DNA of 43,162 bases. Source: Sedimenticola sp. GTDB lineage: Bacteria > Pseudomonadota > Gammaproteobacteria > Chromatiales > Chromatiaceae. This document shows positions 1 to 43,162 of the stretch, in pieces (position 1 is the first letter of the stretch; every line of letters begins with the position of its first letter). A model generated the notes under the pieces. The model worked only from the letters and a program-made list of their open reading frames with translations, searched no databases and was not told where the DNA came from. The position numbers and the translations under genes were made by a program. Location of the stretch: positions 1 to 43,162 of the forward strand of contig JALSJZ010000151.1 of assembly GCA_026989135.1 (NCBI GenBank), in the 5' to 3' direction.

Positions 1-94
1 TGGTAGTGAACAGTTTGTGGCTTCACTGGAAAAGTTGGCAAAAAGAACACTTCGGTTTCGCCCGCAAGGCAGACCTGTTAATGATAAAGGGTAG
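1..94 (+). pseudogene. C-terminal end of a REP-associated Y1 (IS200-like) transposase, cut by the window edge
   Basis: The frame starting at base 2 reads GSEQFVASLEKLAKRTLRFR then PQGRPVNDKG and stops at TAG 92-94. The GxExFVxxLE...LRxRxxGRP pattern is the usual tail of REP-associated tyrosine transposases (Y1/HUH nucleases that mobilise short palindromes). The catalytic part would lie left of the window, so it cannot be told whether the gene is whole. The stop codon lies inside the first REP-like palindrome, and an almost identical tail recurs at 185-277. Recognition rests only on this short tail. Confidence 0.5.
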
Positions 95-107
95 CGTCCC
101 CTTTAGT
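1..107 (+). repeat. 107-bp direct repeat, copy A (copy B at 184-290)
   Basis: Bases 1-107 recur without a visible difference at 184-290, an offset of 183 bp. The repeat carries the transposase tail and one REP-like palindrome. It looks like a recent tandem duplication of the 3' end of a REP transposase unit, or an assembly artefact in a repeat-rich spot. Confidence 0.9.
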
Positions 108-317
108 TCCATAAAGGGTAGCGTCCCCTTTAGTTCCCTGCTAGAAAACTGCTACAAAGGAATGTAGAGAAAGGCCTGCCCTGTGGTAGTGAACAGTTTG
201 TGGCTTCACTGGAAAAGTTGGCAAAAAGAACACTTCGGTTTCGCCCGCAAGGCAGACCTGTTAATGATAAAGGGTAGCGTCCCCTTTAGTATGATAAAGG
301 GTAGCGTCCCCTTTAGT
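84..317 (+). repeat. Four copies of a 24-nt REP-like palindrome
   Basis: A 24-nt unit with core AAAGGGTAGCGTCCCCTTT occurs at 84-107, 111-134, 267-290 and 294-317. AAAGGG and CCCTTT arms can form a hairpin. Palindromes of this kind next to a REP-associated transposase tail are expected for a REP/BIME array. A fifth, partial piece (CCCCTTTAGT, about 318-328) reaches the point where menF is truncated. Confidence 0.75.
134..277 (+). pseudogene. Second, longer fragment of the REP-associated transposase C-terminus
   Basis: The frame is open from just after TAG 131-133 to TAG 275-277. It reads FPARKLLQRNVEKGLPC followed by the same GSEQFVASLE tail as at the window start. There is no start codon with a ribosome site and no HUH catalytic motif, so this is a 3' fragment produced by the duplication. 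It shows what preceded the tail in the parent gene. Confidence 0.5.
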
Positions 318-323
318 TCCCCT

Positions 324-1268
324 TTAGTCCCAGGTCGGGTGTAAAAGCCGCAGCATTGCATTGCCGAGAGCGGGCTGGTGGACGGCCTGCATATCGACAT
401 GGTATTCCGTTTTGAGATGGATGACCGATCCGGCACGAACCGAGCGTGGCCCGCTCTCCCAAAACTTGTGCAGGCGCAGAGATTTGAATTGCGCCACAAT
501 AAAACGGCTGACCATGGCCTGCTCTTCGATCTCCTTCTGGTTCCAGACGGCCTCCGATAGTGGCGCATCCATGGGGTAGGCTCGGGTGCCTGCCAGTGAG
601 ATCGTACGGAATTGTCCCTCCCGATCTATCCCTGCCAGCAACTCGGGGCTGGCACCCATCCAGCTGCCCAGGCCGGGCAGGGCAATAAGGCTGACAAGAG
701 CATCCGGCTGCTGGTTATCCAAATGCTGCAACAGACCCAACAGATCTGACTTTCCGGCCAGTGGCACCTGGAGCGTGCGGGCAATGATGACCTTCTCCAG
801 CTCATTGTGGGCAATCCGTTTCAGCGCTTCATTTACCACATTGAGGAAATGGGCCTTGTCAGTGCCGGGTTTTACGTCTGGTTGTTTTCCCGGATATGTT
901 TTCAGATTGGTTTGGGGTTGATTTGTGCATCTCCCCAGCGCATCCCAAAAGGCTGCCGGCGCTTCGTTGGCAGATATAATATTTGAGCCATCCTGCTGAA
1001 AGGTGATATGAAACTGTGGTCGTAACAATAGGGTCTGTCTGCTGCCTGGATCGATGAAGGGACTCACCACAAAGCCCGCTGTGCCATCCTGAATATCAAG
1101 CGGCTCCGCCTCGCAAGGGGTGGAAAAATCGATCAACAGATGGAAGTTACTGGAGTGGGGCAGACGCCAGATAGCGATGGCAGCTTCCAGCTCAATGGCC
1201 GCTGCCCAGAGTGTCCGTATTGACAGGTGGGCACTGCGTCCATCAGCAAAAAATGCGCCTGGCTTCAC
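324..1268 (-). pseudogene. menF: menF, isochorismate synthase, truncated at the C-terminus
   Basis: MenF converts chorismate to isochorismate, the first step of menaquinone synthesis. The 314-residue frame carries family landmarks: LEKVIIART (~res 158), GSWMGASPELL, SLAGTR, NQKEIEEQAMV and HLKTEY. It ends in LLHPTWD. In whole family members LHPT is followed by about 90 more residues holding catalytic-site arginine and a Mg2+-binding glutamate; these are absent. The stop falls where the sequence enters the REP array at ~325, so the 3' part was lost by rearrangement, unless assembly is wrong. The start is GTG, overlapping the menI stop as GTGA. As it stands it should not make an active enzyme. 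Confidence 0.8.
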
Positions 1269-1687
1269 AGCGTGGTCTGCTTCTGTTTCAGATTCGCCAG
1301 CGTCACTCTTGAGAGGCAGACCAACTCTTCTGCCTCATTGGTAATGCGAACCTCCCAGACCTGTGTCATATTACCAATATGGGCGGGGGTCGCCTCGCCA
1401 AAAACCCAGCCCTCATGCACAGATTTTATGTGGTTGGCATTGATCTCGACCCCAACTGCCATTTCGTCGGGAAAACCGACATTGGCCATGCCGCCAATAC
1501 TGGCCAGGGTCTCGGCAAATGCTGTCGAAGCGCCACCGTGGAGCACGCCAGAAGGTTGCGTCGTGCGCCTGTCTACCGGCATTTTTCCGTTGACCCGGCT
1601 CTTTTCCAGGGTCGTTATCTCAATACCAAGATGTTTGATCAGGGTATCTTCAAGCTGCTTTTCGAGTGTTTGAAGTGTGCTGACCAT
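1265..1687 (-). CDS. menI: Hotdog-fold thioesterase, probable 1,4-dihydroxy-2-naphthoyl-CoA hydrolase
   Basis: A 140-residue PaaI/YdiI-type hotdog thioesterase. The segment HGGASTAFAETLASIGG (res 50-66) matches the catalytic helix of the family, with His50 and the nucleophile/base Glu59. Lying between menA and menF, it most likely hydrolyses 1,4-dihydroxy-2-naphthoyl-CoA in menaquinone synthesis; broader acyl-CoA thioesterase activity cannot be excluded. It is cytosolic, with no signal peptide. It lies 7 bp downstream of menA and overlaps menF by 4 bp, so translational coupling is likely. Confidence 0.8.
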   Translation of the reverse strand: MVSTLQTLEKQLEDTLIKHLGIEITTLEKSRVNGKMPVDRRTTQPSGVLHGGASTAFAETLASIGGMANVGFPDEMAVGVEINANHIKSVHEGWVFGEATPAHIGNMTQVWEVRITNEAEELVCLSRVTLANLKQKQTTL

Positions 1688-1694
1688 TCCATAT

Positions 1695-2546
1695 CTACCT
1701 GCTTAGAACCATTAAATAGGCCGCACCAAAGAGGAGGAAAAAGCGCCCCGTCAGCGGCGTTAGCCGACTTCGATCACTTGCCTCCAGAAGGCGTTTAATA
1801 GGCACCAGCAGCGGCAAGGGCAGCAGCAGCCACAACAGCTGAACCTGGCTGGAGTCAGAGAGCAATACAGCCAGCAGGTAGGCCGTTGCGATCAACAACC
1901 AGTAGAGCTGCACGCTGTTTCGATAGCCGATGCGTACCGTGAGCGTCCGCGTTCCAAGCTGGGTATCTTCATCAAGGTCGCGCAGTTCATTGCTCAACAG
2001 CAGCAGTGAAATCAGCAGGCTGACCGGCAGGGAGAGCAGCAGAGCAGAGCTGGAAAATTGGCCGCTCATGGCCAGATATGCGCCCTGCACCATGACCACC
2101 CCCATAACCAGAAACACCTGCACCACCCCCAGCCCACGATGCTTGAAATTCAGCGGCCCCATGTTGTAACTGAGCGCGGCGAGGGTGGAGAGGAAGACGA
2201 TCACAAACAGCGGCCAGCCACGCAGTGAAACCAGATAAAGCGCAACCAATGCGGCCACTGTGAGGCAGAGTATACCGGCGTTTCTGTTGCGGCGGATCAT
2301 TGCTGCGGCGGCTGATTCAGAGGCATCTTTTGTTAGTGCAGGCAGATCTTCGATATCATTGATCAGGTTAATGCCGGCTTGCGCAAGAACCCCTCCCAGC
2401 ATTACCCACAGGGCAATCGAGGCAGTGGTAAATCCGTCATGCCACGCAAGCAGAATACCCAGCCCACAGGAGATCAGAGCCACGGAGAGAGAGAAGGGTC
2501 TGAGTGCTTTGATCCAATGATATTGCTTCAATGTATTATCAGGCAC
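1695..2546 (-). CDS. menA: UbiA-family prenyltransferase, probable 1,4-dihydroxy-2-naphthoate polyprenyltransferase
   Basis: A 283-residue integral membrane protein with about eight hydrophobic segments. The first aspartate motif is NLINDIEDLP (res 60-69) and the second is LRDLDEDTQLGTRTL (~res 188-202), both expected for Mg2+-dependent UbiA prenyltransferases; GTRTL is typical of the MenA branch. It would join the polyprenyl chain to dihydroxynaphthoate at the inner membrane. The start appears to be GTG at 2544-2546, 17 bp after the FAD-enzyme stop; a nearby ATG is out of frame and stops after four codons. The menI and menF neighbours favour MenA over UbiA. Confidence 0.8.
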   Translation of the reverse strand: MPDNTLKQYHWIKALRPFSLSVALISCGLGILLAWHDGFTTASIALWVMLGGVLAQAGINLINDIEDLPALTKDASESAAAAMIRRNRNAGILCLTVAALVALYLVSLRGWPLFVIVFLSTLAALSYNMGPLNFKHRGLGVVQVFLVMGVVMVQGAYLAMSGQFSSSALLLSLPVSLLISLLLLSNELRDLDEDTQLGTRTLTVRIGYRNSVQLYWLLIATAYLLAVLLSDSSQVQLLWLLLPLPLLVPIKRLLEASDRSRLTPLTGRFFLLFGAAYLMVLSR

Positions 2547-2563
2547 GCTTCATTTATCCTGGA

Positions 2564-3712
2564 TCAATCATCACAGCAGCCGCCACGACACCAGATGCAG
2601 TGGCAGTCGATATGGTCACAAGAGACATCTTTGCGCATGCTCGCATGGCGGCGTCTGGCCCATGGTGCCAGCAGGCGCTTGGGCAGAGAGGGTTGATACT
2701 GCCGTCGCAGTGACTCACGCAGGTCTGTTTTGTTGCTGAGACTTCGCAGGCACCAGCTGTAACCACGGTTTCCCATCAGACTGTAGAGCACCCGGTTGAC
2801 AACGGAGGTATCCATCTGTGGTTTCAATTCGCGTTGCCAAAGGGTGTCGTAGTCTTCACCATTCAACAGGCTTTGCGCGGCCAGCACGCCGGATGAGATG
2901 GCCAGGCGCATGCCGAATCCCCACAATGTGTCCTGAAAGCCGGCCTGCTCCCCCACCAGTGGATGGAGGCCACTGTAAGCACTCTGAGGAATGTGGAAAT
3001 TGCCGCTGCCGCCATGAGGTTTGGGATTTTTCATCTCAAGGCTAACCAGTCTCTGGAATGCCTCCAGCGTTCGCTGCACATAAAGCTTCTCCTGTTTGAA
3101 ACCGGAAAACATACAGCTCTTGACGGTGCCTCTGCCGTTGATCACCAACAGATAGGCATAGCCCTGTGGCGCCAGTTCATTGTCACAGATCGCCCAGAAA
3201 CCGTCTGCCATATCCGTCTCAAAATGATAGCCCACTGCAATGGCATCGGCCGCTCGTGGGCCAACAGCAAGGATGCCTTCTCCCTCCATCTGATCCAGTC
3301 GGCTGTTGAAACGCACCTCTACGCCAAGCGATTGGGCTTGTTTGAGCAGAGCGCTATCCAGCGTGCCGGGGCCTGGGCCGCGCTCTACCAGATAAAAGAG
3401 TACCCCATCGCTTTTGATCTCATGGCGCTTGCCGCTGGCATCAAAAAAGGTGCCATTATGGGAGGGCACGGCATCAAAGTCTGTGGTAAATCCCTGCCCC
3501 TCCAGCACGCTCAAAACATCCTCTTTGGTCGTCCAGTTTTCCAGACCCTGAAAATCACCGCCAAAGCGGTGACCGACCTCCTGGTGTGCTTCGTGTACCA
3601 CCACCTGGCGTCCTGCATGTGCCAGGGTGATTGCTGCGGCCAAGCCCGCAGGGCCGGCACCTGCGATCTTGACAGGTGCTTTGGGGCAGGCATTTTTTTT
3701 ATCATTAGACAT
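2564..3712 (-). CDS. FAD-dependent oxidoreductase, geranylgeranyl-reductase family, with Cys-rich tail
   Basis: A 382-residue protein with an N-terminal dinucleotide-binding motif GAGPAGLAAA (res 17-26) followed by the VVHEAHQEVGHRF segment and, near res 270-300, the conserved WGFGMRLAISSGVLAAQSLL helix of the geranylgeranyl reductase/FixC-like family. These enzymes reduce isoprenoid double bonds or carry electrons through FAD. Its place directly before menA suggests a role in quinone synthesis, for example side-chain saturation as in MenJ; this is inference. The last ~20 residues hold six cysteines and two histidines, not usual for the family and possibly a metal site. The start ATG at 3712 lies 25 bp after the 8-haem cytochrome stop. 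Confidence 0.65.
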   Translation of the reverse strand: MSNDKKNACPKAPVKIAGAGPAGLAAAITLAHAGRQVVVHEAHQEVGHRFGGDFQGLENWTTKEDVLSVLEGQGFTTDFDAVPSHNGTFFDASGKRHEIKSDGVLFYLVERGPGPGTLDSALLKQAQSLGVEVRFNSRLDQMEGEGILAVGPRAADAIAVGYHFETDMADGFWAICDNELAPQGYAYLLVINGRGTVKSCMFSGFKQEKLYVQRTLEAFQRLVSLEMKNPKPHGGSGNFHIPQSAYSGLHPLVGEQAGFQDTLWGFGMRLAISSGVLAAQSLLNGEDYDTLWQRELKPQMDTSVVNRVLYSLMGNRGYSWCLRSLSNKTDLRESLRRQYQPSLPKRLLAPWARRRHASMRKDVSCDHIDCHCIWCRGGCCDD

Positions 3713-3737
3713 ACACTGTAACCTGTTAATCAGTTAG

Positions 3738-4514
3738 CTATTTTTTGTGACAGATGGTGCAGAAAGAGTTCATCTTCGTATTGTCGTAGTAGAGAAGGTT
3801 GGGTGTGTCGCCCGCATGTGGGTTGTGACACCCTGCGCAGGTAAACTCCCGCCCCGGCCTAAGGGGATCAGGTACCCCTCCGGTGGGGTGCCCCGCGCTG
3901 GAGAAACCACGGATCAGATGTGCCCCGCTGGCTTTATCTTCGTGGCAGGATATGCAGTGGCTCGTCGTTTTGATATGGGCCCTGAAGGGCTGATCCGTTG
4001 CATGGGGATCGTGGCATATCGTACAGCTGATCAGAGAGGGGCCATGCCGGTATTTCTTGGCTGCCCAGATCTGCATTCGCTCTTCATGACACTGTATGCA
4101 TAGTTTGCTGTCAGGTTTTATGACCGCATATTTTCCTTGCTCTGAATCTTCATCATGACAGCTAAGGCAGGCCCATACTGCGGCAGGCCCATGCACAAAC
4201 CTGAAGTTGATTATCTGTCTGTGGCATGTTTTACAGGTTGAATCCTTGGAGTTTTGCGGTGTGCCGCCCATATTGTGGCAGGGCATGCAGGCGGCCTCTT
4301 TGGCCGGGGTATGAAAGATATTTTTTTTGTGCGCGGATGGTGCTTTTTTATGTTGGCTTGAATCACTGCTCGGGCTTGTGACCGATATGAAAGGCGTTGT
4401 ATTTGCATTAACAGCCGAAACCAGCAGTAGTGCTGCTGTTGCACTCTGCAAGCGGAGCCCCTTATTGACAGCCTTAACCAAGGGGTTCCACAGTTGATAG
4501 ATAGGCTGCTTCAT
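3738..4514 (-). CDS. Octahaem c-type cytochrome, doubled-CXXCH family
   Basis: A 258-residue exported protein with eight CXXCH haem-binding motifs: CMPCH, CKTCH, CLSCH, CIQCH, CTICH, CISCH, CAGCH and CTICH. Several are followed by HDPHA/NPHA, the mark of the doubled-CXXCH domain. A hydrophobic stretch at res ~22-37 could be a signal peptide or anchor after an unusually long N-terminus. It should lie in the periplasm as an electron conduit; no substrate-binding domain is recognisable. The start ATG overlaps the stop of the thioredoxin-fold/TPR gene by 4 bp. The partner is probably the 15-haem cytochrome upstream in the same block. Confidence 0.85.
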   Translation of the reverse strand: MKQPIYQLWNPLVKAVNKGLRLQSATAALLLVSAVNANTTPFISVTSPSSDSSQHKKAPSAHKKNIFHTPAKEAACMPCHNMGGTPQNSKDSTCKTCHRQIINFRFVHGPAAVWACLSCHDEDSEQGKYAVIKPDSKLCIQCHEERMQIWAAKKYRHGPSLISCTICHDPHATDQPFRAHIKTTSHCISCHEDKASGAHLIRGFSSAGHPTGGVPDPLRPGREFTCAGCHNPHAGDTPNLLYYDNTKMNSFCTICHKK

Positions 4515-5608
4515 AGTTTAAGCATCCGTTCGAGTGCTTTTCTGTAGCTTTCTGCTGCTGCGGCATAATTTTTATGCGCCTCAAACAGTTTGGCCTGATA
4601 GATGTAGATATTGGAATCAGCCTGGTTTATCTCTTTTGCTTTCTCAAACATCTTTCGTGATTGTTTAATATCTGACTGTTTGCCATAGCTGTATCCAAGA
4701 TAGTAATAACAGGGGGTATAGGCTGCGTCACTTTTCATTCCCCTGGCAATCAGGCCCTCTCCTTTGGCATGCTCTCCAGTGTCGATCAACAGCATGCCCA
4801 GTTCACAAAGGGCAACGGCATTTTCAGGTGCTATTGAGAGGGCCTCTCTAAAATGGCTCTTTGCCTTGTCAATCTGCGCACTCTTTAGATAGAGCCTGCC
4901 AAGTGCCAGGTGTGGAGCAGCAAACTTTGGGTCGGCTGCTGCTGATTTCAGAAACCATCTCTCTGCTAAAGCCGTCCTGGATCTTGATCTTAAAAGCACA
5001 TTGTTTCCCGTATTGAACAGCATCATTGCTCGTTTGTTGGGTTGGTGGCCGGACTTCTGCCTGAGATTCAGGGGTGGCTTTCTGCCCTCCAGTGTTGCTG
5101 TGACAAAGTCTGCCATCTCTTCCGCACCAGCAATGGGGAAGCCGGAAAGCTCATACCTGATGTTTCTCCTTTTATCCAGAATAACGATTGTGGGAACCGC
5201 AATGACGCCATAATCACTGAATGCATTCAGCCCGTAATCTATGATATTCGGGAAGCCGAGCTTTAGTCTGTCCGCCATGGATGTTACGACCGCCCGCAGA
5301 TCCTCGCTTCCACCCTCCGCATTGATACCGACAACAGAGAGTCCCCGGCCATCGTATTTCTCAAACAGCACTTGCGCTCTTTTCAGAGCTATTTCAGATT
5401 TTGCGCTCCATGAGGCCCAGAAGATCAATAGTGTGAGCTTCTCACCCAGCAGATCATCCAGAGCCTGTTCATCGCCGCCAACGCCCTTTAGCGTAAAATC
5501 AGGAGCGGCAGATCCAACCTGTAGATGCTTAAGCGTGGCAGCAGATGGTGGTGGCAGAAACAGCAGGCCGGATAGCAAAAAAACAGTTAGGAGATATGGC
5601 TTATTCAT
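4511..5608 (-). CDS. Thioredoxin-fold (TlpA-like) protein fused to TPR repeats, CxxC lost
   Basis: 365 residues: a signal peptide (~1-24), a TlpA/AhpC-type thioredoxin domain (~30-170) and four or so TPR units (~215-362). The redox motif expected as W-C-x-x-C reads W67-S68-A69-K70-S71, so both cysteines are serine. The fold is otherwise kept, including the cis-proline in VIAVPTIVIL. It therefore cannot act as a disulfide reductase and may serve as a binding scaffold, perhaps in maturation of the cytochromes on either side (inference). It overlaps the 8-haem cytochrome by 4 bp. A 304-bp repeat-filled gap separates it from the TPR gene upstream. Confidence 0.75.
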   Translation of the reverse strand: MNKPYLLTVFLLSGLLFLPPPSAATLKHLQVGSAAPDFTLKGVGGDEQALDDLLGEKLTLLIFWASWSAKSEIALKRAQVLFEKYDGRGLSVVGINAEGGSEDLRAVVTSMADRLKLGFPNIIDYGLNAFSDYGVIAVPTIVILDKRRNIRYELSGFPIAGAEEMADFVTATLEGRKPPLNLRQKSGHQPNKRAMMLFNTGNNVLLRSRSRTALAERWFLKSAAADPKFAAPHLALGRLYLKSAQIDKAKSHFREALSIAPENAVALCELGMLLIDTGEHAKGEGLIARGMKSDAAYTPCYYYLGYSYGKQSDIKQSRKMFEKAKEINQADSNIYIYQAKLFEAHKNYAAAAESYRKALERMLKL

Positions 5609-5632
5609 GCTGCGCGCATCAACATTGCCTTA

Positions 5633-5794
5633 GAGGTACTTGCAAAACTCCTGAGACAGCCCCTGGCGGCGTTAAAAACCGGCTCAAAATGCTCATTTGC
5701 TGCATGTAAACTCCGCTTTTTCGCAAATTTTTGCCTCGCCTAAAGCGCCTACTTTTGGTGCCAGGAGCAGTCTCAGGAGTTTTGCAAGCACCTC
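5633..5794. repeat. 162-bp inverted-repeat element (MITE-like)
   Basis: The ends 5633-5657 and 5770-5794 are 25-nt inverted repeats with one mismatch (core TTGCAAAACTCCTGAGAC). The 112-bp interior has no meaningful ORF. It lies in the gap between the TPR and thioredoxin-fold genes. A short palindrome at 32661-32680 is made of the same terminal sequence joined head to head, which suggests a mobile or formerly mobile repeat family. Confidence 0.7.
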
Positions 5795-5802
5795 CTTATT
5801 AA

Positions 5803-5905
5803 CATGCTTTTTCAGGATTAGCAGGAGTGCCCTGTCTGGTTTTCTGGTGATTTCCGTAACCTTCATGTTAATCCTGAAAAATCCTGTTAATCATGTCTAT
5901 TCTTT
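5803..5905. repeat. Dispersed palindromic repeat, family TTTTTCAGGAT, copy 1
   Basis: It starts with AACATGCTTTTTCAGGATTA and ends with ATGTTAATCCTGAAAAATCC, the reverse complement with small changes. Related copies occur at 8786-8885 and 9574-9718, all in gaps of the nqr/cytochrome block. Copy 1 is more degenerate than the others. Confidence 0.6.
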
Positions 5906-5912
5906 ACGGTTG

Positions 5913-6185
5913 TCACCGTCGGCTCCGTTTGAACTTTTTTATGCCTGCTTTATATTCGGCAATGGCCTGCATGGGGTTGCCGAGTTTTTCGTAGATACGC
6001 CCTAGCTCATAGTGTGCTCTTGCAGGGTTTGGGTTTGACTTCAGAGCCTCTTTCAATGCCTTTTCAGCACCTTTGAGGTCGCCGTTTTTGGCCAGGGAAA
6101 TCCCCTTTTCCACATCCTGGGCATGCAAGGGTATAACTGTAAATATCAACAGTAATACTATTGCTTTAACCCTTTTTATGATCAT
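5913..6185 (-). CDS. Small exported TPR protein
   Basis: A 90-residue protein: signal peptide (~1-22, ending HAQ) then about two tetratricopeptide units with the consensus ARAHYELGRIYEKLGNPMQA. TPR proteins bind other proteins; here the probable partner is the 15-haem cytochrome, whose stop overlaps this start by 4 bp (ATGA). The very basic C-terminus is KKFKRSRR. Function beyond a periplasmic scaffold or assembly role cannot be read. Confidence 0.7.
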   Translation of the reverse strand: MIIKRVKAIVLLLIFTVIPLHAQDVEKGISLAKNGDLKGAEKALKEALKSNPNPARAHYELGRIYEKLGNPMQAIAEYKAGIKKFKRSRR

Positions 6186-7510
6186 CGGTTTGGCGCAGCT
6201 TTTGTCCGGTCATAACTAAAGGATTGATGGCAGCCAGGGCTGCACTTGCCGCCATTTGGGGTCAATGTAATATTGATGGGCAGACTCCAGGAGCCATAAG
6301 GCACCGCATCACGAATATGGCCGGGGTTGTTGCTGGCATGGGCGTCATGACAGGCGCGGCAGGTGCGACCCTTGCTTCTGTTGACGTGCAGGAAATGCAG
6401 GTTCTGGTCGCCATTTCTAAATCTCGTCAAGGTCGTTGTGCTGGCGGTTTCAGCAATGGTGTTCTGATGACACATAAAGCAGAGTTTGTAGTTGTCTGGA
6501 TTGTAGGGGGCATAAAAACGGCGGGGGAAATACTCCTTGAGCATCCTGAAGTTGGTAGAGCCATGCGGGTCATGGCATGCGGAGCAGTCGTTATCCCGGA
6601 TTGGGCCGTGGTGATTTGAGTTGGCGGCGAGAACCGCTTTTATGTCGGCAATCTTGCCGGTGCTGGTTTTATATTCCCGATCATGGCAGCGTATGCACAG
6701 AGCCAGCGGCTGGGCAGTGAGCTGCATGCTGTAGTCTGATGTGTGCGGGTCGTGGCAGCCGAGGCACCCTTTTTCTGCTGCCAGCCCTTTGTGTTTTACA
6801 GTTGCAGTGGCGATCTGCTCCTGCATATCCTCATGGCAGGAGAAGCAGAGTGCCTGACGCCCATCTTTGGCAAGCCCATATCTATAGTCACTGCTGTGCG
6901 GGTCATGGCACTTCACACACCCCTCTGCTGCCGGGTCATGGGTATATGGTTTCTGCGCAAGTTCTGCCTGTTGATCCGTATGGCATGAAAAGCAGACCTC
7001 ATTGCCTTCTGACATGAGCAGAAAGGGGGCATCCGAGGCGTGTGGATCATGGCAGATACCGCACTCCCCCAAGGAGGCGGGGCCGTGTGGAAATTTTCGC
7101 TGGAAGGGAGCTGCGTCATGGCAACTGAAACAGAGTCTGGAGCCCTCTTTTACAAGCAGAAATTTGAAAGGTGATTGATGGGGATCATGACAGTCGGTAC
7201 ATTTACCTTTTTTCACCGGAGAGTGGAGAGACTTTCCCGCATAGGGTTCATCATGACACTGATAACAGATGCTGCCGATATCTTTAATCGGTTTGAATTT
7301 ATGTTTTCCTGTATGTTCATGGCAGAACTTGCATCTGCCTGCTGCAACCGGGTCATGAATATAGCTGGCCTTGCCCATCTTGTTGTGGCAATTGGCCGTT
7401 ACACAGGAATCACCTTTTTTTGTAGCCGCAAACAGGCTGTTGGCATCAGGATAGAGAGAGAGCAGGAAGATTACCAATAGAGCCAACGGGTAAACTGTTT
7501 TTTTATTCAT
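6182..7510 (-). CDS. Large multihaem c-type cytochrome (13 CXXCH plus CX4CH and CX3CH)
   Basis: About 442 residues from the ATG at 7510, chosen because MNKKTVYPLALL begins a good signal peptide (~1-28); an upstream TTG would add seven residues. There are 13 standard CXXCH motifs plus CVTANCH (CX4CH) near the N-terminus and CSPGCH (CX3CH) near the C-terminus, so 13-15 haems. Many motifs are followed by HDPHxSD, giving the doubled-CXXCH pattern. It is predicted to be a periplasmic electron-transfer protein with no recognisable catalytic domain. It follows nqrF by 27 bp, where nqrM/apbE often lie, so it is probably expressed with the Nqr operon. It could connect the quinone pool to another redox partner (inference). 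Confidence 0.85.
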   Translation of the reverse strand: MNKKTVYPLALLVIFLLSLYPDANSLFAATKKGDSCVTANCHNKMGKASYIHDPVAAGRCKFCHEHTGKHKFKPIKDIGSICYQCHDEPYAGKSLHSPVKKGKCTDCHDPHQSPFKFLLVKEGSRLCFSCHDAAPFQRKFPHGPASLGECGICHDPHASDAPFLLMSEGNEVCFSCHTDQQAELAQKPYTHDPAAEGCVKCHDPHSSDYRYGLAKDGRQALCFSCHEDMQEQIATATVKHKGLAAEKGCLGCHDPHTSDYSMQLTAQPLALCIRCHDREYKTSTGKIADIKAVLAANSNHHGPIRDNDCSACHDPHGSTNFRMLKEYFPRRFYAPYNPDNYKLCFMCHQNTIAETASTTTLTRFRNGDQNLHFLHVNRSKGRTCRACHDAHASNNPGHIRDAVPYGSWSLPINITLTPNGGKCSPGCHQSFSYDRTKAAPNR

Positions 7511-7537
7511 GATCCGGTTAAGCCCGCCCAAGAATCA

Positions 7538-8764
7538 TTAGCTGCCAAAATCGTCATAGAATATGTTCCCATCATCTACGCCAAGGTCTTTAAGCATTTT
7601 TGTTACACAGCTGAGCATGATGGGTGGGCCGCAAATGTAGTATTCACACTCTTCGGGAGCTGGATGATCCTGCAAATAGTGGTCATATAGAATCTGGTGA
7701 ATGAAGCCGCTATAGCCCTGCCAGTTGTCCTCTGGCTGTGGATCAGATAGCGCCAGATGCCACTCGAAGTTGTCATGCTCTTTCTGTAGCTGATCGAAGT
7801 CATCCTGATAAAACACCTCACAGAGACTGCGTGCGCCATACCAGTAACTGATTTTACGTCTGCTGCCAGCCTGTTTCAGCAGATGGAAGATGTGGGATCG
7901 CATGGGCGCCATGCCGGCACCCCCGCCAATGTAAATCATCTCCGCATCGCTTTGCTGTGGGAAGAAGCTGCCATAGGGGCCGGAGACAACCACCCTGTCA
8001 CCCGGTCGCAGACTGAACAGATAGGAGGACATCTTGCCCGGTGGTATATCATTGGAACCCGGTGGTGCGAGGGCAATGCGGACATTGAATTTGAGTCCAC
8101 ACGGCTCATCGGCGTAGTTGGCAAGGCTATAGGCGCGCTGCAGCGGCTCATTCACCGTAGACTTCAGGCTCCACAGGCCAAGGCTATCCCATACCGGGCG
8201 GTACTTTTCGGCAATCTCGATATCAGAAAAATCAAGATGGTGTGGCGGTGCTTCGATCTGGAGATAGCTGCCTGGCCTGAAATTCAGCGTCTCACCTTCA
8301 GGCAGCTTCAGCACCAGCTCCTTGATGAAGGTAGCGACACTCTCATTGGAGATGACTTCACACTCCCACTTGCGCGTCTCAAATATCTCTGCTGGCAGCT
8401 CCAGCTTTAAATCCCGTTTCAGACGCAACTGGCAGGCCAGGTGATACCCCTCTGCAATCTGCTTTTTAGTCAAAAGATCCTTTTCAGTCGAAAGAACCTG
8501 TCCGCCTCCGGCCAGCACCTTGACCCGGCATTGGCCGCAAACACCTTTACCACCACAGGCGGAGGAGATAAAAATCCCCCGCTCTGTCAGCAGGGTCAAC
8601 AGGGTTCCGCCAGCCGCTGTTTCGATCCGTTTTTCCGGATCGTTATTGATCTCAATGCTGATTGGGCCTGTAGCGACCAGTTTACTCCTGGCGAACAGAA
8701 TCACCCCTACCAGAGAGAGGATAATAAAGGTAAAGAGAGCAACGCCTAAGAGGATTTCCAGCAC
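7538..8764 (-). CDS. nqrF: Na+-translocating NADH:quinone reductase subunit F
   Basis: The NADH-oxidising subunit, 408 residues: one N-terminal membrane helix (~4-25), a 2Fe-2S ferredoxin domain with Cys70, Cys76, Cys79 and Cys111, an FAD domain with RAYSLANY (210-217) and an NADH domain with [12 protein letters not shown]. Electrons pass NADH-FAD-2Fe-2S to the membrane flavins in NqrB-E. The length matches the family (~407). The start looks like GTG at 8762-8764. It is the last nqr gene of the operon, separated from nqrE by 141 bp carrying a palindromic repeat. Confidence 0.97.
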
Positions 8765-8785
8765 AGTTCAGACCTCACCTTCCCA

Positions 8786-8885
8786 ATGGGACAGGATTAA
8801 CATGATTTTTCAGGATGAACAGGATCTGCTTTGTCTGGTTTTCTTTGTAAGCGCATCTCAATCCTGAATAATCCTGTCTGTTTTA
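8786..8885. repeat. Dispersed palindromic repeat, family TTTTTCAGGAT, copy 2 (between nqrF and nqrE)
   Basis: The left end reads GGGACAGGATTAACATGATT and the right end TCAATCCTGAATAATCCTGT, roughly inverted. It fills most of the 141-bp nqrE-nqrF gap and could act as an RNA hairpin modulating the downstream nqrF message. Confidence 0.65.
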
Positions 8886-8905
8886 CACAAAAGTTGCATG
8901 AGTGA

Positions 8906-9514
8906 TTACAGCCTGATCCCGGAGAACGACATAAAACCCAGGGACATCAGCCCCGCCATAATGAAGATGATACCCGGGCCGTCCAACCCGGCTGGTACAT
9001 TCGCATACTTCAGGCGTTCGCGGATGGCCGCCAGAATGACGATGGCCAGTGTCCAGCCGACACCTGTGCCCAGCCCGTATACGATGCTCTGGCTAAAGTC
9101 ATAATCCCGCTCCACCATAAACAGGGAGGCACCCAGGATGGCGCAGTTGACGGTGATCAGTGGCAGGAAAATCCCGAGTGTCTGTTGCAGAGCAGGGAAG
9201 TCCCGATCCAGCACCATCTCCACAATCTGCACCACAGCAGCGATGACCCCGACATAGATCACCAGCCCTAAAAAGCGCATATCCAGCCCCGGCAGACCGG
9301 CCCAGCCCCAGGAGCCATCCTGGAGCAGATATTGGAAAATGAGGTTGTTGATGGGTACGGTGATGGTCTGCACCATAATGACTGCCAGCCCCAGCCCGAG
9401 AGCTGTCTCAACCCGCTTGGAGACAGCCAGGAACGGACACATGCCCAGGAAAAGAGCCAGCACCATGTTCTCAATGAAGACGGCCTTGATAAACAGGTTG
9501 ATATATTCCAACAT
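8906..9514 (-). CDS. nqrE: Na+-translocating NADH:quinone reductase subunit E
   Basis: A 202-residue membrane subunit, normal family length, with six hydrophobic helices and the hallmark start [20 protein letters not shown]. NqrD and NqrE together hold an Fe-S centre in the membrane. Family landmarks seen include [12 protein letters not shown] and [11 protein letters not shown], each carrying one of the conserved cysteines. ATG at 9514. Repeats flank it on both sides, whereas other nqr junctions overlap. Confidence 0.97.
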
Positions 9515-9573
9515 CCGTAGCTCACCTTAAATGTTTCATGACTGGGGACTTGTTGTCGGTTTTTTCATTTGAT

Positions 9574-9718
9574 AATGGACAGGATTAACATGATTTTTCA
9601 GGATAAACAGGATTGCTTCACATTGTGTACGGTATAAGTGCAACCTATGATTTTCTCTGTAATCTTGTCGTCTAACAAATTCTGTAGATCCTGAAAAATC
9701 ATGTTAATCCTGTCTAAT
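9574..9718. repeat. Dispersed palindromic repeat, family TTTTTCAGGAT, copy 3 (between nqrE and nqrD)
   Basis: The ends GGACAGGATTAACATGATTT and ATCATGTTAATCCTGTC are close inverted repeats of ~26 nt flanking ~90 bp. This is the best-preserved copy of the family. It occupies the 254-bp nqrD-nqrE gap and may fold in the transcript. Confidence 0.7.
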
Positions 9719-9768
9719 GCAATTTTAGAAAAATCTTATAAAGCTCTCTGTCAATCACCTGAATATCC

Positions 9769-10410
9769 TTATCCCTTGCCCGAGCGAAAACTGTTCGCAG
9801 CCCAGATCAACAATCCGATGATAAAAAAGGCGCTGGGGGGCAGCAGCAGCATGCCGTTTGGCACATACCAGCCGCCCTCATAGGCGGAAGGCAGTACTGT
9901 ATAACCCAACAGGGTGCCGCTACCCAGCAGCTCGCGGATGGTTGCCACAATAATCAGTACCAGGCTGTAACCCAGGCCGTTGCCCAGGCCGTCAAGAAAG
10001 CTCAGCCACGGCGGGTTTTTCATGGCGAAAGCCTCTACCCGTCCCAGAATGATGCAGTTGGTGATGATCAGCCCGACAAATACCGACAGGGATTTACTCA
10101 AATCATAGGCGTAGGCCTTGATAAACTGATCCACCACAATCACCAGCGAGGCAATGACCGTTATCTGTACAATGATGCGAACACTGCTCGGGATCTGATG
10201 GCGCATGGCGCTGATGATGGTGTTGGAGCCGCATAACACGGCGGTGACAGCCATGCACATAATCAGCGTCGTCTGCAGTGAGGCTGTCACTGCCAGGGCG
10301 ATACAGATCCCCAGCACATAATGGGTGATGGGGTTGCGGTCAAAAAGAGGCCCCAGCAGCGCATTGCGAGCCTGACGACTCATCCAGCCGGGTTTTGCAT
10401 TAGAGATCAT
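9769..10410 (-). CDS. nqrD: Na+-translocating NADH:quinone reductase subunit D
   Basis: A 213-residue membrane subunit with six helices, [15 protein letters not shown] being the cysteine-bearing segment shared with RnfE. A longer frame starts at 10491, but ATG 10410 has a strong AAGGAGG nine bases upstream and gives the usual length. It overlaps the end of nqrC by 11 bp. It works with NqrE in the membrane Fe-S centre of the Na+ pump. Confidence 0.96.
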
Positions 10411-11188
10411 GTTTATCACCCTCCTTACGCATCTTGGCCAGGAATGGCCCGAAACCGTCCGGCCCAAGCCAGAACCGCAGCAGATCCTCAATTCCTCGGG
10501 TGGTCAGGGTGGCACCGGACAGGGCATCGACCTGATGGCTGGCATCTGCATCCCATCTGTTCACCGGCCCCTTCACCAGCCGTATTGCCGGCCTCCACTG
10601 CTCATCATAGAGCTGTTTTCCAGGCCATAATTCTTTCCACTGCGGGTCATCAAACTTGCCACCCAGGCCGGGGGTTTCAGCATGCTCGTAGAAGCTCAAC
10701 CCTACGACGGTATTGCCATCACGCTTCAGCGCCAGAAACCCATAGAGTTGAGACCAGAGCCCATAGCCATGCACCGGTAGCACAATGGTTTTGATCTCTC
10801 CTGCGGCATCGCGAACCAGGTAGATTCGGGCATAGTTGGCGCGGCGCTTGATCTGGGCGATATCCTGCTCCGGGGTCAAGGCGATGCTCTGTGCCGGATT
10901 TCTGGCTGCCCGACGTGCATCGAAATGGTCAGGATCCCCCGCCTCCACAAACTCCCCTGAGGCGAGATCCACCAGCCGTGGCTCCAGCTGCCGGGAGAGC
11001 TCCTCCACGCTCTTGCCGGGTTGCAGCAGTCCGGCGGCGGCCAGTACATTGGTTTGCCGATCCAGCAGCTGGTTGGCCTGTTGTACTGGCCGCAGCAGTA
11101 CTACAGCTGTGGTGACCAGTGCAGCGCAGACCACGCAGACCACCAGCACCACGCCAACAGCTCTGCGGTTGCTATGGTCAGCCTGCAC
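10400..11188 (-). CDS. nqrC: Na+-translocating NADH:quinone reductase subunit C
   Basis: A 262-residue subunit with one N-terminal helix (~11-33) and a periplasmic FMN-binding domain. The flavinylation motif DALSGATLT places the covalently bound FMN on Thr227, the residue loaded by ApbE. The start is GTG at 11186-11188, overlapping nqrB by 11 bp. No apbE gene lies in the window, so FMN attachment must rely on one elsewhere. Confidence 0.96.
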
Positions 11189-12443
11189 GGCGCCGCCTCC
11201 TTCTGTTGATGTGTAGCTTCACTACGCAGTAATCAATGAGTGGTGCCATCAGATTGGCGAACAGGATGGCCAGCATGGTGCCTTCGGGATAGGCCGGGTT
11301 ATATACCCGAATAAGTACCACCATCACCCCGATAAGGGCACCATAGAGCCACTTGCCAAGATCTGTCATGGCGGCGGAGACTGGGTCTGTCGCCATAAAG
11401 ACCAGACCGAATGCAAACCCGCCCAGCACCAGATGCCAGTGGGCCGGGATGGCCAGCAGCGGATTGGTGTCGCTTGCCAGCAGATTGCACAGCGTGGCCA
11501 GCAGTACCATGCCGATCAATCCACTCAGCATGATGCGCCAGGAGGCAACACGGGTGTAGAGCAGGATTGCCGCACCAAACAGGATGGCCAGAGTGGATGT
11601 CTCGCCCACACTGCCTGGCAGGTTGCCGATAAAGGCATCCCACCAGCTGACGCCGGATGCCTCGATGGCCGCCATTACCGTGCTGTCAGAGACATTCTGT
11701 CCGGCTCTGACCGCAACAGCGAGAGGTGTGGCGCTACTGAAAGCGTCCATGGCAGAGGAGGTAGCACCGCTGACGGCATCCACAGCTATCCATACCGTAT
11801 CCCCGGAATTCTGTGCCGGGTAGGCGAAGTAGAGAAATGCCCGTCCTGCCAGCGCCGGGTTGACAAAGTTGTGGCCGGTGCCGCCAAACACCTCCTTGGC
11901 GATAACCACGCCAAATGAGATGCCCAGCGCAGCCTGCCACAGAGGAATAGTAGGTGGCAGGATCAGTGCGAACAGCAGCGAGGTGACGAGAAAGCCTTCA
12001 CTGATCTCGCGGCCACGCAGCTGGGCGAACAGCACCTCCCAAAAGCCGCCGACTGCCAGGGTGACCAGATAGATCGGCAGGAAATAGGCCAGGCCGAGCG
12101 CCAGATTATCCCATGCTGAAGTGGGGTCATGACCGGCGAACAGCAGCTGAATCAACAGGCTGCGCCAGCCTTCGATCGAGCCGCCCCCCGCCGCTATCGC
12201 CTGGTTGGCCTGCCAGCCGACGTTATAGACCCCTGCCAACAGCGCTGGCAGTACGGCAATGCAGACGATGATCATGACCCGCTTGAGGCTGATGGCATCC
12301 CGGATATGGGTCAGCCCTGCGGTCACTCTGCCAGGGGTATAGAGAAAGCCCTCGGTCGCCTCATAGAGCGCACTTAGCCGCTGATACTTGCCGCCAGCGG
12401 AGAACTTGGGCCGATGCTGCGCAAGAAATGCCTTCAAATCCAT
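11178..12443 (-). CDS. nqrB: Na+-translocating NADH:quinone reductase subunit B
   Basis: A 421-residue subunit with about ten membrane helices; it carries covalent FMN and riboflavin and is the main Na+ pathway. ATG 12443 (MDLKAFL) is chosen over an upstream start at 12464 because it matches the family start and lies 4 bp after the nqrA stop. Landmarks include [20 protein letters not shown] and the C-terminal VNPAYPEG-like [12 protein letters not shown]. The FMN site aligns with SGAT (Thr228), but a ~10-residue insertion follows with a second look-alike, DAFSSAT (Thr239). The C-terminal tail is very basic (six arginines). Confidence 0.96.
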
Positions 12444-12447
12444 GAGA

Positions 12448-13791
12448 TCAGCCCTCCCTCTCAATCCGGTTCAGAGTCTCACGCAGCAAGGGCCCATAAT
12501 CATATTTCCCCGGGCAGACAAAGGTGCACAGTGCCAGATCCTCTTCATCAAGCTCCAGGCAGCCCAATTGCCGGGCCATCTCCGTATCTCCGACAATCAG
12601 GGCGCGCAGCAGTTGGGTCGGCAGGATATCCAGCGGCATCACTGCTTCGTAGCTGCCCACCGGCACCATGGGTCGAGTCTCACCCCCCGTGCTGGTGGAA
12701 AAAGCAAATTTTCTGGCTGGAGGGAGGCTGGAGCTGAACAGATTGAGGGCTGAGAACTTCTCCTTGCCTGGGCGCAGCCAGCCAAACAGCTCCTGTTGGC
12801 GACCCTCTGCCAACACCGAAACCTGCAGATGATAAGGCCCCAGGTAGGCCAGTGCCGCTTGCGCCCGCCTGCCGCATAACAGCGGCCCGGAGACAATCCG
12901 GTTATCTCCGGTTTTCAGCTCACCGGTGGTCAGTTCATTCAGATTGGCTCCGATGCGGGTCTGCACCAGACGCGGCCGTTTAACCTGGGGGCCGGCCAGA
13001 GAGACCACCCGTTCAACCGGTAGAGTGCCGGTGGTAAAAAGGCGGCCGATGGCCACCACATCCTGGTAGTTCAGATGCCAAACGGATCGCCTCTCGTCTA
13101 CCGGCTCCAGAAAGTGGATATGGGTTCCCACCAGCCCGGCTGGGTGGGGGCCGGTAAATTCATGTGTGATCACGCGGGGATTGGGGCTTTCCGGGATAGC
13201 GGCACCGGATGCTTTACAGAGATGGAGCCTGCCTGGCCCGAGTTTTGCCAGAAGTTCCAGGCCATTGATGAAGTGCTGTTCCTGTCCGCGCAGAACCAGT
13301 TGCGGGTCGGCTGCCAGTGGGTTGGTATCTATAGCTGTGATAAATATGGCGTGCGGTGTGCTGTCTGCCGTCGGGATTTTACTGAACGGGCGTGTTCGCA
13401 GGCAGGTCCACAACCCGGATCGGAGCAGGTTTTCCCGAACCTGTTCACCCGTTAATCCAGTCAGCTCATCCTGGGAACAGGCGGCAAATGGAGTCTCTTC
13501 TTCCGTCTCATCTATCTTGATTGCAATGGAGAGCAGCGTACGCCTTTCACCGCGATTGATAGCGCTCACCACACCGCCCGCCGGTGCGGTGAAGTGGACG
13601 CTGGGCCTGCTCTTGTCGGTAAAGAGCAGCTGCCCCCGGCTGACCTTCTCGCCGGTCTCAACCGCCACTGCCGGTTTCAGGCCGATATAATCGCCGGCCA
13701 CCAGTGCAACCTCTGTTACTGGTTTATCTTCCAGTAACTGCTCCGGCCTGCCCGCGATGGGAAGATCCAAACCTCTCTTGATTCTAATCAT
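12448..13791 (-). CDS. nqrA: Na+-translocating NADH:quinone reductase subunit A
   Basis: A 447-residue, largely hydrophilic subunit at the cytoplasmic face, associated with quinone binding; normal length. It starts [18 protein letters not shown], typical of the family, with an RnfC-like barrel-sandwich domain and the C-terminal [12 protein letters not shown] motif. First gene of the Nqr operon; ATG 13791 follows a promoter-like pair at 13841-13869. NqrA together with NqrF identifies the complex as Nqr, not Rnf. Confidence 0.97.
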
Positions 13792-13840
13792 GAGTCACCG
13801 AACAGCACATGGGCGTTCCATTTTTGGCATCTCTTCAGAA

Positions 13841-13869
13841 ACAATAGGTGGTGCAGGATGATACGTCAA
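13841..13869 (-). promoter_or_regulatory. Sigma-70-type promoter candidate for nqrA
   Basis: On the minus strand TTGACG (13864-13869) and TATTGT (13841-13846) are separated by 17 bp, about 50 bp before the nqrA start. This is close to consensus in both boxes and spacing. No mapped start site is available. Confidence 0.5.
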
Positions 13870-13894
13870 CATCTCTAACTGTTCAGGCTAGCCA

Positions 13895-14383
13895 TTATTT
13901 TTCCGGTGATTTTTCTTTTAAGCACTCAACGTGAACGATCAGTGTATCGACTGTCTCTTTTAGCAGATCGAGCTCATCAAGTGTCAGGTCATCCAGCTGT
14001 TCGAGGTTGTACTCTATCGTATCGATTATCTGTTTATGGGGGCGCTGCATGGGCCTCATGAAGTAGCCCGTAACCGTTGCGACAATGGTTCCGAAAAACA
14101 GCACCGAGCCAATGACTATCCATATACCACCGATCAATTGAGCAGCACCGGATCTCGGCATATCAGCGATTCCTGCGGTAGAAAATGCAGCTATCCCCCA
14201 GTACAGCGCCTCCCCATACGATTTGACAGATGCTCCTTCTGTACCCCGTTCTGCCAGGTATACGCCAGCAGAAAACAGTAGCCACAGCGTGATTAACAGA
14301 ATTACCATTTTTGCAAATGGCGTGTGCGCAGAGATGTCCTTAATGAATCTCTTAAGCCGTGCATTTTCCTCTGTTCTTCTCAT
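13895..14383 (-). CDS. Two-TM ion-channel-like protein (Ion_trans_2 type) with altered filter
   Basis: 162 residues: a helix at ~24-43, a pore-loop region at ~58-76, a second helix at ~82-106 and a C-terminal coiled, acidic cytosolic part (~115-162). The layout matches a minimal K+ channel pore. The filter position reads STAGIAD (68-74) where TVGYGD is expected, so K+ selectivity is doubtful. The C-terminal YNLEQLDDLTLDELDLLKET heptad-like segment may allow tetramerisation. It lies between the nqr promoter and the PD-(D/E)xK-like gene, 163 bp from the latter, with no clear functional tie to either. Confidence 0.65.
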   Translation of the reverse strand: MRRTEENARLKRFIKDISAHTPFAKMVILLITLWLLFSAGVYLAERGTEGASVKSYGEALYWGIAAFSTAGIADMPRSGAAQLIGGIWIVIGSVLFFGTIVATVTGYFMRPMQRPHKQIIDTIEYNLEQLDDLTLDELDLLKETVDTLIVHVECLKEKSPEK

Positions 14384-14546
14384 CGTCTATACCTTTGATC
14401 TGGCCTTCATTTCCAATAGCATCACCCCATCTCCTTTAGTTTGAAGCTATCCAACGCCCGGTCAAGAATGGGTCTCCTGGCAGGGCTTTTTTCTCTGCAT
14501 ATATGCAGGTTTTACGGCGGCTTGCTGTAGCTGGTTTTTCTGTTTA

Positions 14547-15155
14547 TCACGGTTCTCCCCCCAGTAATTTCTCCAGGGTCATCAAAAAGCCCAGAGCAGG
14601 ATCCTTGAACTGGGCATGGCGCATCACATCCCGGTGCTGGTGCAGGTGCTCCTGGAGAAAGTGCAGTACATGTCCGAGGTCGATGACTTCGTAGTGCCGC
14701 TCCTTGCCACCTGAACTGTCCGCCGAGCCAAAGGCGACCAGCCGTATGCGGTGTCCCGATGGTGCGGTAACAGTGCCTTTGTTGATCAACTGGTGTACCA
14801 GCTGGCTTACATCGTGCGCCGGGCAGCAGCCAAAGCGAGCCAAAACCGTACGCAGCACGGCCGGGTTGGTCGCACCGTGATTGAGTTTGGCTCGCCCCTC
14901 CTTGACCTCTCCGACGAGCATATCGGCCTGGTCATGGGGACAGTGCAGTGCTGGATCTGGGGCGTAGAGCGCCTCTCCGCCCCGTTTGTCCGGTATCAGC
15001 CGCCCGGCACCGGGGAACCGGAAGGCGAGGATGTCGAGATCGGTTACCATCCGGTATCTTCCCCGGCCGGAGGCTTCGATTATCGGGTACTCGGCCACGG
15101 TAAAGTAGCCGTTAACGTGCAGGTAGGCCTGCACCAGAGCCACTGCATTGTCCAT
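14547..15155 (-). CDS. Uncharacterised protein with a possible PD-(D/E)xK nuclease core
   Basis: A 202-residue cytosolic protein that I do not recognise by name. Residues ~18-95 hold VAEYPIIEASGRGRY, then TDLDILAFRFP, then MLVGEVKEGRAKLN, which is the order expected for a PD-(D/E)xK core (acidic D in a strand, followed by E-x-K in the next). The rest has HCPHDQAD (Cys/His), CCPAHD and a basic/His-rich region near 160-180. It starts 17 bp after the Met/His-rich protein, so it may share that transcript. Nuclease activity is a fold-level guess only. Confidence 0.45.
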   Translation of the reverse strand: MDNAVALVQAYLHVNGYFTVAEYPIIEASGRGRYRMVTDLDILAFRFPGAGRLIPDKRGGEALYAPDPALHCPHDQADMLVGEVKEGRAKLNHGATNPAVLRTVLARFGCCPAHDVSQLVHQLINKGTVTAPSGHRIRLVAFGSADSSGGKERHYEVIDLGHVLHFLQEHLHQHRDVMRHAQFKDPALGFLMTLEKLLGGEP

Positions 15156-15172
15156 TACGGTTCTCCCGTCTG

Positions 15173-15490
15173 CTATTTGGTTTTGCTGTGTATGTGCTGC
15201 TGGATCTCTTTATCGGCACAAGCCATCTCTTTGTTGCCTTGATGCATTGCCATGCCCTCATGCATGGTCTGCATGGCTTGCATGTGTGTCTGCACCAGTC
15301 TATCCCGCTCGACCGGATCGTCGGTTTTACGAATCTCTTCCATCTGGCTCATCATCTCCTGCATCTGTTCACACATCATGGGTTCACTCTTCATCCCTTG
15401 CTCTTTTGGGTGATGACTCTCATCGGCATGCAGGAGCAGTTGTGGCATAAGCAGTGCGCCTGCCAGGGTCAATGTGATGATCTTTTTCAT
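15173..15490 (-). CDS. Small exported Met/His-rich protein, probable copper-binding
   Basis: 105 residues with a signal peptide (~1-22) and a mature part of mostly helix rich in methionine (about 18) and histidine. Repeated MxxxM spacing (MCEQMQEMMSQMEE, MHEGMAMH) suits Cu(I) binding in the periplasm. Its position after the YHS protein and copA ATPase supports copper handling. No family name is assigned. It has two cysteines in the mature part. Confidence 0.6.
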   Translation of the reverse strand: MKKIITLTLAGALLMPQLLLHADESHHPKEQGMKSEPMMCEQMQEMMSQMEEIRKTDDPVERDRLVQTHMQAMQTMHEGMAMHQGNKEMACADKEIQQHIHSKTK

Positions 15491-15548
15491 AGCATTCCCC
15501 AGTTGTTGTGGTGCTGGCTTGCGTTAGCCGGGGGAGGTATTTTCCGGG

Positions 15549-16034
15549 CTAACTCTTCGGAGGCATCCGGTGGCAGCCGGGAGCAGGCTTTACCAAAATA
15601 TTCTCCAGCTCGGATGCCTCATTGCTCTGCACCCAGGCTCGATGCAGTCGCTCCAGCCAGCTCTTGCTGAGTGGTAGCCTAGCATCTGTGAGTGCTTTTT
15701 CGATCACCTTCTCGGTTACTTGCAGCAGGTCATAGGTGATCTGTACTCTCTCTCCATCAACGGTAACTTTTTTTATCCCCATCAGCGCAGTAAGGCAGGA
15801 GATAACCTGCTGTGCAGTATCGGCATCCAATGGCTCGGCCATCTGCAGTGTCCGCTGTTTAATATCTTCACCCCGGTCGGCTTTACCAAGATAGAGCAAG
15901 GGGTGAGCTGCGAAGGTCTCTTTGCACTGTTCAGAACAGAAGTGCAGGATTTTTTTATTATGTTGTATCGTCTGTGCGTTGAACTCTCCAATCATGTCGC
16001 AAACGGGGCAAATATGGATAATCTCTTCAGTCAT
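15549..16034 (-). CDS. YHS-domain protein with an HMA-like C-terminal domain
   Basis: 161 residues from ATG 16034, which has an AGAGGAGAA ribosome site 6 bases upstream; the longer frame to 16169 has none. Res 9-42 form a YHS-type metal domain (CPVCDM...HFCSEQCKETFAAHP) like that of the neighbouring copA. Res ~68-112 resemble a ferredoxin-like heavy-metal-associated fold (DADTAQQVISCLTALMGIKKVTVDG) but without the CxxC metal site. Probably a cytosolic copper carrier or sensor feeding the P1B ATPase; that role is inference. It lies 177 bp downstream of copA. Confidence 0.6.
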   Translation of the reverse strand: MTEEIIHICPVCDMIGEFNAQTIQHNKKILHFCSEQCKETFAAHPLLYLGKADRGEDIKQRTLQMAEPLDADTAQQVISCLTALMGIKKVTVDGERVQITYDLLQVTEKVIEKALTDARLPLSKSWLERLHRAWVQSNEASELENILVKPAPGCHRMPPKS

Positions 16035-16211
16035 GACGTTCTCCTCTTTACATGATGTTTTATTCCGAACTCCTACGGTTAGAAATGCTCTCCATTGGTT
16101 GCAGGGTGAAAAAAAGTGAGTCTCTTGTGAGCCTGTTGCTGTATGTCTTGCCAAATGCTGCCTCGGCATGCGGCTGTTGGATCTGAGTCAAAAGTACATG
16201 GGTGTAAAACA

Positions 16212-18673
<2,462 letters not shown>

Positions 18674-18677
<4 letters not shown>

Positions 18678-19093
18678 CTCCTCTCTCCTTTAGTTATTGA
18701 CTCAATCAAGTGGCAGATTGCCTCACCATCAGGCTCTTTGTCCGGCATTGTTTTCCACCTCTCCAGTGCGCTGTCCATGCGCTGTTGCAGTTGGTTCAGT
18801 CCAGCCAGCTTCTCCCTGTTTTCGTTGATACGCTGTCGGATCATTTCGCGCACGGTCGGGCAGGGTGACTGCCCGCTGCGACCATGATCAAAAATGGTGT
18901 CTATCTCACGCAGTGTGAAACCGAGCCTTTTGGCGCGGCAGATGAACTGCACTTTTTTTACATCATCACTGTTGAAGAGGCGGTAGCCGTTATCAGGGTT
19001 GCGAGACGGCTTTAACAGACCGATACGCACATAATGTCGTATCGCATCCGGTGTTGTTTGTGCTGCTTTTGATAATGCACTGACCGTTAACAT
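18674..19093 (-). CDS. MerR-family metal-responsive regulator
   Basis: 139 residues from ATG 19093, with GAGAGG about eight bases upstream; a GTG start nine bases earlier is possible. An N-terminal winged-helix with [13 protein letters not shown], the arm [20 protein letters not shown] and a long dimer helix follow the MerR plan. Candidate metal cysteines fall at 52, 78 and 127 of this version. The C-x7-C loop of CueR is not evident, so the metal is not settled, although the coupling to copA favours copper. It overlaps copA by 4 bp and probably controls its own promoter at 19143-19174. Confidence 0.85.
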
Positions 19094-19142
19094 CTTCTGC
19101 ACCTCTCAGGTGGCTGAATTGCTTGTCTATGCCTTACTCATA

Positions 19143-19174
19143 AGTGTAAATCCCGGGTGCTGCACATAGGTCAA
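19143..19174 (-). promoter_or_regulatory. MerR-type promoter with 20-bp spacer in front of merR-copA
   Basis: On the minus strand TTGACC (19169-19174) and TACACT (19143-19148) are 20 bp apart. Over-long spacers of 19-20 bp are the signature of promoters untwisted by MerR-family activators. It lies 50 bp before the merR start. No perfect dyad is obvious in the spacer. Confidence 0.5.
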
Positions 19175-19218
19175 CCTCTTTCATAGAAATATGTTTTATC
19201 GAGAATGGGTCATGCCGG

Positions 19219-19731
19219 TTAGTATTGGGTAAACAGTTTGGTTTTCCCCTCTTTGTTGAAGGCCAATACGTCATAGCCGCTTGGCTTCTCTTCGGGAGGC
19301 TGCATGCCGGGTGAGTGGCGGGGCATTCCGGGAGCCGTCAGCCCGGCTACCTTGGGTTTCTCTTTCAGCAGCCGTTTAATGTCGTCAGCCGGGACATGAC
19401 CCTCAATCACATAATCGCCTATGGTAGCGGTGTGACAGGAGGCCAGATGGGGCTTCACGCCAAGCGATTGCTTGATGCTGTCCATGTCATCTCTCTGGTG
19501 TGAAATAACCGTAAAGCCCTCAGCTATAAGGTGCTCTTCCCAGGCGGTGCAGCAACCACAGGTGGGGGATTTATAGACGGTGATCTCTGGCAGTGCCTGC
19601 TTTGCGACCACGGCCGGCATGGCCTGGGAGCTCTGCTCTGATTCACTGCAGGCGGTTGTCACTACTGCAATCAATAATGCAATGCCACTGATGGTTATGG
19701 CTTTAACCGCCGCTTTTTTTTGTCTGCTCAT
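19219..19731 (-). CDS. DUF411 lipoprotein, CGCC metal-binding protein
   Basis: A 170-residue exported protein; the N-terminus ends in VVTTAC (Cys28), a plausible lipobox. The DUF411 domain has YKSPTCGCCTAWEEH (Cys58, Cys60, Cys61), the DDMDSIKQSLGV segment and ASCHTATIGDYVIEGHVP (Cys99-His100), all conserved in the family, which is linked to copper handling. A Met/His-rich stretch (GMPRHSPGM) follows. It lies between the DUF2231 membrane protein and merR. The ATG is at 19731. Confidence 0.85.
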   Translation of the reverse strand: MSRQKKAAVKAITISGIALLIAVVTTACSESEQSSQAMPAVVAKQALPEITVYKSPTCGCCTAWEEHLIAEGFTVISHQRDDMDSIKQSLGVKPHLASCHTATIGDYVIEGHVPADDIKRLLKEKPKVAGLTAPGMPRHSPGMQPPEEKPSGYDVLAFNKEGKTKLFTQY

Positions 19732-19765
19732 TGTGTTGACTCCTCAATAATAGTTAGTGGTTAAT

Positions 19766-20353
19766 TTAGTGTGCATGGCCGTCGCCTTCCGTCATCTCAT
19801 CCATGCCGCTGAAGTCCATCGACTCCTCGCTTGTCTGGCCATCGGCATGCCCTTCACCTTCGCCGTGGGCATGTGCATGGCCTGCGCCTTCGGACTGGGG
19901 CAGTGACATCACACCCAGCCCGTAACGGTAGACCACTTCGCCACCCCGCCAGGCGGTAGATAGAAGGAGAAGCTGTGCAATCAGCAGCACAATGACAAAT
20001 GCCCACCCCAGTGCCTTGCCCCTCCATACGCTGATCATCGACCAGAGTGCAATGCCGATAAACAGTGGGGTCGTGGCCAGCGCCCAGTTGCGGTGATCGG
20101 TCATCGCTGCATGTGACGGGGCATCGTGCGCCACAGTATTGTAGGCATAGAAACCTGCGGCAACCGTAATCACGGTAATGGCGGCTCCAAGCCAGAGGTT
20201 CCAGCGGGCTACAGTCGTTAACTGCTGTCGCAGGTTCTCTGGCAAACGAGAGCCAAGTAGCTGAAGTATGACAAACAGCCCGGTTGAAACGGATAACAGC
20301 GCCACCGTGAAGTGGACAAAAACGGGGTGTGAGTTGGGGATGATTTCAGGCAT
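19766..20353 (-). CDS. DUF2231 four-TM membrane protein with His-rich tail
   Basis: A 195-residue integral membrane protein with four helices (~13-32, 48-68, 88-110, 115-135). The start PEIIPNSHPVFVHFTVALLS is the DUF2231 hallmark, whose conserved histidines suggest metal or haem binding. The tail (~155-195) is rich in His, Gly and Asp/Glu, including HAHAHGEGEGHADG and EGDGHAH, as in metal-storage segments. Such proteins often lie in copper clusters; the activity is unknown. It follows the PII-like gene by 18 bp. Confidence 0.75.
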   Translation of the reverse strand: MPEIIPNSHPVFVHFTVALLSVSTGLFVILQLLGSRLPENLRQQLTTVARWNLWLGAAITVITVAAGFYAYNTVAHDAPSHAAMTDHRNWALATTPLFIGIALWSMISVWRGKALGWAFVIVLLIAQLLLLSTAWRGGEVVYRYGLGVMSLPQSEGAGHAHAHGEGEGHADGQTSEESMDFSGMDEMTEGDGHAH

Positions 20354-20371
20354 TTGAATGCTCCTTGATGG

Positions 20372-20698
20372 TCAGATTTCACTTGCTGTTGCTTCAGAGC
20401 GGGTTCGGATCCGGTAGAGTCTCTCCACCGGCAGTATGGCGACGATGCCATCTCCTTCTGCGCCTGTGTGGGCGCTGTTCATAATGGCCTGGGCAATGAG
20501 ATCAGCCTGGGCCTCATCGGTGAATATTTCAATCCGGGAATGGCTGACCATCCAGTCACTGGAGTAGAAGTCTGCGTATTCACCATACCCCTTGACCTTG
20601 GTTACGCTGATGCCGTGTACCCCCATGGCCTGTAGTACAGATTCAACCTTTTCCAGCACATCGCACCGAATAATGGCGGTCACTTTTTGATAGTTCAT
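20372..20698 (-). CDS. PII-like (GlnB-fold) small protein
   Basis: A 108-residue protein starting MNYQKVTAIIRCDVLEKVES, then KVKGYGEYADFYSSDW and HTGAEGDGIVAILPVERLYRIRT, the framework of the PII superfamily. Classical GlnB has a T-loop tyrosine in a long RGxxxxYRG region; here that loop is replaced by YGEYADFYSSDWMVSHSRIE, so nitrogen control is unlikely. PII-like proteins in metal clusters may sense metals or nucleotides. It stands in the copper gene row between the AhpD-like and DUF2231 genes (gaps 4 and 18 bp). Confidence 0.7.
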   Translation of the reverse strand: MNYQKVTAIIRCDVLEKVESVLQAMGVHGISVTKVKGYGEYADFYSSDWMVSHSRIEIFTDEAQADLIAQAIMNSAHTGAEGDGIVAILPVERLYRIRTRSEATASEI

Positions 20699-20702
20699 CT
20701 CA

Positions 20703-21272
20703 TCACCTCTGTGGGGGGGCAGGTTGGGGGGCTATTGAACAGAACCCCTGCGGTTCGACACCCAGGGCAGCATTGAATTTGCTCGACATGTTCTGGAAGC
20801 CGATCAGCCCGGTAAGTTCGATGATGGCATCATCATCAAAATAGCGGCGCAGCGCCGCAAAATGTGCTGCGGTAGGCTGCTGGTCGCTACGGGTCACCAC
20901 CTCGGTATAGGCCAGGGCGGCTCGCTCTTTGTCGCTGTAGAGGCTGCTTGTGGGGTAGTCGACCAGCATCGCCAGCTTCTCATCCGTGATGCCTCGTTTC
21001 AGTGCTGTGGCGGAGTTGATATCGACACAGAAGGAGCACCAGTTGATCTGTGAGACCCGCACTGTCACCAAGGTGCGCAGTGCGGGCTCAAGGGGGGAAG
21101 AGTCACGATCAAAGGCACCATAGAGCGACGCCAGGGTGGCAAACACCTTGGGTGAGCGTCCCCACAGCCGGGCCGGTTCCAGAACGGCACCGTATTTACG
21201 CCGCTGGTTCCAGAAAAAAAGGCGCACATACCAGGGGAATTTGTGATCCTTTGGTGTGGTGATTATTGACAT
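20703..21272 (-). CDS. Carboxymuconolactone decarboxylase/AhpD-family protein
   Basis: A 189-residue protein of the AhpD-like fold. The redox motif CSFC (Cys79-Cys82) is followed by VDINSATALKRG, the usual helix of the family; the AhpD histidine after the second cysteine is Asn86. It could reduce peroxides or thiols, consistent with oxidative stress during copper exposure, but the substrate is not readable. It lies 49 bp after copB and 4 bp before the PII-like gene. No signal peptide. Confidence 0.75.
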   Translation of the reverse strand: MSIITTPKDHKFPWYVRLFFWNQRRKYGAVLEPARLWGRSPKVFATLASLYGAFDRDSSPLEPALRTLVTVRVSQINWCSFCVDINSATALKRGITDEKLAMLVDYPTSSLYSDKERAALAYTEVVTRSDQQPTAAHFAALRRYFDDDAIIELTGLIGFQNMSSKFNAALGVEPQGFCSIAPQPAPPQR

Positions 21273-21321
21273 GGCTTTCTACATTGTTCCTGTGATGTAA
21301 TCCGCTAGGGTATAGATGCGT

Positions 21322-22224
21322 TCAGAACCAAAAACGCACACCTGCCACTGCCCTGGTGTTACTCTTCGACCCGCCGCCGGCACGGACATAATCGGCCGTG
21401 TCACCAAATCTGCCGGTCCACTCGATACCGATATAGGGGGCAAACTCACGCCGGATCTCATAGCGCAGACGCAGGCCGGCTGTGGTGTCGGAGAGCCCCG
21501 AACCCAGGCTGCGTTTGGGGTCGCCCTTACCGTAAAAATTGGCTTCAAGCCGAGGTTGGAGAATCAGTCTCTGGGTGAGCAGCAGCTCGTACTCTGCCTC
21601 AAATCCCAGTGCGCTACGGCCGTTCTCACCCAGGTAGGCGGTGATGTCCAGTTCGAACCAATAGGGTGCCAGTCCCTGGAAGCCGAAGGCGAGCCAGCTT
21701 CGATCAGGGTCTTCATCACTGCTTTCATAACGCAACCCGAGCTGGAGATCCCAAAATGTTGCAATGGCATGGCTCCACAGCAACTCGGTGTCGGCCTCTT
21801 CCAGCTTGCCATTGTTAATTTCGCCTTCGGCCTTCAATACCATGCGATCATAGTCACGCCCATACCAGGCCTGAAGATCATAGGCTGTTGCGGTGTCGCC
21901 ATCGTTGCGCACGGCCTCAAGGCGATCAACGAGCAGGGAGGCGAAGTTCTGCTCATCGGCAAAGCGTGGTCGTGGGATTGGGCCGAAGTCATAGCCATTG
22001 GAATAGGCGTGTGGATCACGGGCATCTGCCGGTGCAGACCCGCCCTGCATCATGCTGCTTTTGCCATGATTCATGGGATGTTCCGTATCCTTCATTGCTG
22101 CATCAGCTGAGGCAGGCATTCTTCCATGATTCATATCGCTTTGTGCCCAAGCCGGGGAGAGGCTGAGCAGCAGCAGAGTGGTTATGACCAAAGCGGCTGG
22201 TATGTTTATATCTATCGCCTTCAT
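21322..22224 (-). CDS. copB: Copper resistance outer-membrane protein B
   Basis: 300 residues from ATG 22224, which has AGGAG seven bases upstream and opens a signal peptide ending SPAWA; the frame could also begin at 22242 in a 4-bp overlap with copA. A Met/His-rich N-terminus (MNHGRMP, HPMNHGKSSMM) precedes a CopB/PcoB beta-barrel domain (~80-300) ending in VAGVRFWF, an outer-membrane type terminal Phe. It would work with the CopA multicopper oxidase encoded immediately upstream. Confidence 0.93.
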   Translation of the reverse strand: MKAIDINIPAALVITTLLLLSLSPAWAQSDMNHGRMPASADAAMKDTEHPMNHGKSSMMQGGSAPADARDPHAYSNGYDFGPIPRPRFADEQNFASLLVDRLEAVRNDGDTATAYDLQAWYGRDYDRMVLKAEGEINNGKLEEADTELLWSHAIATFWDLQLGLRYESSDEDPDRSWLAFGFQGLAPYWFELDITAYLGENGRSALGFEAEYELLLTQRLILQPRLEANFYGKGDPKRSLGSGLSDTTAGLRLRYEIRREFAPYIGIEWTGRFGDTADYVRAGGGSKSNTRAVAGVRFWF

Positions 22225-22238
22225 TATATTCTCCTCGC

Positions 22239-23990
22239 TCATGCCACCACGACTTCACGGAACATACCTGCATCCATGTGATAGAGCAGGTGGCAGTGCC
22301 ACGCCCAGCGCCCCAATGCATCGGCATGCACCAGAAAGCTGACCCGTTGAGCCGGTTGCACGCTGATGGTGTGTCGACGGGTTATGAATTGCCCCTCTGC
22401 GTTCTCCATTTCGCTCCACATGCCGTGCAGGTGCATGGGATGGGTCATCATGGTGTCGTTGTGCAGAATCACCCGCAGGCGCTCGCCATGGCGAAAATGA
22501 ATGGGCGTGGATTTGCCGAACTCCAGGCCGTCGATGGACCAGGTGTAGCGATCCATGTTGCCGGTTAGGTGCAACTCGATCTCCCGCTCTGCTCCACGTG
22601 GGTCAAGCGGCCCTCCCAGGGTGTGCAGATCTGCATAGGTCAATACCCGTCGGCCGTTGTTGCGCAGGCCGATGCCGGGGTCGTTGAGGTTGATGCGTGG
22701 CCTGTCGACACGCATGTCGACGCTGGGGCCGTATTCGGTGCTGGCGTGGCGGACGGCAGGAGTGGCGGTATGGTTGCCATGCTGCATCATCCCTTGCATG
22801 CCGGCCATCGCGCCACCCTGGGCTGCTGCACCCATCATGTCCGTCATGGTCAGCCATTGTGGGGCGTCCATTTCGGGCACTGCTGCTGTCAACCCAGTGC
22901 GGCTGGTCAGTGTTCCGCGGGTGTAGCCGGTGCGATCCATCGACTGGGCGAAGATGGTGTAGGCCCCCTCTTTTGGTGTGACGATAACATCGTAGGTCTC
23001 GCCGGGGCCGAAACGGAACTCATCCACCGTTACCGGCTCGACATTCTGGCCATCGACCTGCACCACGGTCATCTCCAGGCCGGGGATGCGCACATCGAAG
23101 AAGCTCTGGGTGCCGCTGCTGATGAAGCGCAGCCTGATCCGTTCACCGGGGTTGAACAGCCCGGTCCAGTTGGCTGCCGGTGTGGCACCGTTCATCAGAA
23201 AGGTGTAGGTGTAACCGGAGATGTCGGCCAGATCAGTTGGTGTCATGCGCATCCGGTTCCACATCCGCCGTTTACTGAGGGCAGCGCTGAGCCCTTTATC
23301 AGCTACGTCGTGGAAGAAGTCGACGGTGGTTGGCTCATTGAAGTTGTAGTAGTCGCTCTGTTTTTTCAGTTTGGTGAAGACGGCCATCGGGTCTTCATCG
23401 GTCCAGTCGGAGAGCTGCACGATGTAGTCGCGGTCGGCGCGGATCGCTTCACCCTCCGCCGGATCGACGATGATGGTGCCATACATGCCGGTCTGCTCCT
23501 GGAATCCGGAGTGGGAGTGGTACCAGTAGGTGCCGCTCTGCTGCACCTTGAAGCGGTAGATGAAGGTTTCACCGGGGGCGATTCCGGGAAAACTGACTCC
23601 CGGCACGCCGTCCATCTGGTAGGGCAGAATGATGCCGTGCCAGTGAATCGAGGTGGAGACGTTGAGCTGGTTGGTGACGCGAATGGTCACTGTCTCGCCC
23701 TCGCGCCAGCGCAGAGTAGGCCCTGGAATCGAGCTGTTGATGGAGGTTGCTATCCGGGGTGTGCCGGTGAAATTGACAGCACTCTCGGCAACAGTGAGAT
23801 CGAACTCCCTGCCGCTGAGTACGGGGGCTGTGCCGCTAGCAGTTTGTGAGGATGGCGTTGCCCAGGCCGGTTTAAGCCATGGAGCCAAACCGAGTAACAG
23901 ACCGCCGCTGACCAAACCCTGAACAAATCGGCGGCGGGGCAAATTGGAAAGTGCCTGGGAATCTGGGGCAGTGTGCTTCATCTGTTTCAT
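22239..23990 (-). CDS. copA: Periplasmic multicopper oxidase, copper resistance protein A
   Basis: 583 residues, exported by Tat: PRRRFVQGL at 18-26. The four copper-ligand regions are HWHG (116-119), WYHSHSG (156-162), HPMHLHGMW (517-525) and HCHLLYHMDAGM (565-576), giving type 1, 2 and 3 copper sites. A Met-rich segment (MGAAAQGGAMAGMQGMMQHG, ~390-410) is typical of PcoA/CopA and binds Cu(I). It oxidises Cu(I) in the periplasm. It overlaps the copB frame at its 3' end. This gene shares its historical symbol with the P1B ATPase at 16212-18677 but is a different protein. Confidence 0.95.
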   Translation of the reverse strand: MKQMKHTAPDSQALSNLPRRRFVQGLVSGGLLLGLAPWLKPAWATPSSQTASGTAPVLSGREFDLTVAESAVNFTGTPRIATSINSSIPGPTLRWREGETVTIRVTNQLNVSTSIHWHGIILPYQMDGVPGVSFPGIAPGETFIYRFKVQQSGTYWYHSHSGFQEQTGMYGTIIVDPAEGEAIRADRDYIVQLSDWTDEDPMAVFTKLKKQSDYYNFNEPTTVDFFHDVADKGLSAALSKRRMWNRMRMTPTDLADISGYTYTFLMNGATPAANWTGLFNPGERIRLRFISSGTQSFFDVRIPGLEMTVVQVDGQNVEPVTVDEFRFGPGETYDVIVTPKEGAYTIFAQSMDRTGYTRGTLTSRTGLTAAVPEMDAPQWLTMTDMMGAAAQGGAMAGMQGMMQHGNHTATPAVRHASTEYGPSVDMRVDRPRINLNDPGIGLRNNGRRVLTYADLHTLGGPLDPRGAEREIELHLTGNMDRYTWSIDGLEFGKSTPIHFRHGERLRVILHNDTMMTHPMHLHGMWSEMENAEGQFITRRHTISVQPAQRVSFLVHADALGRWAWHCHLLYHMDAGMFREVVVA

Positions 23991-24067
23991 CCTCTAGTCA
24001 AAAATGCGGTTTGGGTCGGGAATGACTATTTATCCGCACAGTCACCCCCGATCCATTCTCACCCACT

Positions 24068-24550
24068 TTATCTGCCTGGGTAGTAGACTCCGCCCTTGTG
24101 CTTATTGCCGTCAGCCGTTTTGAACAGGATCATCAGTTGATGCTTGCCTTCATGGCCCAGGTCATAACCGGCCATCAGCCAGTCACCCATCTTCATGGTC
24201 TTTTTGGTCTCTGATTTTCCGGAGGGGTGTTTTACCTTGGTGTTCATGGTGATATTGCTGAGCGCCTTGCCATCCTTCTCTACCTTGATCATGAAGTTAT
24301 GGCTGCCGCCCATCTCCTGGCCGGGTTCTGCTTTCATCACATGGAAGGTAACGGTATAGCCGTCGATCTCTTTTTTCTTCAGGAACATGCCATCTGTCTT
24401 TGCTTCATGATCTTTGTGATCGCCTCCATCATGCGAGCTATGGTCATGGTCGCCGTGGTCATGATCCCCTGCTGCAAAGGCGATTGGGGTTATGGCCAAA
24501 AGTCCGGTCAATGCAAAGGCTGCAATGGCTTGTTTTCTCTGTTTCATCAT
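24068..24550 (-). CDS. Exported His-rich protein, probable periplasmic copper binder
   Basis: 160 residues: a signal peptide (~1-27, ending AFA), a strongly His/Asp-rich stretch (GDHDHGDHDHSSHDGGDHKD) and a beta-rich domain with Met/His positions (FHVMKAEPG, GSHNFMIKV, MGDWLMAGYDLGHEG). It probably buffers copper in the periplasm before the Cop/Cus proteins. The domain resembles small YtkA/copper-chaperone-like Ig folds, but I do not assign a family. It lies 77 bp upstream of the CopA oxidase. Confidence 0.65.
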   Translation of the reverse strand: MMKQRKQAIAAFALTGLLAITPIAFAAGDHDHGDHDHSSHDGGDHKDHEAKTDGMFLKKKEIDGYTVTFHVMKAEPGQEMGGSHNFMIKVEKDGKALSNITMNTKVKHPSGKSETKKTMKMGDWLMAGYDLGHEGKHQLMILFKTADGNKHKGGVYYPGR

Positions 24551-24589
24551 TTTTTCCTCTTGGTTGTGTAAAAAGCTTCAGTATTTAAA

Positions 24590-24783
24590 AATCTGTGTTT
24601 ATTCGTGTTCATCTGTGGTTCTGTGTTTTAAGATATTTAGCTGTTTTGAACCACAGATTCACACAGATGGACACAGATAGTATTCATTTCAGGGTTTAAT
24701 AATCTGTGTTTATCCGTGTTCATCTGTGGTTCTGTGTTTTAAGACATTTAGCTGTTTTGAACCACAGATTCACACAGATAATA
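24590..24783. repeat. Tandem pair of ACACAGAT-type palindromic repeats
   Basis: Two near-identical units begin at 24590 and 24701. Each starts AATCTGTGTTTATCCGTGTT and contains the inverted partner AACCACAGATTCACACAGAT ~60 bp on. A related unit lies at 25307-25400, on the far side of the GxxExxY gene. Such repeats commonly border GxxExxY genes. This 234-bp intergenic stretch holds nothing else visible. Confidence 0.75.
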
Positions 24784-24784
24784 T

Positions 24785-25331
24785 TCATAGAACCAGCCGC
24801 TCCCACTGGAGTTTGGCGTGCTTAAAATTTATAATTAAGCCTACTCTAAGCCCTGTGATTTTCAGGTAGTTCAAAATTTGTCCTTTTTCATGGTTTGTTA
24901 TCCTGTCGATGGTTTTGGTATCCACAACAATCTGTTCGAATACGATAAGATCAGGGATATATTCACCAACTTTTATGCTCTTATAGAGAACATCAAAGCG
25001 CGGCTGTTGCTGAGCGGGAATATTATTCAGTCCAAATTCCACAATCATGGCGTTTTCATATGGTTTTTCCAGCAAACCATGCCCTAGGAGGCTGTCCGAG
25101 AATAGGAACCACAATGAGGAAAAGCTGGATTTGGCCAAATTCTTCCATTATTTTCGTTAAATATACTCAATATTCGCCTTAAATAATGAAAAAACCTGAC
25201 TCAAACCAGCGTCCCCTCACCATGATTCCTATTCTCGGACAGACTCCTAGCGTATTTAAGACCTCCATTGCGCATCCAACAATTTTATGGGTCTCTTCCT
25301 TAAACAAAAATCTGTGTTTATCCGTGTTCAT
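24785..25331 (-). pseudogene. GxxExxY-family gene interrupted by a 167-bp MITE
   Basis: The N-terminal piece (25251-25331) encodes MNTDKHRFLFKEETHK then IVGCAMEVLNTLG. The C-terminal piece (24785-25087) encodes LGHGLLEKPYENAMIVEFGL and later YIPDLIVFEQIVVDTKTIDR and LNYLKITGLRVGLIINF. Removing bases 25084-25246 rejoins the two in frame as NTLGHGLLEKPYE, the GxxExxY core. The net insertion is 163 bp, so it shifts the frame. GxxExxY proteins are small PD-(D/E)xK-like proteins of unknown role. The start lies within an ACACAGAT-type repeat, as often seen for the family. Confidence 0.85.
25084..25250 (-). mobile_element. 167-bp MITE, copy 1, inserted in the GxxExxY gene
   Basis: CTAG-to-CTAG element of 167 bp with ~36-bp terminal inverted repeats starting CTAGGAGGCTGTCCGAGAAT. 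The interior of ~95 bp has no transposase. It is inverted relative to the copies at 32035-32201 and 42033-42199. Reconstruction of the host gene shows one CTAG before insertion, so CTAG is the target-site duplication. A 4-bp CTAG-like target is used by the IS5 subgroup, a possible but unproved source of the transposase. Confidence 0.9.
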
Positions 25332-25495
25332 CTGTGGCTCCTTTTTAAAAAAGTATGGATAGCTGTTTTGAACCACAGATTCACACAGATGAACACAGAT
25401 AATGTTCATTCCAGTATTCAAAAATCCGTGTCTATACCCACAACACTCGCTACGCTTGCGGGGCAGGCTCTCTGTGTTCATCTGTGGCTCCATAG
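25307..25495. repeat. ACACAGAT-type palindromic repeats upstream of the GxxExxY remnant
   Basis: A unit like those at 24590-24783 begins near 25307 and has its inverted half (AACCACAGATTCACACAGAT) around 25371-25390. A more degenerate third piece runs to about 25490 (TGTGTTCATCTGTGGCTCC). Together they fill the space between the GxxExxY start and cusA. Confidence 0.6.
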
Positions 25496-28400
25496 TTATT
25501 CCGAAGGTTTGTGAAACCGCTCTTGCAGCTGCAATACCATGCCGTAGATGACCGGCAGTACCAGCAGGCAGAGTACGGTTACTGTGATCATGCCACCGAC
25601 CATTGGAGCCGCGATACGCTGCATCACCTCGGAGCCGGTGCCGGAGCTCCACATGATCGGCAACAGGCCGGCGGTGATGGCGGTGGCGGTCATCGCAATG
25701 GGTCGCACCCGCTCAGAGGTGCCGGTGTGTACCGCGTCCATAATCTCACTGCCGGTCAGTTTTCCTCCCTTTTTGCGGTGACGACGGGCAATCTCCTGAT
25801 CAATAAAGGTGAGCACCAATACTCCAATCTCTGCGGCCACCCCGGCCAGGGCGATAAAACCAACCGCCACGGCTACTGACATGTTGAAGCCAAGGTAGTG
25901 GATCAGCCAGAAGCCGCCAATCAGCCCAAACGGGATGGAGAGCATCACCACCAGCGGTGCGGTGATGTTCTTGAAGTTGAAGTAGAGCAGCAGGAAGATT
26001 AGCAGCAGGGTGGCAGGCACGACGATGCGCAGCCGTTCTGCGGCGCGTTCCATATATTCGAACTGCCCTGACCAGACCAGCGTGTAGCCGGGCGGGATAT
26101 CCACCTGGCTCTCTACCACCTGCTTGGCTTTGGCCACATAGCCGCCGATGTCGGAGGTTTTGATATCAACATAAATCCAGGCGTTGGGGCGCGAGTTTTC
26201 GCTCTTGATACTGGGTGGGCCGCGCCGCAGTTGCAGGTCGGCTACCAGTGAGAGCGGGATCTGTGCGCCGGTGGGGGTCGGTATCAGTACCCGCTTCAGG
26301 TTCTCTATGTTGTCACGCAGGTCTCTTGGGTAGCGCAGGCTGACGGGGTAGCGCTCCAGCCCCTCTACCGTGTAGGTGATATTCATGCCGCCAATGGCGA
26401 TCTGGATCACATCCTGTACATCACCAGTGGTGAGTCCGTAGCGGGAGGCCTCTTCACGGTTGATGTCAAAGTCGAGGTAGTAACCTCCTGCAGCTTTGTC
26501 GGCAAAGGCGGAGAGGGTGTCTGGCATCGGCGTCAGCACCTGTTCAATATCACCTGCCACCTTCTCCAGCACATTCAGATCTGGCCCACTCACCTTGATG
26601 CCAATCGGTGTCTTGATGCCGGTGGAGAGCATGTCGATGCGGGTCTTGATCGGCATAGTCCAGGCATTGGCCAGCCCTGGGAACTTGATCGCGGCATCCA
26701 TCTCATCCATCAGCATTTTGGTGGTTTTGGTCGGGTCTGGCCACTCAGAGCGATCCTTCAATCGGATGGTGGTCTCCAGCATCGCCAGCGGTGCCGGGTC
26801 GGTTGCCGTATCCGCGCGTCCCACCTTGCCGAAGACATGATGCACCTCTGGGAAGCTCATCAGGATCTTGTCGGTCTGCTGCATCAGCTCCTTGGCCTTG
26901 GTGATGGAGATGCCGGGGTAGGTGGTCGGCATGTAGAGGATATCCCCCTCATCCAGTGGCGGCATAAACTCACTGCCCAGTTTTTGCAGTGGGTAGCTGG
27001 TGACGGCCAGCAGCGCAATGGCGATAGTCAATGTTATCCAGCGAAATTGAATCGCCTGCTTCAACACCGGCGCATGCAGCCAGTGCAGGAATCGGTTCAC
27101 CGGGTTTTTGGCCTCGGGCATGATCTTGCCGCGAATGAAGAAGCCCATCAGTACCGGCACCAGGGTGACCGCCAGTATGGCCGAGGCGGCCATGGCGTAG
27201 GTTTTGGTGAAGGCGAGCGGGGCAAACAGTCGCCCCTCCTGTGCCTGCAAGGTAAATACCGGCAGGAAGGAGACGGTGATGATCAGCAGTGAGAAGAAGA
27301 GTGCCGGCCCCACCTCACGTGAGGCATCGGCAATCGCCTCCCAGCGCTCTGCGCTCGTCAGTTCACCCCCTTTTCGGTCACCCGCATGTTCGAGATGTTT
27401 GTGGGCATTCTCGATCATCACAATGGCGCCATCCACCATCGCGCCAATGGCGATGGCAATGCCGCCCAGGGACATGATGTTGGCGTTGATGCCCTGCCAT
27501 TTCATCACAATAAAGGCCATCAGGATGCCGATCGGCAGGGTCAGAATCGCGACCAGTGCAGAGCGGGTATGCAGCAGGAAGAGGATGCAGATGAGGCTGA
27601 CTACAATCGACTCTTCGATCAGCTTCTCGACCAGGTTCTCTACCGCACGTTCGATCAGGTCGCCCCGGTCATAGACCGGCACGATCTCCACCCCTTCGGG
27701 CAGCCCTTTTTGCAGTTCAGCCAGCTTTTCACGCACCCGTTCGATGGTTGCCATGGCGTTTTCACCATAGCGCATGATCACCACGCCACCGGCCACCTCG
27801 CCTTCACCATTCAGCTCGGCAGCACCCCGGCGCAGTTCAGGGCCGATCTGGATGTGGGCAATATCCTTCAGGCGGATCGGGGTGCCGTTGTCATCCACGC
27901 CGACCGGGATCACCTCCAGGTCGCTGATGGATTGGATGTAGCCGAGTCCGCGTACCATATATTCGGTCTCGGCCATCTCCACCAGCTTGCCGCCGACATC
28001 GTTGTTGGAGCGTTGAATCGCCCGTTTTACCTTGGATAGCGGGATGTTGTAGGCGAGCAGTGCATTGGGGTCAACCTCTACCTGATACTGTTTGACGTGA
28101 CCGCCGATGGAGGCGACCTCGGAGATCCCCTCGACCGTCTGTAGTGGATAGCGCAGATACCAGTCCTGCATCGAGCGCAGTTGGGACAGGTCATGTTTGC
28201 CGGTGCGGTCTACCAGCGCATATTCGTAGATCCAGCCAACGCCAGTGGCATCCGGCCCCAGTGAGGGGGAGAGTCCGGAGGGGAGACGGGAGCTGACGTA
28301 GTTCAGGTACTCCAATACCCGTGAACGTGCCCAGTACATGTCGGTGCCATCTTCGAAGATGATGTAGACAAAGGAGAAGCCGAAGAAACTGTAGCCGCGT

Positions 28401-28645
28401 ACCACCTTGCTTTTGGGTACCGCCAGCATCGCTGTGGTGAGCGGATAGGTGACCTGATCCTCTACCACCTGGGGTGACTGACCGGGGTATTCGGTGAAGA
28501 CGATGACCTGTACATCGGAGAGATCCGGGATGGCATCCAGCGGGGTGTTTTTTACCGCCCACACGCCTGCTGCCAGGATGATGAAGGTGGCGATGAGAAC
28601 CTGGAACTTCTCTCGCAGGGAGGTATTTATGATGGCCTGGATCAT
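25496..28645 (-). CDS. cusA: Cu(I)/Ag(I) efflux RND transporter, inner-membrane pump
   Basis: A 1049-residue heavy-metal RND pump (CusA/CzcA family, usual ~1045), 12 helices with two large periplasmic loops. Landmarks: TPLDAIPDLSDVQVIVFTEY near the start, GAMVDGAIVMIENAHK in helix 4 and the C-terminal GVAAEIGVLVLTFIDQEI. Proton-driven export of copper or silver through CusC is expected. The start overlaps the cusB stop by 4 bp. Surrounding copper genes favour Cu over Zn/Co. A repeat and broken-gene region follows its stop. Confidence 0.93.
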   Translation of the reverse strand: MIQAIINTSLREKFQVLIATFIILAAGVWAVKNTPLDAIPDLSDVQVIVFTEYPGQSPQVVEDQVTYPLTTAMLAVPKSKVVRGYSFFGFSFVYIIFEDGTDMYWARSRVLEYLNYVSSRLPSGLSPSLGPDATGVGWIYEYALVDRTGKHDLSQLRSMQDWYLRYPLQTVEGISEVASIGGHVKQYQVEVDPNALLAYNIPLSKVKRAIQRSNNDVGGKLVEMAETEYMVRGLGYIQSISDLEVIPVGVDDNGTPIRLKDIAHIQIGPELRRGAAELNGEGEVAGGVVIMRYGENAMATIERVREKLAELQKGLPEGVEIVPVYDRGDLIERAVENLVEKLIEESIVVSLICILFLLHTRSALVAILTLPIGILMAFIVMKWQGINANIMSLGGIAIAIGAMVDGAIVMIENAHKHLEHAGDRKGGELTSAERWEAIADASREVGPALFFSLLIITVSFLPVFTLQAQEGRLFAPLAFTKTYAMAASAILAVTLVPVLMGFFIRGKIMPEAKNPVNRFLHWLHAPVLKQAIQFRWITLTIAIALLAVTSYPLQKLGSEFMPPLDEGDILYMPTTYPGISITKAKELMQQTDKILMSFPEVHHVFGKVGRADTATDPAPLAMLETTIRLKDRSEWPDPTKTTKMLMDEMDAAIKFPGLANAWTMPIKTRIDMLSTGIKTPIGIKVSGPDLNVLEKVAGDIEQVLTPMPDTLSAFADKAAGGYYLDFDINREEASRYGLTTGDVQDVIQIAIGGMNITYTVEGLERYPVSLRYPRDLRDNIENLKRVLIPTPTGAQIPLSLVADLQLRRGPPSIKSENSRPNAWIYVDIKTSDIGGYVAKAKQVVESQVDIPPGYTLVWSGQFEYMERAAERLRIVVPATLLLIFLLLYFNFKNITAPLVVMLSIPFGLIGGFWLIHYLGFNMSVAVAVGFIALAGVAAEIGVLVLTFIDQEIARRHRKKGGKLTGSEIMDAVHTGTSERVRPIAMTATAITAGLLPIMWSSGTGSEVMQRIAAPMVGGMITVTVLCLLVLPVIYGMVLQLQERFHKPSE

Positions 28646-30162
28646 GGGTTGCCCTCCTCGTCCATATCATCCATCTCCATATCGTTCATGTCCATGTCAT
28701 CCATCATCGCTCCCGGCTTCCTGCCTCCCGCGACACTTGTACGTCCCTGTACATCGTCCGCAGGTGCCGCCTCTGCCGCCATCACAGCCATCATCTTGGC
28801 CGTGGCCTCGCGCAGCTTGGATTCGGAGTCGATCAGGAACTGACTGGAGGTGACCACCTCTTCACCCGCTTCCAACCCCTCAAGGATCTGGGTAAAGCCG
28901 CCCGCACTTACCCCCAGTGTTACCTGGCGCGGTTCAAACTTGCCCGGCTCCCGCACCACGAAAAGCTGCTCATGGCTGCCAGAGCGGACAATCGCTTCAG
29001 AGGGGACAACCACGGCATTGGGCTGAGCATCGGTATGCAGTACCACGTTGGCAAACATGCCGGGTTTCAGCAGCAGGTCAGGGTTGTCAAACTCCAGCCG
29101 TACCCGTACGGTGCGGCTCTTCTGCTGCATGGTGGGGTGTATAAAGGTGATTTTGCCATGAAAGGTACGTCCCGGTACGGCACGTACCGTCATCTCGGCA
29201 CGATCATCTACCTTCATCCAGGGGAGGTCATCTTCGTAGATGTCGACGTTGACCCAGATGCGGCTCAGATCAGCAATCAGATAGAGCTCATCCTTGGGTG
29301 TGATGTATTGCCCCTCGCGTGCCCCAATGTGCATGATGCGGCCAGTAAAGGGGGAGTGGATATGCAACTGCTTTTTTATCTTGCGGCTCTGCTCCAGCTC
29401 TTTGATCTGATGGGCAGGGACATCAAACAGCTCCAGTCGCTCGCGCGAGCTGCGCAACAGGCTTTTGGTCGATTTTTTCATGCGCCCGGCTGAGCTGTTG
29501 CGTACCGACTCCCAGTTCTCCAGTGCTATCAGATACTCCCGCTGAGCCGCTACCAGGTCAGGTGAGTAGAGTGCCAGCAGGATGGTGCCTTTGTTAACTT
29601 TTATGCCGGTCTCATCTACTCGTAGCTGCTCGATCCAGCCTGCTGTTTTGGGGTGCAGGCGGGCCAGTCGCTCCTCATTGAAATCAACCTGACCCAGGGC
29701 ATTCAGCTGGCGAGCCAGGCTGCGCCGTTCGGCTCTGGCGGTGCGCACGCCGATGTTCTGAACCGTGACCGGGTCGATCTTCACCGTGCCGGCTGGTTCA
29801 TCGCTGTCACCACCGTCATCGGCATAGACCGGGATATAGTCCATCCCCATATTGTCTTGCTGAAAAACAGGTGAGGTGATGGCTGGATTCATCGGATTAC
29901 GCCAGAACAGCACCTCACGCTCCTTTGGCTTCTTCTCCTCTTCAGCGTAGACCGGAATATAATCCATCCCCATATTGTCCTGCTGAAAAACAGGTGAGGT
30001 GATAGCCGGGTTCATCGGGTTGCGCCAGAAGAGTACCTTGCGTTCACCCGGCTCACTCTCTGCAACCGTGGCAACGCTATCTCCGGGCAGCTGGGTGGCG
30101 TACCAATAGCCGCCACCTGCTCCTGCGGCCAGCATCACTACTGCGATAAAAAACTTACTCAT
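28642..30162 (-). CDS. cusB: Cu(I)/Ag(I) efflux membrane-fusion protein with duplicated N-terminal domain
   Basis: A 506-residue periplasmic adaptor anchored by an N-terminal helix (~3-22). Two near-identical metal-binding modules, 42-73 and 83-114, each read VLFWRNPMNPAITSPVFQQD then NMGMDYIPVY. They correspond to the heavy-metal-binding domain seen in CusB relatives, with the CPMHP cysteine replaced. Lipoyl, hairpin and beta-barrel domains follow (~130-450). The tail is Met/Asp-rich (MMDDMDMNDMEMDDMDEE). It is longer than E. coli CusB (407) because of these additions. Overlaps: 8 bp with cusC and 4 bp with cusA. Confidence 0.93.
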   Translation of the reverse strand: MSKFFIAVVMLAAGAGGGYWYATQLPGDSVATVAESEPGERKVLFWRNPMNPAITSPVFQQDNMGMDYIPVYAEEEKKPKEREVLFWRNPMNPAITSPVFQQDNMGMDYIPVYADDGGDSDEPAGTVKIDPVTVQNIGVRTARAERRSLARQLNALGQVDFNEERLARLHPKTAGWIEQLRVDETGIKVNKGTILLALYSPDLVAAQREYLIALENWESVRNSSAGRMKKSTKSLLRSSRERLELFDVPAHQIKELEQSRKIKKQLHIHSPFTGRIMHIGAREGQYITPKDELYLIADLSRIWVNVDIYEDDLPWMKVDDRAEMTVRAVPGRTFHGKITFIHPTMQQKSRTVRVRLEFDNPDLLLKPGMFANVVLHTDAQPNAVVVPSEAIVRSGSHEQLFVVREPGKFEPRQVTLGVSAGGFTQILEGLEAGEEVVTSSQFLIDSESKLREATAKMMAVMAAEAAPADDVQGRTSVAGGRKPGAMMDDMDMNDMEMDDMDEEGNP

Positions 30163-31444
30163 GGATATTCTCCTCGCCTACGGCGGCGGCCAGCTGCGCC
30201 AGTGCCTGATTGGCTGCGCTCAGCGCCTTCCAGTAGTCGGATTCGTAGTTATAGAGTTTTGTTTGGCTGCGTACCAGATTGAGAAAATCGACCTTGCCAA
30301 CCTGATAACCGGCCAGCATGGAGTCAACCGTCTGGCGGGCCTGGGGGATAATCTGCTTATTGAAGAGTGCCGCCTGATTGGCGCTGTTACGAAAATCAGT
30401 GATGGCGCGGTTGACTTCAGAGGCCACGGCATTGCGGCGGTCATCCAGGCTGTACTTCTGACGCAACCATTCAGAGGTGCGCTGGTCCAGGGCTCGATCC
30501 TGTTTGGTGTCGGTGAAGATCGGCAGGTTCATGCTGAACTGGAGAGTGGCAAAATCACTGCGGCTGCTGCCATCCGGGTTGCTGCCATCGCGCAGACCAT
30601 AGACTGCGCCGAGGGTGAAGTCGGGGTAGTAATCCTTTTTTGCCAGGTCAATCCGGGTGCGCGCCGCCTTTGTGCGGTATCCCTGTGCCCGCAGGTAAGG
30701 TCGGGCGGACTGGGCGCGTTGATGCAGCTCAGCAGCTACAGCAAGCTCGGGCAGCTGTTCATTCACCTTGGCAGGCAGCTGCAGGGGTTGTGATGCGGGC
30801 CGATCCAGCAGGGTATTCAGGCGAGCCACTTCGCTCTCGCGCAGCCGGTGCAGCTGAATATCCCGGTTATCCAGTTGTGAGAGCTCGAGCTGCGCCAGTA
30901 AGACATCCTGCTGTAGCCCCTGGCCTACCTCATAACGGGTCTCGGCAACCCTGACAAATTGATTCAGTATCTCCCGGTTGCGATCATTAATCTCCAGTGT
31001 CCGATCCAGGAAGAAGAGGTTCCACCATACGATCTTGGTATCGCGTTTCAGTTGCAGACGGCGTTCGGCTACATCTGACAGTGCGGCCTGAGCCTCCTGG
31101 GTGGCGGCCTCTCCCCGCAGTGCAAGTTTTCCGGGGTAGGGCAGCATCTGTGAGATGCCCAGCTGTAGCTGGGTCATCCCCTCCTGGGTAAAGGAGGGGT
31201 TGTCCAGTGGAAGGTTGACCAGGTTCACCATCAAACGGGGGTCTGGCAGGGTCTCGACCTGTGGCGGGATTGCTGCCAGGGCATCGGCTCGTGCCTGGAT
31301 TGCAACCAGACTGGGGTTGGATGCTAGGGCTGTGGATACAGCGCCTTCCAGTGTCAGTGCCTCGGCCTTGACGGCAGCGCCAGCAAGGAGCGGCATAGCG
31401 CCAAGCAGCAGTGATGCCAGTGCTGTTTTTAATTTGAAATCCAT
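30155..31444 (-). CDS. cusC: Outer-membrane efflux channel of the Cus system (TolC family)
   Basis: 429 residues from ATG 31444, preceded by GAGAGG and opening a signal peptide MDFKLKTALASLLLGAMPLL; the frame extends to 31507 without a better start. Alternating long helices with LTLEGAVSTALASNPSLVAI and the repeat partner VASEVNRAITDFRNSANQAA mark a TolC-fold trimeric channel. It would form the exit duct for CusAB. The small Met/His/Cys-rich gene lies 129 bp upstream. Confidence 0.88.
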   Translation of the reverse strand: MDFKLKTALASLLLGAMPLLAGAAVKAEALTLEGAVSTALASNPSLVAIQARADALAAIPPQVETLPDPRLMVNLVNLPLDNPSFTQEGMTQLQLGISQMLPYPGKLALRGEAATQEAQAALSDVAERRLQLKRDTKIVWWNLFFLDRTLEINDRNREILNQFVRVAETRYEVGQGLQQDVLLAQLELSQLDNRDIQLHRLRESEVARLNTLLDRPASQPLQLPAKVNEQLPELAVAAELHQRAQSARPYLRAQGYRTKAARTRIDLAKKDYYPDFTLGAVYGLRDGSNPDGSSRSDFATLQFSMNLPIFTDTKQDRALDQRTSEWLRQKYSLDDRRNAVASEVNRAITDFRNSANQAALFNKQIIPQARQTVDSMLAGYQVGKVDFLNLVRSQTKLYNYESDYWKALSAANQALAQLAAAVGEENIHE

Positions 31445-31573
31445 GAAAATTGCCTCTCGGATCCAGGGAAGAGTAGAGTCCTGGGATATAAGCGGGTGTG
31501 CAAACACCCCAATATGATCATCTGCAAAGTGCGGCTAAAGCAGCACTCATGCAAAGACGGCGCAGCAGGCCGT

Positions 31574-31987
31574 TTAGCCGAGAGGGCTTCGGGGAGGTCT
31601 TATTTCAGTGGGCAGCGAAATGCCGGCCCAGGAGGGTTGGTATGTGGGGGTAGTGAGGGCGATTTTTATCTCTGATACGGAGATGGCGTTTGTGAACAAC
31701 ATCGTGCTGCACGCCGACATGGGGCAGGCGGTCATTGTGCAGACCTCATCTGAGGCGCAGCACCCCTCCCTTTCCATGGAGGCCCTTTCCATGGAGGCTG
31801 ATGGTGTATGGTTATCCATGCCCTGGTGCATGGCATCGTGGTTCATCTTGTGATCTTGCATGGCCGGGGGGGCGGCATTGCCCGGGTTATGATCCATTGC
31901 CGCCATGGCGTACGCACTCACTGCTGGCTGAAGCACCATGATGGCGATCAGCAATATCTTTAGCAAGGTGAGGTTCTTTCTGCGCAT
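31574..31987 (-). CDS. Small exported Met/His/Cys-rich protein at the head of the cus operon
   Basis: 137 residues with a signal peptide (~1-27, ending AYA) and a mature region rich in His and Met (MQDHKMNHDAMHQGMDNH), a short duplicated MERASMERE, and a Cys cluster (GCCASDEVC...ACPMSACS). These suggest Cu(I) binding in the periplasm or a regulatory role ahead of cusCBA. No family name is given. No ribosome site precedes the ATG at 31987, and a promoter at 31994-32022 would put the transcript start almost at the ATG. Confidence 0.6.
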   Translation of the reverse strand: MRRKNLTLLKILLIAIMVLQPAVSAYAMAAMDHNPGNAAPPAMQDHKMNHDAMHQGMDNHTPSASMERASMEREGCCASDEVCTMTACPMSACSTMLFTNAISVSEIKIALTTPTYQPSWAGISLPTEIRPPRSPLG

Positions 31988-31993
31988 GATACG

Positions 31994-32022
31994 AATATAG
32001 ATCTGATTGGATTAATTTACAA
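31994..32022 (-). promoter_or_regulatory. Promoter candidate for the cus operon
   Basis: On the minus strand TTGTAA (32017-32022) and TATATT (31994-31999) are separated by 17 bp. A start about seven bases on would fall at the ATG (31985-31987), so the message would be leaderless or nearly so. The -35 box is inside a palindrome at 32009-32035. Confidence 0.4.
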
Positions 32023-32035
32023 GTTTCCTTAATCC
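32009..32035. promoter_or_regulatory. Palindrome overlapping the cus -35 box, operator candidate
   Basis: GGATTAA (32009-32015) and TTAATCC (32029-32035) form 7-bp inverted arms 13 bp apart, covering the -35 box of the cus promoter. A two-component or repressor site would suit this place. Its outer base is the first base of the MITE CTAG, so the element inserted right at the edge. Confidence 0.3.
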
Positions 32036-32201
32036 TAGGAGGCTGTCCGAGAATAGGAATCATGGTGAGGGGACGCTGGTTTGAGTCAGGTTTTTTCATT
32101 ATTTGAGGCGAATATTGGGCATATTTAACGAAAATAATGGAGAAATCTGGCCAAATCCAGCTTTTCCTCACTGTGGTTCCTATTCTCGGACAGCCTCCTA
32201 G
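32035..32201 (+). mobile_element. 167-bp MITE, copy 2, upstream of the cus operon
   Basis: CTAG-bounded, with the same inverted ends and interior (TTTTTTCATTATTTGAGGCG) as the copies at 25084 and 42033. The pre-insertion site would read TTAATCCTAGAAAAGG. It separates the cus promoter from anything formerly upstream and so may have removed regulatory sites. No transposase. Confidence 0.9.
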
Positions 32202-32241
32202 AAAAGGTCAGGTGGACGTGCGTGCAGGAGCGCAGGGGCAA

Positions 32242-32265
32242 GAAAAAACAGAACCCGAAGGTTCC
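32242..32265 (-). terminator. Rho-independent terminator candidate, minus strand
   Basis: On the minus strand GAACC-TTCG-GGTTC forms a hairpin (32251-32264) followed by TGTTTTTT (32242-32249). It would end transcripts coming from the HEAT-repeat gene, ~420 bp upstream, before the cus promoter. Confidence 0.55.
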
Positions 32266-32504
32266 GTTTAAACTTGCTTCACTCCACGCTGGCGTCGATT
32301 TTATTGGCCGTAGGTGGGTCAGTTTAATTGGCCATTAACACCTGCTGTTAGAGAAAGGCCAGCTCCGCGATGCAGTGAAGTCCAGTCGGTAACCAATCCA
32401 CGCATATCAGCATGATCCACCATCGCAAACTGCTTGGCCGTGTCCTGACCCAACACGCTTTTATGAAGATTCCAGGCAAGAGAATGGGGTCTATTTAGCC
32501 ACCA

Positions 32505-32579
32505 GGTTTATCCACCCTTTGCCCACAGTTCCGCAATAGATGAAAAGTTGCTCCACTGTGGACAAAGCATGGATAAACC
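32505..32579. repeat. Long imperfect stem-loop
   Basis: Arms 32505-32528 and 32556-32579 pair over 24 nt with three mismatches (arm core GGTTTATCCA...CCACAG), with a 27-nt loop. Each arm carries a TTATCCA core, close to a DnaA box, on opposite strands. It lies ~105 bp downstream of the HEAT gene stop. Confidence 0.65.
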
Positions 32580-32660
32580 CTCAGAGGAAAATGAAACAGT
32601 TGACAGGTCAAAACATATCAGTTTTTTATTGGTGCTATCTCCATAAATATATAATCTGTT

Positions 32661-32680
32661 GAGGTGCTTGCAAGTACCTC
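32661..32680. repeat. 20-bp palindrome built from the ends of the 5633-5794 element
   Basis: GAGGTGCTTGCAAGTACCTC is self-complementary but for one base pair. Its two halves equal the outer ten bases of the left and right ends of the 162-bp element at 5633-5794 fused without an interior. It lies just after the HEAT gene stop. Confidence 0.6.
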
Positions 32681-32684
32681 TGTT

Positions 32685-35099
32685 TCAGGCGGTATTTTGG
32701 TCTGGTAGTGGTTTGAACAGCTCTTCCAGCATCTCGATAATAAAACGCCGATCAGCACTATCTTCAGCGGTTTCCAGCTGTGCCAGTAGTTTTTTAGCCC
32801 CCATTTCAGCCGCAGTTATCCGGATGGTCTGTCCCATTGGGCGGGTCTGCTGAGCGCCATCCAGCAGGGCAGCGGCCAGCATTTTATCGATGGCTTGTTC
32901 GGTATAACCGTGCAGCTCTTTCAGCTCCAGCAGACGGGCAAGCCCATTGGCGGCGGCCAGCCTTACGCCATTGGCCGGATCTTCCAGACTGTTGAGAAAT
33001 CGCTCTGCAATGGCTGTTGTTGTGACTTCTTCCAGCACCATATGATCTGCTTTGATCGGGTCTGCCCCGTTCATGACCAGGTCGGTGATGGCATTGATTG
33101 CTTCGATGCGTATATCTTTGATTTCATCTGCCAATGCAGAGAGCAGTGGTGCAATGGCGGCACGGTTTCCCAGTCGTCCCAATGTACGGGCGCAGGCCAG
33201 ACGGCGGTCTCGTTCGCCAATGCTGAGCTGCGCGACCAGTGGGCCGAGGTTGTCCATCAACCCCGGAGTGGCGGGGGCTTTGGCTGCAATTTTACCCAGT
33301 GAGGAGATTGCTTCGCAGGCCAGTGCTTCATCTGGCTCGCTCTGCATAATGGTTGTAAGTGCGGCAACAGCAGCTTCGTTATTGCTGTCAGCCAGTGCGC
33401 GGGCAGCCAGTTGACGGACATCCGCAGCCACATTGAGGTTGCGTTTTACCAGCATGCGTTCGGCCTCTTTTTTCTGCCGTTCCGCCATGTCGAGGTAGTG
33501 GATGGCATCGCTATCAAGTGGCTCGGATTCGTCGTCGGCTTCCAGGTTGAGTGTGGCCTCCACATTGTCCATGGCGATGGCATCCAGGGTGGAGATGGCG
33601 GGCTTCTGCTCTTCGTAGACAACTCGTGGTGCAGTTGTGGGCAGTGCTATTTCTGGTTTACCGTCGATATCGCTGGTTTTGCGAACGGTGGTATCCAGCT
33701 TTACGGCGTTATCTGCAGCAGCTTCAGCCTCTTCTTCCGTTGCTGTCTCGATTGTTTCGATGCCTTCATGCTCTTCTGGTTCCTCCTTGGATGAGTCGGC
33801 TTGAATCTCTCCGGTCAGTGTGGCGATGACGATGTTGAACGGGGCGTTACTCTCTTCTTGCGCGTCATGGTTTTCCGATGGCTGCGGCTGGGCAGCCAGG
33901 CTGACCAGTACGGTCAGTGCTGCCAGGCGCACACTCTGCTCTTGGTCGCTGATGGTTGCTGTGAGTGCCTCGATCAGATCGTCATCGATGATTGCGATCT
34001 GTTCCAGTGCCTGTGCTGCTGCACGGCGCAGCATCGGGTGTTTGCTGCTGTCGATCAGGAGTGCTGTGAGGCTGGGGATGGTGGATGCATCACCGTTTTT
34101 GCCCAATAGAGCGCAGGCGCTGGCACCTACGGTGGGGCTGGGGTCATTCAGGCTGGTGGTGATGGTTTCGATTGTCTCAGCTGATAGCGCCCCTTTTTCA
34201 ATGCTCTGGCTGAGGGCGTTGAAGCTGCTGTTGCGTACGGCTCCGCTGGGATCATTCAGCAGGGTCAGCAGTTGCTCGTAGAGGTTGTCAGAAGCGCTGG
34301 TGTTGCTGGCCAGTTTGCAGGCGCTCTGCATGGCTGCGACGCGAACTTTTTCGTTCTCATCCCTCATCAGCAGCATGATGGCGGGCAGGTATTTGGTTGC
34401 ACCCTGTGCGGCCAAGGCGCTGATGGCGGCGGCTCTAACCTCTGGGGTATCGTCTTGCAGAGCCTGACTGAGTGCGCGGGTGGCCTCCAGAGAGTTGACC
34501 GTGCCCAGTGCTTTGGCGGCGCGTCGGCGGCCTTGCGGTGTATTCTCTTGCAGGCGCTGGATGAGTACCTCGATTCCCCGTCCCCCTATCTGTGCCAGCA
34601 CCTTTAGCACTTCGCTCTCAATATCCTGATGTTCATGGTTGTCCATCACCTCAATGAGGATATCAATAGCCCGTTCCTCTTTGGCTTTGCCCAGCGCCCG
34701 AATGGCCTCTAGCTGCACGTCCCACCAGGTATCCCAGTCGTCATCCATGTCCAGCCTTTCGGGGCGTTCTGCGGCCACTTTAAGCAGTGCCTCACTGGCC
34801 TCTTTGCCGCCAAGAACGCCAAGCGTGGTGGCGATTACGGTGCAGATCTCGCCGCTGGAGTCGTTCTCCAGTGATTCAATCAGGGGGAGGATTGCTTTGC
34901 TATTGCCGATTTCACGCAGTGCTTCGGCGGCATCGACACAGACATCGATATCTTCATCCCGCAGCCGTGCGATCAGTGCGTCAACGGCAGAGTTGTCGCC
35001 AAATACTCCTAAGGCGCGGGCGGCATAGCAACGATCAGCCTCGTCGCCGGTTTCTAGCAGGCTGGTCAGGGCTGCTATTGCTTGGTGCTGTACTGCCAT
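32685..35099 (-). CDS. HEAT/PBS-lyase-type repeat protein
   Basis: 804 residues made of ~30-residue alpha-helical repeats of the pattern AVxALIxRLRDEDxxVRxxAAxAL. One block covers ~1-415 and a second ~540-790; between them lies an acidic, low-complexity linker (~430-535, e.g. EEPEEHEGIETIETATEEEA). No enzyme domain, signal peptide or membrane helix is seen, so it is probably a cytosolic scaffold. ATG 35099 has AGGAAG seven bases upstream. It is divergent from the idr cluster across an 816-bp gap; a link to that cluster is not demonstrated. Confidence 0.8.
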   Translation of the reverse strand: MAVQHQAIAALTSLLETGDEADRCYAARALGVFGDNSAVDALIARLRDEDIDVCVDAAEALREIGNSKAILPLIESLENDSSGEICTVIATTLGVLGGKEASEALLKVAAERPERLDMDDDWDTWWDVQLEAIRALGKAKEERAIDILIEVMDNHEHQDIESEVLKVLAQIGGRGIEVLIQRLQENTPQGRRRAAKALGTVNSLEATRALSQALQDDTPEVRAAAISALAAQGATKYLPAIMLLMRDENEKVRVAAMQSACKLASNTSASDNLYEQLLTLLNDPSGAVRNSSFNALSQSIEKGALSAETIETITTSLNDPSPTVGASACALLGKNGDASTIPSLTALLIDSSKHPMLRRAAAQALEQIAIIDDDLIEALTATISDQEQSVRLAALTVLVSLAAQPQPSENHDAQEESNAPFNIVIATLTGEIQADSSKEEPEEHEGIETIETATEEEAEAAADNAVKLDTTVRKTSDIDGKPEIALPTTAPRVVYEEQKPAISTLDAIAMDNVEATLNLEADDESEPLDSDAIHYLDMAERQKKEAERMLVKRNLNVAADVRQLAARALADSNNEAAVAALTTIMQSEPDEALACEAISSLGKIAAKAPATPGLMDNLGPLVAQLSIGERDRRLACARTLGRLGNRAAIAPLLSALADEIKDIRIEAINAITDLVMNGADPIKADHMVLEEVTTTAIAERFLNSLEDPANGVRLAAANGLARLLELKELHGYTEQAIDKMLAAALLDGAQQTRPMGQTIRITAAEMGAKKLLAQLETAEDSADRRFIIEMLEELFKPLPDQNTA

Positions 35100-35348
35100 G
35101 AATGCTTCCTAAGTTAGGTTTTGGTAGGGTAGGCAAAATTCATATCAGCAAGTGAAGGGACTGATTGCACTATGAAATCAGCAACCTATCTCATCTTAAT
35201 GAATTGATTGTGGAACAAAGCATTCAGTTTGCCCTGTTAAAGCCGGGCGACTGGAACAAATCATTCAATTCCAGGTTGTTAATCTCTGCTTGAGTGATTT
35301 TTTTGTCAAGTGTTGCTTTTCCCGGTGGTGTTAAATCTTGGCATCTGA

Positions 35349-35558
35349 ATGGATGAAATAGTTACCAAATGCGCCTCAGAGCTGGCATCAGACGAGATTG
35401 TAAGTGGTCTGCGAGAGGCGCTGGAAAAAGGTCTGTGCACAGCGATAGATTGATTGGGCCAAACAGGTGGTTTTTTGGGCAACCCAAAGGTGCGTATTCC
35501 ACTGCCGATGCATCTTCAGCAGATCTTCAGTGGCCTGCGTTATCAAAGTTTGCTGTAG
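35349..35558 (+). pseudogene. DUF4197 gene remnant with an in-frame TGA
   Basis: The frame from ATG 35349 reads SDEIVSGLREALEKGLCTAI, D, TGA (35451-35453), then LGQTGGFLGNPKVRIPLPMH and on to TAG 35556-35558. This is the GLKEALxxG...AVxxLGKxxGFLxNPxVRIPLP segment of DUF4197, normally in a ~220-residue exported protein. The signal peptide and most of the C-terminal domain are missing, and the stop falls at a position that is not conserved for Cys or Sec. It is therefore a decayed fragment. Confidence 0.75.
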
Positions 35559-35791
35559 GAGTGCTACAGTGGTGTTTTGATGCCTTGCCGTGAGTCATCA
35601 ATACACTACGGCGGAATATCACTTAACCACTCTTCAGATTAGTAAGAGCATGAGTTGATAGGTAAATTTGTTCTATTTGGCATTGGTGTGGAACGGATCT
35701 TTCAATAGCTTACCGGCTCCGAATTGGGCTAAATCAAGAAGCATATTCCTAACTAACGGATTAACAGGGAGTTATCCCGCAGTTTATTTTT

Positions 35792-35806
35792 TGGCTTGAA
35801 AAATGC
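35792..35806 (+). promoter_or_regulatory. Sigma-54-like promoter candidate for the idr cluster
   Basis: TGGCTTGAAAAATGC matches the -24/-12 pattern TGGCACG-N4-TTGC at 12 of the 15 positions counting the N4 as free, with the GG and GC dinucleotides at the right spacing. It lies 110 bp before the first peroxidase gene. A sigma-70 promoter elsewhere in the leader is equally possible. Confidence 0.25.
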
Positions 35807-35828
35807 GTGTGTTGCGATGTCTCTTATC

Positions 35829-35855
35829 GCCAGGGAATAACAAAAAAATCCTGGC
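35829..35855. promoter_or_regulatory. Inverted repeat in the idr leader
   Basis: GCCAGG and CCTGGC arms are separated by 15 A/T-rich bases, between the -24/-12-like site and the ribosome site of the first idr gene. It could be a regulator site or a 5' UTR hairpin. Confidence 0.3.
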
Positions 35856-35915
35856 AGATGAGCTACTGATTGGAATCACCGATATAACATTAATAATCTG
35901 ACTGGAGGAATACCT

Positions 35916-37022
35916 ATGGGTGTACGAGTCACGAGTGGGCACCGCCTTCTTGCTGCCATGATTGGCATCGGGATGGTATTCGGTGCCCAAGCGGCCAAGG
36001 TGCCGGATCTCGGACCTTTGCCGCCAATTAAGGTCAATAAGGCGAAGGCTGAGCTGGGTAAACGATTGTTCTTTGATAAGCGACTTTCTGGTAATGCAGC
36101 TATTGCCTGTAGCACTTGTCATGACCCCAAACAGGGCTGGACGCAGAATAAACCGCTCTCTGATGGCTATCCAGGCAATGGCCACTTCCGCAATTCACCG
36201 ACCCTTGTCAATGTGGCGCATAAAAAGGTCTGGAATCATGATGGACGTATCGGCACCAGCCTAAACGATATGACCCGTGAGATGATCACGGAAGATTACA
36301 TCATGAATATGGACATGCGCATTATGCAAGAGCGCATAAAGCAAGATCCTGTATACCTCGAGATGTTCAAGGATGCAGGTTATGGTGAGCCATCCAATGG
36401 CAAGGTGCGCAAGGCTATTCCTGAATACCTGAAATCGCTCACCTCGCGTAATGCACCTTTTGATACAGGCAAAATGTCTGCCTCTGCCAAAAAGGGTATG
36501 AAACTGTTTAAAGGTAAAGCAGGTTGCATCCAGTGTCACAACGGCCCGCTGGCTTCTGATGGCAAGGCGTATAACACAGGTGTTCCTGAAAACTTCGATA
36601 TATTTCTTGACCCTAATAACCATCAGGCCTTTATCTCCTTTGCCATGTTTCAGGGCATTGAAAATTACATGAACCTCAAGCGTGACCCTGGCTTTTACAA
36701 CGTTACCTTGAATAAGGCCGATATTGGCAAATTCATCACCCCCAGTCTGCGGGAGCTGAAATACACAGCGCCTTATATGCATAACGGCATGCTGGCAACG
36801 CTAGATGATGTTGTTGCCTTCTATAACAATGGTGGTGGAAAGGACAGCAAAAAAAGTTCGTTGCTCAAACCGCTGGGTCTGAGCAAAGGTGAGCAGAAAG
36901 ATCTGGTGGCCTTCCTGCTTTCACTCTCTGGTGATCAGCTGACGACCGCCGAGCATGTCTGGCAGGGTGGTTACCCAGCTGAATATACCGCCATCAAGGA
37001 CTGGAAAAATGTCCGTAACTAA
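35916..37022 (+). CDS. idrP: Dihaem cytochrome c peroxidase/MauG-family protein of the iodate reductase cluster (IdrP type)
   Basis: 368 residues: a signal peptide (~1-26, ending AQA) and two haem sites, CSTCH (65-69) and CIQCH (204-208), in the bacterial dihaem peroxidase framework (LGKRLFFDKRLSG, YTAPYMHNGMLATLDDVVAF). In known iodate reductase clusters two such proteins accompany IdrAB and are thought to remove peroxide or reactive iodine by-products in the periplasm. ATG 35916 has GGAGGAA seven bases before it. The second peroxidase follows 15 bp on. Whether it is P1 or P2 I cannot say. Confidence 0.82.
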   Translation: MGVRVTSGHRLLAAMIGIGMVFGAQAAKVPDLGPLPPIKVNKAKAELGKRLFFDKRLSGNAAIACSTCHDPKQGWTQNKPLSDGYPGNGHFRNSPTLVNVAHKKVWNHDGRIGTSLNDMTREMITEDYIMNMDMRIMQERIKQDPVYLEMFKDAGYGEPSNGKVRKAIPEYLKSLTSRNAPFDTGKMSASAKKGMKLFKGKAGCIQCHNGPLASDGKAYNTGVPENFDIFLDPNNHQAFISFAMFQGIENYMNLKRDPGFYNVTLNKADIGKFITPSLRELKYTAPYMHNGMLATLDDVVAFYNNGGGKDSKKSSLLKPLGLSKGEQKDLVAFLLSLSGDQLTTAEHVWQGGYPAEYTAIKDWKNVRN

Positions 37023-37037
37023 GTCGAGGAGACAGAT

Positions 37038-38231
37038 ATGAAAAAAGTAATAGCATTTCGACCTCTCCTGTTGGCGGCTGTTGCGGGTGCAATAATTGCA
37101 ACAGGCTGCGTCGCACAGGAAAGCAAAAAAGGGATGAACGACCCACCTGCTCTGGCACCTTTGGGCCCTCCGCCCATACCTGCTGATAATCTACAGAGTC
37201 CTGCCAAGATAGCGTATGGAAAGATGCTCTTCTTTGATCCGCGTTTGGGTGGTGATGCCTCAACAGGTTGCTCAACCTGCCATGAACCAGATCAAGGCTG
37301 GTCATGGGCTGAGGATATCTCTCGTGGCTATCCGGGTACGGTGCATTGGCGTAGCAACCAGACCATCATCAACGCAGCTTACTATAGCAAGCTGTTCTGG
37401 GCCGGCTCTTCCAAGTCGCTGGAATCTCAAGCCAGATCTGCCGCCAGAGGTGGTGTTGCCGGTAACGGTGAGACTGGCATCATGGAGGCTCGTCTGGCGT
37501 TGATTCCTAAATATGTAGAGCTCAATAAGAAGGTCTTCGGGACGGAATGGCCGCTAGAGCGTGATGCTTTTCGTGCTATTGCTGCCTTTGAGCGAACGCT
37601 GGTACAGCGGGATACCCCGCTGGATAAATACCTGCTCGGAGACAAGACCGCGCTCAGTGAAGAGCAGGTTCGTGGCAAGAAGATATTTGAAGGTAAAGGC
37701 GGCTGTATCCAGTGTCATAACGGTGCATTGGCCTCTGATGAGGGCTTCTACAATATCGGCGTTCCTGGTGTAAAGCGTTGGGAATATGATGGTCTGGCGC
37801 AGATCACTTTCCGCTTTGAGATCTATGCCAAAGGCGCTCCAGAAGAGATGTATCGCACCGTTAAGGATGATCCGGGCGCCTACTTTCGGAGCAAAAACAA
37901 ATGGGATCTGGGGAAGTTTCGCACGCCCTCCTTACGCTATGCCGTCTATACCGCACCTTACATGCACAGTGGTCAATTTGACACTTTAGAGGATGTGGTG
38001 GATTTCTATAACGTAGGTGGCTTTGCAGCAGATGGCCGCACAACCGGTTTCCCTGAAACCAAAAGCCCGCTGATTAAGCCGCTGGGGCTGACGGATGATG
38101 AGAAAGAGGATCTGGTCGCGTTTATCGAAGCCTTCTCCGGTGAGGAAATTCTTATGGATGCACCTGAGTTGCCCCCGTATGCAGCGATATTCACCAAGGC
38201 AGAGCTTCAAGCAGCACAGGAGGCAAAGTAA
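37038..38231 (+). CDS. idrP: Second dihaem cytochrome c peroxidase/MauG-family protein (IdrP type), probable lipoprotein
   Basis: 397 residues with an N-terminal signal ending IIATGC (Cys24), a plausible lipobox that would tether it to a membrane. Haem motifs CSTCH (78-82) and CIQCH (223-227) and the YTAPYMHSGQFDTLEDVVDF segment place it in the same family as the preceding gene, with clear but moderate similarity. A Pro-rich linker (PPALAPLGPPPIP) follows the anchor. GAGGAGA precedes the ATG. The stop overlaps the Rieske gene start by one base (TAATG), so translation is coupled. Confidence 0.82.
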   Translation: MKKVIAFRPLLLAAVAGAIIATGCVAQESKKGMNDPPALAPLGPPPIPADNLQSPAKIAYGKMLFFDPRLGGDASTGCSTCHEPDQGWSWAEDISRGYPGTVHWRSNQTIINAAYYSKLFWAGSSKSLESQARSAARGGVAGNGETGIMEARLALIPKYVELNKKVFGTEWPLERDAFRAIAAFERTLVQRDTPLDKYLLGDKTALSEEQVRGKKIFEGKGGCIQCHNGALASDEGFYNIGVPGVKRWEYDGLAQITFRFEIYAKGAPEEMYRTVKDDPGAYFRSKNKWDLGKFRTPSLRYAVYTAPYMHSGQFDTLEDVVDFYNVGGFAADGRTTGFPETKSPLIKPLGLTDDEKEDLVAFIEAFSGEEILMDAPELPPYAAIFTKAELQAAQEAK

Positions 38232-38794
38232 TGACTGATTTAAAAAGTAAAGAGGATCAGACAGCAAATGAGCATGGCAGGTGCATGCTCAATCGCCGAG
38301 ATTTTCTCATGTATAGCGGAACTGCTGTGGTTGCAGCAAGTACCGTCTCTCTCAGTCTCTTTCCGGGTACAGCCAAGGCGCGGGTAGTGGGTTACCCGCG
38401 TAAGAAAATCGGCAAATTGAGCGCACTGAAAGATAATCAGCTGGTGGGCTTTGTCTATCCCGATGAGAAGGCTCAAAACTTCCTCGTAAAGATGGATGGT
38501 GCCAAGGCCGGTGGTGGTCTTGGTCCAAAACGTGATGTTGTTGCGTTCAGCTATACCTGTACCCACCAGGGTGGCTCCATGGTAGGTACCTACAAGGCTG
38601 TTGGGCCGCATCGTGTAATGGGTCAATGCCCGCTGCATCTCTCCACCTACGATCTGACCCGCCACGGTATTATCGTGTCGGGTCAAGCCTACCAGAGCCT
38701 GCCTCAAGTGATGCTGGAACTGGACGGTGATGACATTTACGCCGTTGGCGTGATGGGCCTGATTTATGGCCGTCACGACAACCTGCAATCCTAG
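38231..38794 (+). CDS. idrB: Rieske 2Fe-2S small subunit of iodate reductase (IdrB/AioB type)
   Basis: 187 residues. The Tat signal LNRRDFLMYSGTAVV (20-34) would carry the folded complex, including the leaderless IdrA, to the periplasm. The Rieske ligands are Cys110-x-His112 and Cys133-x2-His136. The two extra cysteines that form the usual Rieske disulfide are Gly115 and Leu135 here, so the cluster pocket lacks that bond. It passes electrons between a c-type cytochrome and the molybdenum subunit. It lies between the second peroxidase (1-bp overlap) and idrA (13 bp). Confidence 0.85.
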   Translation: MTDLKSKEDQTANEHGRCMLNRRDFLMYSGTAVVAASTVSLSLFPGTAKARVVGYPRKKIGKLSALKDNQLVGFVYPDEKAQNFLVKMDGAKAGGGLGPKRDVVAFSYTCTHQGGSMVGTYKAVGPHRVMGQCPLHLSTYDLTRHGIIVSGQAYQSLPQVMLELDGDDIYAVGVMGLIYGRHDNLQS

Positions 38795-38807
38795 GAGGAA
38801 GGATAAG

Positions 38808-41519
38808 ATGTCTACAAAATATTACCTCCCCAAGGACAAAACTCCGCTGCCACCAAAGAGTGCGGAAGTCCTTACGACCTGTTGTGACTACTGTATCGTT
38901 GCCTGCGGTTACAAGGTTTATCGTTGGCCATCCAATGCCCCAGAGGGTGGCGCCAAGGCTAATCAGAATGCCTTTGGGGTGGATTTCCCCACCGGTGCGC
39001 TACAGCCCTGGGTAGCCCCTACCCAGCATAATACGGTGCTGCATAAAGGCAAGCCGCACAATGTTGTCATTGTCCCCGACAGGGATGCCGAAGTGGTTAA
39101 CATTAGTGGCGACTCCAGCATCCGCGGTGGTTGTATTGCTCAGAAGGTCTATAACCCTGACAAGCCAACCCGTGATCGCCTGATGTCACCCCTGATGCGC
39201 ATCAATGGCATGTTGCAGCCTGTGAGTTGGGATCTTGCACTGACTGTTGCAGCAGAGGTAGGCAAGCATGTCATTAAAGATCATGGTGTCAATGCCTATT
39301 CGGTGAAGACCTACTCCTATCAGTACATGGAGAATACCTACGCGATCAAGAAGTATGCGCGTCGGCATATCAAAACTGCCAGCTTCACGTTTCACGATAC
39401 CCCCTCTGATGTGACCTCCACGCCAGGCTTTCGTGATGCCGGGTTTGATAACTTTGGCCCAGCCTATAGTGATTGGCGTGATGCAGAGACACTGATTATT
39501 GCAGGTACTGATCCGTACGAAACAAAAAGCATCATCTTTACCCAGTACATCAAACCGGCCATTGATAATGGCCAAAAAACCATCTGGTTTAACCCGCGTG
39601 AAACGGCCGGTCTCTCCTATGCCAAGAGTCGTGGCAATGCCATTCATTTTCAGATCTATCCTGGTACAGACTCCCTGGTAATGGGGGCTATTGCCCGTGT
39701 CATTCTGGAAAATGGCTGGGAAGATAAGGATTGGATCGACAAGTGGGTCAACAACAGTTGGGAGTCCAGCTCTGGCTTTGGGCAAGGCACCCGTAATACC
39801 CCCTGGCAGTGGCGTACCACCTGGGGTAAATTCCAGACCAATGGCATGTATGGCAAGAAGGGCTATAAAGCCTGGGTTAGCTCTCAGAAAGAGTATGAGC
39901 CTGAAGAGGCCGCCAGGATTGCAGGTGTCTCAGCGGCTGATATTCGCAAGGCTGCTGAGTGGATGTCCAAGCCCAAAGCTGACGGCAGCCGCCCTAAAAC
40001 CTCACTCGGTATTGAGAAGGGTTTTTACTGGTCCAACAACACAGGTAACACCAATGCGGTGAGCGCCCTGGCAATTACCGTGGGTGCGGGCGGTCGTCCG
40101 GGTCAGGTAGTGGGTCGCTTCGGTGGACACCAGCGTGGTGGCACAGGTGGCGGCAGCTACCCTCGCAACAAGTCACCTGAGAAGGTGCCGGGTCGCCGTC
40201 GTCGCTCTCTGGATACTGATCGCTGGCTGGTTTCAGGTCATACCCGCTTCGCCCATGTGATCGGTACCACCTGGATTCAGGCCATGGTTGGCACAGGGGG
40301 TCTCAACGCCAAGTTTGAAGAGCTGGTAACCAATAATCCAAACCAGGTTAGCTCTCATGACCAGGATAAGATCATTGCGACCCTGAAAGCGCGTGCTGAC
40401 TCTGGCGGCATGGTGGTGATTAATCAGGATATCTACCTGCGAGATCCCATCGGCTCCAAGTATGCTGATATCGTCTTTCCAGCGGCTACCTGGGGCGAGG
40501 AGGATTTTACCCGGGCAAATGGTGAGCGTCGTATAAGGCTCTATTCAAAGTTCTATGATGCGCCGGGTGATGCCAAACCCGACTGGTGGATTATTGCTGA
40601 ATTAAGCAAAAAGATGGGGTTTGAAGGCTTTGACTGGAAGGATGCCAACGAGGTTCTGGAAGAGTCGGCACGTTTCAGCCGAGGCAATCGAAAGTCTTAC
40701 CACATGGTTATGGTTGCTGCCCATGCCGAGGGTAAAACCCTGCATGAGAAGCTGCGTGAGTTTGGCACCACCGGTATTCAGGGGCCAACCTACTACAACT
40801 ACGAGACAGGGGAGCTGAGCGGCTCAGTCCGGCTGCATGACACCACCCTTACGGAAGCTGATCTGAAGAAAAAATATGGATCAAACGGCTTCCAGCGGGC
40901 AAATGTTGTGAACAAGAAGGTAACGCACTTCAACTCCCAGACCGGAAAGAACAACCTCCAGAAGCATCCCTGGAGTCTCTTCTCTGATTACTGGAGCTGG
41001 ATGAAGCCTAAAGGCGATGAGTTGTGGCATACCAATGGTCGTATTAATGAGGTCTGGCAGTCAGGTTTTGATGACCTGCTGCGGCGTGCCTACATTGCCC
41101 AGCGCTTCCCTGAGAACTGGGTTGAGATCCACCCGGATGATGCCGCAGCCCGTGGCATTGAGGGGGGAGACCAGGTGGTCATGTACTCTGATCGTATCCC
41201 TAACTATGTCAACACCATCAAAGGCGTTGGTGGCAATGATTTTCAGTTCTCCGAGCTGATGAAGAATGGTCACATTGAACTCTCTGAGGGTGCGACGACT
41301 GCTGTGGCAATGGTCACCGATGCGGTTAAAAAAGGGGTGATCTTCTCCTACTTTCTCGACCCACGGCAGCCAAGCAACATCCTGCAAGGTCGTGTAGTGG
41401 ATAATATCAGTGGTAACTACAACTACAAAATGGGTGTCGCCAGGATCAAGAAGATTGGTGAGTCAAAGTACAAGAAAGAGTTCCGCTCTTTCTCTTTTGC
41501 GCCACGTAATATTGTCTGA
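38808..41519 (+). CDS. idrA: Molybdopterin catalytic subunit of iodate reductase (IdrA, arsenite-oxidase-like DMSO reductase family)
   Basis: 903 residues from ATG 38808, which has AGGAGGA nine bases upstream; an earlier in-frame start at 38766 lies inside idrB. The N-terminal Cys26-x2-Cys29-x3-Cys33 with SS at 103-104 in the fourth position fits the 3Fe-4S site of AioA. By eye, AioA arsenite ligands His195, Arg419 and His423 match His196, Arg437 and His441, but Glu203 is Ser204 and the Mo-facing Ala199 is Ser200. No Tat signal, as in AioA. The sequence is ~80 residues longer than AioA. The adjacent dihaem peroxidases make iodate reduction far likelier than arsenite oxidation. Confidence 0.83.
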   Translation: MSTKYYLPKDKTPLPPKSAEVLTTCCDYCIVACGYKVYRWPSNAPEGGAKANQNAFGVDFPTGALQPWVAPTQHNTVLHKGKPHNVVIVPDRDAEVVNISGDSSIRGGCIAQKVYNPDKPTRDRLMSPLMRINGMLQPVSWDLALTVAAEVGKHVIKDHGVNAYSVKTYSYQYMENTYAIKKYARRHIKTASFTFHDTPSDVTSTPGFRDAGFDNFGPAYSDWRDAETLIIAGTDPYETKSIIFTQYIKPAIDNGQKTIWFNPRETAGLSYAKSRGNAIHFQIYPGTDSLVMGAIARVILENGWEDKDWIDKWVNNSWESSSGFGQGTRNTPWQWRTTWGKFQTNGMYGKKGYKAWVSSQKEYEPEEAARIAGVSAADIRKAAEWMSKPKADGSRPKTSLGIEKGFYWSNNTGNTNAVSALAITVGAGGRPGQVVGRFGGHQRGGTGGGSYPRNKSPEKVPGRRRRSLDTDRWLVSGHTRFAHVIGTTWIQAMVGTGGLNAKFEELVTNNPNQVSSHDQDKIIATLKARADSGGMVVINQDIYLRDPIGSKYADIVFPAATWGEEDFTRANGERRIRLYSKFYDAPGDAKPDWWIIAELSKKMGFEGFDWKDANEVLEESARFSRGNRKSYHMVMVAAHAEGKTLHEKLREFGTTGIQGPTYYNYETGELSGSVRLHDTTLTEADLKKKYGSNGFQRANVVNKKVTHFNSQTGKNNLQKHPWSLFSDYWSWMKPKGDELWHTNGRINEVWQSGFDDLLRRAYIAQRFPENWVEIHPDDAAARGIEGGDQVVMYSDRIPNYVNTIKGVGGNDFQFSELMKNGHIELSEGATTAVAMVTDAVKKGVIFSYFLDPRQPSNILQGRVVDNISGNYNYKMGVARIKKIGESKYKKEFRSFSFAPRNIV

Positions 41520-41554
41520 TCTTTTAATTACACTCATTAACCTTGAGATTAATG

Positions 41555-41579
41555 CCGGAACTTCGGTTCCGCCATTTTT
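41555..41579 (+). terminator. Rho-independent terminator after idrA
   Basis: CGGAAC-TTCG-GTTCCG (41556-41571) is a perfect 6-bp stem with a stable UUCG loop, followed by a T run (41575-41579). It lies 36 bp after the idrA stop and closes the cluster. Confidence 0.85.
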
Positions 41580-41590
41580 GTTTGGATGTT

Positions 41591-41626
41591 GTCAATGGCC
41601 ACCAAAACTGACCCACTACTGGCCAT
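41591..41626. repeat. Transposon-end-like sequence, related to 32304-32340
   Basis: TGGCCACCAAAACTGACCCA then CTACTGGCCATTAAC is, in inverted orientation, close to GGCCGTAGGTGGGTCAGTTT at ~32309. The GGGTCA and GGCCATT pieces resemble ends of IS21-type elements. It cuts the C-terminus of the neighbouring Y1 transposase remnant. Confidence 0.45.
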
Positions 41627-42032
41627 TAACAGACCGGATCCTGATAGATATACTCCAGCTTCTGCCGCAACATCTCATCACCCTGAACCAATTGAGGATG
41701 GCTCCCCTCCTGCCAGAGCTGATACTCCCGATCACGCTTGTGGCGTTTTTTGAACCAGGAAAACGGCTTCAGCAGCCGCTCAACATTGTGTTCCTTCAGA
41801 TAATCGATCAAGCAGCGGGCGGTGAATGATTTAAACTGCGCCAGCTCTTTTTCCAGGTTATTGCTCTACACAATCATATGCAGATGATTTTCGAGCATCA
41901 CATAGCCGTAGATACGCCAGCCGTTTTCCCGCTGGCGGTGGGTCAGTGCTTCAAGGATGATCTCAGCAGTGGCGGGGCGCGCCGGTGCTGCATCCCCACG
42001 CAGCTCGTGGGGACGAGAAAAGACATTATCAC
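41626..42032 (-). pseudogene. Broken REP-associated Y1 transposase
   Basis: The minus-strand frame reads ALTHRQRENGWRIYGYVMLE, NHLHMIV, then TAG (about 41868-41870), then SNNLEKELAQFKSFTARCLI and on to YIYQDPVC and a stop. HLH in NHLHMIV is the HUH nickase motif of the Y1/RAYT family. The 5' end is lost at the MITE at 42033, a stop interrupts the middle and the usual end after YIHQNPVKxG is replaced by transposon-end sequence. It cannot make an active protein. Confidence 0.8.
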
Positions 42033-42195
42033 CTAGGAGCCTGTCCGAGAATAGGAATCATGGTGAGGGGAAGATGGTTTGAGCCAGATTTTTTCATTAT
42101 TTGAGGCGAATATTGGGCATATTTAACGAAAATAATGGAGAAATCTGGCCAAATCCAGCTTTTTCTCACTGTGGTTTCTATTCTCGGACAGGCTC

Positions 42196-42199
<4 letters not shown>
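42033..42199 (+). mobile_element. 167-bp MITE, copy 3, between the Y1 remnant and the PIN toxin
   Basis: Same length, CTAG borders, terminal repeats and interior as the other two copies, in the orientation of copy 2. Its right-hand CTAG includes the stop codon of the PIN-domain gene. It differs from copy 2 at several positions, including CCTGTCC instead of GCTGTCC near both ends. Confidence 0.9.
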
Positions 42200-42814
<615 letters not shown>

Positions 42815-43067
42815 CTAACTTGGTTTAAGTTTTATCTTAGGCCGTTTTTCAGCGATGTCAAACCGTGTAGACCCGTAACCCTGTTGGAGAGAAACATCAT
42901 AGGTCAGCAAGATGATCCAGATGAGGCGAAGCACAATCTGGGATTATGCAACCAGGCTCCTTAATTGAGGATGGCTGCCCCTTTTTCAGCTATCCTCTCT
43001 TTTCGCCAATTATGGGCAAATGCAATAGACTGCCCCACCCGTTAGCCAATAATGAAATGGAGTCCCC

Positions 43068-43162
43068 ATGCCGCAGAAAATGACCACAACCACCAAGATC
43101 CTCGTCTGGATGGTCTGCGGGCTGGTGCTCGGCAGCCTGATCAACGCCTTCGCCTCTGATGT
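43068..43162 (+). CDS. Start of a probable dicarboxylate/amino acid:cation symporter (partial)
   Basis: Only the first 31 codons are in the window: MPQKMTTTTKILVWMVCGLV then LGSLINAFASD. A short polar N-terminus followed by a helix with GLVLGxLIN resembles the DAACS family (GltP/DctA type). GGAG lies five bases before the ATG. Any membrane protein with a similar first helix remains possible. Confidence 0.45.
   Translation, partial: MPQKMTTTTKILVWMVCGLVLGSLINAFASD

Follow-up and report, generated by a model that had tools for sequence, protein, structure and literature searches.

The window (the whole stretch of DNA that was analyzed, 43,162 bases) is the entire contig C151 of a draft assembly of 2,607,848 bases in 189 contigs that is 98.93% complete, and it contains no N. 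Base 1 of the window is an end of this contig, and the features that concern us lie at or beside this tip:

2..94, + strand: rayt 3′ end, copy A; 30 codons and a stop, cut by the contig end, 80% identical to residues 194-223 of the intact RAYT of the congener G002
85..138, + strand: REP pair 3′ of copy A, with cores at 85-105 and 112-132
140..277, + strand: rayt 3′ end, copy B; 45 codons and a stop, matching residues 179-223 of the intact G002 RAYT at 82% identity
268..331, + strand: REP array 3′ of copy B, with one core at 268-288, another at 295-315, and an incomplete unit after them
324..331, - strand: junction; most of the codons for W and D and the stop TAA, supplied by the REP tail
332..1268, - strand: menF 5′ part, an isochorismate synthase through LHPT, covering only profile positions 2-178 of the 257 of PF00425
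1265..1687, - strand: hotdog-fold thioesterase, above the TIGR00369 cut-off; its best match is MenI, below the cut-off of that family
1695..2546, - strand: menA-like prenyltransferase; best match 1,4-dihydroxy-2-naphthoate polyprenyltransferase, below cut-off

The menF fragment and the repeats that adjoin it

An earlier note on this DNA proposed that menF is cut off at LHPT by a REP array, and our analysis of the junction confirmed this. The frame at 1268..324 (- strand) ends in MLRLLHPTWD and a stop; the final codon of LHPT ends at position 333, after which the frame reads W-D-TAA, with the TAA (324-326) belonging to the REP tail. Ungapped identity to the congener menF locus L018 (apparently that of G002, as the match coordinates agree) is 50 of 60 bases at 333-392 vs. 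23 of 60 at 273-332, the first mismatch beyond LHPT falls at position 331, and in all 23 loci returned by our search the matched part of the query stops at residue 312, i.e., the T of LHPT. The note's estimate that some 90 residues are absent was also accurate, as the congeneric loci L018 and L017 carry 93 and 91 residues beyond LHPT that are absent from the menF of the window, which does not encode a full chorismate-binding domain with the C-terminal active-site residues. EntC residues R347, G361, E376, and K380 (counted on the alignment), which have roles in chorismate and Mg2+ binding, are aligned with the part that is lost; for this reason the truncated allele, if the junction is real, should yield no working MenF. 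Within residues 132-414, the intact congener protein aligns with solved structures of DhbC, EntC, and MenF, and isochorismate synthase is the best assignment for it, even though the whole congener proteins score 219.1 and 224.3 bits against TIGR00543 and so do not formally pass its cut-off of 224.75.

The array itself is REP-like, as first described, and it does not consist of REPs only, since it also encodes the C-terminus of a RAYT transposase, twice. Tandem copies of 138 nt are present at 1-138 and 184-321, 183 nt apart and 98% identical, differing at three adjacent bases; together the tip holds four exact 21-nt REP cores. Folded as single-stranded DNA, two of the cores (z -3.95 each) and two REP pairs (z -5.01 and -4.86) each form better hairpins than 200 of 200 shuffles. 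Copy B (140-277) translates as ARKLLQRNVEKGLPCGSEQFVASLEKLAKRTLRFRPQGRPVNDKG followed by a stop, copy A (2-94) encodes the last 30 residues of the same translation, and the stop codon TAG of rayt is part of the GTAG of the first REP.

Distribution of the rayt/REP unit

Window positions 139-335 were searched in 210 genomes of the order (E ≤0.001, with at most three candidates scored per genome), and under these settings matches were returned in three of them: this genome, G002, and G082. The G082 match consists of 30 bases of REP only. The best match, that in G002, is 85% identical over 188 bases and falls on the 3′ end of a complete rayt gene (L057:4492-5163; 223 aa), whose product contains a Y1_Tnp/IS200-like domain (PF01797, E 5.8e-18, residues 14-122); both rayt copies of the window cover only the region behind this domain, within residues 179-223. 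The best NCBIfam family of the G002 protein is NF047646 (REP-associated tyrosine transposase), at 75.8 bits against a cut-off of 80. REPs occur on both sides of the G002 gene, with the downstream ones exact and on the plus strand, and with the upstream one (C4:40944-40962) carrying one mismatch and lying on the minus strand; the upstream side of the rayt in the window falls off the contig.

Allowing no more than one mismatch in 19 bases, we count six REP cores in G002 (five of them within one 1.2-kb stretch around rayt), four in this genome, and one in G082, with none found in G001, G003, G004, and G005. All four copies found in this genome sit at the tip, and a search of the rest of the assembly with up to three mismatches found no other. 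Given this clustering, here and in G002, no dispersal through the genome of the kind that defines REP elements was seen. A second copy of this rayt type was not found in the assembly either, the RAYT encoded on C68 being of another type (43% identical), and the same is true of the other end of an insertion, i.e., a rayt 5′ end, an upstream REP, and the menF 3′ end. The site of the element differs between the two assemblies, lying on C4 in G002 and beside menF here; at the place orthologous to that of the G002 rayt, C132 matches both flanks and not rayt itself. Since the tip is 85% and the men locus 86% identical to G002, the tip has diverged to the degree that one would expect if it belongs to this lineage.

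The men locus and the gap beside it

The gene order at L018 is menA, the thioesterase, menF, menD, menB, and ubiE. The order of the menA-like gene is conserved at both L018 and L017, the thioesterase lies between menA and menF at both as well, and G001 has menF, menD, menB, and ubiE in the same order as L018; menF is uninterrupted in both G001 and G002. At E ≤1e-40, this MenF is present in only 3 of the 210 genomes of the order, all of one genus (3 of its 6 genomes; the loci are that of the window, L018, and G001:C68), and its nearest named relatives outside the genus, among the matches returned, are from Neomarinimicrobiota at 41-45% identity, which suggests that the men genes may have been acquired horizontally. 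Beside the men genes, L018:218-3691 contains a gene that by eye resembles a large heavy-metal efflux pump, and a stretch of the window 25 kb from menF (25512-29013) is 72% identical to it. Past the men genes, window positions 3738-7531 encode, also judged by eye, proteins with many CxxCH haem motifs as well as one that is thioredoxin-TPR-like. The genome carrying L018 is listed in the NCBI taxonomy as Candidatus Polarisedimenticolaceae, Acidobacteriota; the window's genome is placed in the same genus, yet its ribosomal protein S1 (C45) scores 863 bits against S1 chains of solved structure, presumably those of E. coli. The Acidobacteriota label may be wrong.

When L018:5700-10900 was compared with this genome (40 of 55 first-look candidates scored), only two matches were obtained, the menF end on C151 and the start of C130. 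C130 aligns from its base 1 to L018:9139, within ubiE, and has an open frame from its start to the ubiE stop; further along it, past ubiE, lies a menC-menE fusion, a single 650-aa open frame (L048:974-2926) in which MenC-like and MenE-like parts are joined. The approx. 3.2 kb of L018:5937-9139 are therefore without a counterpart in this genome and are bounded by two contig ends, and judging from the congeners this gap would hold the menF 3′ end, menD, menB, and the 5′ part of ubiE. Among the 40 of 55 candidates scored, neither menD nor menB of L018 has a DNA match in this genome, and a protein search of the genome found no menD; two weak matches in the latter search (24% identity over 103 and 99 residues) were rejected, the open frames that contain them (593 and 592 aa) probably encoding acetolactate-synthase-like enzymes.

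The earlier note had also asked whether the genome holds another MenF/EntC or the missing menF 3′ end. Our PF00425 profile search returned five matches, namely TrpE (C70), a copy of the TrpE 3′ end (C5), PabB (C183 and C45), and the menF fragment itself; no second isochorismate synthase was found among them. The match on C5 (profile positions 208-257) looked like a candidate for the lost 3′ end and was rejected, because it duplicates the end of the C70 TrpE gene (98% over 202 bases) and is followed by genes that by eye look like trpG, trpD, and trpC. We also set aside a tblastn alignment that carried MenF on into and past the REP, taken as spurious with two TAA codons inside it, and a match on C100 (48% over 23 residues, E 0.3), taken as chance. 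The missing end was not found in the assembly. Contig ends elsewhere overlap imperfectly, C45 and C183 over 404 bases at 96.5% identity, and C70 and C5 over two stretches, one of 247 bases (97%) and one of 202 bases (98%); from such overlaps at 96-98% identity, the assembly seems to contain a mixture of strains.

Origin of the junction and comparison with known systems

On balance, we favor the explanation that a rayt/REP unit adjoins the menF fragment in one or more strains of the sampled organism, by insertion or by rearrangement, and that the assembly broke at this place. Under this explanation, an IS200-like unit made up of a rayt gene and REP palindromes would either have entered menF or have become linked to it through rearrangement in the REP array, so that translation of menF would stop two codons into the REP tail; the assembler would then have failed to pass the duplicated rayt end and its REPs, the contig would end there, and the remainder (the rest of rayt, the menF 3′ end, menD, menB, and the 5′ part of ubiE) would be unrecovered. 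We infer that the junction is present in the DNA of the organism and was made by insertion. Several points count against this reading. The two 138-nt copies in the tip differ at only three bases, which could reflect an assembler loop; the far end of an insertion was not found in the assembly; and, with strain mixture visible at other contig ends, the junction could conceivably come from a minority allele or from faulty joining.

It is possible, and to us less probable, that menF is intact and that a chimeric read or a graph error attached rayt/REP sequence from elsewhere in the genome. The junction is only approx. 331 bases from the contig end, the tip contains the near-exact tandem copy just mentioned, menD and menB are lost in the same gap, strains appear to be mixed at other contig ends, and menF is whole in both congeners that carry it, all of which would suit such an artefact. 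The earlier note had likewise thought a mis-join plausible given the dense repeats; an assembly problem is indeed possible, with the array forming the very tip of the contig, but a join via shared repeats is not favored, because the tip (1-328) shares no word of more than 10 nt with the corresponding stretch of either congener (the congeners being used here as substitutes for the unseen sequence of this genome itself), and because the REP is found nowhere else in the assembly. With so short a shared word, a k-mer join is unlikely as the source of the junction; the assembly also offers no other copy of this REP or rayt type as a donor, the C68 RAYT being only 43% identical, and the join lies inside a REP array, which is where one would look for a junction of biological origin.

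The claim that menaquinone synthesis would be blocked is not supported, since the menF end is missing together with menD and menB, and one gap of approx. 3.2 kb would account for the absence of all three equally well. Real decay, in which the function of MenF and perhaps menD and menB were lost by insertion and deletion and this route to menaquinone was abandoned, would agree with the completeness of the assembly and with finding neither a second isochorismate synthase nor menD in it, but we consider it improbable: the missing genes coincide exactly with the interval that two contig ends delimit, an assembler should have been able to cross a clean deletion without leaving the contig, and open frames persist for the menA-like gene, the thioesterase, the menC-menE fusion, and what is left of ubiE at its 3′ end. 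A gene cut by a repeat at a contig end should not be taken for a broken pathway until one knows what the gap holds. A real junction, as in our favored explanation, would be a modest case of a metabolic gene interrupted by a RAYT/REP unit. The further proposal, that a low-copy RAYT/REP unit that is still mobile recently moved, rayt and REPs together, into the coding sequence of a menaquinone gene that was itself acquired horizontally, in a single strain of a natural population, is one that we regard as unlikely and offer only tentatively.

The rayt/REP element at the contig end is an ordinary element of an already known kind, and the interrupted gene also belongs to a known family, the MenF/EntC/DhbC isochorismate synthases (PF00425), which the intact congener protein resembles and from which the window copy differs in lacking the last 79 of 257 profile positions. 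According to Nunvar et al. 2010 (PMC2817692), RAYT/REP systems have an IS200-like Y1 transposase gene and REP palindromes that flank rayt in opposite orientation, as we observe in G002; they differ from our case in copy number, with only four cores here and six in G002, whereas that survey kept only RAYTs with abundant REPs, and in that the window has only the 3′ end of rayt, twice. In the 2013 study of GTAG REPs (PMC3733652), REPs are described inside or at the ends of ORFs, with the GTAG supplying the TAG stop of the neighboring ORF, just as GTAG provides the TAG stop of the rayt in the window; the window differs in that its GTAG is internal to the hairpin (GGGTAGCGTCCC) and not clearly terminal, and in that a rayt fragment accompanies its REPs. 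Low copy number apart, the case in the window fits these published descriptions of RAYT/REP systems and GTAG REPs.

Follow-up and report, generated by a model that had tools for sequence, protein, structure and literature searches.

Judged from sequence, four genes in the stretch of Sedimenticola sp. DNA analysed here (43,162 nucleotides, hereafter the window) probably form an iodate reductase (idr) operon of clade I, and we lean, somewhat above even chances, towards the HEAT-repeat protein encoded divergently beside them being a functional partner of idr. The features concerned are:

32685..35099, minus strand: HEAT-repeat protein, 804 aa, divergent from idr, no signal peptide seen
35792..35806, plus strand: sigma-54-type -24/-12 promoter-like element (TGGCTTGAAAAATGC), a pattern match at a conserved position
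35916..37022, plus strand: first dihaem peroxidase-like gene (IdrP), 368 aa; CCP_MauG at 1.4e-35, two CXXCH motifs, Sec-type signal
37038..38231, plus strand: second dihaem peroxidase-like gene (IdrP), 397 aa; CCP_MauG at 4.3e-36, two CXXCH motifs
38231..38794, plus strand: IdrB, Tat-exported Rieske [2Fe-2S] subunit, 187 aa; TIGR02694, NRRDFLM
38808..41519, plus strand: IdrA, molybdenum catalytic subunit, 903 aa, without signal peptide; TIGR02693, tree placement and motif residues
41556..41571, plus strand: short terminator-like hairpin with a UUCG loop and a 6-bp stem, then a T run (CCATTTTTGT)

Reading frames, family models and motifs all agree with the original prediction of two dihaem peroxidases, a Tat-exported Rieske subunit and an AioA-like molybdenum subunit in a tightly coupled plus-strand unit. 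The intergenic gaps are 15, -1 and 13 bp, with idrB overlapping the stop codon of the second peroxidase gene by one base. Against the arsenite-oxidase small subunit model TIGR02694 IdrB scored 109 bits (cut-off 95.65), and IdrA, in which the domains Rieske_3, Molybdopterin and Molydop_binding were recognised, scored 403 bits against the AioA model TIGR02693 (cut-off 359). The twin-arginine motif of IdrB reads NRRDFLM, and a Tat motif is present in 82 of the 86 IdrB proteins of the comparison set, while the [3Fe-4S] spacing of IdrA, CX2CX3CX70S (C26, C29, C33 and S104), is identical to that reported for DN11 IdrA (PMC10149662). We placed the start of idrA at 38808, since relatives start there and the alternative reading frame from 38766 (917 aa) would overlap idrB. 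The N-terminus of the second peroxidase carries a weak lipobox-like ATGC; the lipobox pattern recurs in just 28 of 82 relatives, and the protein is a candidate lipoprotein at most. Neither Rfam models nor tRNA searches gave a match in the window.

The P-P-B-A order of the window had been described correctly, yet the accompanying claim that it is reversed with respect to other idr clusters is ruled out by comparison with 80 related named loci, all of which agree with P-P-B-A or cut forms of it. The full set lies on one strand in 70 of these, 69 with one complete set and Sedimenticola hydrogenitrophicus (L040) with a complete set plus a second, end-cut one; in the remaining 10, contig ends interrupt the cluster and what is left is consistent with P-P-B-A, and A-B-P-P was found in none of the 80. 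The NCBI annotation of the Azonexus plasmid shows this order too, and the peroxidase genes have been stated to "always" precede idrAB (PMC8801600). With P-P-B-A seen throughout, the name idrABP1P2 does not reflect the sequence in which the genes are transcribed. For DN11, the accessions of A, B, P1 and P2, AYH44092-44095 (PMC10149662), form a series that fits transcription from P2 to A, and by analogy the first gene of the window cluster may correspond to the published idrP2. The order is ordinary and already published; what may be novel is the link to the HEAT gene.

Relatives of the HEAT protein are long, share 20-40% identity and adjoin idr in many loci. A profile search found the gene within the available flanks in 24 of 93 idr loci. 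Vibrio, Moritella, Photobacterium, Marinomonas and Endozoicomonas, among others, have it in divergent orientation with 190-432 bp to the first peroxidase gene; it is co-directional and 3' of idrA in Alphaproteobacteria (47-154 bp; L098, L110 and L111) and Thiotrichaceae (1-1.2 kb); and in several Sedimenticolaceae it lies about 10 kb upstream of idr, past a four-gene block. No HEAT gene lay within the flanks of 28 idr loci with ample flanks, in part because the gene sits just past the flank, as for L038/G355. In Vibrio and relatives the divergent HEAT gene stands in a row with genes for a sensor kinase and a sigma-54 regulator; likewise HEAT, sensor kinase and sigma-54 response regulator follow one another in L070, divergent from idr, and in L099 HEAT is followed by the same pair in the same direction. 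A tblastn search of plasmids with a Vibrio HEAT query gave no match at 1e-10, and the profile search recovered a weak divergent HEAT match (66 bits) adjoining idr on the Vibrio THAF190c plasmid.

The AlphaFold2 model of the HEAT protein (mean pLDDT 83.5) consists of two confident alpha-solenoids, at about 2-430 and 504-795, with a disordered linker between them. The last residues of the linker, S503-T504, are invariant and belong to an STL-x-AI motif that at least 90% conserve. Comparison of the model with the PDB returned generic HEAT scaffolds (PP2A-A, CAND1, karyopherins) and no functional lead, and none of the curated NCBIfam families matched the protein at its cut-off. The protein is probably cytoplasmic, since no signal sequence was seen. 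A literature search joining iodate with HEAT repeats, with subscription papers and supplements outside its coverage, yielded no relevant paper; the link may have been noted elsewhere.

The HEAT gene occurs almost only in bacteria with a clade-I iodate reductase. In the class sample (369 genomes) 13 have both, 2 idr only, 1 HEAT only and 353 neither, and in the family sample (116) the corresponding numbers are 19, 4, 1 and 92; the Fisher p values, 5e-21 and 6e-17, are descriptive, as related genomes are treated as independent. In the phylum sample (398) 2 have both, 3 idr only, none HEAT only and 393 neither. The two idr-only genomes of the class sample have the IdrA proteins of lowest identity (50 and 54%), and the tree puts both on the side of clade II; those of the family sample are G003 (96% complete), G762 (40%), G774 (84%) and G800 (clade II), and the HEAT-only genome of that sample, G752, is 83% complete. 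Absence of the gene from G003, a good idr genome of the same genus, and from the clade-II genomes of the samples means that iodate reduction as such does not require it.

A plain idr operon, with HEAT an unrelated neighbour hitchhiking on the same transferred segment, is the less probable but still credible account of this association. It would explain why many loci have the gene next to idr or no more than about 10 kb away, and why some idr genomes do without it. However, in five drafts of the class sample, from different families (G159, G208, G217, G219 and G223) the HEAT gene and idr lie on separate contigs, so that close adjacency is not the whole cause of the co-occurrence. Moreover, the partner is kept across three placements, divergent upstream, co-directional downstream and distant, and the class sample holds one HEAT-only genome among 354 that are idr-free. 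Compared with hitchhiking, partnership is the reading we prefer, and as far as sequence comparison can tell the HEAT protein resembles a fifth component of the clade-I idr system that has yet to be described.

A tree of 50 sequences, obtained by a quick search with SH-aLRT support only and a long-branch outgroup, placed five AioA (SH-aLRT 92) and 44 Idr-type proteins (97) on separate sides. As the original prediction had anticipated in favouring iodate reductase over arsenite oxidase, the 903-residue window protein is not nested in AioA; it belongs to the adjacent peroxidase-linked group, in clade I (SH-aLRT 100), together with sister species, Sedimenticolaceae, Vibrionaceae, Endozoicomonas and Alphaproteobacteria. 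The Idr-type proteins of the tree are relatives other than the IdrA of the confirmed enzymes and of Roseovarius azorensis (WP_093034476.1), a species shown to reduce iodate (PMC11445184). The biochemically confirmed strains probably belong to clade II, as the Azonexus and Thiothrix idr neighbours (kinase, sigma-54 regulator, cytochrome c and moaA) match those described for SCT, DN11 and TC-10.

IdrA is 30.6-32.6% identical to the five AioA, all taken from plasmids, and 48-91% to its peroxidase-linked relatives. The AioA pocket residues His196, Arg437 and His441 are kept in all aligned sequences. The position of the pocket Glu, which we take to be the arsenite-pocket Glu203 of Alcaligenes faecalis AioA as mapped by alignment, is Glu in 5/5 AioA, Asp in 7/7 clade II and Ser in 32/34 clade I (Ala in the other 2); the window protein has Ser204, and so is without the acidic residue. 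The small subunit gene precedes the large in all five AioA neighbourhoods (NT-26, Thermus, Pseudosulfitobacter, Hydrogenophaga and Paraburkholderia) and no peroxidase is present in any of them, while in the window two dihaem peroxidases are linked to and precede the AB pair and, as expected for idr, a Tat signal is carried by IdrB and not by IdrA, with [3Fe-4S] and Rieske motifs in place.

It is unlikely that the clade-I enzyme reduces another oxyanion (bromate, chlorate, nitrate or a mixture), with iodate incidental. The 48-54% identity to clade II, the probable home of the confirmed enzymes, the pocket Ser where clade II has Asp and the clade-specific HEAT partner are compatible with such a shift, but gene set and order equal those of confirmed systems (PMC8692401, PMC8801600, PMC10149662) and the Rieske plus [3Fe-4S] architecture is kept. 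We reject arsenite oxidase identity on the separate clade and the pocket residue, and an Aio variant with added peroxidases is very improbable: the top curated family matches are the AioA and AioB models, the best solved-structure homologue of IdrA is AioA and the three pocket residues are retained, but identity to AioA is about 31%, 16 positions invariantly distinguish Idr from Aio in the set compared, and the surroundings of the cluster showed no aio-type regulator, cytochrome or ars gene.

The sigma-54-like element reads TGGC-N8-TGC, which is the consensus form for sigma-54, and stands 109 nt upstream of the first peroxidase gene, within a leader of 816 bp. In the 600 bp upstream of 81 loci, 28 of 49 matches to the pattern fell in the 100-124 nt bin, 13 at 25-99 nt and a handful elsewhere; in many loci it sits about 100-114 nt upstream of the first peroxidase gene, a recurrence to be read as conservation rather than independent origin, since the loci are related. 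The site agrees with the presence of a sigma-54 regulator near idr in DN11 (PMC10149662). At the other end, similarity to sister species continues through the hairpin to 41583-41587. The proposal that a leader and a strong terminator bound the unit holds for leader and hairpin, "strong" being generous for a 6-bp stem.

Patchy distribution marks idr beyond the genus: it is present in 23 of 116 genomes of the host family, 15 of 369 of the class sample and 5 of 398 of the phylum sample (host included), which fits ancient transfer or loss, in line with the literature. Within the genus all six species examined have idr, genome G005 showing an idrA fragment at a contig end, and in four sister species (one split across two contigs), as behind the G005 fragment, it is followed by DUF4124-ntrB-ntrC. 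Residence in the genus rather than fresh import is what this speaks for, and the notion of a recently transferable, self-contained module is weak here, where 6/6 congeners have idr and at least four share its neighbour genes. The GC content of the cluster is 51.5%, that of the window 53.8%. In the window the likeness to sister species stops at about 41587, and 3' of that point are REP-type transposase remnants, a 167-bp palindromic repeat element with about 40 copies in the host genome, and a Phd-PIN pair. The DUF4124 gene of the host, a 189-contig draft, is on contig C168 with a copy of the element between gene and contig end. With copies at both sites, this element is where the 3' side of idr has either undergone rearrangement or been misassembled.

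Taking substrate, electron path and peroxidase role from literature models, IdrAB would be made in the cytoplasm and exported as a pair through the Tat signal of IdrB, with transcription probably starting at the sigma-54-type promoter ahead of the peroxidase genes. Periplasmic c-type cytochromes would pass electrons via the Rieske [2Fe-2S] and [3Fe-4S] clusters to the Mo-bis-MGD site, where iodate would be reduced to hypoiodous acid or iodide, and the two peroxidases would clear peroxide or another oxidant arising en route. The HEAT protein would most likely be a dedicated cytoplasmic helper, acting either on IdrAB ahead of export, as a scaffold on which cofactors are loaded or quality is controlled, or together with the regulatory system; we favour the assembly factor, since clade-II loci keep kinase and regulator without HEAT. 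We consider it evenly balanced whether clade I is a distinct system in the fuller sense, with a cytoplasmic two-solenoid HEAT protein (invariant ST, STL-x-AI) needed for IdrAB assembly or regulation and marking a marine clade as opposed to the confirmed freshwater/terrestrial one.

The speciation of iodine in the sea is shaped by iodate reduction, for which idr is taken as the marker gene. A co-inherited HEAT gene would supply a second marker for one idr clade and a handle on IdrAB maturation or regulation. It also counsels caution, as many marine "idrA" fall in a clade that shares just about 50% identity with the group to which the confirmed enzymes probably belong.

Compared with known systems, the window unit is like idrABP1P2 of Pseudomonas sp. 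SCT, Denitromonas sp. IR-12, Azoarcus sp. DN11 and Aromatoleum TC-10 in combining a molybdenum subunit, a Tat Rieske protein and two dihaem peroxidases in one unit (PMC8692401, PMC10149662, PMC8801600), with the peroxidase genes first, the same [3Fe-4S] spacing and an IdrA without its own signal. It differs in probably belonging to another IdrA clade, being 48-50% identical to the Azonexus/Thiothrix group, and in having a divergent HEAT gene instead of a linked sensor kinase/sigma-54 regulator, c551 and moaA. The putative idr of Vibrio, Moritella, Endozoicomonas and Sedimenticola (PMC8692401) share its clade and order. Two published neighbourhood studies describe little conservation around idrABP1P2; in the Vibrio, Moritella and Endozoicomonas loci examined here HEAT adjoins idr as in the window, and in many Sedimenticolaceae a CydA-like/cytochrome c/SCO1 block, absent from the window genus, lies between the two. 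Arsenite oxidase AioBA (NT-26, Thermus) likewise pairs a Rieske with a molybdenum subunit, B before A, but is without peroxidases, about 31% identical and equipped with the pocket Glu. Finally, HEAT_2 and PBS-lyase-like HEAT proteins share the solenoid fold of the window protein, which is set apart from them by its two solenoids, disordered linker and invariant ST (STL-x-AI).

Two genes or modules lie just 3' of the iodate reductase cluster (idr) in the window, and a palindromic repeat element has copies on both sides of it:

41629-42057, minus strand: broken REP-associated tyrosine transposase, immediately 3' of idr
42196-42582 and 42575-42793, both minus strand: PIN toxin with Phd/YefM antitoxin
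42033-42199, 32034-32201 and 25084-25250: the 167-bp palindromic repeat element, three copies

Two of the three repeat copies bracket idr along with the divergent HEAT-repeat gene, its proposed companion. The element is present in about 40 copies genome-wide, and the ends of several contigs of the host genome were found in or near it.

Elsewhere in the window, neighbouring ORFs, judged by eye, resemble an Rnf electron-transport cluster (8906-13791 and 3738-7531, both minus strand), with multi-CXXCH cytochromes nearby.

Further idr arrangements were observed in other genomes. Sedimenticola hydrogenitrophicus harbors two idr clusters (L040, 7054-12691 and 19573-22690) about 7 kb apart. The idrA gene is interrupted in G845, where it is divided into two ORFs (L159, 8274-10974), and in G762, a 40% complete draft, by in-frame stops (L137-L141). 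Locus L148 (G351:C78) encodes IdrB and an IdrA resembling clade II, the clade other than that of the window protein; the C-terminal part of this IdrA matched separately from the remainder. No peroxidase gene was found adjoining it, and the locus may represent a peroxidase-free branch.

In relatives, a conserved block is located 5' of idr (L054 553-6311, L159 3-4781, L038 914-6693 and about 25 other loci), encoding:

a CydA-like protein of about 634 aa
a cytochrome c of about 277 aa
a fusion protein of about 802 aa that joins several cytochrome c domains with an ethylbenzene-dehydrogenase-gamma-like haem domain
SCO1

Among the sampled Sedimenticolaceae, the CydA-like gene accompanies idr in 17 genomes and occurs without it in two; the window genus lacks it. 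It is possible that the CydA-like, cytochrome c and SCO1 block constitutes an electron path from quinol to IdrAB.
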